Positions 1 to 64,000 of a DNA stretch of 64,000 nt are shown here, one piece after another; the stretch's first letter is position 1, and every line of letters starts with the position of its first letter. The position numbers and the translations under genes were made by a program. The DNA comes from Mya arenaria (lineage: Eukaryota > Mollusca > Bivalvia > Myida > Myidae), in contig NC_069135.1 of NCBI RefSeq assembly GCF_026914265.1, positions 17,538,406 to 17,602,405 of the forward strand, written 5' to 3'. Below the pieces are notes generated by a model. It was not told where the DNA came from. It saw only the letters and a list, made by a program, of their open reading frames with translations, and searched no databases.

Positions 1-508
1 AATATAATGCCGATTTAAGTATACTTTTTTTCCTAGGAATGTTCGCGCCTAATTATTACTGTAAAGCAGATACATTAATATGATTAAGTCTCTGATGTTT
101 TTGTACAAGGCGAATGTTGATCGAGTACAGCGTGGTTCAATTCAAATTTAGAACGTATCAAGCAACGTAACGGTAATAATTCTCAGTTTTAGGACTTCAT
201 TTTTGTTTTGTATACAATTTTAATACGTAGACCAGTCAATCGTCCGGATTAAACTACTATAACTATTTCAACATTCCAGCCTAATACAAACAAACATGTA
301 CCTAGATAATATGATAAATAGCACTAGGATGTGATTTGGTGGGCATGGTGAAATATTTTGTTCAAACTATGTACCACCAGATTAGAATCAAATCATATTT
401 TCGCTGCTTTTGCCATATACTCTGACTGGTATTATATATCACCGCATTCGTTCCCGGAAAGGGAATTAAAGTAACAAAATTCATACACCATACACTAATA
501 TGCCTAGT

Positions 509-878
509 TTAATGCTGCACTCTTCACAAATTTAAAGTTTTGACAACTTCTTTTTTATTTTTTGTCTTGGATCCAGCCATTTTTTTTTGCGAACATGCAT
601 TGGAACCAGTCATATAAGAATGCTGACAAAAAACTTAGATCGCAGATTTTCAATTTAAGTTCAGAAAATGATGTTTTATGCATTTCTCTTAAACCGTTAG
701 TAACGCTTTAAGCCACAAAACATTAATTTTCGAACGGAAATATAAACATCGGTGATATGATCTTTTGTCAACAATTTTTAATCACTAGTTTGCAGATATT
801 TCCACAAAAAGATGTTAATTCCAAGACAAAAGATAAAAAAAGTTGTAAGAACGGAATATCTGTGAGAATGCAGCCTTA
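509..878. mobile_element. Palindromic MITE, copy a
   Basis: About 370 bp that folds on itself. It begins TTAATGCTGCACTC and ends with the reverse complement GAATGCAGCCTTA. Internal blocks such as TTTTTTGTCTTGGA and GCTGACAAAA recur inverted near the other end (TCCAAGACAAAA, TTTTGTCAACA). Related copies lie at 36478-36847 and 62333-62688. No coding capacity. TA or TTAA is the likely target site. Confidence 0.7.
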
Positions 879-2289
879 GGAAATTTGTGGCACGATAGTC
901 TCCCCGCTGTGCATCCCTTGTTTATTGCCTCTGTGTCACAACAGAGGTCTAATCTCTGTGTATTTGTTTATTGGCTCCGAGAGTTGACACTGAGTAGATA
1001 ATCTCATTGTCCCAATAATACATATAAACAATATGCATAGCCAATGTCTTTATTTATTTCGACCGATGGAACATAAATTATTAACAGATAAGAGTTATAA
1101 GTTTTCAATAGTAATATAATTGATATATATTTATCCACTTTAAATACATGGCCACTATTGTAATATCCAAATTTCGAAGCATCATGGTTAAGCATATTAA
1201 TGGGTTACCGTATTATATATAACATATAACATTACTCTTTTTTATTTTTGTATTTAGAAAAAGAAACACCACTATAAGTATTATTATTTTTAAATCAGTA
1301 CACAGAAGTTGTGTACTATACATGTGTGGGTGAGGGTGGTGGTGTTCAATTATAGAAGGCTTAAACTAGGCCTAGGAAATGATTTATGATCCTTTGTGAT
1401 CCTTCCCATAGAATGTCAATATCGACGCAAGGGGGTTGAACCTTATATGTTCGACTGATAAGCATTTGGCATAAGTTTTGAACGCAATATACTCGAGATA
1501 ACGAGAGTCTCCGCCAAAAATAACACGGCTTTATTTTGTATTTAAGAGTTATGTACATTTTTATATGTATTTTGAAATAAGTCAAGGGCAAAATCTCTTC
1601 ACCCCTGTGAAAATTTCCCTACCAAATTTTGTAAACACGGACAGAATCCGGTCATGCTTTTAAATTGTTTATGAGTAGAGTAGAGATGCAAAATGTAAAA
1701 ATAAATGATACGTTATACATTTTTTACAAGACTCATGTTTAATATTCGAAAATGACAACACCAATTGAAAATAAACGGCATTCGTCTTTACAGAAATATC
1801 GTATGGGTTGGGGGGTCTTTGCAAACGGGCAGTGGGAACGGCGTAGGGGAACATTTATGTATGTTGCAAAATACATAAAAATAGATTGTATTTTATTATT
1901 CACATTTTGATTTTCGTATAAATTGCGAGCTATCTGTAGTGATAGGTCATGATAGATGACGGCACGCTAGTCTGAACATTTATATCCACCTATACTGCCA
2001 TACTTGGAGAATATCGAGCATTGTTCATATACTTGTATATATATTTTGCCGTAGGCTTAACTGTGTCACCTGTCTTTACAGTGTTGGTAATCATGTCAAC
2101 ACCATTGGTTCACCAAGGCTTGCTTGCGTGTAAATACTCATTTACGTTAGCGTAATAAAAAAGTACGTTTTACTGAACGCCCATGTAAATCTCAATAATT
2201 GGCTTGATATTGAATATAATTTGCATGTGGGCCGCAGAACGAACAGACAAGGTTTACATTGTAATCGCTGGTGAACTTCAAACGCGTTT

Positions 2290-2362
2290 ACACACACACG
2301 CACGCACGCACGCACGCACGCACACGCACACGCACACGCACACACACACACACACACACACA
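2290..2362. repeat. CA/CACG microsatellite
   Basis: Simple repeat of CACG and CA units, about 73 bp. The open frames crossing it on both strands are artefacts of the repeat. Confidence 0.95.
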
Positions 2363-3016
2363 TATATACTTGTGTAAAATGTATATACATGGCATTACAT
2401 GTACGTTCCCTTATACGAATGAAACAACCACCGATGTGAAACTGTTAACTTGTAAAATACTTTACTGTCCAGTGAGCCATGTACTTTCTGCATCTTCCAA
2501 TTTCTTTTCACTCATAAATATACCTTTCGCCTCTTTTTGGTATTAGTTACTGGTAAAACTTGCAAAATATTCATTTCAACAAAAAACGTTTTATAACCCT
2601 TCAAATTAACGAAACGTTAACGTGTATAAACGTAACATGATGACATCATCAACGGTCAAATAATTGGCCACCTATAGGTCCACTGGTCATCCTGAATTTA
2701 TGGGCAACGTTAACGCTGAGATCATGTATGAAATTCGAATCATAACATACCGTGATTTAATTACTACTTACAAGACGATCCTATCAATCAATTGTCAATA
2801 TTTAATAGCCGATGGCCAAAATTAAGAGGGATTCATCGACGTTTATATGTATTCATTGATAAAACTTCACAAACTATTCGCAATTAGATTTACCGTGAAA
2901 TAATATGGACATGATTTCTTTTTAAAGATAATACAAAATGTAACTCAAACTTCATAAAGGGAATACTCTTTAATAGTGATTCTTGCCCATATTCATTGGA
3001 ATTATCTCAATAGATA

Positions 3017-3938
3017 TTGGTTATATCATCATTGATACAAGTGATTATGGTGATTATAAGAAAAGTAAAGAAAATAAGGAAGAAAGGGAAACGTTTGAAA
3101 GACGGGTTAGTTGGTATAACTAAAGATACTACAGAGACAGTTAACGATCCCGGTCAAACAGAGGTGTACACGAATAAGAACAACACGGAGGATACTGGAA
3201 ACGATTTCCACACAGATTCCAATAACACTCACATAGTAACAACAGTCCCAACATTGATAACAACCACTGGAAACACTGAGAAACAAGAAACATCATATAA
3301 GAAACCGAGCTGGACTGACACAACTACTAGTATGGTTCCTACAACCAATGAACCAACTCAATCTGTTGCTGGTGAAGAAACATCTGGGAATGGAAGCGAC
3401 CTCATTAAAGTAACAACCCCATCTAACAGAGTCACAACCACAGAACTGACCACGACAGAGAGAACTACATGGAGTGACATTATTGCCAGGTTACCTGTCA
3501 ACACAGGCAATTCTTTGAAACCTTCAGTGAGCCCGTCAAGTGAAAATCAGCCGCCAAACTCCAACATTGACAAAGATGGCACAATGAATACCCTTTTATA
3601 CAATGCGGAATCCAACATAAACAATACAGATGGTTTAAATGATTTGTCTGCCGATCAGAAAGTTGGCACTGATAAAGTAGATGGCGATGATCGGAAAGAT
3701 GGCAATACTGCTAATTCTAATGGCTTTCTCCCCGAGTTTATCCAACTTGGTGAAACGCAAGCTGATCAAAGAAACAGTACAATCATAAGTCCGAATTTGA
3801 GCAAAGGAACCTGGGGATTGCCGACAGACGTCCAGAGAACGCCTCGGGACGGGTTCCCTCAGTTTCCAACTGAATTAGACTTTATGCTTGAAGTTCTAGA
3901 GAAAAGTTTAAACAGAATTAAGAAGACGTGTCCGAAGG
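3017..3938 (+). CDS. Receptor A exon 1 (first seen): Thr-rich ectodomain
   Basis: The frame is open from the TAG at 3011-3013 to a donor AAGG|GTAATC at 3938. Composition is Thr/Ser/Asn/Asp-rich with many NxS/T sites and runs such as TTTERTTW, typical of mucin-like stalks. It ends in phase 1 (..TCPK + G), joining exon 2 as TCPKDIQGRDRACC. If the donor is not used, the frame ends at 4000 with a hydrophobic tail (NNFIILFLSF). That could be an intron-retained alternative, but it is unproven. The 5' boundary is uncertain. Confidence 0.7.
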
Positions 3939-6900
3939 GTAATCGAAATGTTAACTTTTGTTGTGGTAATAACTTTATCATTTTATTCTTAAGTTTTTGA
4001 ACAATCATGTCGTACAAGAACAACTTATTTCAGCAACCTTCTGGTAGTATAAACCTAGATTGGGTACGACTGAGAAGCTGACCATCAGTTGTCTTGTCTG
4101 CCTTTCATTTGTACATGTAACGTTAGAGATGTATCTTAAAACAATGTATGGCATTTATCTTAAAAACAAAATAGGGGATGACGCTATTCATAATCAGTTA
4201 CTATATCTTTTTCTTGTAAAAAAGGCTGGAAAAAGATAATATTTCACAAGTGTGTTGTCATGTTTAAAACTGCGCCATTTGATTGGTAACGCGGACCACT
4301 CCTAACTATCCCCCTCCGGCAAACCAACACTTCCTCATCACTATTAATACACATCTCTCTAAATTAGCAATTAATTACGCTGTCGTTCATTAGTTTTAAT
4401 ACACACAGTCAATGTACCAATGAAACAGATGTATATTCTGCTCATCGATCACCTATTTGTAGATATATACAATTATGTTTATGGACGGCTACCTCTCGAT
4501 ATCAATGAATTTACTTTTAGAAATATAATAATGGGCCAAAAAGAATAGATAAAGCTAGGAAATACCAGAAACGATGTCCTTTCTAAATGTTTTTATTTAA
4601 CATTTAATTTGAAATGTTCACTTTATTTCTAGCATATTCGTATAATACACATAATGCTATATAGCAATGACATTTGAACTGTGTATCATACTTCCAACTT
4701 TCTCGTTGGAATGTTTGTGTTGATAAGATTCTTATAGTTATATTAATCTGAAAGTACTTTATTATAACACCCATTTATCACGTTACAGACATTCAAGGGC
4801 GTGACCGCGCGTGCTGCAACTCCGCAGTCACGTGTTTTGATGACGTCAGGAGCGTCGTCGACGAGCTAGACAACGCCCCGGCTGGTTCCTTCACTCTCTC
4901 TGCAGCATGCAGGTAGGTTCTGTTAGTTTACAGAAGACTCATCAGTGGTGGTCCTGAACTAGTGACCGTATGTAAACACGAAGATCTCTCTGTCGTGAAG
5001 GCCACGTGGTTTCGTTAAACTTTACATTTATGTATGATAACAAGTGTTTCTGTAAACTACACTAGTTCGTAAAACAATAAAACAAATGTATATAGTATTC
5101 GCCCTACGCTATTGTTTTGCGTTACTATAATAACCTGATTTTCTTACCCACTGCAGACGTGTCGGGTCAGAGTTGCAGCGGGACCGAATGTGCGTGCAGC
5201 AGTCTCTGTCTCGGTGCGGGGGGCGGGAGCGCGCCCTTCTCCAGCGCCGGTTTGACAAGCGCGTGAACAACCTGTACGATCAGTACAACAGCTACTGCCG
5301 CCGCACCATCCAGGAAACGCCAACTACTGTAAAAGCAGGTAGTGTTTGTGTTTGTGTGTGTATTGGGGAGGGGGCATGTTAGTCCGTATAGTATAGTGAA
5401 CTGGCAGAATGTAACCATGGTTAGATATACTCTGTGCTAGCACCGTTTTACTTGCTTCCCGAAGGAGGTCATTGCTTATAGTGGTGAGGCGGGGGATCGT
5501 AACTGCGACCTCCGGTTTGATCGTGGTCATTATTATTTGTATAGCTTCGTTTAGCGAATTGCTCGCACTAGCAACCGGTTAACACATGAATACGGAAGTA
5601 GGGGTAATTAACTGCAAACTGTTTACGAGGTCAGAATTAAATAAAAACACGTTGGAATGGTAAAGGTGTTCACGTTATAATTTAATTGTTGATATTCTAC
5701 TTGCTCTTAACGTTGTATTTTATTGCAGAATAGTTCCTTTTATATTTGCACATAGATTTACTTTATTAAGAATTTTTCTGCGTGTCAATGTTAATCCACC
5801 ACGCCGATTTCATCACCTTCACGAAGAATATCAATACTAATATACCAAGTCACAAAGTTTAGAACTGAATATACAGGTTTGACTAGCTTAAAATTATTGT
5901 ATTTCGTCGTCACTTTCAGAGACCACGACAATACCAGGTGATACCGACTCTCCCCGCCCCATATTTCCCGTTACCCCGACGACTAACAACACGGATCAGC
6001 CGCGCCCTCCCCTACCACCGGGCGGAGGTTGGGGCGGTCATAGTGGGGTTGGGCCTACCCAGGGACCTCCGGGGGACAACAGCGCGTTGACGGGTGGTAT
6101 CATCGCTGGGGTGATTACCGGCGGTGTGATACTGGGAATTGTGCTGCTGGTGGCCGTGATTCTCTGGTGCAGAAACAGAAGGGACAGGTGCGGCCCATGT
6201 CCTTTATTTGATTTTCTGTTGTTTAAGCTCATTTTTGCATGACGCCTTTAGAATCGTTGGACTTGTGTCTTTTGTCCGTCGTCCACAATTGGTAACGTAC
6301 ACTCGATAAGTCATACACTAAGGGTCAAGTTTGATATTGAGCTATGTGCGCACAAAATGTAGATCACAATGTTAAAAGAACGAAACTCACTGGAAACAGT
6401 TTAGAGGAAACTATTTTGGCCCCAAATCAATGAAACTTGTCAAAATGCGTGTCTCTAAACTCTTGGTCAAAGTCGATACTTGTCTATGTGCGGTGAACAA
6501 CTAGTTTACATGATGAAAACAAAGAAAACCCTTAATTACACTCTAAAGTAATTCAAAGTAACTTTTAACAATTCTGGTCCCCAAACTATTAAACTTGGTG
6601 AGAATGTATGTCTCCAAAATCTAGGTCGAAGGCGATACTGGGCTATGTGGTATCTTAAAGGTAGACCATTAGGTGAAATCACACCGAGTCTAATGAACCA
6701 TCTAGAGGTCATACTGCTGTTTGTACATCACCAATGAAACGTGGTCCAAATGTTTGTTTTCATAGCATCTTGTTTCATACTTCTTTTGCGTCAAAAACTA
6801 GGTGATTAGGTAAAACATCCTTTTTAAAAACTCAGGTCAATGTTCATGGAGCATTGGAAATTTTGTCTTCCAAAAGCAATTATGTGTAGTGGACCGATAA

Positions 6901-8486
6901 AGGGCCACGCCGGTCCTACTGTTTCTTCTTTTTGTTCATGATTTGTTGTTATGTCATTGCTCAATTCTTCTACAGCATAACGCAATCGTACGAAAGTGCT
7001 TGTTTTTCAAATATCATGAAAAAAGAAGATTAATTTCACGGATAAGTAAGTGTTATTCACAAATGTGAACTATAACGCAAGTTTCTTGGCATTTCAGGAA
7101 CGGTTCGGACAGTTCAACAGATAGCCAGGGTATATTCTTCCAGAAACAACCTTCCCGCAACAACAACAATAGCAAACCTTCAGCCACACGACAGCTCTCA
7201 GACCCGTACGCGGAAATTGACGAGACATTGGTATGTACATGTTCTCTCTTAATTAAGAATTTTCATATTGAAAAAGGTGGTGCATTTGTGTTTCTCTAAG
7301 TTGTTCCTTGACCGCCTGTAGTTTATTTTAAATCTTCAACTTAAAGTTATATATGTTATATAACGCCGAAAAATCTTTTACGCCCGTTATTTAATCTTAT
7401 CATTTATAAATACTTAAAAAGATGTTTTAATTAGTAGATCATTTGTGTAGATGGGAATTATTTGCTCTCATTGTGGTGAAGTCCTCCCGCTCTTGATTTA
7501 TAGGATCTATCTTATCCATTCAGGTAAATCCAGGGTACAAGCCGCCAGTGCCGAGTTCCATGACGCTACCAGACTACCTTCATCCGGTGAGTGATGACGG
7601 CTCCAGCAATTACACCGCACCACCCACTTCCGGTCGCCACGGGAGCGCCCCGGTTATCACTACGCGTGGCCAACTCAGCTACGGACCGATCCTCGCGGCC
7701 AACAGGGAAGCTTCTAAAGGCATGGTCACGCCGTATCACACAACGTCAATAACGACGAATGAGGACATCCAACGTTTTAAAGACAGGGACTTGAGTAACG
7801 CTGATACACTTCCCTCTTCCCGAAACTTACTCGCAAACTCTACTTCGGAAACGCCAATTGTAAACACTGATACTTTCGCAGAGGATGTAGACGATTTCGG
7901 GGAGATCGAAGGTCAGGATGACTATGAGCAGCCCGTAAGTGCCAATACATCGGTACGTTACGCTGCTATTGACCACGGCCCTCCTAAAACTGTGGCGCCG
8001 GCCGTCCCAACATCCGGCTCCAGCATTACCCCGCCCACCCAGTCCAAGCATAAGAAGGTGGGTCTTAAGGTCTTGCCATCTAATCCCTTATCGCCGATAT
8101 TGTCCTTGGCATCTCCAGAGAGAGAATCCGAAATGTCAGGCAATGACGCCGTGACGTCAACGAATTCAACAATGTCAGATGTAAACTCTACAGCATCGCC
8201 TGCGCAACCGGTTCCAAGGCCTAGAAGCCGCAAGGAAAACACAGGTAGTGCAGATTCGGAAAATGCTCCTCTGAATATAAATGAAAGCGGAAACGTCTTT
8301 ACATTTAAGGAATCGCAAGGGATTGGTTTCAAAGAACTGATGAAACGAACTGACCCCGATGCCGCTAACAGGGACTCCTGTGTTTCTGATGCGAGTGTAA
8401 AGTCTAGTCATCACTACTATGTGCTAGAACCTGGTCATAATAAAACTGAGTATGAAAATTCTGTAAGCTCACCCAAGATGGTATAA
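3017..8486 (+). CDS. Receptor A: mucin-like single-pass membrane protein with tyrosine-motif tail (6 exons seen)
   Basis: Six exons join in frame: 3017(or earlier)-3938, 4789-4912, 5157-5338, 5920-6187, 7098-7230 and 7524-8486. All introns are GT..AG and phases match (1,2,1,2,0). The product would exceed 850 residues. Order: a Thr/Ser/Asn-rich, O-glycosylation-like region; an eight-cysteine, mostly helical module in exons 1-3; a Pro/Gly linker; a transmembrane helix in exon 4 (GGIIAGVITGGVILGIVLLV, then a hydrophobic run to WCRNRRDR); and a long cytoplasmic tail. The tail carries YAEI, YEQP, YAAI, YYVL and YENS, the kind of sites SH2 domains bind; YEN fits the Grb2-type YxN rule. I do not recognise the ectodomain. 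The start is unresolved: the first in-frame ATG is at 3047, but it gives a basic N-terminus without a signal peptide, so an upstream exon is likely. A signalling role is inference. Confidence 0.8.
4789..4912 (+). CDS. Receptor A exon 2: cysteine module, part 1
   Basis: Flanked by acceptor CGTTACAG and donor CAG|GTAGGT. It encodes an adjacent Cys pair and two further cysteines (RACCNSAVTCFDDV ... SAACR). GC content is clearly higher than in the flanking introns. Phase 1 in, phase 2 out. Confidence 0.8.
5157..5338 (+). CDS. Receptor A exon 3: cysteine module, part 2
   Basis: Acceptor CACTGCAG, donor GCAG|GTAGTG. It encodes an Arg/Gln-rich, helix-like stretch with three cysteines (DRMCVQQSLSRCGG ... 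NSYCRR), completing eight cysteines with exons 1 and 2. It ends in Thr codons that lead into the linker of exon 4. Confidence 0.8.
5920..6187 (+). CDS. Receptor A exon 4: linker and transmembrane helix
   Basis: Acceptor CACTTTCAG, donor GACAG|GTGCGG. A Pro/Gly/Thr-rich linker is followed by the membrane helix (GGIIAGVITGGVILGIVLLV continuing into AVILW) and a basic stop-transfer CRNRRDR, which places the following exons in the cytoplasm. Confidence 0.85.
6345..6900. repeat. Degenerate tandem repeat in receptor A intron
   Basis: Blocks resembling 'CCCCAAA..TATTAAACTTG' followed by 'GTCTCCAAA..CTTGGTCAAAG..GATACT' recur two to three times at roughly 180-bp spacing, strongly diverged. No coding signal. 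Confidence 0.4.
7098..7230 (+). CDS. Receptor A exon 5: juxtamembrane tail with YAEI
   Basis: Acceptor GCATTTCAG, donor CATTG|GTATGT. Encodes a Ser/Asn-rich segment ending DPYAEIDETL. YAEI is a YxxI motif of the SH2/ITIM-like class. Phase 0 out. Confidence 0.8.
7524..8486 (+). CDS. Receptor A exon 6: cytoplasmic tail and stop
   Basis: Acceptor CCATTCAG, then 320 codons and TAA. The tail is Ser/Thr/Pro-rich, low in hydrophobics, and carries DDYEQP, VRYAAI, HHYYVL and TEYENS. It ends SSPKMV. Pieces of this exon recur at 29528-30030 and 40534-41109 as pseudogene fragments at the head of cassettes 2 and 3. Confidence 0.85.
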   Translation, partial: VNPGYKPPVPSSMTLPDYLHPVSDDGSSNYTAPPTSGRHGSAPVITTRGQLSYGPILAANREASKGMVTPYHTTSITTNEDIQRFKDRDLSNADTLPSSRNLLANSTSETPIVNTDTFAEDVDDFGEIEGQDDYEQPVSANTSVRYAAIDHGPPKTVAPAVPTSGSSITPPTQSKHKKVGLKVLPSNPLSPILSLASPERESEMSGNDAVTSTNSTMSDVNSTASPAQPVPRPRSRKENTGSADSENAPLNINESGNVFTFKESQGIGFKELMKRTDPDAANRDSCVSDASVKSSHHYYVLEPGHNKTEYENSVSSPKMV

Positions 8487-8895
8487 TTGTTCCATACCTG
8501 TAAAACTTTCTTCATTATCGGGTAGATTTTTAAGGGTTTCAATGTGACTTATAAGTTGTTAAAAGGGTGGACTGTCTAATAGTCAGTCACTGTATACAGA
8601 GTATACATGCAGGTAAACTATGTTATACGCCCGCTGGTTCGGGATTAAATTGTTGCTGTTTTTCTTTAATTGATAGATTCATTCCATTGCCATTGCCACA
8701 TATTATTCATTTTGGTAATGCTAGATGTGTAGGTATATGTACATTTATTCGACAAGGTGTTGTTTTTGAGATAAACGTTTTTACCATGATTTCCTTAAAT
8801 CATTTAAGCAAATGAGCTGTGTGTTATTTAATAATCGACTTGTGTTTTTTTAAACTTGACTGCTGTTATATAAACTTTGCCATTGTCATATATCA

Positions 8896-8901
8896 AATAA
8901 A
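8896..8901 (+). terminator. Poly(A) signal of receptor A
   Basis: AATAAA 410 bp after the stop codon. It is conserved in the two fragment copies (30443-30448, 41491-41496), which supports it as the real 3' end of this transcript. Confidence 0.65.
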
Positions 8902-8939
8902 GTAATACACAAATCACTTGAGTTTTGCTGCATGCATTA

Positions 8940-8945
8940 TTTATT
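8940..8945 (-). terminator. Poly(A) signal of His-tract gene copy 1
   Basis: TTTATT on + reads AATAAA on -, about 810 bp past the stop at 9753. Equivalent sites are at 30487-30492 and 41535-41540. A nearer AATAAA lies at 9254-9259 in copy 1. The receptor A signal on the other strand is only 39 bp away, so the two transcripts end face to face. Confidence 0.55.
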
Positions 8946-9752
8946 CAGAAAACACAGAAAAAGAGCAACATAGAGATTTACATGGATACAGTTCCTATAC
9001 ATACTTACAGTAAGAACACAGAAAACGCTCGGAAAAAACAGCATGTTCAACAAGTGCAAATATTTTGAATTTCAATAAAAATGACATTGGAACTTGGGGT
9101 CAGTTCATGTGCTATACCCTTTTAAAACATGATGCATAATGAAAGACTGTAGTCAAACAATTTAATAGTTTTACAGCAAAAACACCGAGACGAGAACATA
9201 ACTATCCATAAAATGAGATATGTATTATTTTGGCATTTGAATACAAAAAAGAATTTATTGATATGTTGTAAACAAAGGGTTTTTGAGCCGAAAAGAGTCT
9301 TTTAAAAAAATGAGCGTAAAACAAATTATATATTGCAATAGTCTGGAAAATATTGATCAAGTTACAGTCGCAAAATAAGTCAATTAAACCTTCACTAAGG
9401 GTAGGATAAGACATATTTAAATTAAGGTTTAAAACAGTCACTTCACCCAACCCTTGTAATGGAAATATACATATCTCGCGCTTCGCGCTCATTGCGTATA
9501 CTTTCTAGTATAACAAGGGTAGTGTGTGCTGCAACCTTTATATATGATCTCATATTCAATTACAAACACAACTTTACAATTACTGCGACTTGTTGCAACA
9601 AAATCATGCAATTTCACATCAATATTTCTGAAGACAATATAAGTAGCACACTCATGTAAAAGTACAAAGAAAACACTGCAACTTAGCAGTGTCATAATAT
9701 GATCAAGATTTTAGTTGGACACATCTTTCAGATCGGAAGTTCATTCATATCT

Positions 9753-9968
9753 TTAAGCCGAGTCAGAGTCGTCTTCGGCGCTATCTTCGAAACTCCCATC
9801 TTGGTTCTCCTCTTTCTCATCGGATCTACTGTCAAGGTTATCAGATGCCGGGTCAAAGTTATCAGAGGGGAGGTGATCAGTGCCCTCTTGGCGCTCAATG
9901 GCTAGATTGTCGGTGTGGCATGGGACACGGAAACAGCCGATATTCTGATAGGCGCTGCGAATGTGACC
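9753..9968 (-). pseudogene. His-tract copy 1, exon 7 (acidic tail)
   Basis: Acceptor ACATTGCAG, then 71 codons and a stop. It starts GHIRSAYQNIGCFRVPC and ends DSAEDDSDSA. The frame is intact and the acidic Asp/Ser/Glu tail is conserved with copies 2 and 3, but the exon upstream has lost its acceptor. Confidence 0.75.
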
Positions 9969-10311
9969 CTGCAATGTACGCTTAAATGGTTCATTCCGAA
10001 AGTTTGAAATTGAATTCAAGGTATTCCAGGTAGTACATATTCAGGTATCAATTGAAATGTTTTTGAAATTTCTATGCATATAAAAGGTATTTTTATAGGT
10101 CTGTAACGCCACTAATTGCTAGAGACGTACACAACTTCATCTGTAACTCCTTGTTTCACAACAAAATCCGATTAAACAATAAATCTTACTACCGTGACAA
10201 GCGAAAGGCTTTCTGAAAATTGATTTTGTTTAATGTATCTAGCGAATACAAGACAAGTTTTACAGAACATGACGCCCGTATAGAATTATCCCTTTTAAAT
10301 TTAATTTATAC

Positions 10312-10451
10312 CTTGATGTTTACGGTTCCGGTGATGCGCGCGCACATAGTGTGGCGGCTCCTGTTGATACTGTACAACTGGGCACACAAACGGCTGGAGG
10401 GTGCCACGAGGTAGTGCACGTGGTAGCAGTACTGGTACGTGGAACTGGCCA
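10312..10451 (-). pseudogene. His-tract copy 1, exon 6 (acceptor lost)
   Basis: It matches exon 6 of copies 2 and 3 (STYQYCYHVHYLV ... GTVNIK) with the donor AAG|GTATAA intact. The expected acceptor TAG is TAA here. The next AG (GGCCAG) is 7 nt further on and would shift the frame. Confidence 0.75.
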
Positions 10452-10605
10452 TTACAGCAGGATAAACAAAAGGGAAATGGTGATTATATCTAATCAACAA
10501 CACAGAGGCTTTCAACAATTTTCGAAATTGGTCAAACTTTGTAGTCCCACTGCACAGCTCTTTTCACCAGTGACCCAATTGTAATGATTGTCAAGTTTGT
10601 GACAG

Positions 10606-10960
10606 ACTTAAGTAGAGGAAGCGGTCGTATTTACGGTCGGTTGATATGTTGAGGAAACGGTCGTATTGGCGGTCGCTTGTTATGTTGAGGAAGCGGTCGA
10701 ATTTACGGTCGGTTTTTCTATTGAGGAAGCGATCGTATTGGCAGTCGGTTGTTATGTTGAGAAAACGGTCGTATTTACGGTCGGTTGTTATGTTGAGGAC
10801 GCGGTTGTATTTACAGTCGGTTGTTATGTTGAGGAAACGGTCGTATTGGCGGCCGGTTGTTATGTTGAGGAAGCGGTCGTATTTATGGTCGGTTGTTATG
10901 TTGAGGAAGCGGTCGTATTGACGGTCGTCTGTGATATTCGTACATACAATGGAATGTTGT
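10606..10960. repeat. 36-bp minisatellite in intron 5 of copy 1
   Basis: About ten units of 36 bp, e.g. CGGTCGTATTTACGGTCGGT followed by TGTTATGTTGAGGAAG. Being a multiple of three, it leaves open frames on both strands; these are not genes. It adjoins the 39-bp array and shares the word ACGGTCG with it. Confidence 0.85.
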
Positions 10961-10979
10961 TTGAGACGCAATGACTTTA

Positions 10980-13130
10980 CTTACGGTTGTCTGTAGTGTG
11001 GAAGAGGCGGTATCCTTACTAACGGTCGTCTGAAGTGGGGATGGAGCGGTATCCTTACTTACGGTCCTCTGTAGTGTGAATGATGCGGTATCCTTACTGA
11101 CGGTCGTTTGTAGTGAGGGTGATGCGGTATCCTTACCTACGGTCGTCTGAAGTGTGGATGGTTCGGTATTCTTACTTACGGTCGTCTGTAGTGTGGATGG
11201 AGCGGTATCCTTACTTACGGTCGTTTGTAGTGAGGGTGATGCGGTATCCTTACCTACGGTCGTCTAAAGTGTGGATGGTTCGGTATTCTTACTTACGGTC
11301 GTCTGTAGTGTGGATGGAGCGGTATCCTTACTTACGGTCGTCTGTAGTGTTGATGGTGCGGTATCCTTATTAACGGTCGATGGTAGTGTTGATGGTGCGG
11401 TGTCCTTACTTACGGTCGTCGTCTGTAGTGCGGATGGAGCGGTATCCTTAGTAACGGTCGATGGTAGTGCTGATGGTGCGGTGTCCTTACTTACGGTCGC
11501 CTGTAGTGTTGATGGAGCGGTATCCTTACTTACGGTCGTCTGTAGTGTGGATGGAGCGGTATCCTTACTAACGGTCGTCTGTAGTGTTGATGGAGCGGTA
11601 TCCTTACTTACGGTCGTCTGTAGTGTTGATGGAGCGGTATCCTTACTAACGGTCGTCTGTAGTGGGGATGGTGCGGTATCATAACTTACGGTCGACTGTA
11701 GTGTTGATGGTGCGGTATCCTTACTAACGATCTTATGTAGTGTGGATGGAGCGGTATCCTTACTTACGGTCGTCTGTAGTGCGGATGGTGCGGAATACTT
11801 GCTGACGGTCGTCTGTAGTGTGGATGGAGCGGTATCCTTACGAACGGTCGTCTGTAGTGTGGATGGTGCGGTATCCTTACTAACGATCGTATGTAGTGTG
11901 GATGGAGCGGTATCCTTGCTTACGGTCGTCTGTAGTGTGGATGGTGCGGTATCCTTACGAACGGTCGTCTGTAGTGTGGATGGAGCGGTATCCTTACGAA
12001 CGGTCGTCTGTAGTGTGGATGGTGCGGTATCCTTACGAACGGTCGTCTGTAGTGTTGATGGAGCGGTATCCTTACTTACGGTCGTCTGTAGTGTGGATGG
12101 AGCGGTATCCTTACGAACGGTCGTCTGTAGTGTTGATGGAGCGGTATCCTTACTTACGGTCGTCTGTAGTGTGGATGGTGCGGTATCCTTACTTACGGTC
12201 GTCTGTAGTGTGGATGGTGCGGTATCCTTACTTACGGTCGTCTGTAGTGTGGATGGAGGGGTATCCTTACTAACGGTCGTCTGTAGTGTTGATGGAGCGG
12301 TATCCTTACTTACGGTCGTCTGTAGTGTGGATGGAGCGGTATCCTTACGAACGGTCGTCTGTAGTGTTGATGGTGCGGTATCCTTACTTACGGTCGTCTG
12401 TAGTGCGGAGGAGGCCGTATCCTTACTAACGGTCGTCTGTAGTGTGGAGGAGGCGGTATCCTTACTAACGGTCGTCTGTAGTGTGGAGGAGGCCGTATCC
12501 TTACTATCGGTCGTCTGTAGTGTGAGGAGACCGTATCCTTACTAACGGTCGTCTGAAGGTTGGATGGTGCGGTATCCTTACTTACGGTCGTCTGTAGTGT
12601 TGATGGTGCGGTATCCTTACTTACGGTCGTCTGTAGTGTGGAGGAGGCCGTATCCTTACTATCGGTCGTCTGTAGTGTGAGGAGACCGTATCCTTACTAA
12701 CGGTCGTCTGTAGTGTGGAGGAGCCTGTATCCTTACTAACGGTCGTCTGTAGTGTGGAGGAGGCCGTATCCTTAAAAACGGTCGTCTGAAGGGTGGATGG
12801 TGCGGTATCCTTACTAACGGTCACCTGTAGTGTGGATGATGCGGTATCCTTACTTACGGTCGCCTGTAGTGTGGAGGAGGCGGTATCCTTACTTACGGTA
12901 GTCTGTAGGGTGGATGGTGCGGTATCCTTACTTACGGTCGCCTGTAGTGTGGATGGAACTGTTATCCTTACTTACGGTCGTCTGTAGCGTGAGGGAGGCG
13001 GTATCATAACTTACGGTCGTCTATAGAGTGAATGGTGCGGTATCCTTACTTACGGTCGTCTGTTGTGGAGGAGGCGGTGGTGACCTTACTTACGGTCGTT
13101 TGTGGTGTGGAGGGGGCGGTATCCGTACTT
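10980..13130. repeat. 39-bp minisatellite M2 in intron 5 of copy 1
   Basis: Some fifty units of 39 bp. On the - strand each reads GGATACCGCCTCCTCCACAC, then TACAGACGACC, then GTAAGTAA. The unit aligns with the last bases of exon 5 and its splice donor (GGATACCGCCTCCTCTACAC...TGCC|GTAAGTAC at 14130), so the array looks like an amplified exon/intron junction. Open frames of up to 267 codons on + are by-products of the repeat length. Confidence 0.9.
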
Positions 13131-13339
13131 ATTGTCGTTTGTAGTGTAAAGGAGCGGATGTCTGTAGCCGATATCAGCACTTTCGGACGTTTGCGGGGTG
13201 GAGGAGGCACTGTCGGTACTTGCCAATGTTTGTGGTGTGGATAAGGCGGTGTCAGTATTCACGTTTGTTTGTGGTGGGACGACTGCGGTGTCGGTACTTA
13301 CGGCTGTAGGCGCTGAAGAGGAGGCTGTGTGAGAACTAA

Positions 13340-14129
13340 CGGCTTATACTGCAGTTTACGGCGGAGAGAAGGTGGCATCGATACTTACGACTGTTTGTGC
13401 TGGAGAGTCGGCGATATCGATACTTAGAACTGTGTGTGGTGGAGAAGGGGCGATATCGGTACTTACGGCAGTTTGTGGTAGAGTGGTGTCGATATCGGTA
13501 CTTACGGCAGTATGTAGTTAAGCGATGACGATATCGGTACTTACGGCAGTTTGTGGTAGAGTGGTGTCGATATCGGTACTTACGACTGTTTGTGGTGGAG
13601 AAGAGGCGATATCGGTACTTACGGCAGTTTGTAGTTTATCTATGTCGATATCGATACTTACGGGAGTATGTAGTTAAGCGATGTCGATATCGGTACTTAC
13701 GGCAGTTTGTGGTGGAGAGGAGGCGATATCGGTACTTACGGCAGTTTGTGGTGGAGCGATGTCGATATTGGTATTTACGGCAGTTTAAGGTTTAGCGATG
13801 TCGATATCGGTACTTACGGCAGTTACTGGTTGAGTGGTGTCGATATCGGTACTTACGGCTAGTTGCGGTTGAGTTGTGTCGATATCGGTACTTACGGCAG
13901 TTTGCGGTTGAGTGGTGTCGATATCGGTACTTACGGCAGTTTGCGGTTGAGTGATGTCTTTATCGGTACTTACGACAGTTTGTGGTGGAGAAGAGGCGAT
14001 ATCGGTACTAACGACAGTTTGTGGTTGAGTGATGTCGATATCGGTACTTACGGCAGTTTGTGGTTGAGTGATGACGATATCGGTACTTACGGCAGTTTGC
14101 GGTTGAATGGTGTCGGTTTCGGTACTTAC
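13340..14129. repeat. 39-bp minisatellite M3 in intron 5 of copy 1
   Basis: About twenty units of 39 bp next to exon 5. On the - strand the core is ACTGCC|GTAAGTACCGATAT. Nearly every unit retains GTAAGT. It is a diverged subfamily of the M2 unit. Confidence 0.9.
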
Positions 14130-14219
14130 GGCTGTTTGCGGTGTAGAGGAGGCGGTATCCATTCAAGGTGAATGAGAGCACGTAACTACTGTAGCTCCGG
14201 TAATCCACCCAAATACACA
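14130..14219 (-). pseudogene. His-tract copy 1, exon 5
   Basis: Acceptor GCCATTCCAG and donor AGCC|GTAAGT are intact. It encodes CIWVDYRSYSSYVLSFTLNG then YRLLYTANS. The last 25 bases plus the donor are the likely founder of the adjacent minisatellites. Confidence 0.8.
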
Positions 14220-14310
14220 CTGGAATGGCGCAGAAGCAAAATGTCAAATCAATGCATACCAGAAAGTTTGAAATAATAGCAATATACAAGACGAATGTTG
14301 ATGTTAGGCA

Positions 14311-15578
14311 TCAAAGACGCGGCTGAATGAGTTTTATTGAATATTAATATATATATATATTAATATTCATGAAACATTCTGATTACGTTTCATGAATATT
14401 AGACCAAACATAATGCCTGTAGTGTGTTCCAGATTGGACCTAGTCACCTAGTTTTTGACCCCATGTAGAATACAAAGTATTTCCCTCATTCAGTTAACAG
14501 TCTACATCGACAGCCGTTAATGAGGACATGTGGTTGTGTTCGTAACTAAAAAAAGCCAATAATGCAACCAGAACCATAGCGGTACGTTGCATGCCATTGT
14601 ATGGAGAAAACAAAGTTTCCCATTGGTGAAAATGTCCTAAAACACCTCTTACCATAGTGAGTTTTCGCGTTTTCTTTCCCCGCAAAAAGATGGAGGAGGA
14701 TGCTGAATCGTTGTGTCACGTGAAAAAATATCGATACCCAACTGGCTCAATAAAGTCATGTAACAATATATACAACTGTTAACATTCCGAATAAACACGG
14801 ACATAGCCGAACTATGACGGTTTAATCAATTTTCTAGATCGTAGTTACTCGGTCGTCTCCGGTATGCGTAAATTATTTAGACTGGTACCTTGCCATGCAT
14901 TATCACCGATAAAATTATTGGTGTCGGGTCGATTCGGCCGAGATATCATTTCGGCCTGATCCTTTTCGGCCTACTTTTATTCATTAATGTTTGTTTTAAA
15001 TGGTGTGAATTACGCTTTGAACTTTCATTTTATATCAGATAAATTTAAATTGTGTTAATTTCGTTATTGCGACTTATATTTGTTAGTAAAATCGTGTGAA
15101 TTAAGCTTTGTACTTCCATTTTATATCACTTAAATTTAAAATAGTCAATTAATGTCGTGTTAAGGCACTTATATTTGTTATCAAATGCATAGTTTAAACT
15201 ATTATTCACAATATGCCCGTAAATTCTCACATGCTTATTTACTAACCACAGCGTGTATATAAATCGTTTTCACAGAAAGTAAATTTCTAAAATAACGAAT
15301 TCGTATGACCGGCGACTAGTCAATACAAAAACACAGATAATAACTTTTCTTAATTTCCTGTTTTAAACATTTGGCTTATTCGTTTTGTATGACGTTTTGG
15401 AAGTTTTACACGCATCAAAACGGTTATTCACGACAAATGTTAAGTAAAGTTGACTAAGAGTTGATATCATTAACAAATCTTCTTTTTTTCATAACTAAAA
15501 TTTATCCGTATACACTTCCCCATTGACAATTGCAACAAACATGTATCCCTATAGATGCGGCCTCCAGGCCGCGTCTAA
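14311..15578. mobile_element. Helitron-like non-autonomous insertion (tentative)
   Basis: About 1.27 kb present in intron 4 of copy 1 but absent from copies 2 and 3. It could start A|TCAAAGACGCGGC and end with a GC-rich hairpin (GCGGCCTCCAGGCCGC, 15557-15572) followed by GTCTAA|T. A TC start, a 3' hairpin and a CTAA-type end fit Helitrons. The short inverted word AGACGCGGC / GCCGCGTCT near both ends fits the Helentron/HINE group. No protein-coding frame is seen. The boundaries are my best reading. Confidence 0.4.
14338..14362. repeat. AT-rich palindrome
   Basis: AATATTAATATATATATATA and its continuation form a short AT palindrome inside the Helitron-like insertion. Confidence 0.7.
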
Positions 15579-15625
15579 TAAAAGCTCGCTAGTATCGAAA
15601 ACAGAAAATCTAACAGCTTTCTTAC

Positions 15626-15697
15626 TATTGAGATCGAAGCGATGGTATCTGTAGTAGTGTCTCACGGCAAATGTTCGCATGACACATGCAGCGCAGC
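15626..15697 (-). pseudogene. His-tract copy 1, exon 4 remnant
   Basis: The 3' third of exon 4 (CMRTFAVRHYYRYH-like region) and its donor AATA|GTAAGA are nearly identical to 34117-34190. The match ends abruptly at about 15697, so the histidine tract and the CPRRQFVQC region are missing here. Confidence 0.75.
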
Positions 15698-15699
15698 AA

Positions 15700-17100
15700 A
15701 GAGTGCGTTAATATTCTTTTTAAACTTTAACTTATTTATTTACCTGATTGTTTTCTAAAATGTACAAGTATATACACATTTTTTTCTACACAGCATGTAG
15801 CCCCTGGTCCAGTGTATGCTCTATTCGTGTATACATAATTTATTTACTCAATTTGAATATCTTTTTTTAATGAATTAGGCGTGGGTCAAAAGCGTTTTTC
15901 ATCCAATGCACCTGGACCTGAGGCGTTATTAAAACAACACCGCCACCTTGCATAGCATATAGCATGCATCATCCTGGACTTCTACTGGTACTATGGTTGT
16001 GTACAAGCTTTAATTTTGAAGAATTCGTTGAGCCTCTATAATTTTGATTTTTTCCCCGTTACTGGTTTCTTTCTTGACTCTTCCGGGCGCAATATAATTT
16101 GGTTTCGTCTGGCGTTATTTTGTTGAGGTGACCTGCATTTAATAATTTATGCTTAGATTGATGTGTAATATCATACTCTGTTATACCTCGTCCCTTCATG
16201 TGAAAACGAAAGAAGAAAGGAAAAGAAATGTTTTGTCACCTCAACTTAGAATATGCATCATTGAAATAATTTATAACTTCTAAAAGTATTAGAAACCCAA
16301 ATAATACGCGTTCATCTCATACCTCATACTGGAGATGAAGTGTTTGTATACCGGGCTCGGTAATGTTGAAAAGTCAATTATTATATCGTTCTTGATACCA
16401 TGCATAAGTCCATGAAGTTATTTTCGTATAATAAACTATTATTCGATAATTTTAAACAGTAACACAAGTGATACAATAAATATTCTATATACATCCGGCT
16501 ATTCGCAGTCTTGTATTACCAGATTGAAGATGTATTTACGCGATGTTTTGTTATTGTTATTTACTGTTAGGAAGCAGGATTTCGACCGGAATGCGTACCC
16601 TACGGTGTTATGATATGCATCGGGCAATATTGTGTGACCTAAACCCGGACCTGATCTCCTCGTGTTAATTTTAAATTTATTACTTGAGTATCGCTGAAAA
16701 TTTGACATTATGTGCGTCCGTTCGGGGCACGGGTCGTTTTAAAAGGTTATTACATTTTGTTTGGATTTGTTGATGATTAGTGTTATGTACTTTACTCAGA
16801 ATCCTGTTCCTTACATTATTGGGTATTGTTTTAACTTGACCGAACCTGCGCCAGTTCTGGGCTTTGTTGTTGTTTTATGCTGTAAGGAAGCTACTTGTTT
16901 TTAAAGTTTGAACATGTATTTACGCTATATTTTGTTGTTTTTGTTTACTTTAAGGAAGCAGGATTTTGACCCGGAGTGCGTACCATACGGGGTAATGATA
17001 TGCATCGGGCAATATCGTGTGACACACCCGGGCCTACTCTCCTCGTGATTATTTTAATTTAATTATATGTGTATCGCTGCAAATTTGACATTACGTGCGT
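15700..17100. other. Intron 3 remainder of copy 1, no gene
   Basis: Nothing coding is seen. It includes a diverged tandem duplication: about 200 bp at 16529-16735 recurs at 16913-17115 (shared words GGAAGCAGGATTT, ATATGCATCGGGCAATAT, AATTTGACATTA). Confidence 0.6.
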
Positions 17101-17560
17101 CCGTACTGGGCGTGTGAGCATTACGCGTAACGAGTGAGGTATATGCGTAACGTGTGAGCTTTATGCGTTACGTGTAAGGTATTTGCGTAACGTGTGAGGT
17201 ATATGCGCAACGTGTGAGGAATATGCGCAACGTGTAAGGTATACTCGTATGCGTAACGGGTGAGCCTTATGCGTTCCGTGTGAGGTATATGCGTAACATG
17301 TGAGGTGCATGCGTAGCTTGTGAGCCTTATGGGTAACGTGTGAGGTATATGCGTAACGTTTGAGCTTCATGAGTTAGGTTTGAGCTTTACGCTTTACGTG
17401 TGATCTAAACACGTTACTCGTGAACTTCACGCATTACACGTGAGCTAAAGGCATTACATGTGAGTTATACTCGTTACGTGTGTGATGTATGCGTTACGTG
17501 GGAGCTATATGCGTTTGTGTAAGCTATATGTGAACGTGTGAGCTATATGCATCACGTATT
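17101..17560. repeat. 20-bp minisatellite (GCGTAACGTGTGAGGTATAT)
   Basis: About twenty irregular units of 18-20 bp, e.g. GCGTAACGTGTGAGGTATAT, decaying towards the right. The same family lies at 34455-34760 in intron 3 of copy 2. Confidence 0.8.
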
Positions 17561-17893
17561 AGCGTTATATCGCTAGTCAAAATGTGAGCTACATACGAGG
17601 GAAAGGCATGCTCATTCCGCATACAGCTCATTTGTGTCAAATTCCGGGTCATAATGCTATACCTTGAGAAAGGAACCATAGCTCTGTGATCCATTGCTAC
17701 CTAATTGTTTAACTTGATTACGACAAACGCTTAAGAACAATTCAAAATAATAAATGGCAAAGAATGTGTAATGCGTGAACATTATATGCGAAATGAGTTT
17801 TATGAGGTCATACAATGCTTTGAAGTTTCTGACCCAGTCTTAAATAAAGCGTTCTGACAGGTACAAATGAATAATATAAATAAATTCAAATAC

Positions 17894-19360
17894 CTTTCCG
17901 AGGAGCGAGGTTGAACGCATCAAGAAGATGTACGTGATATTGCGGCCCAGCGGCGTGAAGTTAGCGGCCTAGCGGCCTAGCGGCCTAGCGGCCTAGCGGC
18001 GTGAAGTTAGCGGCCTAGCGGCCTAGCGGCCTATTATGGTATCTTATTTCAAAGTATGAATATATGCTTTTTCTTCTTAAACAATGATAAATTAACTGTT
18101 TTTGTGCACGAAATATCAATTTCAAGCGATTTTCAACATTTTTTTCAAAAAAGTTTATCAAACATTTTTCTATTTTATAGCATGCAAACATGCCTGCTCT
18201 GCTAACAAAATGATATATTTGCTGTTTATATGCACCAATCATCAGTCTAAAGCGATTTTTAACATTTTTTCCAAAAAGTCGATCAAGCGATCCAGCGGCC
18301 TAGCGGCCTAGCGGCGTGAAGTTAGCGGCCTAGCGGCCTAATATAATATCTTATTTCAAAGTACGAATACATGCCTTTTCTTCTTAAACAATGATACATT
18401 TGCTATTTATATGCACCAATCATCAGTCTGAAGCGATTTTCAACATTTTTTCAAAGAAGTCGATCAAGCGATCTAGCGGCCTAGCGGCGTGAAGTTAGCG
18501 GCCTAGCGGCCTAGCGGCCTAATATGGTATTTTATTTCAAAGTACGAATACATGCCTTTTCTTCTTAAACAATGATATATTAGCTGTTTTTGTGCACAAA
18601 ATATAAATTTAAAGCGATTTTCAACATTTCTTTCAAAGTTGAAAATCGCTTCAGACTGATGATTGGTGCATATAAATAGCAAATGTATCATTGTTTAAGA
18701 AGAAAAGGCATGTATTCGTACTTTGAAATAAGATATCATATTAGGCCGCTAGGCCGCTAACTTCACGCAGCTAGGCCGCTGGATCGCTTGATCGACTTTT
18801 TGGAAAAAATGTTGAAAATCACTTCAGACTGAAGATTGGTGGATATAAATAGCAAATGTATCATTGTTTAAGAAGAAAAAGCATGTATTCGTACTTCGAA
18901 ATAAGATATCATATTAGGCCGCTAGGCCGCTAACTTTACGCCGCTAGGCCGCTAGGCCGCTAGGCCGCTGGATCGACTTCTTGGAAAAAATGTTAAAAAT
19001 CGCTTCAGACTGATGATTGGTGCATATAAACAGAAAATATATCATTTTGTTAGCAGAGCAGGCATGTTTGCATGCTATAAAATAGAAAAATGTTTGATAA
19101 ACTTTTTTGAAAAATTTGTTGAAAATCGCTTGAAATTAATATTTCGTGCACAAAAACAGTTAATATATCATTGTTTAATAAGAAAAAGCATATATTCATA
19201 CTTTGAAATAAGATACCATATTAGGTCGCTAGGTCGCTAGGCCGCTAGGCCGCTAACTTCACGCCGCTATGCCGCTAGGCCGCTAGGCCGCTAACTTCAC
19301 GCCGCTAGGCCGCTAACTTCACGTACATATCGAGAAGACTGGCTATTTCCGGGTCTACGG
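17894..19360 (-). pseudogene. His-tract copy 1, exon 3 split by a transposon
   Basis: The 57-bp exon 3 lies in two parts, 17894-17927 and 19329-19360, around a 1.4-kb foldback element. The donor (ctttccg side, AAAG|GTATTTG) and the acceptor side remain. The insertion alone inactivates this exon. Confidence 0.8.
17928..19328. mobile_element. Foldback element F1
   Basis: 1401 bp. Ends are ATGTACGTGA and TCACGTACAT. The arms are inverted copies built of GCGGCCTAGCGGCCTA subrepeats and GGCGTGAAGTTA blocks, alternating with about 100-bp AT-rich modules containing TCTTCTTAAACAATGATA. Flanks ATCAAGAAG and ATCGAGAAG are an 8/9 match, a 9-bp target duplication. The empty site is seen in copy 2 (CGCATCGAGAAGACT at 36301). 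Internally repetitive arms plus a 9-bp duplication match foldback (FB/TU-type) elements; Mutator-like is the alternative. No transposase frame. Confidence 0.8.
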
Positions 19361-20230
19361 CTCCAAAAATAATGATCCTTGTATTAATCCTAATTTATAA
19401 TGGTATACTGTACCAGTCTTCTTTAAAAATGAAAACAAAAAGTGGCTCCCTGCTTAAGCCAGTTTATTTGCTTATATTTTACAAATAACGAAAATATAAC
19501 AGGCTGCATTTGGTCCACTGGGCGCTTCTTATAACCAAACAGCACGAGAGCGAAATATGTCGACAAGAATAATAAGTTTGCATCACCTGTAATTAAAAAA
19601 TACTGACAACCTTCGCTTTAAAATCGACAAATTATGTTGTAAATATAAATGTTGGGTGTGCATGAATGTTACATGCGACATCTGGCATTGGAGCCTAGGC
19701 CGGGATCTTGGAGGTAAATTGGAAAAAGTTCAGTGACAGCACCTATAAACTTATATCTTTACTATATACAACCCAGGATATATCTGTGGTTGTGCGGCTC
19801 ATATGGTCACCGGCTGCACACAGAGTAGCATGGACTGAATCGAGCTGCCAGCGCAATTTTAATTCTATTTTGTATGACTATGTTTATAAATATACTTTAT
19901 GGTATTTGATTTCATCATAATTGCATCTAACGGATTTGATAGTTTTAAAACCGTCTTGGTATCTGTATTTTGTTCCAACTGATTTAAGGCAATTTAGTTT
20001 TACCTGCCTCTGAGTTTGAAACCTGCCGCCGACGTATTTTTCCCCATTGTTATAACTATATAATTTATTCAATGACTAACCTTCTAACCCTAATATCATT
20101 TTCTTTCTTCCAAATATTCAGAAAGGTTTTATAGTTGACACCTCAAAAAAATGAGGGTAATGGGTGCCTCGTTCACCCGACAAGGAATATCTTTTTTATG
20201 ACATGCAAGTAGTGCAAAAACACGTTTTAC

Positions 20231-20374
20231 CAGACTCTGATGCGTTTCCAGGGGTGAAACCGAGCTCTTTGAGAAGGAAGGCGATATCGAGCTCGTCGTC
20301 CGGGCCTCCAGGCAACAGGATGACATCACTTCCGTCGTTTGCCACGGTCTCTAACTCTTCTTCAGCAACGTCAA
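20231..20374 (-). pseudogene. His-tract copy 1a, exon 2
   Basis: 144 bp, acceptor TTTCTGCAG, donor GAGTCTG|GTAAAA. Encodes the acidic propeptide (LDVAEEELETVANDGSDVIL ... FTPGNASES). If the donor is not used, the frame runs on for ten codons (KTCFCTTCMS and neighbours) to a stop. Confidence 0.8.
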
Positions 20375-21401
20375 CTGCAGAAAGGGACGCATGCTTAATT
20401 CCACTAAACAAAATAAGTTTTAAACAAAATGTAACATAATTGACCATGGCGCGTATAAGACAAACCCGAGGGATTGAGTGAATCTATCCGCTATAAGCGT
20501 GCATATGCATGCTACTTATGGACGACATGTTTCCATGTCAGACTTGATTGATCATTCAGAACCTTTAAAAGATCTGTATTCTAACCAAGTTTTACGAAAG
20601 AGTGCCATGGATAATCTGTCCCTGAATGAACACTTCAAACAAGGCTCACAATTGGACTCAATCTTATTAAAATAAGATCCCCAATACACGCTGCACGACT
20701 TTACACTATGATCGTACATAAAGTAATGAAATGAAGTGAACGTCATCATGATTTGAATGGGATTGAATTGGACCCGTCTTCAAGTGCACATTGGGCGTAC
20801 GACTTCGAAGATCGTAAGACCAAGAAGGCTCATTAACATTATGTTAAGATAACTTAATAAGGTAAATTGAAACTAAAGACGGAGTAGTTGACACTGGTTC
20901 CGTTAACACTAGAAGATTTGGGGCTAGACGAGGGGGTGGGGGTGGGTGGGTAGGCGGCTGCTCCCTTCTGAAGTAGGCATTGTCAAATTTTTATGTCGGA
21001 TAAAAACACACACACTTAAATGCCCCATTTCAGACTTAAGATCGGCTTCCAGAGGGTAGAGCCCCAAAGGCCCATACAAACCTTTAACTAAGTGTCATTT
21101 CATTTCATTCATCAAAAGTTTCACCCCTAACCTATATGCCCCTCTCAAGCCGAGTGACGACTAATCCTGTGTACGGTAGTCTGTACTTTTTCCCAATTCG
21201 GAAGGAACAGGCGGTGAAAGAAATCAAAGAAAGATCACTGAATTTACACAACTCGTTACAAAAATAAATACTAGTAACTACTGTTATTCAGAATAGTCGA
21301 CACAAAACATTGTTTAAGTTTGATCGCAGTTGAAATATGTTATACTAGTATTAATACTTTTTAAATACGAAAACAAGATAAAAGACAAAAGAGAAACTTA
21401 C

Positions 21402-21519
21402 GTTCCAAATACGGCTTTAACTTTTCATAGAACTCGACATTACTCAGGCTCAGAGACTGGTGGACCGCCGCAAAACCAACCAGAAGGAAAAAAAAACTCC
21501 AAGTAATCATCGGTGCCAT
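21402..21519 (-). pseudogene. His-tract copy 1a, exon 1 (signal peptide)
   Basis: ATG at 21519. MAPMITWSFFFLLVGFAAVH is a typical signal peptide, followed by QSLSLSNVEFYEKLKPYLE and donor GAAC|GTAAGT. It has one extra Phe compared with copies 2 and 3, and the frame is intact. It could still be transcribed with exon 2 as a short secreted peptide, but downstream exon 3 is destroyed. Confidence 0.75.
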
Positions 21520-21570
21520 CTTGCACTTGTAGCCAGAAACCCAAGCCTGCACCTATGTACGTAACGCCCG

Positions 21571-21578
21571 ATATATAC
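21571..21578 (-). promoter_or_regulatory. TATA box, copy 1a
   Basis: GTATATAT on -, about 52 bp upstream of the exon 1 ATG and set in sequence conserved with the other copies (GATCTTTGACCAGTATATAT). Confidence 0.65.
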
Positions 21579-22379
21579 TGGTCAAAGATCCGGGCTGGCT
21601 GAGTGTATCTGAACATCTACTCACTGTTCCTCCAACAGATTCCGCAAATCTAAGAATTCACCCAACAAGTACTTGATATTAAAGTGGTTTCTGTCGGTGC
21701 AGTCGGACTAAAGTATTCGATCTTCCGTGATAAGGATATAATTTTAACCTAATTGATTTCGGTGATAATAGTTGTGCAATATTATTGGGCAATGGGTTTC
21801 ACTTTATGTCAATCTCGCCTTGATGATAAAAACGCCCTAGTTAAACGATTTTCCTCGGTAACGCTATGTTTTATCAAAACCTATATCTTCTTACTTACAT
21901 TGATATTTTTGTTCGCCTTTATGGATGTGTTTTGTTTTAGTTAAAGGCCCACAATAAAGGTAAATGCCATTTTTTAACGAATGATCATTTTTTTTAACTT
22001 GATTTTAATGATCAAAGCAAAAAAGTCATTAGAGTTAAACATCATATTAATCCAATCAAATAAAAATTATCTTTTATGCAGCAACCTATAAAACTTTAAA
22101 AGCTACGTGAACAAAAAAGTGCCATAAAAATGGTATTGCATTACAATTAAATCATTTTAATTTTGCAGCATGCTATGCTGTGCACCTTAAATGCCAAATT
22201 TTCCCTTTTTAATAGTTTTTACGTGAGAATCGGCCATATAACGGAGACCGTGCGATACTTCGTTCAAACTTATTTACTCATATACATATATAAGACATGT
22301 TTGTTAAATGGGTTATACATCGATGTATTGTGTCTGCTTTCCAATCGCACCATGCCAAATCTCGTCTAAAAATCACAGA

Positions 22380-23300
22380 CTAGATAACCAGACATTCGTT
22401 TGACCACGGATGAAATTACCTTATTTGCACTTGCGATTTTTGGATGTTCGCACGCACGTTGACAACCAACCGAGAACAAAATGGAATTTGGAATAGTTTT
22501 TAATCACGTCTTTTGATAAAAAACCCCACTCGTTTGAACTCAGATGAAATTACCTCATTTGCACTTGCGATTTTTGGATGTTCGCACGCACGTTGACAAC
22601 CAACCGAGAACAAAATGGAATTTGGAATAGTTTTTAATCACGTCTTTTGATAAAAAACCCCACTCGTTTGAACTCAGATGAAATTACCTCATTTGTATTG
22701 AGCGACCAAACGTATCACGAAAACGCGATTGTTTCATGATCTCATGTATGGTGACAACCATTCGAGTGGATGATAAACATTGGATTTTTTTTTATCTCGG
22801 TCAGGCATAATAGAAAATCAAAAAAAAAGAGTTTTAAACATACGTTTGGCCTTGGGTGAGTCAATCTCATTAACACCATTGAAAGCGAACAAAAATGCCA
22901 TGATAACGGGATTGTTGCATGTCCGCATGCATGGTGGATACCACCCGATTGCGAGATATACTTCGGAATGCTCACAATCTCGGCTAGCCATCACACACAT
23001 TCGATAAAACACTCGTTTCCCCTCGGATGAAATTACCTCATTTACGCTAAGCATCCAAAGGTACACCAAGTATGCGACCATGCATTGCGACAACCATCCG
23101 AGTGCGAGACTAGGGAATGATTTAAATCCCATCTAAGTATCACGGAGTTTTGATAAAAACACTTATTTGTCTTCGGATGAAATAACATCCTTTGCATTAA
23201 GCGACCTAATGTGTCCCGATAACGCGATATTTGCATGTTTGCTATCCTTTAGACAATCATCCGAGTGGGAGAAAGACTTGAGGAAGGTTTTAATCTCGTC
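22380..23300. repeat. ~167-bp satellite (R167), array 1
   Basis: Diverged tandem units of about 165-171 bp. Conserved words: GATGAAATTACCTCATTTGC, GATAACGCGATTGTTGCATG, GGTGACAACCATCCGAGTG, TTTTAATCTCGTC. A 127- to 129-bp sub-block (around 22429-22682) is duplicated exactly here but single in the right-hand segmental copy. It ends abruptly at the foldback element. Confidence 0.85.
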
Positions 23301-24678
23301 TAGCGGCCTAGCGGCGTGAAGTTAGCGGCCTAGCGGCGTGAAGTTAGCGTCCTAGCGGCGTAAAGTTAGCGGCCTAGCGGCCTAGCGGCCTAGCGGCCTA
23401 GCGGCGTGAAGTTAGCGCCCTAGCGGCCTAATATGGTATCTTATTTCAAAGTATGAATATATGCTTTTTCTTCTTAAACAATGATAAATTAACTGTTTTG
23501 TGCACGAAATATCAATTTCAAGCGATTTTCAACAATTTTTTTCAAAAAAGTTTATCAAACATTTTTCTATTTTATAGCATGCAAACATGCCTGCTCTGCT
23601 AACAAAATGATATATTTTCTGTTTATATGCACCAATCATCAGTCTGAAGCGATTTTTAACATTTTTTCCAAGAAGTCGATCAAGGGATCCAGCGGCCTAG
23701 CGGTCTAGCGGCCTAGCGGCCTAGCGGCGTGAAGTTAGCGGCCTAGCGGCCTAGCGGCCTAGCGGCCTAATATGATATGTTATTTCGAAGTACGAATGCA
23801 TGCCTTTTCTTCTTAAACAATGATACATTTGCTATTTATATGCACCAATCATCAGTCTGAAGCGATTTTCAACATTTTTTCCTAAATGTCGATCAAGCGA
23901 TCCAGCGGCCTATCGGCGTGAAGTTAGCGGCCTAGCGGCCTAATATGATATCTTATTTCAAAGTACGAATACATGCCTTTTCTTCTTAAACAATGATACA
24001 TTTGCTATTTATATGCACCAATCATCAGTCTGAAGCGATTTTCAACTTTGAAAGAAATGTTGAAAATCGCTTTAAATTTATATTTTGTGCACAAAAACAG
24101 TTAATATATCATTGTTTGGAAAAAAAATGTTGAAAATCGCTTCAGACTGATGATTGGTGCATATAAATAGCAAATGTATCATTGTTTAAGAAGAAAAGGC
24201 ATGTATTCGTACTTTGAAATAAGATATCATATTAGGCCGCTAGGCCGCTAGGCCGCTAACTTCACGCCGCTAGGCCGCTTAGGCCGCTGGATCGCTTGAT
24301 CGACTTCTTGGAAAAAATGTTAAAAATCGCTTCAGACTGATGATTGGTGCATATAAACAGAAAATATATCATTTTGGTTAGCAGAGCAGGCATGTTTGCA
24401 TGCTATAAAATAGAAAAATGTTTGATAAACTTTTTTGAAAAAATTGTTGAAAATCGCTTGAAATTAATATTTCGTGCACAAAAACAGTTAATATATCATT
24501 GTTTAAGAAGAAAAAGCATATATTCATACTTTGAAATAAGATACCATATTAGGCCGCTAGGCCGCTAACTTCACGCCGCTATGCCGCTAAGCCGCTAGGC
24601 CGCTAACTTCACGCCGCTAGGCCGCTAGGCCGCTAGGCCGCTAACTTCACGCCGCTAGGCCGCTAACTTCACGTACAT
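23301..24678. mobile_element. Foldback element F2 (left end missing)
   Basis: Same family as F1. The right end TCACGTACAT is intact at 24669-24678, but the left ATGTACGTGA terminus is absent: satellite DNA passes straight into TAGCGGCCTAGCGGCG at 23301. It arose through duplication of the F1 region, not by independent insertion, since its right flank is the same exon 3 remnant (ATCGAGAAG). Confidence 0.8.
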
Positions 24679-25585
24679 ATCGAGAAGACTGGCTATTTCC
24701 GGGTCTACGGCTACAAAAATAAAGATCCTTGTATTAATCCTAATTTATAATGGTATATAAATACTTTTATCCTGTACCAGTCCTCTTTAAAAATGAAAAC
24801 AAAAAGTGGCTCCCTGCTTAAGCCAGTTTATTTGCTTATATTTTACAAATAACGAAAATCAACAGGCTGCATTTGGTCCACTGGGCGCTTCTTATAACCA
24901 AACAGCACGAGAGCGAAATATGCCGACAAGAATAATAAGTTTGCATCACCTGTAATTAAAAATACTGACAACCTTCGCTTTAAAATCGACAAATTATGTT
25001 GTAAATATAAATGTTGGGTATGCATGAATGTTACATGCGACATCTGGCATTGGAGCCTAGGCCGGGATCTTGGAGGTAAATTGGAAAAAGTTCAGTGACA
25101 GCAACTATATCTTTACAATATACAACCCAGGATACATCTGCGGTGGTGCGGTTCATATGGTCACCGGTTGCACACAGAGTAGCATGGAATGAATCGAGCT
25201 GTCAGCGCAATTTTAATTCTATTTTGTATGACTATGTTTATAAATATACTTTATGGTATTTGATTTCATCATAATTGCATCTAACGGATTTGATAGTTTT
25301 AAAACCGTCTTGGTATCTGTATTTTGTTCCAACTGATTTAAGACTATTTAGTTTTACCTGCCTCTGAGTTTGAAACCTGCCGCCGACGTATTTTTCCCCA
25401 TTGTTATAACTATATAAATTATTCAATGACTAACCTTCTAACCCTTATATCATTTTCTTTCTTCCAAATATTCAGAAAGGTTTAATAGTTGACACCTCAA
25501 AAAAATGAGGGTAATGGGTGCCTCGTTCACCCGACAAGGAATATCTTTTTTTATGACATGTATGTAGTGCAAAAACACGTTTTAC

Positions 25586-25729
25586 CAGACTCTGATGCGT
25601 TTCCAGGGGTGAAACCGAGCTCTTTGAGAAGGAAGGCGATATCGAGCAAGTCGTCCGGGCCTCCAGGCAACAGGATGACATCACTTCCGTCGTTTGCCAT
25701 GGTCTCTAACTCTTCTTCAGCAACGTCAA
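25586..25729 (-). pseudogene. His-tract copy 1b, exon 2
   Basis: 144 bp, acceptor and donor as in copy 1a. One Glu in PDDELDI is changed to Leu. The read-through tail has a Cys to Tyr change (CFCTTYMS). Confidence 0.75.
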
Positions 25730-26757
25730 CTGCAGAAAGGACGCATTATTAATTCCACTAAACAAAATAAGTTTTAAACAAAATGTAACATAATTGACCA
25801 TGGCGCGTATAAGACAAACCCGAGGGATTGAGTGAATCTATCCGCTATAAGCGTGCATATGCATGCTACTTATGGACGACATGTTTCCATGGTCAGACTT
25901 GATTGATCATTCAGAACCTTTAAAAGATCTGTATTCTAACCAAGTTTTACGAAAGAGTGCCATGTATAATCTGTCCCTGAATGAACACTTCAAACAAGGC
26001 TCACAATTGGACTCAATCTTATTAAAATAAGATCCCCAATACACGCTGCACGACTTTACACTATGATCGTACATAAAGTAATGAAATGAAGTGAACATCA
26101 TCATGATTTGAATGGGATTGAAATGGACCCTTCTACAAGTGCACATTGGGCGTACGACTTCGAAGATCGTAAGACCAAGAAGGCTCATTAACATTATGTT
26201 AAGATAACTTAATAAGGTAAATTGAAACTTAAGACGGACTAGTTGACACTGGTTCCGTTAACACTAGAAGATTTGGGGCGAGACGAGGGGGTGGGGGTGG
26301 GTGGGTAGGGGGCTGCTCCCTTCTGAAGTTGGCATTGTCAAATTTTTATGTCGGATAAAAAACACACACACTTAAATGCCCCATTTCAGACTTAAGATCG
26401 GCTTCCAGAGGGTAGAGCCCCAAAGGCCCATACAAACCTTTAACTAAGTGTCATTTCATTTCATTCATCAAAAGTTTCACTCCTAACCTATATGCCCCTC
26501 TCAAGCCGAGTGACGACTAATCCTGTGTACGGTAGTCTGTACTTTTTCCCAATTTGGAAGGAACAGGCGGTGAAAAAAATCAAAGAAAGATCACTGAATT
26601 TACACAACTTGTTACAAAAATAAATACTAGTAAATACTGTTATTCAGAATAGTCGACACAAAACATTGTTTAAGTTTGATCGCAGTTGAAATATGTAATA
26701 CTAGTATTAATACTTTTATAATACGAAAACAAGATAAAAGACAAAAGAGAAACTTAC

Positions 26758-26876
26758 GTTCCAAATACGGCTTTAACTTTTCATAGAACTCGACATTACT
26801 CAGGCTCAGAGACTGGTGGACCGCCGCAAAACCAACCAGAAGGAAAAAAAAAACTCCAAGTAATCATCGGTGCCAT
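26758..26876 (-). pseudogene. His-tract copy 1b, exon 1 (frameshifted signal peptide)
   Basis: 119 bp against 118 in copy 1a: the homopolymer coding FFF has ten T instead of nine, shifting the frame in the signal peptide. A sequencing error in the homopolymer is possible. TATA box GTATATAT at 26928-26935. Confidence 0.7.
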
Positions 26877-27744
26877 CTTGCACTTGTAGCCAGAAACCCA
26901 AGCCTGCACCTATGTACGTAACGCCCGATATATACTGGTCAAAGATCCGGGCTGGCTGAGTGTATCTGAACATCCTACTCACTGTTCCTCCAACAGATTC
27001 CGCAAATCTAAGAATTCACCCAACAAGTACTTGATATTAAAGTGGTTTCTGTCGGTGCAGTCGGACTAAAGTATTCGATCTTCCGTGATAAGGATATAAT
27101 TTTAACCTAATTGATTTCGGTGATAATAGTTGTGCAATATTATTGGGCAATGGGTTTCACTTTATGTCAATCTCGCCTTGATGATAAAAACGCCCTTGTT
27201 AAACGATTTTCCTCGGTAACGCTATGTTTTATCAAAACCTATATCTTCTTACTTACATTGATATTTTTGTTCGCCTTTATGGATGTGTTTTGTTTTAGTT
27301 AAAGGCCCACAATAAAGGTAAATGCCATTTTTTAACGAATGATCATTTTTTTAACTTGATTTTAATGATCAAAGCAAAAAAGTCATTAGAGTTAAACATC
27401 ATATTAATACAATCAAATAAAAATTATCTTTTATGCAGCAACCTATAAAACTTTAAAAGCTACGTGAACAAAAAAGTGCCATAAAAATGGTATTGCATTA
27501 CAATTAAATCATTTTAATTTTGCAGCATGCTATGCTGTGCACCTTAAATGCCACATTTTCCCTTTTTAATAGTTTTTACGTGAGAATCGGCCATATATCG
27601 GAGACCGTGCGATACTTCGTTCAAACTTATTTACTCATATACATATATAAGACATGTTTGTTAAATGGGTTATACATCGATGTATTGTGTCTGCTTTCCA
27701 ATCGCACCATGCCAAATCTCGTCTAAAAATCACAGACTAGATAA

Positions 27745-29135
27745 AAACATTCGTTTAACCAGACATTCGTTTGACCACGGATGAAATTACCTTATTTGCA
27801 CTTGCGATTTTTGGATGTTCGCACGCACGTTGACAACCAACCGAGAACAAAATGGAATTTGGAATAGTTTTTAATCTCGTCTTTTGATAAAAAAAAAACC
27901 CCACTCGTTTGAACTCAGATGAAATTACCTCATTTGTATTGAGCGACCAAACGTATCACGAAAACGCGATTGTTTCATGATCTCATGTTTATTGACAACC
28001 ATTCGAGTGGATGATAGACATTGGATTTTTTTTTATCTCGGTCAGGCATAATAGAAAATAAAATAAAAACAAAGTTTTAAACATACGTTTGGCCTTGGGT
28101 GAGTCAATCTCATTAACACCATTGAAAGCGAACAAAAATGCCATGATAACGGGATTGTTGCATGTCCGCATGCATGGTGGATACCACCCGATTGCGAGAT
28201 ATACTTCGGAATGCTCACAATCTCGGCTAGCCATCACAGACATTCGATAAAACACTCGTTTCCCCTCGGATGAAATTACCTCATTTACGCTAAGCATCCA
28301 AAGGTACACCAAGTATGCGACCATGCATTGCGACAACCATCCGAGTGCGAGACTAGGGAATGATTTAAATCCCATCTAAGTATCACGGAGTTTTGATAAA
28401 AACACTTATTTGTCTTCGGATGAAATAACATCCTTTGCATTAAGCGACCTAATGTGTCCCGATAACGCGATATTTGCATGTTTGCTATCCTTTAGACAAT
28501 CATCCGAGTGGGAGAAAGACTTGAGGAAGGTTTTAATCTCGTCAACGCATCACACACTTTCGATTTACCTTGGATTACCTTCTATGTATGAAGAGACCAT
28601 GAAAACGCGATTTTTGATTTCTCACATGCATGGGAACAACCATCCGAGAGCGAGATAGGCTTTTTGGATGTGTTTTTTTTTATCTCCTCTAGGCATCACA
28701 GACTTTTAGTAAACTCACTCGTTTGACATCAGATACAATAACCTCGTTTGCAATGAGCGACCATATGATGCCACGATGGCGCGATTGAACGCTAGATAGA
28801 CTTGGGGATGGCATTGATCTCGTCAAAACATCACGGACGTTCGATAAAAACACTCGTTTCACCTTGGACAAAATTACCTCATTTGCACATAGCGACCGAA
28901 TATTCCCCGATAACGCGATTGCTGCATATGCGCATGCTAGGTTACAACCATCCGCGTGCGAGATATGCATTGAAATGTGTTTTTATCTCGTCTAGGCATC
29001 GCAGACTTTCGATAAAACAACACGTTTGACCTTGAATGAAATTACCTCATTTGTACTTTGCAACCATACGTGCCACGATAACTTTATTGTGACATGTTCA
29101 CATGCACGGTGACAACCATCCGCGTTCAATCGCCT
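27745..29135. repeat. ~167-bp satellite (R167), array 2
   Basis: The same satellite, extending further right than array 1 and ending about 340 bp before the receptor A fragment of cassette 2. Short open frames inside it are not genes. Confidence 0.85.
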
Positions 29136-29477
29136 TTTCACAACAGGAAAAAAACCCACATGTTTCATTGGATAGTTTCGACACATGTCAACTCCTTCTT
29201 GGAGCCATTTTAACTGTATCTTGTGTAGGTTTTCTTATTTGAGATACGCATGTTACTTCATTTCTTTAAATGGTAACTTGTCTGCATTTAAAAAGCAATC
29301 ATATGCATGATTCAGTAAAATTATATCTCTAAAATTACGGACGAGTTTATTGACACATTATTCATAGTGTATTTTACAAATATATATATATATGAATAAT
29401 GAAATACTAAATGGATAATGACTGATACAGTGCTAATGTGGAATAACAAAGTGGATGGGTGAAAATAATTTCTTTGC

Positions 29478-30030
29478 GTTCATGTTTTAAGAGCTTGATG
29501 GCGTGATATAATCGTTACGGGATTAGTATGTTAGATGTAAACTCTACCGCAGCGACGGCTCAACCGGTTCAGGAGCACTTTGAGCATCCCGTGAGTGCCA
29601 ATACATCGGTACGTTACGCTGCTATTGACCACGGGCGACCTAAAACTTTGGCGCCGCCGTCCAAACATCCGGCTCCAGCATTACCCCGCCCACCCAGTCC
29701 AAGCATAAGAAGGTGGGTCTGAAGCTCTTGCTTTCCAATCCTTTTTCACCAATATTGTCCGTGGGGTCTCCAGAGAGAGAATCCAAAATGTCAGACAATG
29801 ACGCCGTGACGTCACCGAAATCAACTATGTCAGATGTAAACTCTACAGCATCGCCTACTCAACCGGTTCCGAAACCTAGAAACCGGAAGGAAAACACAGA
29901 TAGTGCAGATTCGGAAAATGCTCCTCTGAATATCAATGAAAGCGGAAACGTGTTTACATTTAAATAATCGCAAGGGATTGGTTTCAAAGAACTGATAAAA
30001 CGAACTGATCACGATGCCGCTAACAGGGAA
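29478..30030 (+). pseudogene. Receptor A last-exon fragment, cassette 2
   Basis: The block begins with GCGTTCATGTTTTAAGAGCT, the same left boundary as at about 40480 and 57472. It then carries broken pieces of receptor A exon 6: a displaced LDVNSTAATAQPVQ, then HPVSANTSVRYAAIDHG, a frame change, then SPERESKMSDNDAVTS up to GNVFTFK and a stop. The C-terminal YYVL/YENS part is missing. The 3' UTR and poly(A) signal follow (30443-30448). It lacks the upstream exons, so it is a duplicated fragment. Confidence 0.85.
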
Positions 30031-31258
30031 TTGTTGTATACCTGTAAAACTTTCTTCATTACCGGGTAGATGTTTTAAGTGTTTTCACGTGTCTTTAAAT
30101 TTGTTATAAGGGTGGACTGTCTAATCGTCAATTACTGCATACAGAGTATACTTTCAGGTCATATATGTAATAGGCCCGCTGGTTCAGGATTTAATTTTTG
30201 CTGTTTTTCTTTAATTGATAAATTCATTTCATTGCCACATATTTTTTTTTTCTTTTTGATAGTACTAGATGTGTAGGTATGTGTACATTTATTCGATAAG
30301 GTGTTGTTTTTGAAATAAGTGTTTTTACCATAATTTCCTTAAATCATTTAAGACAATGACCTGCGTGTGTGTGTTCAATAATCAACTTTTGTTTTATTAA
30401 ACTTGACTGTTGTTATATAAACTTTGCCATTGTCATGTATCAAATAAAGTAATAAACAAATCACACGAGTTTTGCTGCATGCATAATTTATTCAGAAAAC
30501 ACAGAAAAAGATCAACATAGAGATTAACATGGATACAGTGCAAATACATACATACGTACAGTAAGATCACAGAAAACGCTCGGAAAAACAGAGTATTCAA
30601 CAAGTGCAAATATTTTGGATTTTAATAAAAATGCAATAACCTAGTTAATGTGCTATTCCCTTTTAAAACATGATGCATAATGAAAGACTGTAGTCAAACA
30701 ATTGTACAGTATACAGCAAACCACCGAGGACATAACTATCCATAGGATAAGATATGTATTCTTTTGGCATTTGAAAACAAAATAGAATTTATTGATTTTT
30801 TGTTAACAAAGGTTTTCTTTTAACAGAAACGTGTCTCCCTTAAAAAATGAGCGCAATACATACATAATATACTACAATAGTCTGGAAAATACTGATTAAG
30901 TTACAGTCGCAAAATAAGTCAATTAAACCTTCACCAAAAGAAGGATAAGACGTCTTTAAATTAAGGTTTAAAACAGTCACTTCACACCACCCTTGTAATT
31001 AAAATATACATATCTCGCGCTTAGCGCTCATCTCGTATACTTTCTATAACAAGGGTAGTGTGTGCTGCAACATTTATATATGATCTCATATTACTTCGAC
31101 TTGTTGCAAAATAAATCATGAAATTTCACACCAGTATTTCTGAAGGCAATGTAAGAATCACACTCATGCAAAAGGACAAAGAAAACGGAGCCGTAGCGTC
31201 TTAGCAGTGTCATAATATAATCAAGATTCTAGTTGGACACATCTTTCAGATTGGAAGT

Positions 31259-31486
31259 TCATTCATATCTTTCAGCCGAGTCAGAGTCATCTTCGGCGCT
31301 ATCTTCGAAACTCCCATCTTGGTTCTCGTTTTTCTCATCGGATCCACTGTCAACGTCATCAGATGCCGGATCAAAGTCATCAGATGGGAGGTCATCAGTG
31401 CCCTCTTGGCGCTCAATGGCTTGGTTGTCGGTGTGGCATGGGATACGGAAACAGCCGATGTTTTGATAGGCGCTGTGAACGTGACC
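31259..31486 (-). CDS. His-tract copy 2, exon 7: acidic tail
   Basis: Acceptor CCATTGCAG. GHVHSAYQNIGCFRIPCHTD is followed by an Asp/Ser/Glu-rich tail (DDLPSDDFDPASDDVDSGSD ... EDSAEDDSDSAERYE) and TGA. Serines amid acidic residues look like CK2-type sites. Another frame of this exon is also open, but it does not join exon 6 and is not conserved in character. Confidence 0.8.
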   Translation of the reverse strand, partial: GHVHSAYQNIGCFRIPCHTDNQAIERQEGTDDLPSDDFDPASDDVDSGSDEKNENQDGSFEDSAEDDSDSAERYE

Positions 31487-34400
31487 CTGCAATGGTTCAT
31501 TCCGAAAGTTTGAAATTGAATTCAATGTGTTACAGGTATTTCATATTCAGATATCCATTGAAATGCTTTTGAAATTTCTTTGCATATAAAAGGGGTTTTT
31601 ATAGGTCTGTAACGCCACTAATTGCTAGAGACGTACACAAATTCAGCTGTAACTCTTTGCTTTACATAACAAATTCAAATTAATCAATTAATCTTACTAC
31701 TTTGGCAAGCAGAAGGCTTTCTGAAAATTGATTTTGTTTAATGAATCTAACGAATACAAGAAACGTTTTACAGAACATGATGCCCGCATAGATTATCCCT
31801 TTTTAAATTTAAATTATACCTTGATGTTGACGGTTCCGGTGATGCGCGCGCACATAGTGCGGCGGCTCCTGTTGATACTGTACAGCTGGGCACACAGACG
31901 GCTGGAGGGTGACACGAGGTGGTGCACGTGGTAGCAGTACTGGTACGTGGACCTGCCCACTACAGCATGATAAACAAAAGGGATATGGTGATTATATCTA
32001 ATCAATAACATGTTTCACATTGGCTTTTAACGATTTTCAAAATCGGTCAAACATTGTAGTCCAACTGTACAGCTCTTTTGACCCATTATAATGTTTGTCA
32101 AGTTTGTGACAGGCTAAGTAGATGAAGCGGTCGCATTTGCGGTCGGTTGTGATGTTGAGAAAGCGGTCGTATTTACGGTCGTCTGTGTGGTATCCGTACT
32201 TATCCGTATACTTACAGTCTAATGTTGTTTGAGGACGCGGTGACCTTACCTACAGTCGCCTAAAGCATGGATGGTGCAGTGTCTTTACTTACGGTCGTTT
32301 GTAGTGTGGAGAAGGCGGTATCCTTACTTACGGTCGTCTGTAGTGTAAAAGGAGGCGGTATCCTTACTTACGGTCGTCCGTAGTGTGGAGGAGGTGCTAT
32401 CCTTATACTTATGGTCGTCTGTAGTGTGGATGGTGCGGTATCCTTACTAACGGTCGTCTGTAGTGTGGATGGTGCGTTATTCTTTTTTTACGGTAGTCTG
32501 TAGTGTGTAAGGTGCGGTATCTTTACCTACGGTCGTCTTTATTGTAGAGGAGTTGGTGTGGAGGAGGCGGTATCCGTACTTTCTGTCGTGTTTAGTGTGA
32601 AGGAGCGGTTGTCCGTAGGCAGTTTCAGCACATTCGAACGTTTGTGGTGTGGAGGAGGCACTGCCGGTACACACCTATGTTTATGGTGTAGATACGGCGG
32701 TGCCGATACTCACTGTTGTTTGTGGTCTGACGAATGCGGTGTTGGTACTTATGGCTGTAAGCGCTGTAGGGGAGGCTGTGTCAAAACTAACGGCTTGAGG
32801 AGACGATATCGGTAATTTCAGCCGTATGTGATGGAGAGGCGGCGATATCGGTAATTACGAATGTTTGTGGTGGACAGACGGCGATATCGGTACTTACGAC
32901 TGTCTGTGACTGAGAAGGGGCAATATTTGTACTTTCGGCTGTTTGTGGTCGAGAGGAGGCGATATCGGTACTTACGGCTGTTAGTGGTGGAGAGGGGGCG
33001 ATATCGGTACTTACTGCTGTTTGTTATGGAGAGGCGGCGATATCGGTACTTACGACTGTTTGTGGTAGAGAGGCGGCGATATCGATACTTACGACTGTTT
33101 TTGGTGGAGTATGGGCGATATCGGTACTTATGGCTGTTTGTGGTTGAGAGTAGTCGTTTTGGGTACTTACGCCAGTTTGTGGTTGAGCGGTGTCGATATC
33201 GGTACTTACAGCAGTTTGTGGTTGGGCGGTGTCGATATCGGTACTTACGTCAGCATGTGGTTGAGCGATGTCGATATCGGTAATTACGACTGTTTATGGT
33301 TGAGTGGTGTCGATATCGGTAATTACGACTGTTTGTGGTCGAGCGGTGTCGATATCGGTACTTACGGCAGTTTGTGGTAGAGCGATGTCGATATCTGTCC
33401 TTACGGCTGTGTGGTTAAATGGTGTCGATATCGGTACCTACGGCAGTTTGAGGTTGTGTGGTGGCGGTATCGGTGCTTACGGCAGTTTGAGGTTGAGTGG
33501 TGGCGGTATCGGTACTTACGGCAGTTTGAGGTTGAGTGGTGGCGGTATCGGTACTTACAGCAGTTTGAGGTTGAGTGGTGGCGGTATCGGTACTTACGGC
33601 AGTTTGAGGTTTAGTGGTGGCGGTATTGGTACTTATGTCGGTATGTGGTTGATAAATGTCGATATTGGTATTTAAGCCAGTTTGTGGTTGAGTGGTGGCG
33701 GTTTCGGTACTTACGGTAGTTTGTGTCTGAGTGGTGGCGGTTGCGGTTCTTACGGCAGTTTGTGGTTGTGTGGTGGCGGTATGGGTACTTATGACAGTTT
33801 TTGGTCGAGCGGTGTCGATATCGGTACTTACGGCAGTTTGTGGTTGAGTGGTGTCGATATCGGTACTTACGGCAGTTTGTGGTCGAGCGGTGTCGATATC
33901 GGTACTTACGGCAGTTGTAGGTGTAGAGGAGGCGGTATCCATTCAAGGTAAATGAGAGCAGGTAACTACTGTAGCTCCGGTAATCCACCCGGATACACAC
34001 TGGAATGGCGCAGAAGCAAAATGTCAAATCAATGCATACAAGAAAGTTTGAAATAACAGCAATATAAAAAAGTAACTCGCTAGTATTAAAAACAGAAAAT
34101 CTTACAGCTTTCTTACTATTGAGATCGAAGCGATGGTATCTGTAGTAGTGTCTCACGGCAAATGTTCGCATGACACATGCAGCGCAGCCCCGCTTGAAAC
34201 ACTGGACAAACTGTCGGCGTGGGCATTTGTGATAGTGGTGATGATGATGGTGGTGGTGATGATGATGGTGGTGGTGATGGTGATGATGATGGTGCCACCA
34301 CCAGCCTAGGTCCCTTGATTTCCCCACGACTGAAGAAGATAAGAAATTCACGTTAATCCTAAACTGCGTATGTACTACCATTTTCAAGTGCTCGAATGAT

Positions 34401-37400
34401 TATTTTCAATAAAATGGCATGCATTGTATAACCGCTTCAAGCTCATTCCGCATAAAGTTCGAGCGTGAGCTATACGCGTTTCGTGTGATGTATATACGTA
34501 ACGTGTGAGGTATATGCGTAACATGTGAGGTATATGCGTAGAGTGTGAGCAATATGCGTAACATGTGAGTTATATGCGTAGCGTGTGAGCTTTATGCGTT
34601 ACGTGTGAGGTATATGACTTTTCTATGTTCTATGTGCAACATTATTTTAATTATTAAAAGAGTCCACGTAATTCTGGATCAATCCTCGTATGCGTAACGT
34701 ATGAGGTATAAGCGTAACGTGTGAGGTATATGCGTAACGGATGAGATATATGCGTAGCGTGTGAACCATAGCCCTGTGATCAATTGCTACTTTATTGTTT
34801 CACTTGATTAGGACAAACGCTTAAGAACAATTCAAAATAATAAACGGCAAAGTATGTGTAATGCGTGAACATTACAAGGGCCATAACTCGTTGGCCCACT
34901 GTTCCCTAGGTATATTCCTTTAAATAAAGCGTTTAAGCAAAAATTTACTTTTCAACAGAAATTGATTAATTTTAATGGAAATGTTTTTTTTATAAGTATA
35001 TGACAATGTGAGTTTGTATATTGTACACGAATCCTAATGGTCCCAGTTTAACCTGGTCGCCTCCCTTGATACGAAACATGCGTTATTTTAATTTGCGAAA
35101 GAAAAAGCTCATGTGAACTATATTATAACAGTACCCAGCATAAAGCTCGCGTGAGCTATATCATTACAGTTCCGCGCATAAAGCTCGCGTGAGCTATATC
35201 ATTACAGTACCCAACATAAAGCTCGCGTGAGCTATATCATTACAGTACCCAGCATAAAGCTCACATGATCTATATTATAACAGTGCCCCGCATAAAGCTC
35301 ACATTATCTATATCATTACAGTACCCCGAATAAAGCTCACATGATCTATATCATTACAGTGCCCAGCATAAAGCTCACATGATCTATATCATTACAGTAC
35401 CCCGAATAAAGCTCACATGAGCTATATCATTACAGTGCCCCGCATAAAGCTCACATGATCTATATCATTACAGTGCCCCGCATAAAGCTCACATGAGCTA
35501 TATCATAACAGTGCCCCGCATAAAGCTCGAGTGAGCTATATCTTTACAGTGCCCCGCATAAAGCTCACGTGAGCTATATCATTACAGTGCCCCGCATAAA
35601 GCTCACATGAGCTATATCATTACAGTTCCCCGCATAAAGCTCACATGATCTATATCATTACAGTACCCCGAATAAAGCTCGAGTGAGCTATATCATTACA
35701 GTTCCGCGCATAAAGCTCACGTTAGCTATATCAATACAGTGCCGCGGATAAAGTTCACGCGAGCTATATCATTACAGTACCCCGAATAAAGCTCGAGTGA
35801 GCTATATCATTACAGTTCCGCGCATAAAGCTCACGTTAGCTATATCATTACAGTGCCGCGGATAAAGTTCACGCGAGCTATATCAGTGCCGCGCATAAAG
35901 CTCACATGATCTATATCATTACAGTGCCCCGAATAAAGCTCGAGTGAGCTATATCATTACAGTTCCGCGCATAAAGCTCACTAGCTATATCAATATAGTG
36001 CCGCGGATAAAGTTCACGCGAGCTATATCAGTGCCGCGCATAAAGCTCACATGAGCTATATCATTACAATACATCGCATAAAGCTCACAAGAGCTATATC
36101 ATTACAGTGCCCCGAATAAAGCTCACGTGAGCTTTATCATTACGGTGCCGCGCTTAAAGCGTGAGCTATTTGCGGAATGAGCTTTATGAGGTCATACAAT
36201 GCATTAACCTTTCTGAGGTTTAAGTTTAAAAAAAGCGTTCTGACAGGTACAAATGAATAGTACTAATAAATTCAAATACCTTTCCGAGGAGCGAGGTTGA
36301 ACGCATCGAGAAGACTAGCTATTTCCGGGTCTACGGCTATAAAAAATAAAGATCCTTGTATTAATCCTAATTTATAATGGTATATAAGTGTTTTCATCTT
36401 GAACCAGTCCTCTTTATGAATGAAAATAGTTGAAACATCAATATGGCTCCAGGCTTTAGCCAGTTTATTTGTTTATATTAAGGCTGCACTCTCACAGATT
36501 TACCGTTTTTCCAACTTTTTTTATTTTTCTTGGAATTAGCAAATTTTTGCGTAAATACTTGCTTACCAGTGATGAAAGACTGCTGACAAAAGATCAGATC
36601 ACAGTTATTCATATTTCCAATCCAAATTTAATGTTGTATGGCTTAAACCGTTACTAACGGTTACTAACGGTTTATGAAAAATGCATAAAACATCAATTTT
36701 TGGTAGGAAAAATGAAAAGCTTCGATCTGATCTTTTGTCAGCAGTGTTTTATTACTGGTTTGCAGATATTTACGCAAAAATTTGCTCGTTCCAAGACAAA
36801 GAATAAAAAAGTTGTCAAAACGGGAAATCTGTGAGAGTGCAGCTTTAATGAACAACGAAATAAATAACCGGCTGCATTTGGTCCATTGGACGCTTCTTAT
36901 AACAAAACTGCACGAGAGTGAAATATGTCGACAAGAATAATAAGTTTGCTCCACCTGTAATAAAAGTATAGTCTACCTTTGGTTTAAAATTGACAATTTA
37001 TGTAATATAATACAATATATAAATATATATATATACAAAAATATAAAGGTTGGGTATGCATGTATGTAACATGCAACATTGAGTCTGTGTCGTCATCTCG
37101 CACTGAGCCTCGGGCCAGGATCTTGGAAGTAAATTGGAAAAAGTTCAGTGACAGCACCTATAAACTTATATCTTTACTATATACAACCCAGGATATATCT
37201 GCGGTGGTGCAGTTCATATGGTCACCGGCTGCACACAGAGTAGCATGGACTGAATCGAGCTGCCAGCGCAATTTTAATTGTATTTTGTATGACTATGTAA
37301 ATATATATATATATGAATTTTATCCCATTAAAACCCTATCTAACGGATTTGTTAGTTAAAAAAGCTTCTCGGTACCTGTAATGTTCCAACCGATTAAAGA

Positions 37401-38081
37401 CCATTTAGTTAAACCTGGAAATTTTAAATTTTAAATTTTTTTAAATTTGGAAACTGCTGCCTACCCAATGTTTTAACTATATACCTGTATTTTATTCCAT
37501 AACTAACCTTCTAACATTTACATTTGATTTTCTGTCTTACAAATATTCAGAAATGTTTTAGATTTGAAAACTCAAAACAATGTGGCTAATGGGTAACTCG
37601 TTCACCAGACAAGGAATATCTTTTAGTCGTGACAATATTTAAAAGACATGCAAGTAGTGCAAAAACTCGTTTTACCAGACTCTGATGCGTTTCCAGGGGT
37701 GAAACCGAGCTCTTTGAGAAGGAAGGCGATATCGAGCTCGTCGTCCGGGCCTCCTGGCAACAGGATGACATCACTTCCGTCGTTTGCCACGGTCTCTAAC
37801 TCTTCTTCAGCAACGTCAACTGCAGAAGAGTTACGCATTATTGATTCCACTAAACAAAATAAGTTTTAAACAAAATGTAACATAATTGACCATGGCACGT
37901 ATAAGACGAACACGCGGGAGTGAGTGAATCTATCCGCTATAAGCGTGCATATGTATGTTACTTGTCGACGGCATGTTTCCAGGGTCAGATTTGATTGAAC
38001 CTTCAGAGCCTTTGGGAGAATTAAAGGGCTGCACCCTTCAAAAATTGGCATAGTCAATATTTTCATGTTGGATAAAAGACA

Positions 38082-38117
<36 letters not shown>

Positions 38118-38606
38118 CACACGCACACACACACACACACACACACACTTAAATGCCCCATTTCAGACTAAAGATCAGCTTCCAGAGGGTAGGGCCCCCA
38201 AAGCCCCTACCAACTTTTAACTAAGTGTAATTTATTTTTTGTTGAAAGTTGCTCTCCCTAACTTACGCCCCTCTCAAGCCGAGTGACGACTAATCCTGTG
38301 TACGGAAGTCTGTAAGTTTTCCCAATTTGGAACGAACAGGCGGTGAATGAAATCAAAAGAAGATTTTACACAACTTGTTACAAAAACAAATAACTACTGT
38401 TATTCAGAAAAGTCTAAAAGAATCATTGTTTAAGGATGATTGCAGTTCGAAAACGAAATAAAGATGAAAAAGAAAAAAAAGAGAAACTTACGTTCCAAAT
38501 ACGGCTTTAACTTTTCATAGAACTCGACATTACTCAGGCTCAGAGACTGGTGGACCGCCGCGAAACCAACCAGAAGGAAAAAACTCCAAGTTATCCGCTG
38601 TGCCAT
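31259..38606 (-). CDS. His-tract gene, copy 2: secreted His-tract / acidic-tail protein, intact
   Basis: Seven exons join without a break: 38492-38606, 37676-37819, 36280-36336, 34117-34329, 33910-33999, 31820-31959 and 31259-31486. Total 987 nt, 328 residues plus stop. Every intron is GT..AG and phases agree (1,1,1,1,1,0). Order: signal peptide 1-22; acidic propeptide to about residue 87; exon 3 (VDPEIASLLDAFNLAPRK); RK-VVGKSR, a possible convertase site; WWW and 20 His; CPRRQFVQCFKRGCAACV; a Tyr/Cys-rich region; and a C-terminal 45 residues dominated by Asp, Ser and Glu. The His run suggests metal binding and the tail suggests calcium binding or phosphorylation, but both are inference. Family not recognised. 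The gene is convergent with a receptor A fragment. The introns are full of satellites. Confidence 0.8.
31820..31959 (-). CDS. His-tract copy 2, exon 6
   Basis: Acceptor CATGCTGTAG, donor AAG|GTATAA. Encodes GRSTYQYCYHVHHLVSPSSR then LCAQLYSINRSRRTMCARIT and GTVNIK. Three cysteines. The phase 1 start fits every donor in the upstream repeat array. Confidence 0.8.
32110..33909. repeat. Intron 5 minisatellites of copy 2 (36- and 39-bp units)
   Basis: A short 36-bp remnant lies near 32110-32190, M2-type 39-bp units near 32260-32600, then M3-type units to the exon 5 donor. Next to exon 5 the donors at 33909, 33870, 33831, 33753 and 33714 keep GTAAG in identical phase, and the exon 5 frame stays open through them to about 33611. 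Confidence 0.9.
33910..33999 (-). CDS. His-tract copy 2, exon 5
   Basis: Acceptor GCCATTCCAG, donor CTGCC|GTAAGTACC. Encodes CIRVDYRSYSSYLLSFTLNG and YRLLYTYNC, a beta-strand-like Tyr-rich segment. Its final bases and donor define the repeat unit of the neighbouring array. Confidence 0.8.
34117..34329 (-). CDS. His-tract copy 2, exon 4: WWW-His20 and Cys motif
   Basis: Acceptor ATCTTCTTCAG, donor AATA|GTAAGA. Encodes VGKSRDLGWWW, 20 consecutive His (mixed CAC/CAT codons), YHKCPRRQFVQCFKRGCAAC and VMRTFAVRHYYRYHRFDLN. The mix of the two His codons shows the tract is not a pure recent triplet slippage. Confidence 0.8.
34455..34760. repeat. 20-bp minisatellite in intron 3 of copy 2
   Basis: About ten interrupted units of the GCGTAACGTGTGAGGTATAT family also seen at 17101-17560. 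Confidence 0.75.
35107..36175. repeat. 38-bp palindrome-bearing satellite (S38), array in copy 2
   Basis: About 28 units of 38 bp. The core is CATAAAGCTCACGTGAGCTA, then TATCATTACAGTGCCCCG. The best units contain the perfect palindrome AGCTCACGTGAGCT, with CACGTG (E-box) or CATGAG/CGCGTGAG variants. Lies wholly in intron 3. Confidence 0.9.
36280..36336 (-). CDS. His-tract copy 2, exon 3
   Basis: Acceptor TTTTTTATAG, donor GAAAG|GTATTT. 57 bp encoding VDPEIASLLDAFNLAPRK. Conserved in copy 3 with Leu to Gln as the only residue change (..AFNQAPRK). It ends in a basic pair next to VVGKSR, suggesting the end of the propeptide. Confidence 0.8.
36478..36847. mobile_element. Palindromic MITE, copy b
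   Basis: TTAAGGCTGCACTCTCACAG at the left and CTGTGAGAGTGCAGCTTTAA at the right, inverted. Internal arms (CTGCTGACAAAAGATCAGAT / ATCTGATCTTTTGTCAGCAG) are also inverted. Centre near ACGGTTACTAACGGTT. Located in intron 2 of copy 2, and absent from copies 1 and 3. Confidence 0.85.
37676..37819 (-). CDS. His-tract copy 2, exon 2: acidic propeptide
   Basis: Acceptor CTTCTGCAG, donor GAGTCTG|GTAAAA. Encodes LDVAEEELETVANDGSDVIL, LPGGPDDELDIAFLLKELGF, TPGNASES. It differs from copies 1a and 3 only at synonymous positions. Read-through into the intron would add KTSFCTTCMSFKYCHD and stop. Confidence 0.8.
38078..38150. repeat. CACG/CA microsatellite in intron 1 of copy 2
   Basis: About 70 bp of CACG then CA units. 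At the same place copy 3 has about 48 bp of CA (52560-52607) and copies 1a/1b only a few units, so this is one expanding locus. Confidence 0.9.
38492..38606 (-). CDS. His-tract copy 2, exon 1: signal peptide
   Basis: ATG at 38606. MAQRITWSFFLLVGFAAVHQ is a clear signal peptide, with cleavage likely after the small residues near 17-22. Then SLSLSNVEFYEKLKPYLE and donor GAAC|GTAAGT. A TATA box lies just upstream. Confidence 0.85.
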
Positions 38607-38656
38607 CTTGCACGTGCAGCCAGAAACGCAAGCCTGCGCCTATGTATGTAACTCCC

Positions 38657-38665
38657 GATATATAC
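38657..38665 (-). promoter_or_regulatory. TATA box, copy 2
   Basis: GTATATATC on -, about 51-59 bp upstream of the ATG. Position and surroundings are conserved in all four promoter copies. Confidence 0.65.
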
Positions 38666-38985
38666 TGGTCAAAGATCCGGGTTGCTGATTGTATCTTACC
38701 ATCCTACTCACTGTTCCTCTTACAGATTCCGCAAATCTAAGGATTCACTCGACAAGTACTCGATATTTAAGTGATCACTGTCGGTGCAGCCGGACTAAAG
38801 TATTAAAACTTTCTTGATAATGTTATAATTTTAATCAAATTGATTTCGGTGATATTGTTGTGCAATATTATTAGTCAATGGGCCTCACTTGATGCCAATC
38901 TTGCCTGTCATGACTTTGATACGATCTTAATCAGATTGATCTTACATTTAATAAAAATCCATGTTATTAATATATAGTATATACT

Positions 38986-39180
38986 AATTTATTTTTAGCT
39001 CAATTGTGACGAAAGCTGATAGCTTATAGAAGCACTCTCGAATCTATTTCTTGGGCAGAAACCAGTACTGTGTTCTTTTTTTGGAAAAGAAACGGCCATG
39101 AGAAAGTATCTCTGGTTGGGATCGAGCCCACAACTTTTTGAGTGAGAGGCAGTACCTTTACCACTAGACCACTCTCATCC
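38986..39180 (-). mobile_element. tRNA-derived SINE, RUDI/V-SINE-like, copy 1
   Basis: Read on -, it starts GGATGAGAGTGGTCTAGTGG (A box) and has GTTGTGGGCTCGATCCCAAC (B box), the tRNA-like head. A body with CAGTACTGGTTTCTGCCC and a 3' part with AAGCTATCAGCTTTCGTCAC then AATTGAGCTAAAAATAAATT follow. Head plus conserved 3' domain match the molluscan V-SINE RUDI as I remember it. A second copy sits in the same upstream position at 53553. Confidence 0.75.
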
Positions 39181-39719
39181 CTTAAATAATACAAATAAAA
39201 TTATTCAAATAATTAAAATAAGTACATTTTACTGAAATTTGGTGCCCGTCTCCCGTTCCTAACACAATGATGATGTTCCTGTATAGATACATGTCCCGTC
39301 TTGTTGTTAAATACTTTCCCGTCAAATCTTCAAGTGACACGGCCGTAACTAGCTGCGGATCTACCGGGGGCAGTAACTACAACGCCTGTTTTTAAAAGTG
39401 GTGCTCCCGTTGTCGTTGTAAAAATTTTCTTCACCGTCCCTTCTACCTCATCGTCTTTGTCATTTTTCCAAATTCATAATATAATGTGAAAACTTGAACA
39501 TCAACTTTCTCCTATGAAACATACATTAATGCACTTCAAATGATGATAAAAACGTCCTAGTTAAACGATTTTCCTCAGTAACGCTGTTTTATCAAAACCT
39601 ACCGATTCTACTTACATTGATATCAGAAGCCGTATTTTTGTTCGCCTTTATAAATGTGTTTTGTTTTTAGTTAAAGGCGCACAATTAAGGTCTATGCCAT
39701 TTTTAACGAAGTATTATTT

Positions 39720-40275
39720 TTTAACTTACCCGGTACCTCACTTGCACTTGCGATCTTTGCATGTTCGAACGCTTGCTGACAACCGTCCAAGAATAGAGAA
39801 ACACTTGAGGAAGGTTTTAATCTCGTCAACGCATCACACACTTTCGATAAAAATCTCTGAATTCACCTTGGATGAAATTACCGGCTGTATATAAAGAGAT
39901 CAAAATTGCCATGAGCACGCGATTTTTGATTTCTCACATGCATGGGGACAACAATCCGAGAACGAGATAGGCTTTTGGGATGTTGTTGTTGTTGTTGTTT
40001 TTTAATCTCGTCTAGGCATCAAAGACTTTCAGTAACCTCACTCGTTTGACATCAGATACAATAACTTCGTTTCCAATGAGCGGCCAAAGGATGCCAGTTG
40101 ACAATCATCCTTGATTTTTTTTTTCGTCTAGGCATCGCATACTTTCGATAAAACAATACATTTGAACCTCATTTGCACTTTACAACCATACGTGCCACGA
40201 TAACATTAGTGTGATATGTTCGCATGCACGGTGACAACCATCGGCGTGGGAGACACTAAGTTCAATCGCATTTTC
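39720..40275. repeat. ~167-bp satellite (R167), array 3
   Basis: A few diverged units upstream of copy 2 with the usual words (TTTTAATCTCGTC, GATAAAA.CTCTG, CATGCACGGTGACAACCATC). Confidence 0.8.
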
Positions 40276-40479
40276 ACAACAAAAAACACATGTTTCATTG
40301 GAAAGATTTGACACGTTCTTGAAGCCATTTAACTGTTGTATCTTGTGTAGGTGTTATAATTTGAGATACACATATTACTCCATTACTTTAAATGATAACG
40401 TGTCTGCATTTAAAAAGCATTCATAGTCATGATAAGCACGACTTAGTTAAATTATATCTTAATAAGTCATTTCTTTACG

Positions 40480-41109
40480 TGCATGTTTTAAGAGCTTGAA
40501 GGCGTGATATAATCGTTACGGGATTAGTATATTAGATGTAAAAAGCAGCGCCTGCTCAACCGGTTCAGGATGACTTTGAGCAGCCCGTGAGTGCCAATGC
40601 ATCGGTACGTTACGCTGCTTTTGACCACGGCGACCTAAAACTTTGGCGCCGCCGTCCAAACATCCGGCTCCAGCATTACCCCGCCCACCCAGTCCAAGCA
40701 TAAGAAGGTGGGTCTGAAGCTCCAATCCTTTTTCACCGATATTGTCCGTGGTGTCTCCAGAGAGAGAATCCAAAATGTCAGACAATGACGCCGTGACGTC
40801 ACCGAATTCAACTATGTCAGATGTAAACTTTGCCTGCTCAACCGGTTTCGAAGCCTAGAAACCACAAGGTAAACACAGATAGTGCACATTCGGAAAATGC
40901 TTCTCTGAATATCAATGAAAGCGGATACGTGTCGCAAGCCTTGGATTGATTTCAAAGATCTTATGAAACGAACTGACCTCGACTCCGCTAACAGGGACTC
41001 CTGTGTTTCTGATGCGAGTGTAAAGTCTAGTCATCACTACTATGTGCTAGAACCTGGTCATAATAAAACTGAGTATGAAAATTCTGTAAGCTCACCCAAA
41101 ATGGTATAA
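40480..41109 (+). pseudogene. Receptor A last-exon fragment, cassette 3
   Basis: Starts with the same boundary block as cassette 2. The front part is broken and out of frame. The back part is open, MKRTDLDSANRDSCVSDASV ... HYYVLEPGHNKTEYENS ... PKMV and stop, matching the receptor A C-terminus almost exactly. No membrane or ectodomain exons are present. Poly(A) signal at 41491-41496. Confidence 0.85.
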
Positions 41110-42228
41110 TTGGTCCATACCTGTAAAACTTTCTTCATTATCGGGTAGATGTTTTAAGTGCTTACATGTGACTTTAAGTTTTCTAAACAGAATACATAAC
41201 TGTATACAGCATGTCATATATGTAATAGGCCCGCTGGTTTGGGATTGAATTGTTGCTGTTTTTCTTTATTTTATAAATACATTCCATTGCCACATATTTT
41301 TCATTTTTGATAATACTAGATGTGTAGGTATATGTACATTAATTCGACAAGGTGTTTTGTTTGAGATAAGCGTTTTTACCATGAATTCCTTAAATCATTT
41401 AAGCAAATGAGCTGTGTGTTGTTTAATAATCAACTTGTGTTTTATTAAACTTGACTGCATTTATATAAACTTTGCCATTGTCATATATCCAATAAAGTAA
41501 TAAACACATCACATGGGTTTTGCTGCATGCATTATTTATTCAGAAAACACAGAAACAGAGCAACATAGAGATTTACATGGATAAAGTTCCTATACATACT
41601 TACAGTAAGAACACAGAAAACGCTCAGAAAAACAACAACAGCATATTCAACAATTGCAAATATTTTTTCAATAAAATGACATTTAAACATTGTTCATATG
41701 CTATTCCCTTTTAATACATGGTGCATAATGAAAGACTGTAGTCAAACAATTGTACAGTACGAAGCACAAACACCGAGAATATAATTATCCATAGGATATG
41801 TATTCTTTTGGCATTTGAAAACAAAATTGAATTCATTGAATTATTGTTAACAAAGTTTTTTTGAGCCGAAAATTGTCTAATTGAGGGTAAATCACATATA
41901 AAATCTTACAACAGTCTGGAAAATATTGATCAAGTCACAGTCACCTCATCCAACCCTTGTAATGGGAATAACGTATCTCGCACTTAGCACACATTGCGTA
42001 TACTTTCAATAGCTCGGGTAGTGGGTGCTACAGCCTTTACATATTCTTATACAATTACTGCGACATGTTGCAACATAAATAATGAAATTTTACACAAATA
42101 TTTCTGAAGACAATATAAGTAGCACACTCATGCAAAAGTACAAAGAATACACAGCATCTTAGCAGTGTCATAATAAAATCAAGATTCTAGTTGGACACAT
42201 CTTTCAGATCGGAAGTTCAATCATATCT

Positions 42229-42444
42229 TTAAGCGGAGTCAGAGTCGTCTTCGGCGCTATCTTCTAAACTCCCATCCTGGTTCTCGCTTTCCTCTTTGGA
42301 TCCACTGTCAAGAGCAACAGATGCCGGGTCAAAGTCATCAGAGGGGAGGTCATCCGTGCCCTCTTGGCGCTCAATGGCCGCGTTGTCGGTGTGGCATGGG
42401 ATACGGAAACAGCCCATGTTCTGATAGGCGCTGCGAACGTGGCC
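42229..42444 (-). CDS. His-tract copy 3, exon 7
   Basis: Acceptor TAATTTCAG. GHVRSAYQNMGCFRIPCHTD, then an acidic tail ending SLEDSAEDDSDSA and stop. It reads normally, but sits downstream of the exon 4 stop. Confidence 0.65.
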   Translation of the reverse strand, partial: GHVRSAYQNMGCFRIPCHTDNAAIERQEGTDDLPSDDFDPASVALDSGSKEESENQDGSLEDSAEDDSDSA

Positions 42445-42782
42445 CTGAAATTATTAATTCCAAAAGTTTGAAACTGAATTCAAGGTATTACAGGTAGTAC
42501 ATGTTATTCAGGTATTCATAGAAATGTTTTTGAAGTTTCTTTGCATATAAAAGGTATCCTTTTATAGGTCTGTTACGCTACATATTGCTAGAGACGTACA
42601 CAACTTCAACTGAAACTCATTGCTCCACATAACAAACTCCAATTAAACAATAGATTTTACTACTGTGGCAAGCGAAAGGCCTTCGGAAAATCGATTTTGT
42701 TTAATGTAACTAACGAATACAAGACATGTTTTACAAAACATGATGCCCACATAAAATTTGCATTGTTAAATTTAAATTATAC

Positions 42783-42922
42783 CTTGAGGTTGACGGTTCC
42801 GGTGATGCGCGCGCACATAGTGCGGCGGCTCCTGTTGATACTGTAGAGTTGAGCACACAAGCGGCTGGAGTGTGAAATGAGGTGGTGCACGTGGTAGCAA
42901 TACTGGAACGTGGACCTGCCCA
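42783..42922 (-). CDS. His-tract copy 3, exon 6
   Basis: Acceptor TTCTGCTATAG, donor AAG|GTATAA. GRSTFQYCYHVHHLISHSSR then LCAQLYSINRSRRTMCARIT and GTVNLK. Same length and phase as copy 2. Confidence 0.7.
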
Positions 42923-43089
42923 CTATAGCAGAATAAACAAAAGGGATATTGTGGTTATATCTAATCAACAATGTTTCACAGAGGCTTTAGACAATTTTTG
43001 AAGTTAGTCAAACTTTGTAGCCCAACTGAATAGCTCGCTTTATCAGTGACCCCATTATTATGTTTGTGAAGTTTGTGACAGGCTAAGTA

Positions 43090-45400
43090 GAAGAATCGGT
43101 CGTATTCTCGGTCGGTTGAAGTGTAGATAAAGCGGTCGTATTTACGGTCGTTTGTGATGTTGAGGAAGCGGTCGTATTGACGGTCGTCTGTGTGGTATCC
43201 GTACTTATCCGTATACTTACAGTCTAATGTTGTTTGAGGACGCGGTGACCTTACATACGGTCGTCTGTATTGTGTATGGTGCGGTATTCTTACTGACGGT
43301 CGTCTGTAGTATGGATGGTGCGGTATCCTTACTTACGGTCGTCTGTATTGTATATGGTATGGTATTCTTACTGACGGTCGTCTGTAGTATGGATGGTGCG
43401 GTATCCTTACTTACGGTCGTCTGTAGTGTGGATGGTGCGGTATCCTTACTTACGGTCGTCTGTAGAGTGGAGGAAGCGGTATCCTTACTTACGGTCGTCT
43501 GTAGTGCGGATGGTTCGGTATCCTTACTTACGGTCGTCTGTAGAGTAGATGGTGTGGTTTCCTTACTTACGGTCGTCTGTAGTGTGGATGGTGCGGTATC
43601 CTTAGTTACGGTCGTCTGTAGAGTGGATGGTGCGGTATCCTTACTTACGGTCGTCTGTAGTGTGAATGGTGCGGTATCCTTACTTACGGTCGTCTGTAGT
43701 GTGAATGGTTCGGTATCCTTACTAACGGTCGTCTGTAGAGTGGATGGTGCGGTATCCTTACTTACGATCGTCTGTAGTGTTGATGGTGCGGTATCCTAAC
43801 ATACGGTCGTCTGTAGTGTGGATGGTGCGGTATCCTTACTTACTGTCGCCTGTAGTGTGAATGGTGGCAGTATCTTTACTTACGGTCGTCTGTAGAGTGG
43901 ATGGTGCGGTATCCTTACTTACGGTCGTCTGTATTGTGGAGGAGGCGGTATCCTTACTTACGGTCGTCTGTAGAGTGGATGGTGCGGTATCCTTACTTAC
44001 GGTCGTCTGTAGTGTTGATGGTGCGGTATCCTTACTTACGGTCGTCTGTAGAGTGGATGGTGCGGTATCCTTACTTACGGTCGTCTGTAGTGTTGATGGT
44101 GCGATATCCTTACTTACGGTCGTCTGTAGTGTTGATGGTGCGGTATCCTTACTTACGGTCGTCTGTAGTGCGGATGGTGCGGTATCCTTACTTATGGTCG
44201 TCTGTAGTGTGGAGGAGGCGGTATCCTTACTTACGGTCGTCTGTAGTGTGGAGGAGGCGGTATCCTTACTTACGGTCGTCTGTAGTGTGGAGGAGGCGGT
44301 ATCCTTACTCACGGTCGTCTGTAGTGTGGATGGTGTGTTATCCTTACTTACGGTCGTCTGTAGTGTGGATGGTGCGGTATCCTTACTTACGGTCGACTGC
44401 AGTGTGGATGGTGCGGTATCATTACCTACGGTCGTCTGCTGTGTGGATGGTGGCGGTATTCTTACTTCCGGCAGTCTGTAGAGTGGAGGAGGCGGTATTC
44501 TTACTTCCGGTTATCTGTAGTGTGGAGGAGGCAGTATCCTAACTTCCGGTTGTCTGTAGCGTGGAGGAGGCGGTATTCTTACTTATGGTCGTCTGTAGTT
44601 TGAAGGAGATGGCATCCTAACTAACGGTCGTCTGTAGTGTGGATGGTGCGGTATCATTACTTACGGTCGTCTGTAGAGTGGATTGTGCGGTATCCTTACT
44701 TACGGTCGTCTGTAGTGTAGATGGTGCGGTATTCTTACTTACGGTCGTCTGCAGTGTGGATGGTGCGGTATCCTTACTTACGGTCGTCTGTAGTGTGGAT
44801 GGTGCGGTATCTTTACTTACGGTCGACTGTAGTGTGGATGGTGGCAGTATCCTTGCTTACGGTCGTCTGTTGTGTGGATGGTGCAGTATCATTACCTACG
44901 GTCGTCTGTTGTGTGGATGGTGGCAGTAACCTTACTTCCCGCAGTCTGTAGAGTGGAGGAGGCGGTATTCTTACTTCCGGTTATCTGTAGTGTAGATGAG
45001 GCGGTATCCTAACTTCCGGTTGTCTGTAGCGTGGAGGAGGCGGTATTCTTACTTATGGTCGTCTGTAGTTTGAAGGAGGTGGTATCCTAACTAACGGTCG
45101 TCTGTAGAGTGGATGGTGCGGTATCCTTACTTACGGTCGACTGTAGTGTGGATAGTGCGGTATCCTTACTTACGGTCGACTGTAGTGTGGATGGTGCGGT
45201 ATCCTTACTTACGGTAGACTGTAGTGTGGATGGTGCGGTATCCTTACTAACGGTCGACTGTTGTGTGGATGGTGCGGTATCCTTACCTTCGGGTCGTCTT
45301 TATTGTAAAGTAGTTGGTGTCTTTAGTTCCGGTCGTGTGTGGTGTGGAGGAGGCGGTATCCGTACTTACTGTCGTTTGTAGTGTGAAGGAGCGAGTGTCC
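43090..45400. repeat. 39-bp minisatellite M2 in intron 5 of copy 3
   Basis: A few 36-bp units (43090-43200), then more than fifty M2 units, homologous to 10980-13130. Long open frames on + and - (up to 213 codons) come from the 39-bp period. GTAAGTAAG is kept in most units on -. Confidence 0.9.
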
Positions 45401-45636
45401 GTAGGCGGTTTCATCACTTTCGGACGTTTGTGTTGTGGAGGAGGCACTGCCGGTACTCACCTATGTTTATGGTGTGGATACGGCGGTGTCGTTACTCACG
45501 GTTGTTTGTGGTGGGACGAATGCGGTGTCGGAACTTACGGCTGTAAGCGCTGTAGAGGAGGCTGTGTCAGAACTGACGGCTTTTACGGCACTGACGGCTG
45601 TTTGTGGTGGAGATGTGTCGAAACCGGTCATTACGG

Positions 45637-48430
45637 ATGTACGTGAAGTTAGCGGCCTAGCGGCCTAGCGGCCTAGCGGCGTGAAGTTAGCGGCCTAGCG
45701 GCCTTGCGGCGTTAAGTTAGCGGCCTGGCGGCCTAGCGGCGTGAAGTTGGCGGCCTAGCGGCCTAGCGGCCTAGCGGCCTGGCGGCCTAATTATTTTTTC
45801 TATTTCCAAGCAATTGTTAATGCGTTTTTTTTAAAACAATGATAAATCAAGGTTTTTTATTCATATAGTTACATAGCGGCCTTAAATTGTTATATATTCA
45901 GAATATTTTTCTTTACCTTTTATTCTAAAACAATTTTAAATTAACTGTTTTATGCACAAATTATCACTCTGAAGCGTTTTTCAAACTTTTTTCAAAAAAG
46001 TCGATCAAGCACTTCAGCGACTTAGCGGCATAGAAGCCTGAAATTAGCGGCCTAGCGGCCTAGCGGCCTAAATTGAATCCTATTTCAAAGCATGTATACA
46101 TGCATTTTCTTCTAAAACAATAACATTTTAACTGTTTTTATGCACAAATTAGCACATTGAAGCGATTATCAACAATTTTTTTCCAAAAACGTCGATAAAG
46201 CAGTCAGCTATTTCAAAGAATTAAACATGCCTGTTCTTCTTAATCAATGATATATTAACTGTTTATATGCACCAATTATCACTCTGAAGCGTTTTTCAAC
46301 TTTTTTTTCAAAAAAGTCGATCGAGCACTTCAGCGGCCTAGCGGCCTAGTGGCCTAGCGGCGTGAAGTTAGCGGCCTGGCGGCCTAGCGGCCTAGCGGCC
46401 TAAAATGGTATCCTATTTCAAAGCATGTATACATGCATTTTCTTCTAAAACTATGACATATTAACTGTTTTTATGCACAAATTAACACTTTGAAGCTATT
46501 AGCGATTATCAATATTTTTTTTTATTAAAAGCGTCGATAAAGCAGTCAGCTATTTCAAAGCATTAAACATGCCTGATCTTCTAAAACAATGATATATTTA
46601 CTGTGTTTATGCACAAATTATCACTCTTAAGTTTTTTTTATTTTTTTTCAAAAAAGTTGATCGAGCACTTCAGCGGCCTAGCGGCCTAGCGGTCTAGCGG
46701 CGTGAAATTAGCGGCCTGGCGGCCTAGCGGCCTAAAATGGTTTCCTATTTCAAAGCATGTATACATGCATTTTCTTCTAAAACAATGACATATTAACTGT
46801 TTGAATGCACAAATTAACACTTTGAAGCTATTAGCGATAATCAACATCTTTTTTTTTCAAAAAAGTCGATTAAGCAGTCAGCATACATGCCTATCCTTCT
46901 CAAAAATATGTTGATAATCGCCTCAGAGTGATAGTCCGTGCATAAAAACAGTTAACATATCATTTTTTTAGAAGAAAATGCATGTAGTCATGCTTTGAAA
47001 TAGGATAGCATTTTAGGCCCCCAGGCCGCTAGGCCGCTAGGCCGCTAACTTCACGCCGCTAGGCCGCTAGGCCGCTAGGCCGCTGAAGTGCTTGGTCGAC
47101 TTTTTTTTAAAAAGTTGAAAAACGGTTCAGAGTGATTATTTGTGCATAAAAACAATAAATATATCATTGTTTTAGAAGAACATGCATGTTTAATGCTTTG
47201 AAATAGATGACTGCTTTATCGACGCTTTTGAAAAAAAAAACTGTTGATAATCGCTAATAGCTTCAAAGTGTTAATTTGTGCATAAAAACAGTTAATATGT
47301 CATTGTTTTAGAAGAAAATGCATGTATACATGCTTTGAAATAGGAAACCATTTTAGGCCGCTAGGCCGCTAGGCCGCCAAGCCGCTAACTTCACGCCGCT
47401 AGGCCGCTAGACCGCTGAAGTGCTCGATCAACTTTTTTGAACAAAAATAAAAAAAGCTTTAGAGTGATAATTTGTGCATAAAACAGTAAATATATCATTG
47501 TTTTAGAAGATCAGGCATGTTTAATGCTTTGAAATAGCTGACTACTTTATCGACGCTTTTAATTTTTTTTATTGATAATCGCTAATAGCTTCAAAGTGTT
47601 AATTTGTGCATAAAAACAGTTAATATGTCATTGTTTTAGAAGAAAATGCATGTATACATGCTTTGAAATAGGATACCATTTTAGGCCGCTAGGCCGCTAG
47701 GCCGCCAGGCCGCTAACTTCACGCCGCTAGGCCGCTAGGCCGCTGAAGTGCTCGATCAACTTTTTTGAAAAAAAGTTGAAAAACGCTTCAGAGTGATAAT
47801 TGGTGCATATAAACAGTTAATATATCATTGATTAAGAAGAACAGGCATGTTTAATGCTTTGAAATAGCTGACTGCTTTATCGACGTTTCTGGAAAAAACT
47901 GTTGATAATCGCTTCAATGTGTTAATTTGTGCATAAAAACAGTTAAAATGTTATTGTTTTAGAAGAAAATGCATGTATACATGCTTTGAAATAGGATTCA
48001 ATTTAGGCCGCTAGGCCGCTAGGCCGCTAATTTCAGGCTTCTATGCCGCTAGGTCGCTGAAGTGCTTGATCGACTTTTTTGAAAAAAGTTTGAAAAACGC
48101 TTCAGAGTGATAATTTGTGCATAAAACAGTTAATCTAAAATTGTTTTAGAATAAAAAGGTAAAGAAAAATATTCTGAATATATAACAATTTAAGGCCGCT
48201 ATGTAACTATATGAATAAAAAACCTTGATTTATCATTGTTTTAAAAAAACGCATTAACAATTGCTTGGAAATAGAAAAAAATAATTAGGCCGCCAGGCCG
48301 CTAGGCCGCTAGGCCGCCAACTTCACGCCGCTAGGCCGCCAGGCCGCTAACTTCACGCCGCTAGGCCGCTAGGCCGCTAACTTCACGCCGCTAGGCCGCT
48401 AGGCCGCTAGGCCGCTAACTTCACGTACAT
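45637..48430. mobile_element. Foldback element F3
   Basis: 2794 bp with perfect ends ATGTACGTGAAGTTAGCGGC and its complement. Arms of nearly 1.4 kb are inverted copies around a centre near 46900. Each arm alternates GGCCTAGC-type subrepeats with AT-rich modules containing CTTCTAAAACAATGA and TATGCACAAATTA. Flanks TCATTACGG and TACTTACGG (7 of 9 bases) fit a 9-bp target duplication. It splits the minisatellite of intron 5. No transposase frame. A longer, diverged subfamily of F1/F2. Confidence 0.85.
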
Positions 48431-48944
48431 TACTTACGGCTGTTTGCGGTGTAGAAGAGGCGATATCGGTACTGACAACTGTTTGTGCTTGAGCGGTGGT
48501 AGTATCGATACTTACAGCAGTTTGAGGTGGAGAAGAGGCAATATCGGTACTTACGACTGTTTTCGGTGGAGAAGAGATGATATCGATTCTTACAACTGTT
48601 TGTGGTTGAACGGTGTCGATATGAGTACATACGTCAGTATGTGGTTGAGCGATGTCGATATCGGTATTTACGACAGTTTGTGGTTGAGTGGTGGCGGTTT
48701 CGGTACTTACGGCTGTTTGTGGTTGAGTGGTGGCGGTGTCGGTACTTACGGGAGTTCGTGGTTGGGTGGTGGAGGTATCGGTACTTATTGCAGTTTGTGG
48801 TTGAGTAGTAGCGGTGTCGGTACTTACGGCAGTTTGTGGTTGACTGTCGGAAGTATCGGTACTTACGGCAGTTTGTGGTTGAGCGATGTCGATATCGGTA
48901 CTTACGGCAGTTTGTGGTTGAGTGGTGGCGGTTTCGGTACTTAC
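48431..48944. repeat. 39-bp minisatellite M3 in intron 5 of copy 3
   Basis: About thirteen M3 units between element F3 and exon 5, homologous to 13340-14129 and carrying GTAAGT on - in most units. Confidence 0.9.
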
Positions 48945-49034
48945 GGCAGTTTGAGGTGTAGAGAAGGCGGTATCCATTCAAGGTGAATGAGATCAGGTAA
49001 CTACTGTAGCTCCGGTAATCCACCCGGATACACA
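48945..49034 (-). CDS. His-tract copy 3, exon 5
   Basis: Acceptor GCCATTCCAG, donor CTGCC|GTAAGT. CIRVDYRSYSSYLISFTLNG then YRLLYTSNC. Confidence 0.7.
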
Positions 49035-49150
49035 CTGGAATGGCGCAGAAGCAAAATGTCAAATAAATGCATACAAAAAGTTTGAAATAACAGCAATATA
49101 TAAAAGTAACTCACTAGAATTGAAAACAGAAAACCTAACTGCTTTCTTAC

Positions 49151-49363
49151 CATTGAGGCTGAAGCGATGGTAGCCACGGTAGTGTTTCACGGCAAATGTT
49201 CGCATGACACATGCAGCACAGCCCCGCTTGTATCACTGGACAAACTGCCGGCGTGGGCATTTTGGATAATGGTGGTGGTGATGGTGGTGGTGATGGTGAT
49301 GGTGGTGGTGGTGATGATGATGATGGTGCCACCAACAGCCTAGGTCCCTTGATTTCCCCACTA
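49151..49363 (-). CDS. His-tract copy 3, exon 4 (contains stop)
   Basis: Acceptor TCTTCTGCAG, donor AATG|GTAAGA. VGKSRDLGCWW, 20 His, YPKCPRRQFVQ then TGA. The His count equals copy 2 although the CAC/CAT codon order differs, which suggests the length is under constraint. Confidence 0.65.
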
Positions 49364-49534
49364 CTGCAGAAGATGCACGTTAAGAATAAAACACGTATTC
49401 AGTACCATTTCAAAGTGCTCGAATTATTATTTTCAATAAAGTTGCATCATGTATTGTAAAACCGCTTCAAGCTCTTACCTTATACTCGTTATGTGTGGGC
49501 TATACTAGTTACGTGTGAGCTATATGCTCCACAC

Positions 49535-51068
49535 ATAGAGCTCACGTGAACTATATCTTAACAGTTCTGCCCATAAAGCTCACGTGAGCTATATCATAAC
49601 AGTGCCCTGCATAATGCTCGCGTGAAGTATATCATTACACTGATGCACATAAAGGTCACGTTAGCTTTATCATTACAGTTTCCCCATATAGATCGCGTGA
49701 GCCATATTATTATAGTACCCCGCATAAAGCTCGCGTGAGCTATATCATTAGCGTGCCCCATACAAAGCTCGCGTGAGCTATACCATTACAGTACCCCGCA
49801 TAAAGCTCACCTGAACTATATAATTACAGTGCCGCGCATAAAGCTTATGTGAGCTATATCATTACAGTGCCCCGCATAAAGCTCGCGTGAGCTATATCAT
49901 TACAGTGCCCCGCATAGAGTTCATGTGAGCTATATAATAACAGTGCCGCGCATACAGCTCACGTGAGCTATATCATTACAGTGCCCCGCGTAAAGCTCGC
50001 GTGAGCTATATCATGACAGTACCCAGCATAAAGCTCGCGTGAGCTATATCATTACAGTGCCCCGCATACAGCTCGCATGAGCTATATCATTAGAGTGCCC
50101 CGCATAGATCTCACGTGAGCTATATCATTACAGTACCCCGCATACAGCTCGCGTGAGCTATATCATTACAGTGCCGCGCATAAAGCTCACATGAGCTATA
50201 TCATTACAGTACCCGGAATACAGCTCATGTGAGCTATATCATTACAGTACCCCGCATACAGCTCGCGTGAGCTATATCATTACAGTGCCCCGCATAATGC
50301 TCACATGAGCTATATCGTTACAGTACCCCGAATAAAGCTCGCGTGAGCTATATCATTACAGTGCCCCGCATAAAGCTCATGTGAGCTATATCATTACAGT
50401 ACCCCGCATACAGCTCATGTGAGCTATATCATTACAGTGCCGCGCATAAAGCTCACATGAGCTATATCATTACAGTACCCCGCATACAGCTCATGTGAAC
50501 TTTATCATTACTGTGCCACGCATAAAGCTAGCGTGAGCTATTTCATTACAGTGCCCCGAATAAAGCTCATGTGAGCTATATCATTACAGTGCCCCGCATA
50601 AAGCTCACATGAGCTATATCATTACAGTACCCCGCATAAAGCTCGTGTGAGTTATATTATCACAGTGCCCCGCATACAGCTCGCGTAACTATATCATTAC
50701 AGTGAGGCGCATAAAGCTCATGTGAGTTATATTATCACAGTGCCCCGCATACAGCTCGCGTGAACTATATCATTACAGTGCCGCGCATACAGCTCGCGTG
50801 AACTATATCATTACAGTGCCGCGCATAAAGCTAACATAAGCTATATCATTACAATACCCCGCATACAGCTCGAGTGAGCTATATCATTACAGTGCCGCGC
50901 ATAAAGCCTATGTGAGCTATATCATTATAGTGCCCCGAATAAAGCTCACACGCATGAGCTATAGTATTACAGTTCCTCGCATAAAGCTCATGTGAGGTAT
51001 ATCATTACAGTACCCCGAATAAAGCTCACATGAGCTATATCATTAGAGTACCCAGCATAAATCTCATG
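49535..51068. repeat. S38 satellite, array in copy 3
   Basis: About 40 units of the 38-bp satellite with AGCTCACGTGAGCT-type palindromes, in intron 3 of copy 3. Confidence 0.9.
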
Positions 51069-51164
51069 TGTGTCATATGTGTACAATGCATTAACGTTTC
51101 TGGCCCAGTCTAAAATAAAGCGTTCTGACAGGTTCAAATGATAAGTATAAATAAATTCAAATAC

Positions 51165-51221
51165 CTTTCCGTGGCGCCTGGTTGAAAGCATCGAGAAGAC
51201 TGGCTATTTCCGGGTCTACGG
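51165..51221 (-). CDS. His-tract copy 3, exon 3
   Basis: Acceptor TTTCTTGTAG, donor GAAAG|GTATTT. VDPEIASLLDAFNQAPRK. Confidence 0.7.
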
Positions 51222-52159
51222 CTACAAGAAATAAAGATCCTTGTATTAAACCTAATTTATAATGGTATATAAGTGTTTTTATCTTGTATCAGTTCTCTTT
51301 AAAAATGAAAAAAAAGATTAAAAATCAATTTGGCTCCTGGCTTTAGCCCGTTTATTTGTTTATATTAACGAATAACAAAATAACAGGCTGTATTTGGCCC
51401 ATTGGGCTCTTCGTTTAACTAAACTGCACGAGGGCTAAATATGTCGAAGAGAATGGTTAGTTTGTGGACAACCTTCGTTTTAAAATTGACAAATTATGTT
51501 GTAAATATGAATTTTGGGTATGCATGTATGTAACATGCGACATTGAGTCTGCGTCTTCATCTCGCATTGGACCATAGGCCGGGATCTTGGTCGTAAATTG
51601 GAAAAAGGTTTAGTGCACCAGCAACTTAAAATTTTGATATAAACAACCCAGGTTATATCTGCGGTGGAGCAGTTCATATGTTCACCGGCTGCATACAGAG
51701 TAGCAAGGAATGGCTCGAGCTGTCAGCGCATTTTAATTAAACATAAATTCTTATTTTATTTTGTATGAATATGTTTATAAATATCTTTGATTTTGATCCC
51801 ATAAAACCACATCTAACGGATTTGTTAGCTGAAAAAAGTTTTGTAAGGTTTTCTGTAGCTTTTTGCATATATATCGGTACCTGTGATTTTACAACCGATT
51901 TAATACCATTTAGTTTAACCTGTCCCTGAATTTGAAAACTGCTGCCTACACAATTTTATAACTATATACATGTAATTTATTCCATAACGAACCTTCTAAC
52001 TTTGCATTTGTGTTTCTGTCTTACAATTATTCAGAAATGTTTTAGATTTGAAAACTCAAAACAATGTGGTTAATGGGTACCTCGTTCACCAGACAAGGAA
52101 TATCTTTAAGTCGTTACACTATTTTGATGACATGCAAGTAGTGCAAAAACTCGTTTTAC

Positions 52160-52303
52160 CAGACTCCGATGCGTTTCCAGGGGTGAAACCGAGCTCTTTG
52201 AGAAGGAAGGCGATATCGAGCTCGTCGTCCGGGCCTCCTGGCAACAGGATGACATCACTTCCGTCGTTTGCCACGGTCTCTAACTCTTCTTCAGCAACGT
52301 CAA
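52160..52303 (-). CDS. His-tract copy 3, exon 2
   Basis: Acceptor CTTCTGCAG, donor GAGTCTG|GTAAAA. The protein sequence is identical to copies 1a and 2; two base differences from copy 1a are both silent. Read-through would end KTSFCTTCMSSK. Confidence 0.75.
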
Positions 52304-52558
52304 CTGCAGAAGGGACGCATTATTAATTCCACTAAACAAAATAAGTTTATCAACAAAACGTAACTTAATTGACCATGGCACGTATAAGACAAACCCGCAG
52401 GAGTGAGTGAATCTATACGCTATAAGCGTGCATATGTATGTTACTTGTCGACGACATCTTTTCAGGGTCAGACTTCATTGATCCTTCAGGGTCTTTGGGA
52501 GAATTAAAGGGCTGTTCCCTTCTAAAATTGGCATAGTCAATATTTTCATGTCGGATAT

Positions 52559-52559
<1 letters not shown>

Positions 52560-52607
<48 letters not shown>
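52560..52607. repeat. CA microsatellite in intron 1 of copy 3
   Basis: About 24 CA units, at the same position as the repeat at 38078. Confidence 0.95.
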
Positions 52608-52608
<1 letters not shown>

Positions 52609-52974
52609 AAATGCCCCATTTCAGACTAAAGATCAGCTTCCAGAGGGTAGGGCCCAAAGAGCACCTACCAACTTTTAACTAAGTGTAATTTCATTTTTGT
52701 TGAAAGTTGCACCCCTAGCTTACGCCACTCTCAAGGTGAATGACGACTTATCCTGTGTACGGAAGTCTGTAAGTTTTCCCAATTTGAAGGAACAGGCGGT
52801 GAAGAAAATCAAAGAAAGATAACTGATTTTACACATCTTGTTACAAAAACAAATAACTACTGTTATTCAGAATTGTCGAAACGAAACATTGTTTAAGCTT
52901 GATCGCAGTTGAAATATCTAATATTTAGACATTAAGCAAACGAAATAAAGATGAAAAACAAAAGAGAAACTTAC

Positions 52975-53089
52975 GTTCCAAGTACGGCTTTAATTTTTCA
53001 TAGAACTCGACATTACTCAGGCTCAGAGACTGGTGGACCGCCGCGGAACCAACCAGAAGCAAACAACTCCAAGTAATCAGCTGTGCCAT
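52975..53089 (-). CDS. His-tract copy 3, exon 1: signal peptide
   Basis: ATG at 53089. MAQLITWSCLLLVGSAAVHQ then SLSLSNVEFYEKLKPYLE, donor GAAC|GTAAGT. TATA box GTATATAT at 53141-53148. Confidence 0.75.
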
Positions 53090-53169
53090 CTTGCACTTGC
53101 AGCCAGAAACGCAAGCCTGCACCTAGGTACGTACCGCCCGATATATACTGGTCAAAGATCCGGGCTGGC

Positions 53170-53281
53170 TGATTGTATCTGAACATCCTACTCACTGTTC
53201 CTCCAATGATTGTATCTGAACATCCTACTCACTGTTCCTCCAATGATTGTATCTGAACATCCTACTCACTGTTCCTCCAAC
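53170..53281. repeat. 37-bp triplication upstream of copy 3
   Basis: Three copies of TGATTGTATCTGAACATCCT followed by ACTCACTGTTCCTCCAA, beginning about 20 bp beyond the TATA box. Single in the other copies. Confidence 0.85.
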
Positions 53282-53552
53282 AGATTCCGCAAATCTAAGG
53301 CTTCACTAGACAAGTACTCGATATTAAAGTGATCACTGTCGGTGCAGCCGGACTTAAGTATTCGAGCTTTCTTGATTAGGATATCATTTTAATCAATTTT
53401 ATTTCGGTGATAGTGTTGTGCAACATTACTGGCCAATAGGTTCCACTTGATGTCAATCTTGCATAAGTTATGACGTTAATGCGATCTTAATCAGATTGAT
53501 TTGACATTTAATGAAATTAATGTAAATAATATATAGTATATTATTGTATTTA

Positions 53553-53748
53553 CTAATTTATTTAAGCTCGATTGTGACGAAAGCTGATAGCTTATAGAAG
53601 CACTCTCGAGTCCGTTTCCTGGGCAAAAACCAGTACTGTGTCCTTTTTGAGAAAGAAAACCTCCATGACAAAGTACCCCTGGTTGGGATCGAACCCACAA
53701 CTTTTTGGGCGAGAGGCAGACACCTTTACCACTAAACCACTCTCATCC
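53553..53748 (-). mobile_element. tRNA-derived SINE, RUDI/V-SINE-like, copy 2
   Basis: On -: GGATGAGAGTGGTTTAGTGG, GTTGTGGGTTCGATCCCAAC, and a 3' domain ending AATCGAGCTTAAATAAATT. Same position relative to exon 1 as the copy at 38986, so the insertion predates the split of cassettes 2 and 3. Confidence 0.75.
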
Positions 53749-54050
53749 CTTAAATAATATAAATAAAATTATTCAAAGAATTAATACAAGTACATTTTAG
53801 TGAACTGTTGGTGCCCGTCTTCTGTTCCTAACACAATGATGATATTTCTATATAGGTACATGTCCCGTTGTTTGTTCAATGCTCTTCCGTCATTTCTTCA
53901 AGTGACGCGGCCGAAACCAGTGGCGGATCTACCGGGGGCCAGTAACTGGAACGCCTGTTTTTATAAGTGGCGCTCCCGTTGTCGCTGTTAAAATTTCCTT
54001 CGTCGTCCTTTCTGCCACTTCATTGTTGTCATTTTTGCAAATCAGAATAA

Positions 54051-54208
54051 TTAAAGGCGCACAATAAAGGTTTACGACATTTTTCAATTAATGATTTTTA
54101 ATTCACTTGAATTGAATGACCAATGCAAAAAATTCATTTGAGTTAAACCTGATAGTGCAAGCAAATAAAAAATTCGTTTAGCGTCAAGCTATACTGTGTG
54201 CCTTTAAG
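54051..54208. mobile_element. Small inverted-repeat element (tentative)
   Basis: TTAAAGGCGCACA at the left and TGTGTGCCTTTAA at the right, inverted, about 158 bp apart. Similar starts occur at 21943, 27300 and 39672 in the other cassettes. Non-coding. Confidence 0.35.
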
Positions 54209-54539
54209 AGCTACGTGAACACAAAAAGTGCCGAAATACTATTCTCTACACAACAATGCTTTTTGTTTCGATCATTAAAGTCAAATGAGTTTGAAATGAT
54301 GACGTATTACAATTAAATAAAAAAAATTGCATCATGTTATGTTGCGCACCTTAAATGCCATAATCTCCCTTTTTAAATAGATTTTAGTGAAAATCGTCCA
54401 TATAACGGAGACCGTGCGATACTTCGTGCAAACTAATTTAGTAATATACATATATTGGACATGGTTGTTAAATAGTTTATATATCGAACTATTATGTCTG
54501 CTGTCCAATCGCAGCATGCCAATTCTCGTCTAGAAATCA

Positions 54540-57140
54540 AAGACATTCGATAAAAACATTTGTTCGACCAGACATTCGTTTGCCACGGATGACATTACCT
54601 CATTTGCACTTGCGACGTTTGGATGATCGAACGCATGTTGAAAACCATCCGAGAGCAAGACAGACTTGAGAATGGTTTTAAACTCGTGTAGGCATCACAG
54701 ACATTTGATAAAACCACTCGTTTAACATCGGATGAAATTATCTCATTTGCACTAAGCGACCGAATGTGTACTGAGTACGCGACCATGCATGGCGACAACC
54801 ATCCAAGTGCCAGATAGACTAATGAACTAGACTAGGGTTTTGATAAAAAAAACACCTGTTTGGCTTCAGATGAAATAACCTCCTTTGCACTAAGCGACCG
54901 AATGTGTCCGGATAACGCGATATTTGCATGTTGGCATGACTTTAGACAATCATCCGAATGGAAGAAAGACTTGAGGAAGGTTTTAATCTCGTCAGCGCGT
55001 CACACACTCTCGAATTATCTTGGATGAAATTACCGCCTTTGTATGAAGAGACAAAATTGCCATGAAAATGCGATTATTGATTATTGATTTCTCACATTCA
55101 TGGGTACAACCATCCGAGAACGAGATTTTGTATCTCGCCTAGGCATCACAAACTTTCGATAATTTGACCTCGTTTGCAATGAGCGACCAAAGGATGCCAC
55201 GATGACGCGATTGTTGCATGTTCGCATGCACGGTGACCAACATCCGAATGCGAGACTTGGGAATGGTTTTAATCTAGTCTACGTATCACAGCCTTTCTAT
55301 AAAAACACTCGTTTGACCTCAAATGAAATTTCTTCGCATGCATGGTGACAATCATCCGATAACGGGATATACTTGAAAATGGTTCCAATCTTGTCTAGGC
55401 ATAACGAACTTTGGATAAAATGGTAAAACACTCGTTTGACCTCCGATAAAATTACCCCATTTGTATTTAGTAATACTATTTAGCGACCAAATGTTCGTCG
55501 ATGACACAATTGTTGCATGTTCTCATGCATGGTGACGATCATCCGATTTTGGAAAGCTTTAAATATCGATAAAAACACTCGTTTGAACTAATGATAAAAT
55601 AACCTCATTTGCACTAAGCGACCAAAGTTGCCCCGATAATGCGAATGTTGCATGTCTGAATGCATGCTGACAATCATCCAAAGGTGAGATATACTTGATA
55701 TTTGTTTTAATCTCGTCTAGGCATCACAGAGTTTCGATTAAAATACTCGCTTGACCTCAGATGAACTTATCTCATTTGCACTAAGCGACTAAAAGTGCCC
55801 CCACAACGCGATTGTTGCATGTTTGCATGCCAGGTGACAACAATCCGAGTGGAAGAAAGGCTTCAAAATTGTCTTAATCTCGTATATGCATAACGGACTT
55901 TCGATAAAAAACACTCTCCTTTTTAACCGATCATTTGCATTTAGCGAACAAATATATGCAGAGTATTCGTTTGTTACATGTTCAAATGCATGGCGACAAC
56001 CATCCGAGTGGAAGATAGACATGTGAATGGTTATAATCTCGTCAAGAATTCATAGACGTTCGATAAAAACCGTGGTTATACCTAGGATGAGACTACCTCA
56101 ATTGCACTTAACGACCAGATTGCCCGAGTTCACCGCAATTGTTGCATCTTCGCATGAAGGTGACAATAAGTTTGAGTGTGAGATATACTTGGGAAGGGTT
56201 AAAATATTGTCAAAACATCACAGACGTTCGTTTGAATTGGGATGAAATTACCTCATTTGCATTTAGCACCAGAGTGTTCCCAGATAATGCGATTGTTGCA
56301 TGCTCGAATGGCAGATGGCAACCATCCGCGTGCGAGGTATGCATTGAAATGTTTTTTTTTATCTTGTCTAGTCGTCTCACATTCGATAAAAACACGTTTG
56401 ACCTTGATTGAAGTTACCTCATTTGCACTTTGCAACCAAACGTGCCACGATAACGCGATTGTGACATGCTTGCATGCATGGTGATAACTATTCGAGTGCA
56501 AGATAGACTTGGGATTTTTTCTCATTTAGTTGTGTAATGGCTATAATCTCGTATAGGCATAAAACTCTCGCTTGACCTCGGATGAAATATCCTCATTTTG
56601 CACTTATAACCAGAGGTTCCTTATGTGCACATGCATGACAACCATCCAAGTACGAGATAGACTTGGGAATGCCTTTTTCTCGTCTACATCTCACAGACTT
56701 TCGATGAAACACTCGTTAGACCTCGGATGAAATCTCCCTTTTTCGCACTTGTGAGAAAGGGTTCGCCAAGCAAACAATTGTTTCATGTTCGCATGCATGG
56801 TGACAACCATCCGAGTGCGAGATTAAAATTGGTTTTAATCTAGGCATCAAAGATTTTTTATAAAAAGTTCGAAAGACAATTTGACCTCTTTTAAAACTAC
56901 CTCTCTTGCTCTCAGCGACCAAAGGTGCCCAGATAGCGCGATTGCTGCATGTTATCGTGCCTGCCGACAACCAGCCGCTGAACTCTTCTTTGCTTATAAG
57001 GCTCCCGTCGAGTCTAAGATTTGACAAATTGGCCACTCGGCTGATTTCCAGCTTCACTGGTATTTTTTACTGCATATTATTTCCGTTCTTGGTGAGATAA
57101 ATATGTAACCCATACACGAAGTTCAATCGCCTTTTCACAA
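54540..57140. repeat. ~167-bp satellite (R167), array 4
   Basis: The longest array, about fifteen diverged units. Conserved words GATGAAATTACCTCATTTGC, GCGATTGTTGCATGTTCGCA and GGTGACAACCATCCGAGTGC. All open frames inside are short and lack splice support. Confidence 0.85.
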
Positions 57141-57471
57141 CAGAAAACACATGTTTCATTTGGTAGTTTCGACACGTGTCAACTCGTTCTTGAAGTCATT
57201 TTAACAGTTGTATCTTGTGTAGGTTTTCTTATTTGAGATATACATATTGCTTCATTACTTTAAATGGTAACTTGTTTGCATTTGAAACGCAATCATTGTC
57301 ATGATAAGCACGACTAAGTTAAATCGTATCTCTCTCTGAAGAGTTTATTAACACATTATTCATAGTGTATTTTACAAAAATATGAGTAATAAAATACTAA
57401 ACAACCTATGCATGCGGACTGTTACCATGGTTATGTGAAATAACAAAGTGGGTGCAGTGAACTTCTTTGCG

Positions 57472-57525
57472 TTCATGTTTTAAGAGCTTGTTGGCGTGAT
57501 ATAATCGTTACGGGATTAGTATATG
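57472..57525. repeat. Truncated head of a fourth cassette
   Basis: GCGTTCATGTTTTAAGAGCT through GATATAATCGTTACGGGATT then AGTAT matches the left edge of cassettes 2 and 3 (29478, 40480). Similarity stops there, marking the end of the tandem array. Confidence 0.75.
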
Positions 57526-57770
57526 ATCAGATATGGGATATACGGGGAGGAGGTAACCATAGCAGGCTGAAGATTTTGTCTTTCACAAAATGTTTCCCTT
57601 CACTATAAGTATCGTTATTGACCGTGTCACTACTAACTTGTAAACTCATTGAACAAAACCACATGATTAAGTATGCTTTTAATTTAACAAATGTGAAATA
57701 AGAAAATGGAGAGCAGTTTGCAGTTCGGTCTCAATACCGTCTCCGTATGGACTATTCCAGCTCTTCGCGA

Positions 57771-57988
57771 TCATGAATATTTCGTCTCTTCGTTGAGTGT
57801 GAATGACGCAAGCTGGGAGACGCACGTCTCAAAGTATTGATTCCACACGAGACTAGGCGGGCACCTCTGGACGTACGCGTTCCCTTGCAGGTCGCACTGG
57901 ATGAACTTGGTAGGATCGGGGTGTGAGAAGAACAAGGCCTTGACGCTGATTGCCTGGGCGGTGCAGGGGTTCGCACCGTTCAGTAAAC
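57771..57988 (-). CDS. CBM14 protein, exon 5
   Basis: Acceptor TATATTTGCAG. Third chitin-binding domain (SHPDPTKFIQCDLQGNAYVQ, RCPPSLVWNQYFETC) and C-terminus FTLNEETKYS, stop. Confidence 0.9.
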
Positions 57989-59263
57989 CTGCAAATATAA
58001 ATAAACTTCCGAGTTGTATTACTTTGAGTAGAAGTGTGTCTAGCGTGTTTATATGTTGATACCAGCAATACCAAATCGCTCTAAGTTTTATCAAATTCAC
58101 TGACGTGTTTATAAATATAATGCTTTTGCCGTCAATTCAGATAAAGAAAACTCTCTAAAATCGACCTGGAAACTCACCTGTGACTGCAGCAACATTGCCA
58201 GAGTATACCACACCTCCCTCAAGCATGAACACGCACGATTGCTTGTTTTGGTCCCAGATGAGCAGACCGGGACAAGAGATAACGCGGGCATTTGAATCAG
58301 GGTCACAGATGATGAACTGTTTGTTGCTATTATAAACGGAGAAGAATATTCGACCGGTTTGGAGATTTTGAGCTGTGCAGGGACTGTAAATTCCAAGAGA
58401 AGCGATGTAGATCGGCTGTGGTTCACTCTCCTGAAAGAGTAATGGACGTCTATTCATAAAACTAATTATAACTCATTGTCTCCTTTGATTAAACACATAA
58501 TGTTGTTTTTTTGGTTCACAATACAAAATGAATAATATAGGTTGATTAACAGATTAATAGTAATAAAACTATTTCTTTAGTGGTATGTTGAAAAGAGATA
58601 GCAGAGCATTGGATGACCATACCAGGGTAATATTAGTCATGCTATACCAGATTGTAGTTATTTCTATGTGTGTGACAATGATTAATCAATGGACTGAAAG
58701 TCTAGCACAAGTTCTCTGCTTAGTTATGGTCATCAAACCTGTGGCGTAAAACAGGAGGATGTTGCCTGGTTGTAGACCTCTCCCGTGGGACACTGGACGA
58801 TGTACATACGTCCATACAGTCCGCACTGTAGGAACTTGGTGGCGTCGCTCGGGTGGGGAAAGTTCAGGGCCTGTAGAACATTGTCCACGCATGGGTTGCT
58901 CACCACCTGCCACTGGCCTGAGGGGTTAACAAGCATATTAATTGTTCATATTGGGAGTGTTCAGAATAGAACGGCAGATGAGTGAATATTTAAGTGCATA
59001 TTCAACATATTCAATATATTCAACTACAAGTAGGTTCGTTTCATGATTGCATATGTTGAGTACATACATGCACACAAGCAAAGTAAAACTGAGGTAGTAA
59101 TTCATAGATCATAAATGCAGCCGTCAAATATGTAAATTGAACATAAAGGTTTTATTCAAACATTGAATATGCAATGTACACAGACGCAGGTAAATCTTCA
59201 AATGGTTTCACTTCAAGATTCAGTTTGATTTTATGTTTCACGGCATACACACACACACACACA

Positions 59264-59295
<32 letters not shown>

Positions 59296-62200
59296 CACGC
59301 ACACGCACACGCACACACACACACACACGACAAGTCTGAAAATTATCGAAAGCACATTATCGTACCATGACACACGAGCTAGTGTTTGAATGAGACTGTT
59401 CATTGACAGCAAAATGGTAGGTACAACACTGAATATTACCGGCATAAATCATGTGAAAACATGTCACAATAGACAATAAATTACTAAATGCTTTGAACGA
59501 TGTTCGCGGCGACTTATAACGACGCCACACAACACATACGAAGTATACTCTTTGTTTCCACTTTTGACTATCCGTTTTGTATCAGAGATGATCATAAAGT
59601 TAACATGCTATTATGTCAATTTCTATATTCTCTGAAAAGTCTTTTCAGAGAATATAGAAATTGACATAATAGCATGTTAACTTTATGATCATCTCTGATA
59701 CAAAACGGATAGTGCCATAATGAAATACATGAGAACAAAACCAGAAACAGTTGTTATATGAATTTAGTCATGTGACCACAACAAGATATAACGGCAAAGT
59801 GTCTCACAAACATGCATTCGGAGCTCCTCGGCCATTTTTATCGAAAACAATCTCGGATATATGGTGGTACATCAGTTGAAGTAGTTCGTAAATTCTTGTT
59901 TTATATCATTATTAAATGTAGTGTTTTAGAGTTGTATTCATTGATCTTAGTTCAAATGGATGGCCAGTGATGTGTTTTATTACAAACATAATTAAAGTAC
60001 CCAAGAGTTAAGTCATAAAGTTAAATTGCTAAATAAAATAAAAACGCGATCTACGTGCAGCGGACTTAAACGTTCCGTTTTGTTGAGTATGTAAACCGTC
60101 CAAATACATCCGAGGTTGTTTTCGATAAAAATGGCCGAGGGGTTCCGAATGACAAACATTTGAACATAACAAGATATAACGACAAAGTGATTTATAAACA
60201 TGTGATCAAAAAAGATATAATGGACAAAGTGACTTACAAACATGTAAAAAAAACAAGATATAATGAGCAAAGTGACTTACAAACATGTGAAAAAAACAAA
60301 CAAGATATAATGGGCAAAGTGACTTACAAACATGTGAAAAAAAACAAGATATAACGGCTTAAACACATGTCAAACCAACAAAATATAACGGCAAAATGAC
60401 TTACACACTTTGAACAAAACAAGATATAACGGCAAAGTGATTTACAAACATGTGAATAGAACAGTGAGAAAATAGCTTACAGTGAATAGTAAATAATGGT
60501 ATAAAAGAATTTTATTTAGATATATGGACATTAAATAAGTTGATCGCAATTTGGCAATTTCAATAACAATTACAAGGACACTGTATTCGCAACGCCATTT
60601 AATTCATCAATTCATCTAATAGTGAAAGCTTATAGAAGCATAAGTTGGAACATTTTAAATGCAAATCCTTGTGAATTAGAGCAAAAGTGTGTACGAAGGT
60701 GCCAAACGCGAAATTTTCTGAATGTCAAATTTATTATCGTTTTAAGGTAACATATCTACCAAGCGCAAAACATGCGTTCATTCATACATGTATATTGTTT
60801 AAGAGCGTCCAAATGTTTACGAATAGTGATTTGTTTTAGAAAGCAGTTTGCATTCTAATGAATAGGCCATTGATATAAGTTGCTTCTTCATAGACAATGA
60901 ATTAATGTACAAAGCCGACTCTTTTGCAAAGCGGGTGTACTTCTAAATGTTTGATGCACCTTTCCACAATTTTTAGAGCATACTTCACTTTTTTGGCTCT
61001 TTTGAGCAATGTTCACCTGACTGAGTGTACCTAAATGTCTCCCCTTTTCAATGTACAATCATCCGACTTATAAGTTATAGTATATTGTATCTTTAATCAT
61101 TGTCATAGCTCACATCTTTTACCGTTGATAGCATTTGAAGCTCACAATGAGTACAATAAGCTTTCGCTTCACCAGAAATAAAAGGTATGTCTTAATATAA
61201 TACAATATAATATCATATCGAATGTGGCTATTTTAACACCGGGTCGGCGGAATATTTATTCCCAAACACTGTCCACCAAAGTTTCACATGATAATGTACA
61301 CACTCTTATAGAAATAACTTCACTGACCACACTTAGTTATTACGACTTTTGTTGTAATATTTCCTTTGCTAATTACTTTTTTCACATGCATAATTAAGAA
61401 AATATTACTTGAATCGAATCAAAGCACAAATAAGCATACGTGTACATTGTTGATGTTTCGTTATAAATAACTCGCCGTAAGCTTTCAGCACGTGATATAC
61501 CCACGTGATATACCCACGTGATATACCCAAACTGATTAATAAGTTCATTCTAAAAAGGGAAGGCTATTCCTTCTCGTATCTACTGAAATAATAGCGTTGT
61601 TTAATTGAAAACAAAGATAGCAGCTATATTTCAATGTGTGTCTACCATTGTACATAAAGCAATACATTACAATGTTAATAGTATTTAGTTTCGGTTGTGT
61701 GAACATAGTTCAATAGTATAAAAATAATCAAAACTGTCGTGTGACTTACACAAAGTGTTGGTGAGAGTAGATCCAGGCAGAACGAGGCTTCGATCGGCCG
61801 GTTCAACTAAAAAAGGAATATATTGTGTATAAAACAGTAAAAAACTATTATGTTTCATTATAAACAAAATGTTATAAAATATACGTTTATTTATACATTG
61901 TAGTTCATTATAACCTTTTTTCAAATGCATTAAGCACTACGAGGTAAGCCAGCAAACGTTTTACATATAATGTCTTAAGATAAATGAATTAAACTCTAAT
62001 ATGCTAAGTGGTTAGCCTCAAACTATCACTGGACTGTAACATTAAAACAATTATTATTATCATACAACAACAACTGCACGGACAATCCCAGTTGCCATAC
62101 ATTTAAGCAAAACCTGTGTTAAAAGGCACAAGGCTAGAGCCAAAAGTGACGCTAAACTATTAAGACAGTGTAATGATGAAGACCCCGCAGGTGAAATTAT

Positions 62201-62806
62201 TAATTAAAGCATCTTTTACAAATGCCAAATGATCATTTTGATAGTATTCAATGAATTCTGCCATTGGTTAGAGATATGGAACAAACACCAACGTGTAAAA
62301 TTGTATGTTCTGTTTTACTTAGTTAAAGCCTCACTCTTATAGATTGAAGTATGGAACTTTTTATTTTATTTTTTGTCACGGAACGAGCCAATTTTTGTGA
62401 AAATGCATGGAAACTAGTTATACGACGGCTGACAAAAACAGCTCGCAGGTTTCGTACTAATATGGATGTTTTATTCGTTTTTCTTAAAGCATTAGTAACG
62501 CTTTTAGTAAATCGGTCCTTTTAGTTATAAAACATATAATTTTCGAAATATGGAAAACTGCGATCTGATCTTTTGTCACCAAACTTATATCAATGGTTTT
62601 CAAATATCAACGAAAAATAATGGCTCATTCCAAGAAATTTTTTAAAAAGTTTTCGTTAAACGGTAAATATGCGAGAATTCAGCTTTAAATGTCATCTTAA
62701 ACAATAATGTTCCACTCTTACCTTTGTTCTCATGAACTTCCGCGGTCTCAGCTGCCACAAAGCCACACAGGAATCCTACAAACGCGAGAAACAAGAGCGA
62801 ATTCAT
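57771..62806 (-). CDS. Secreted protein with three CBM14 chitin-binding domains
   Basis: Five exons: 62722-62806, 61750-61806, 58739-58917, 58178-58430 and 57771-57988 (792 nt, 263 residues plus stop), all GT..AG, with phases 1,1,0,1. MNSLLFLAFVGFLCGFVAAE is a signal peptide. Three peritrophin-A/CBM14-type domains follow, one per large exon. The clearest is the last: NPCTAQAISVKALFFSHPDP, TKFIQCDLQGNAYVQRCPPS, LVWNQYFETC, with the Cys spacing and the FxHPDPTKFIQC signature of the family. The middle domain is the most diverged (YNSNKQFIICDPDSNARVIS CP..LIWD). Such proteins bind chitin in shell, gut lining or mucus; the tissue here is unknown. No cytoplasmic or membrane segment is seen. Confidence 0.9.
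58178..58430 (-). CDS. CBM14 protein, exon 4
   Basis: Acceptor TACTCTTTCAG, donor CACAG|GTGAGT. Second, diverged domain: SPCTAQNLQTGRIFFSVYNS, NKQFIICDPDSNARVISCPG, LLIWDQNKQSC. Confidence 0.85.
58739..58917 (-). CDS. CBM14 protein, exon 3
   Basis: Acceptor TAACCCCTCAG, donor CCACAG|GTTTGA (weak but GT). First domain: NPCVDNVLQALNFPHPSDAT, KFLQCGLYGRMYIVQCPTGE, VYNQATSSC. Confidence 0.88.
59244..59330. repeat. CA/CACG microsatellite
   Basis: CA, CACG, CACACG and CA blocks in intron 2 of the CBM14 gene. Confidence 0.95.
59567..59713. repeat. Perfect 147-bp palindrome
   Basis: Arms of 73 bp (59567-59639 and 59641-59713) are exact reverse complements around a single T at 59640 (CTGAAAAG-T-CTTTTCAG). 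The outer ends are ACTATCCGTTTTGTATC and its complement. Similarity stops sharply outside. In intron 2 of the CBM14 gene. Confidence 0.95.
59814..60151. mobile_element. MITE with ~43-bp TIRs, hAT-like target site
   Basis: About 338 bp. Left end CATTCGGAGCTCCTCGGCCA, right end its near complement (TGGCCGAGGGGTTCCGAATG). TIRs continue through TTTTTATCGAAAACAA. Flanked by ACAAACAT on both sides, an 8-bp duplication as in hAT elements. Because the host is a minisatellite containing ACAAACAT, the duplication could partly be chance. No coding frame. Confidence 0.65.
60152..60460. repeat. ~39-bp minisatellite (AACAAGATATAACGGCAAAG)
   Basis: About seven units of AACAAGATATAACGGCAAAG plus TGACTTACAAACATGTGAA. 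One further unit lies left of the MITE at 59778-59813, so the MITE landed inside the array. Confidence 0.85.
60470..61749. other. Intron DNA of the CBM14 gene, no gene
   Basis: No exon or element recognised, apart from a threefold CACGTGATATACC repeat at about 61490-61530. Confidence 0.6.
61750..61806 (-). CDS. CBM14 protein, exon 2
   Basis: Acceptor CTTTTTTAG, donor TTTGT|GTAAGT. 57 bp encoding EPADRSLVLPGSTLTNTL, a short linker between signal peptide and first domain. Confidence 0.8.
62333..62688. mobile_element. Palindromic MITE, copy c
   Basis: TTAAAGCCTCACTCTTATAG at the left, GCGAGAATTCAGCTTTAA at the right, with internal words of the family (GGCTGACAAAAACAGCTCGC, GATCTGATCTTTTGTC). 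More diverged than copy b. In intron 1 of the CBM14 gene. Confidence 0.75.
62722..62806 (-). CDS. CBM14 protein, exon 1: signal peptide
   Basis: ATG at 62806 chosen because it gives MNSLLFLAFVGFLCGFVAAE, then TAEVHENK, and donor AAAG|GTAAGA. An in-frame upstream ATG exists (62872) but lies right at the TATA box and would bury the signal peptide. Confidence 0.85.
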
Positions 62807-62875
62807 TCTGGATAGAAGGAAAGTGTTTCCCGTTGTCCTGCATAAAATAAATGCTGCAGAGAAACCCAGCACATA

Positions 62876-62884
62876 CCTTATATA
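62876..62884 (-). promoter_or_regulatory. TATA box of the CBM14 gene
   Basis: TATATAAGG on -, about 70 bp upstream of the ATG. Confidence 0.65.
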
Positions 62885-62889
62885 CCTAC

Positions 62890-64000
62890 CGTCAAGGAAG
62901 TATTGTAGGTGTTGATAAGGGTGGCCTCATGCTGTTTATACACTCTTTCGAACATAATGCATTTAATCATAGAAACTTTCCTTAGTTTGGTTTGCATCTA
63001 TCCTTTACTATGCCAAATATTTCTGTTATTTTTGTCTTGTTGTTTTGTCAACTGCGCGTAAACTGCAAAACTTTCATCGTGTTTGATGTTTGAAATATAA
63101 TTAACAAAGCTGACTGATAAAATCCTGTTTCCGGCTTGATTTTATTGAAACAAGCTCTGGCAACATATAAAGGAGGAACAATTTATAGGCGTAAAATATC
63201 TTATTCCCATTGGTCACATTGAGATTGTGACTCAAACATTGTTTTTCCGCATTTTACCTAAATGCTCGCGCTATGCATGTTATCGTGAGATAAGACATCA
63301 CACGATACACTCGGTTCAAGGTTGGGGAAATAACAAAAGGCATGTTTCGGAAACATTTCAACAATATATTAATACATTCTTTAGTATGTCTTTACGGAAT
63401 GAAGGAAACACGAAATCCCTAATCTATGTGCCAAACACAGCATGCATAGATCATGAGCAACTAGAAAGATCTATTCAAAATCGTAAAGAATCTTTCCGCA
63501 ATTTTGTTGGCTAATATGCTCAGTTTTGCGATGACAAAATGACACCACTTTTAGTGCTGTTTGGGTTTAAAGGAATTACAAATACGTAAGATGTTGATAC
63601 TTGTACACTAGGTTTTGGTACGCAGACTAGCATTTGTTCAAATACAATGTTACGCAGAATTTTTTATACAATTCATGGTGCATTCTGGAGGAGGTGTGGT
63701 TAATTTTGAATGAAATAATTATAAGAACTTTTTTTATAATCGGCGTGCACATGGCGTACCAATAGGTTAGCTTAAAAGATACTTTGGCCATTGCAGGACA
63801 AAGAAACGATTGGATGCTTGCATGCATTTTCATGGCTTAAGTTAAGATGAAGAAAGTTAAACTACGGGAAAGTGAATGTCCAAAGTACTTTCCCACTGAA
63901 CTCGACTATTTGTTTAATAGAATAGTACTGCTATGAGCACACAGATATGATGTCAAGGGGAATATTAAATGAAATAAAGTAATAAATATCCCCTTTTGTT
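62890..64000. other. Upstream flank of the CBM14 gene
   Basis: One frame on + at 63227-63514 (95 codons, containing VPNTACIDHEQLERSIQNRK) looks somewhat protein-like but begins at a GTG and has no visible splice partner or known motif. I leave it as a possible exon or chance frame. Confidence 0.3.

Follow-up and report, generated by a model that had tools for sequence, protein, structure and literature searches.

A split gene for a predicted secreted polyhistidine protein with a diverged DUF4773 domain in the clam Mya arenaria

A stretch of 64,000 nucleotides of the Mya arenaria genome (assembly GCF_026914265.1, contig NC_069135.1, positions 17,538,406 to 17,602,405; hereafter the window) carries a scatter of small open reading frames, one of which encodes a run of twenty histidines. 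Do these frames belong to a single gene, to which family would its product belong, and what might such a protein do?

Structure of the gene and its copies

Seven minus-strand exons within 38606-31259 (window positions) splice into a protein of 328 residues containing the H20 run; we refer to this locus as gene B, and 31259-38606 is the exact stop-to-start span of its coding sequence (Table 1). All six introns are GT..AG, with phases 1, 1, 1, 1, 1 and 0. The original prediction had joined the fragments into one seven-exon protein of this length; the same 328 residues were obtained, the phases match, and the arrangement recurs in copy D (below). Two variants were rejected. An exon 2 starting at 37849, from an acceptor 30 nt upstream, gives a 338-residue model, and the 328-residue model was preferred because the acceptor at 37819 is the only one common to the paralogues. 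An exon 4 ending in ..KKA was dropped, as the donor after CTCAATA preserves the frame in gene B and has a matching donor in copy D.

Table 1. Features of gene B and of related copies in the window (window positions)
Feature	Positions	Strand	Description
Exon 1	38492..38606	-	Start codon and signal peptide (by eye); counterparts at 21519, 53089, 26848 and in copy D
Exon 2	37676..37819	-	Acidic part carrying LPGGPDDELDIAFL motif
Exon 3	36280..36336	-	Short, terminates in APRK
Exon 4	34117..34329	-	WWW-His20 and initial portion of DUF4773 domain
Exon 5	33910..33999	-	Middle of DUF4773 (CIRVDY..FTLNGYRLLYTYN)
Exon 6	31820..31959	-	DUF4773 portion (YCYHV..LCAQLYSINRSRRTMCARITG)
Exon 7	31259..31486	-	Final DUF4773 stretch (IGCFRIPC), Asp/Ser/Glu tail, stop
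Intron 5	31960..33909	-	71% tandem array of 39-bp units; 27 GTAAG donor motifs
Intron 3 arrays	34465..36160	-	20-bp and 38-bp units
Core promoter block with TATA box	38658..38695	-	Conserved block upstream of copies; putative promoter role
Candidate poly(A) signal, AATAAA	30788..30793	-	466 nt past gene B stop; motif only
Copy A, pseudogene	9744..21519	-	Exon 3 split, exon 4 His part lost, exon-6 acceptor changed
Copy A2, fragment	24673..26876	-	Exons 1-3 (part) alone; exon 1 frameshifted
Copy C, pseudogene	42220..53089	-	Exon 4 interrupted by an in-frame TGA (49235-49233); stop comes 4 residues early

Related copies lie on the same chromosome. Copy D, beyond the window at C14:17620854-17611921, is intact and encodes 318 residues, with all seven exons, their phases and the GT/AG sites kept. 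Gene B is the only intact copy within the window: exon 3 of copy A is interrupted by a 1401-bp insertion (17928-19328), its exon-6 acceptor has changed from AG to AA and its stop falls 4 residues early; A and C, both carrying disabling changes, were dropped as candidate functional genes. The earlier claim that three loci share the structure is only partly right: A and C are broken and A2 is a fragment.

Blastn comparison of B with D gives islands of similarity at the promoter with exon 1, at exon 2, at exon 3, at part of exon 4 with exon 5, at exon 6, and at exon 7 with its 3' flank, with another island further downstream; many additional matches fall in the intron-5 array. The corresponding B-C comparison was set aside, as arrays dominate it. 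Together with the plan of copy D, these islands bear out the description of a single gene, and not of unrelated open frames; its predicted product is a secreted protein in which acidic parts flank the His20 run. Conservation also speaks against exons 1-2 and exons 4-7 belonging to different genes, since the same exon order and phases are found in D and in two distant relatives, C5a and C5b, which repeat the seven-exon plan (a third, C16, at C16:39648820-39654643, has six exons).

The region upstream is conserved as well. A TATA box, TATATATC, lies at 38664-38657, 58 nt upstream of the gene B ATG, within a block GATACAATCAGC..CCCGGATCTTTGACC.GTATATAT that precedes all four of the C14 copies inspected (A, B, C and D) in slightly differing versions and was not seen by eye at C16 or C5a; we infer that this block acts as the core promoter. 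At the other end, neither AATAAA nor ATTAAA occurs in the 700 nt past the stop of copy D.

Open frames strung together by chance, or a gene that has decayed and is not expressed, would suit a window in which both other large copies and the fragment are broken. Against it, B and D are intact, splice sites, phases and the promoter block are conserved, and dN/dS between them is 0.37 (simple Nei-Gojobori counting, no test of significance); we regard such an origin as highly improbable. In all probability gene B is genuine, a split gene for a predicted secreted polyhistidine protein with a Cys-rich domain and an acidic tail.

The DUF4773 domain and the plan of the protein

The original prediction recognized no family for the protein. 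Judged from its relatives, the Cys/Tyr-rich part of gene B is a diverged DUF4773 domain (PF15998, with a curated cut-off of 27 bits). C16 and C5a, which lie on two other chromosomes, match the profile: C16 with an E-value of 3.2e-12 and 47.4 bits for the whole preliminary model (50.3 bits for the domain), and C5a with 3.2e-7 and 31.3 bits for the refined model (26.5 bits for the first model). Copy D scores below the cut-off (3.7e-4, 21.4 bits), and the domain of gene B gave no match in the Pfam scan, so the membership of B and D runs through C16 and C5, to whose domains that of gene B is 36% and 35% identical, respectively. Nearly the whole profile of 118 positions is matched by C16 (2-114), C5a (3-113) and D (3-114), and the domain has 10-11 cysteines in all five intact copies. 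The clam proteins differ from the profile in what they add beyond it: an acidic part, an acidic tail and a poly-His run that lies at the domain or immediately ahead of it. We know of no function for DUF4773; a literature search for PF15998 found no paper, and a sequence search of solved structures found no related structure, returning zero matches or otherwise chance-level ones (E 0.16 or worse).

All five intact copies share one order: putative signal peptide, acidic part, His run, basic Cys-rich domain and acidic tail. The hydrophobic N-terminal start was recognized by eye only, in B, D, C16 and C5a. Net charges in the same five copies are -10 to -37 before the His run, +15 to +27 for the domain and -15 to -20 for the tail. 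In exon 2, the counterpart of the LPGGPDDELDIAFL motif in C16 is IPGGPNDELDVEFL; C5a is not aligned there. A basic processing site had also been proposed, and the dibasic ..APRK is indeed present in B and D; on these alignments it is not a family feature, because C16 and C5a have no such site at the aligned place.

The His run is kept in each of the five but is highly variable, with lengths of 20, 10, 22, 81 and 82, and its codons are mixed CAC and CAT in the four copies counted (B, D, C5a and C5b). Weak matches of the His stretch to the ZrgA zinc-uptake model (Pfam scan; E 0.0099) and to the DmeF Co/Ni-efflux model (NCBIfam; E 0.0023; 17.4 bits, cut-off 250) reflect composition only. CAY repeats can expand into poly-His without function: non-coding CAY runs in the human genome reach 154 triplets, and the longest human His run has 15 residues (PMC2644819). 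The runs of 81-82 far exceed this maximum, and they stand within a well-ordered protein, predicted to be secreted, whose pattern of charges is conserved. We are highly confident that the gene, its exon structure, the DUF4773 relationship and the block plan hold.

Tandem arrays in the introns

The unit of the intron-5 array is similar to the end of exon 5, over roughly its last 30 nt together with the splice donor. Of 16 exon-intron pairs compared, 12 were negative, and the end of exon 3 is absent from the intron 3 arrays above the level of shuffles. The 39-bp unit is a multiple of three, and the frame that continues from exon 5 stays open over 40 codons in copy A, 99 in gene B and 103 in copy C. 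The array could on these grounds enter the message, its GTAAG donors being used alternatively to extend exon 5 in frame by 13-residue repeats (RKYRYRHHSTTNC) and so to yield proteins of variable length. An open frame is expected, though, if the unit derives from the exon; the frame of the intact copy D closes after 4 codons, and the homologue C16 joins the corresponding exons with no such insert. A read-through repeat protein was dropped on these last two grounds, and we consider the array's presence in the message very improbable.

A minisatellite described by Turri in 1995 reportedly provides an interferon-induced transcript with multiple splice donors. There too a tandem repeat furnishes repeated donors; the clam units differ in resembling exon ends, and their extra donors are putative. 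Such exon-end arrays offer a natural test of how the spliceosome picks one donor from dozens alike.

Possible roles

The occurrence of up to 82 consecutive histidines in the relatives suggests, from sequence, a metal-binding or acid-sensing protein. Metal or calcium binding by the gene B protein, raised in the original prediction, is still conjecture, but better founded now that a His run is kept in all five intact copies. By general histidine chemistry, the extracellular run would coordinate Zn2+, Cu2+ or Ni2+ and would gain a large positive charge as pH drops towards 6; the acidic segments may offset the basic charge of the domain and perhaps bind Ca2+; and DUF4773 would be the anchoring or ligand-binding portion. 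The protein would then respond to both metal and pH and serve outside the cell, in haemolymph, in mantle fluid or in what haemocytes secrete, as a binder or carrier. We put the chance that gene B is both a secreted member of the DUF4773 family and a binder of this kind at about even. Among the literature matches listed for histidine-rich and polyhistidine proteins, none names Mya arenaria. Clams are used in pollution monitoring, and the gene is a concrete candidate for metal handling in them that ties an orphan domain to a likely chemistry.

Two known proteins invite comparison. Mussel EP (MgC1q6) is the plasma histidine-rich glycoprotein (HRG) of mussels. Among the serum proteins of Mytilus galloprovincialis it ranks first in abundance, and it is acidic, rich in histidine and able to bind cations (PMC7174705). 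It resembles the design predicted for gene B in being a secreted, His-rich and acidic bivalve protein that binds cations and has links to shell and immunity (PMC7174705, PMC4517812). Its globular part, however, is a C1q domain, and its shell forms have 14.3% His (PMC4517812), whereas the clam protein has one pure His run and DUF4773. A Pfam scan of gene B found no C1q domain; the likeness, as a comparison of design, is one of analogy and not of homology. Ts-PCHTP of Trichinella has poly-cysteine domains and a His tail, is called secretory and is reported to bind iron, nickel and zinc, but it is a nematode protein likened here by description alone, for which the authors report no homology with other proteins and no excretion from the larva (PMC2954182).

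More tentatively, and with more doubt than confidence, DUF4773 joined to pure His runs (10-82) may constitute a bivalve family acting as a tunable metal and pH sensor in clam haemolymph or haemocytes, whose introns would grow by repeated copying of an exon end with its donor, so that each gene holds dozens of decoy or alternative donors. If so, the family could supply a histidine-rich plasma protein in bivalves other than mussels and give a first clue to the role of DUF4773.

A role in defence is possible but rather unlikely. The acidic proprotein would free a DUF4773 fragment that is cationic and His-rich; in mucus or acid phagosomes this would become strongly positive and act on microbes, or it would withhold zinc and copper from them. 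The block plan of an acidic pro-part and a basic Cys-rich domain would fit, as would the dibasic site of B and D, but C16 and C5a lack that site at the equivalent position of the alignment, and the acidic tail would need removal too. Published reports list a DUF4773 gene, G14414, in an oyster haemocyte cluster that the authors equate with macrophage-like cells (PMC12064177), and table an abundant DUF4773 transcript alongside two lysozymes in secreting locust pleuropodia (PMC6966819). Both records also serve as context for the metal- and pH-responsive binder, as does the presence of DUF4773 proteins in octopus skin mucus (PMC11431876).

A structural part in shell, periostracum or siphon sheath, in which the His run would crosslink via Zn or Cu while the acidic tail and charged blocks bind calcium or chitin matrix, seems unlikely. 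The tails are Asp/Ser-rich, and a Mytilus shell proteome contained two His-rich EP-like (C1q) proteins, although its authors call the role of EP in shell formation unknown (PMC4517812). Frames for chitin-binding CBM_14 lie in the same window, proximity being weak evidence; the Pfam scan of gene B found no matrix domain.

Pfam was also run on seven neighbouring frames, where CBM_14 alone exceeded its cut-off.

Gene B and its cysteine-rich domain

Gene B comprises seven minus-strand exons that splice into a single 328-residue frame; all of its introns are GT..AG, with phases 1,1,1,1,1,0, and joining of the exons reproduced both the length and the coordinates originally predicted. The protein is ordered as a signal peptide (recognised by eye), an acidic part with LPGGPDDELDIAFL, WWW-His20, a basic Cys/Tyr-rich domain, and an Asp/Ser/Glu-rich tail. 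A TATA block lies 58 nt upstream of the ATG and recurs ahead of A, C and D, further copies of the gene on the same contig (C14); none was seen by eye at C16 or C5a, relatives on two other contigs.

The original prediction placed this order of parts in no known family, and a Pfam scan of the B domain gave no match. The relatives C16 (3.2e-12, 47.4 bits) and C5a (3.2e-7, 31.3 bits; 26.5 with an earlier, slightly wrong model) match Pfam DUF4773 (PF15998, a domain of unknown function) over its cut-off of 27 bits, and D falls under it (3.7e-4, 21.4 bits). With preliminary models of both relatives, the B domain shares 36% identity with that of C16 (121 positions, E 5e-22) and 35% with that of C5 (137 positions, E 8e-19). 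Because C16 and C5a match DUF4773 and the B domain resembles theirs to this extent, sequence comparison indicates that the supposedly unknown domain is a diverged DUF4773. The gene and its family assignment are well supported. In the literature collection searched, three papers name DUF4773 and none the accession PF15998.

Intact and broken copies

Querying the whole genome (1.216 Gb, 18 contigs) with 68 residues from around exon 4 returned at least 12 matches, seven of them in the family (B, C, D, A, C16 and two on C5). Five others all lie in the His run, and the domain was not found in the 10 kb around each when searched with exons 1-7. The C16 locus has six exons encoding 335 residues; the two C5 loci have seven exons each, with phases as in B, and encode 465 and 466 residues. 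The C5 genes are near-identical, coding for 81 and 82 consecutive histidines, and may represent either a true duplication or an assembly effect.

Copy D, just past the window edge, is intact, with seven exons and phases as in B, and encodes 318 aa with a run of ten histidines. Point estimates for B and D are dS 0.359, dN 0.134 and a ratio of 0.37. Segment values of the ratio are 0.43 for residues 1-38, 0.50 for the acidic part, 0.41 for the domain and 0.36 for the tail. Conserved islands in the B-D DNA comparison cover exon 1 together with the promoter, each of exons 2, 3 and 6, a portion of exon 4 with exon 5, and exon 7 with the 3' flank; there is one additional short island farther downstream, and many of the remaining matches are the intron 5 repeat array.

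All five intact copies have a pure His run at the domain start or just ahead of it (lengths 20, 10, 22, 81 and 82), 10-11 cysteines per domain, and net charges of -10 to -37 before the run (from residue 26), +15 to +27 in the domain and -15 to -20 in the tail. CAC and CAT codons are mixed in the four runs counted (B, D, C5a, C5b), and the tract is therefore not a pure triplet repeat. His repeats in human proteins reach at most 15 residues (PMC2644819); the same paper puts non-coding CAY runs at up to 154 triplets, and a long run can therefore also form without having a function.

Unlike B, the copies A, A2 and C are not good genes. A 1401-bp insertion divides exon 3 of A (flanks CTTCTCGAT/CTTCTTGAT), its exon 4 is without the His half, and its exon-6 acceptor is AA instead of AG; A2 is a fragment with exons 1-3 only; exon 4 of C is interrupted by an in-frame TGA; and A and C stop four residues earlier than the B end. 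The element in A, the only one whose arms were looked at, has inverted arms, ends ATGTACGTGA/TCACGTACAT, and a 9-bp near-duplicate at its flanks. A local duplication is also present in the window.

Positions of features (window coordinates unless prefixed, the window being C14:17538406-17602405; L016-L021 are C16 and C5 DNA stretches)
Feature	Position	Strand	Remarks
Gene B	38606 to 31259	minus
C14 arrays of 39-bp units, after exon 5	31960-33909; also about 10452-14129 and 42923-48944
C16 arrays, after two exons	L016 6807-7311; L016 9844 to L017 251		52/104-bp and 133-bp units, resembling exon 3' ends with their donors
C5 loci	C5:5438762-5444050 (L018/L019); C5:77351703-77346413 (L020/L021)	opposite	72 Mb apart
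Elements of (TAGCGGCC)n and its reverse complement	17928-19328; 23300-24680; 45650-48417		first divides A exon 3
TGA in C exon 4	49235-49233
Local duplication	about 19300-23100 and 24650-28400		offset ~5.2-5.4 kb
Frame starting MGFKSFPSLALGWLSQ	22821-23132; 27992-28375		in local duplication
Thr/Ser/Pro-rich frames	3014-3997; 5892-6239; 7497-8483	plus
CBM_14 frames	57774-58472	minus	two frames

Arrays in intron 5

The share of intron 5 occupied by tandem arrays, mainly of 39-bp units, is 71% in both B and D and 89% in A; it is 46% in C, in which much of the non-array remainder is an inserted element. The array unit resembles the final ~30 nt of exon 5 together with its own donor. Exon ends were aligned in introns for 16 of the 23 exon-intron pairs in B, D, C16 and C5a. 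The exon 5 end scored 38 in B, where 300 shuffled queries reached no more than 24, and more weakly in D (30 vs 27); two of three C16 exon ends tested were above the shuffles (53 and 85 vs 27 and 26). For the remaining 12 pairs, 13 to 295 of 300 shuffles equalled or exceeded the observed score. GTAAG motifs in the introns number 27 in B, 93 in A, 85 in C and 49 in D (shuffled means 0.8, 1.9, 4.3 and 1.3). A minisatellite supplying multiple splice donors to an interferon-induced transcript is reportedly the subject of a 1995 title. Read on from exon 5 into the array, the frame meets no stop for 99 codons in B, 103 in C and 40 in A, but it closes after 4 in D, which makes a coding role for the array unlikely.

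Possible roles and neighbouring frames

We infer the function of the B-family proteins as follows. General chemistry predicts that an extracellular pure His run would coordinate Zn, Cu or Ni and gain high charge at mildly acid pH; the acidic flanks would offset the charge of the basic domain. Three settings would fit: a plasma metal carrier, a haemocyte or mucus defence protein, and a shell or sheath matrix protein. A DUF4773 gene is among those listed for an oyster haemocyte cluster, which its authors treat as the counterpart of macrophage-like cells (PMC12064177), and DUF4773 proteins are recorded in octopus skin mucus (PMC11431876) and in secreting pleuropodia of locusts (PMC6966819). Mussel EP, which is one of the His-rich C1q proteins, is described as cation-binding and as having links with both shell and immunity (PMC7174705, PMC4517812), and the poly-His DUF4773 family is a clam candidate for proteins of this kind.

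Three frames rich in Thr, Ser and Pro, probably including a membrane span (by eye), are perhaps a single mucin-like receptor gene; a Pfam scan of the second and third found no family over its cut-off. Two further frames contain chitin-binding Peritrophin-A (CBM_14) domains over the Pfam cut-off, and are likely a multi-exon gene adjoining the cluster.
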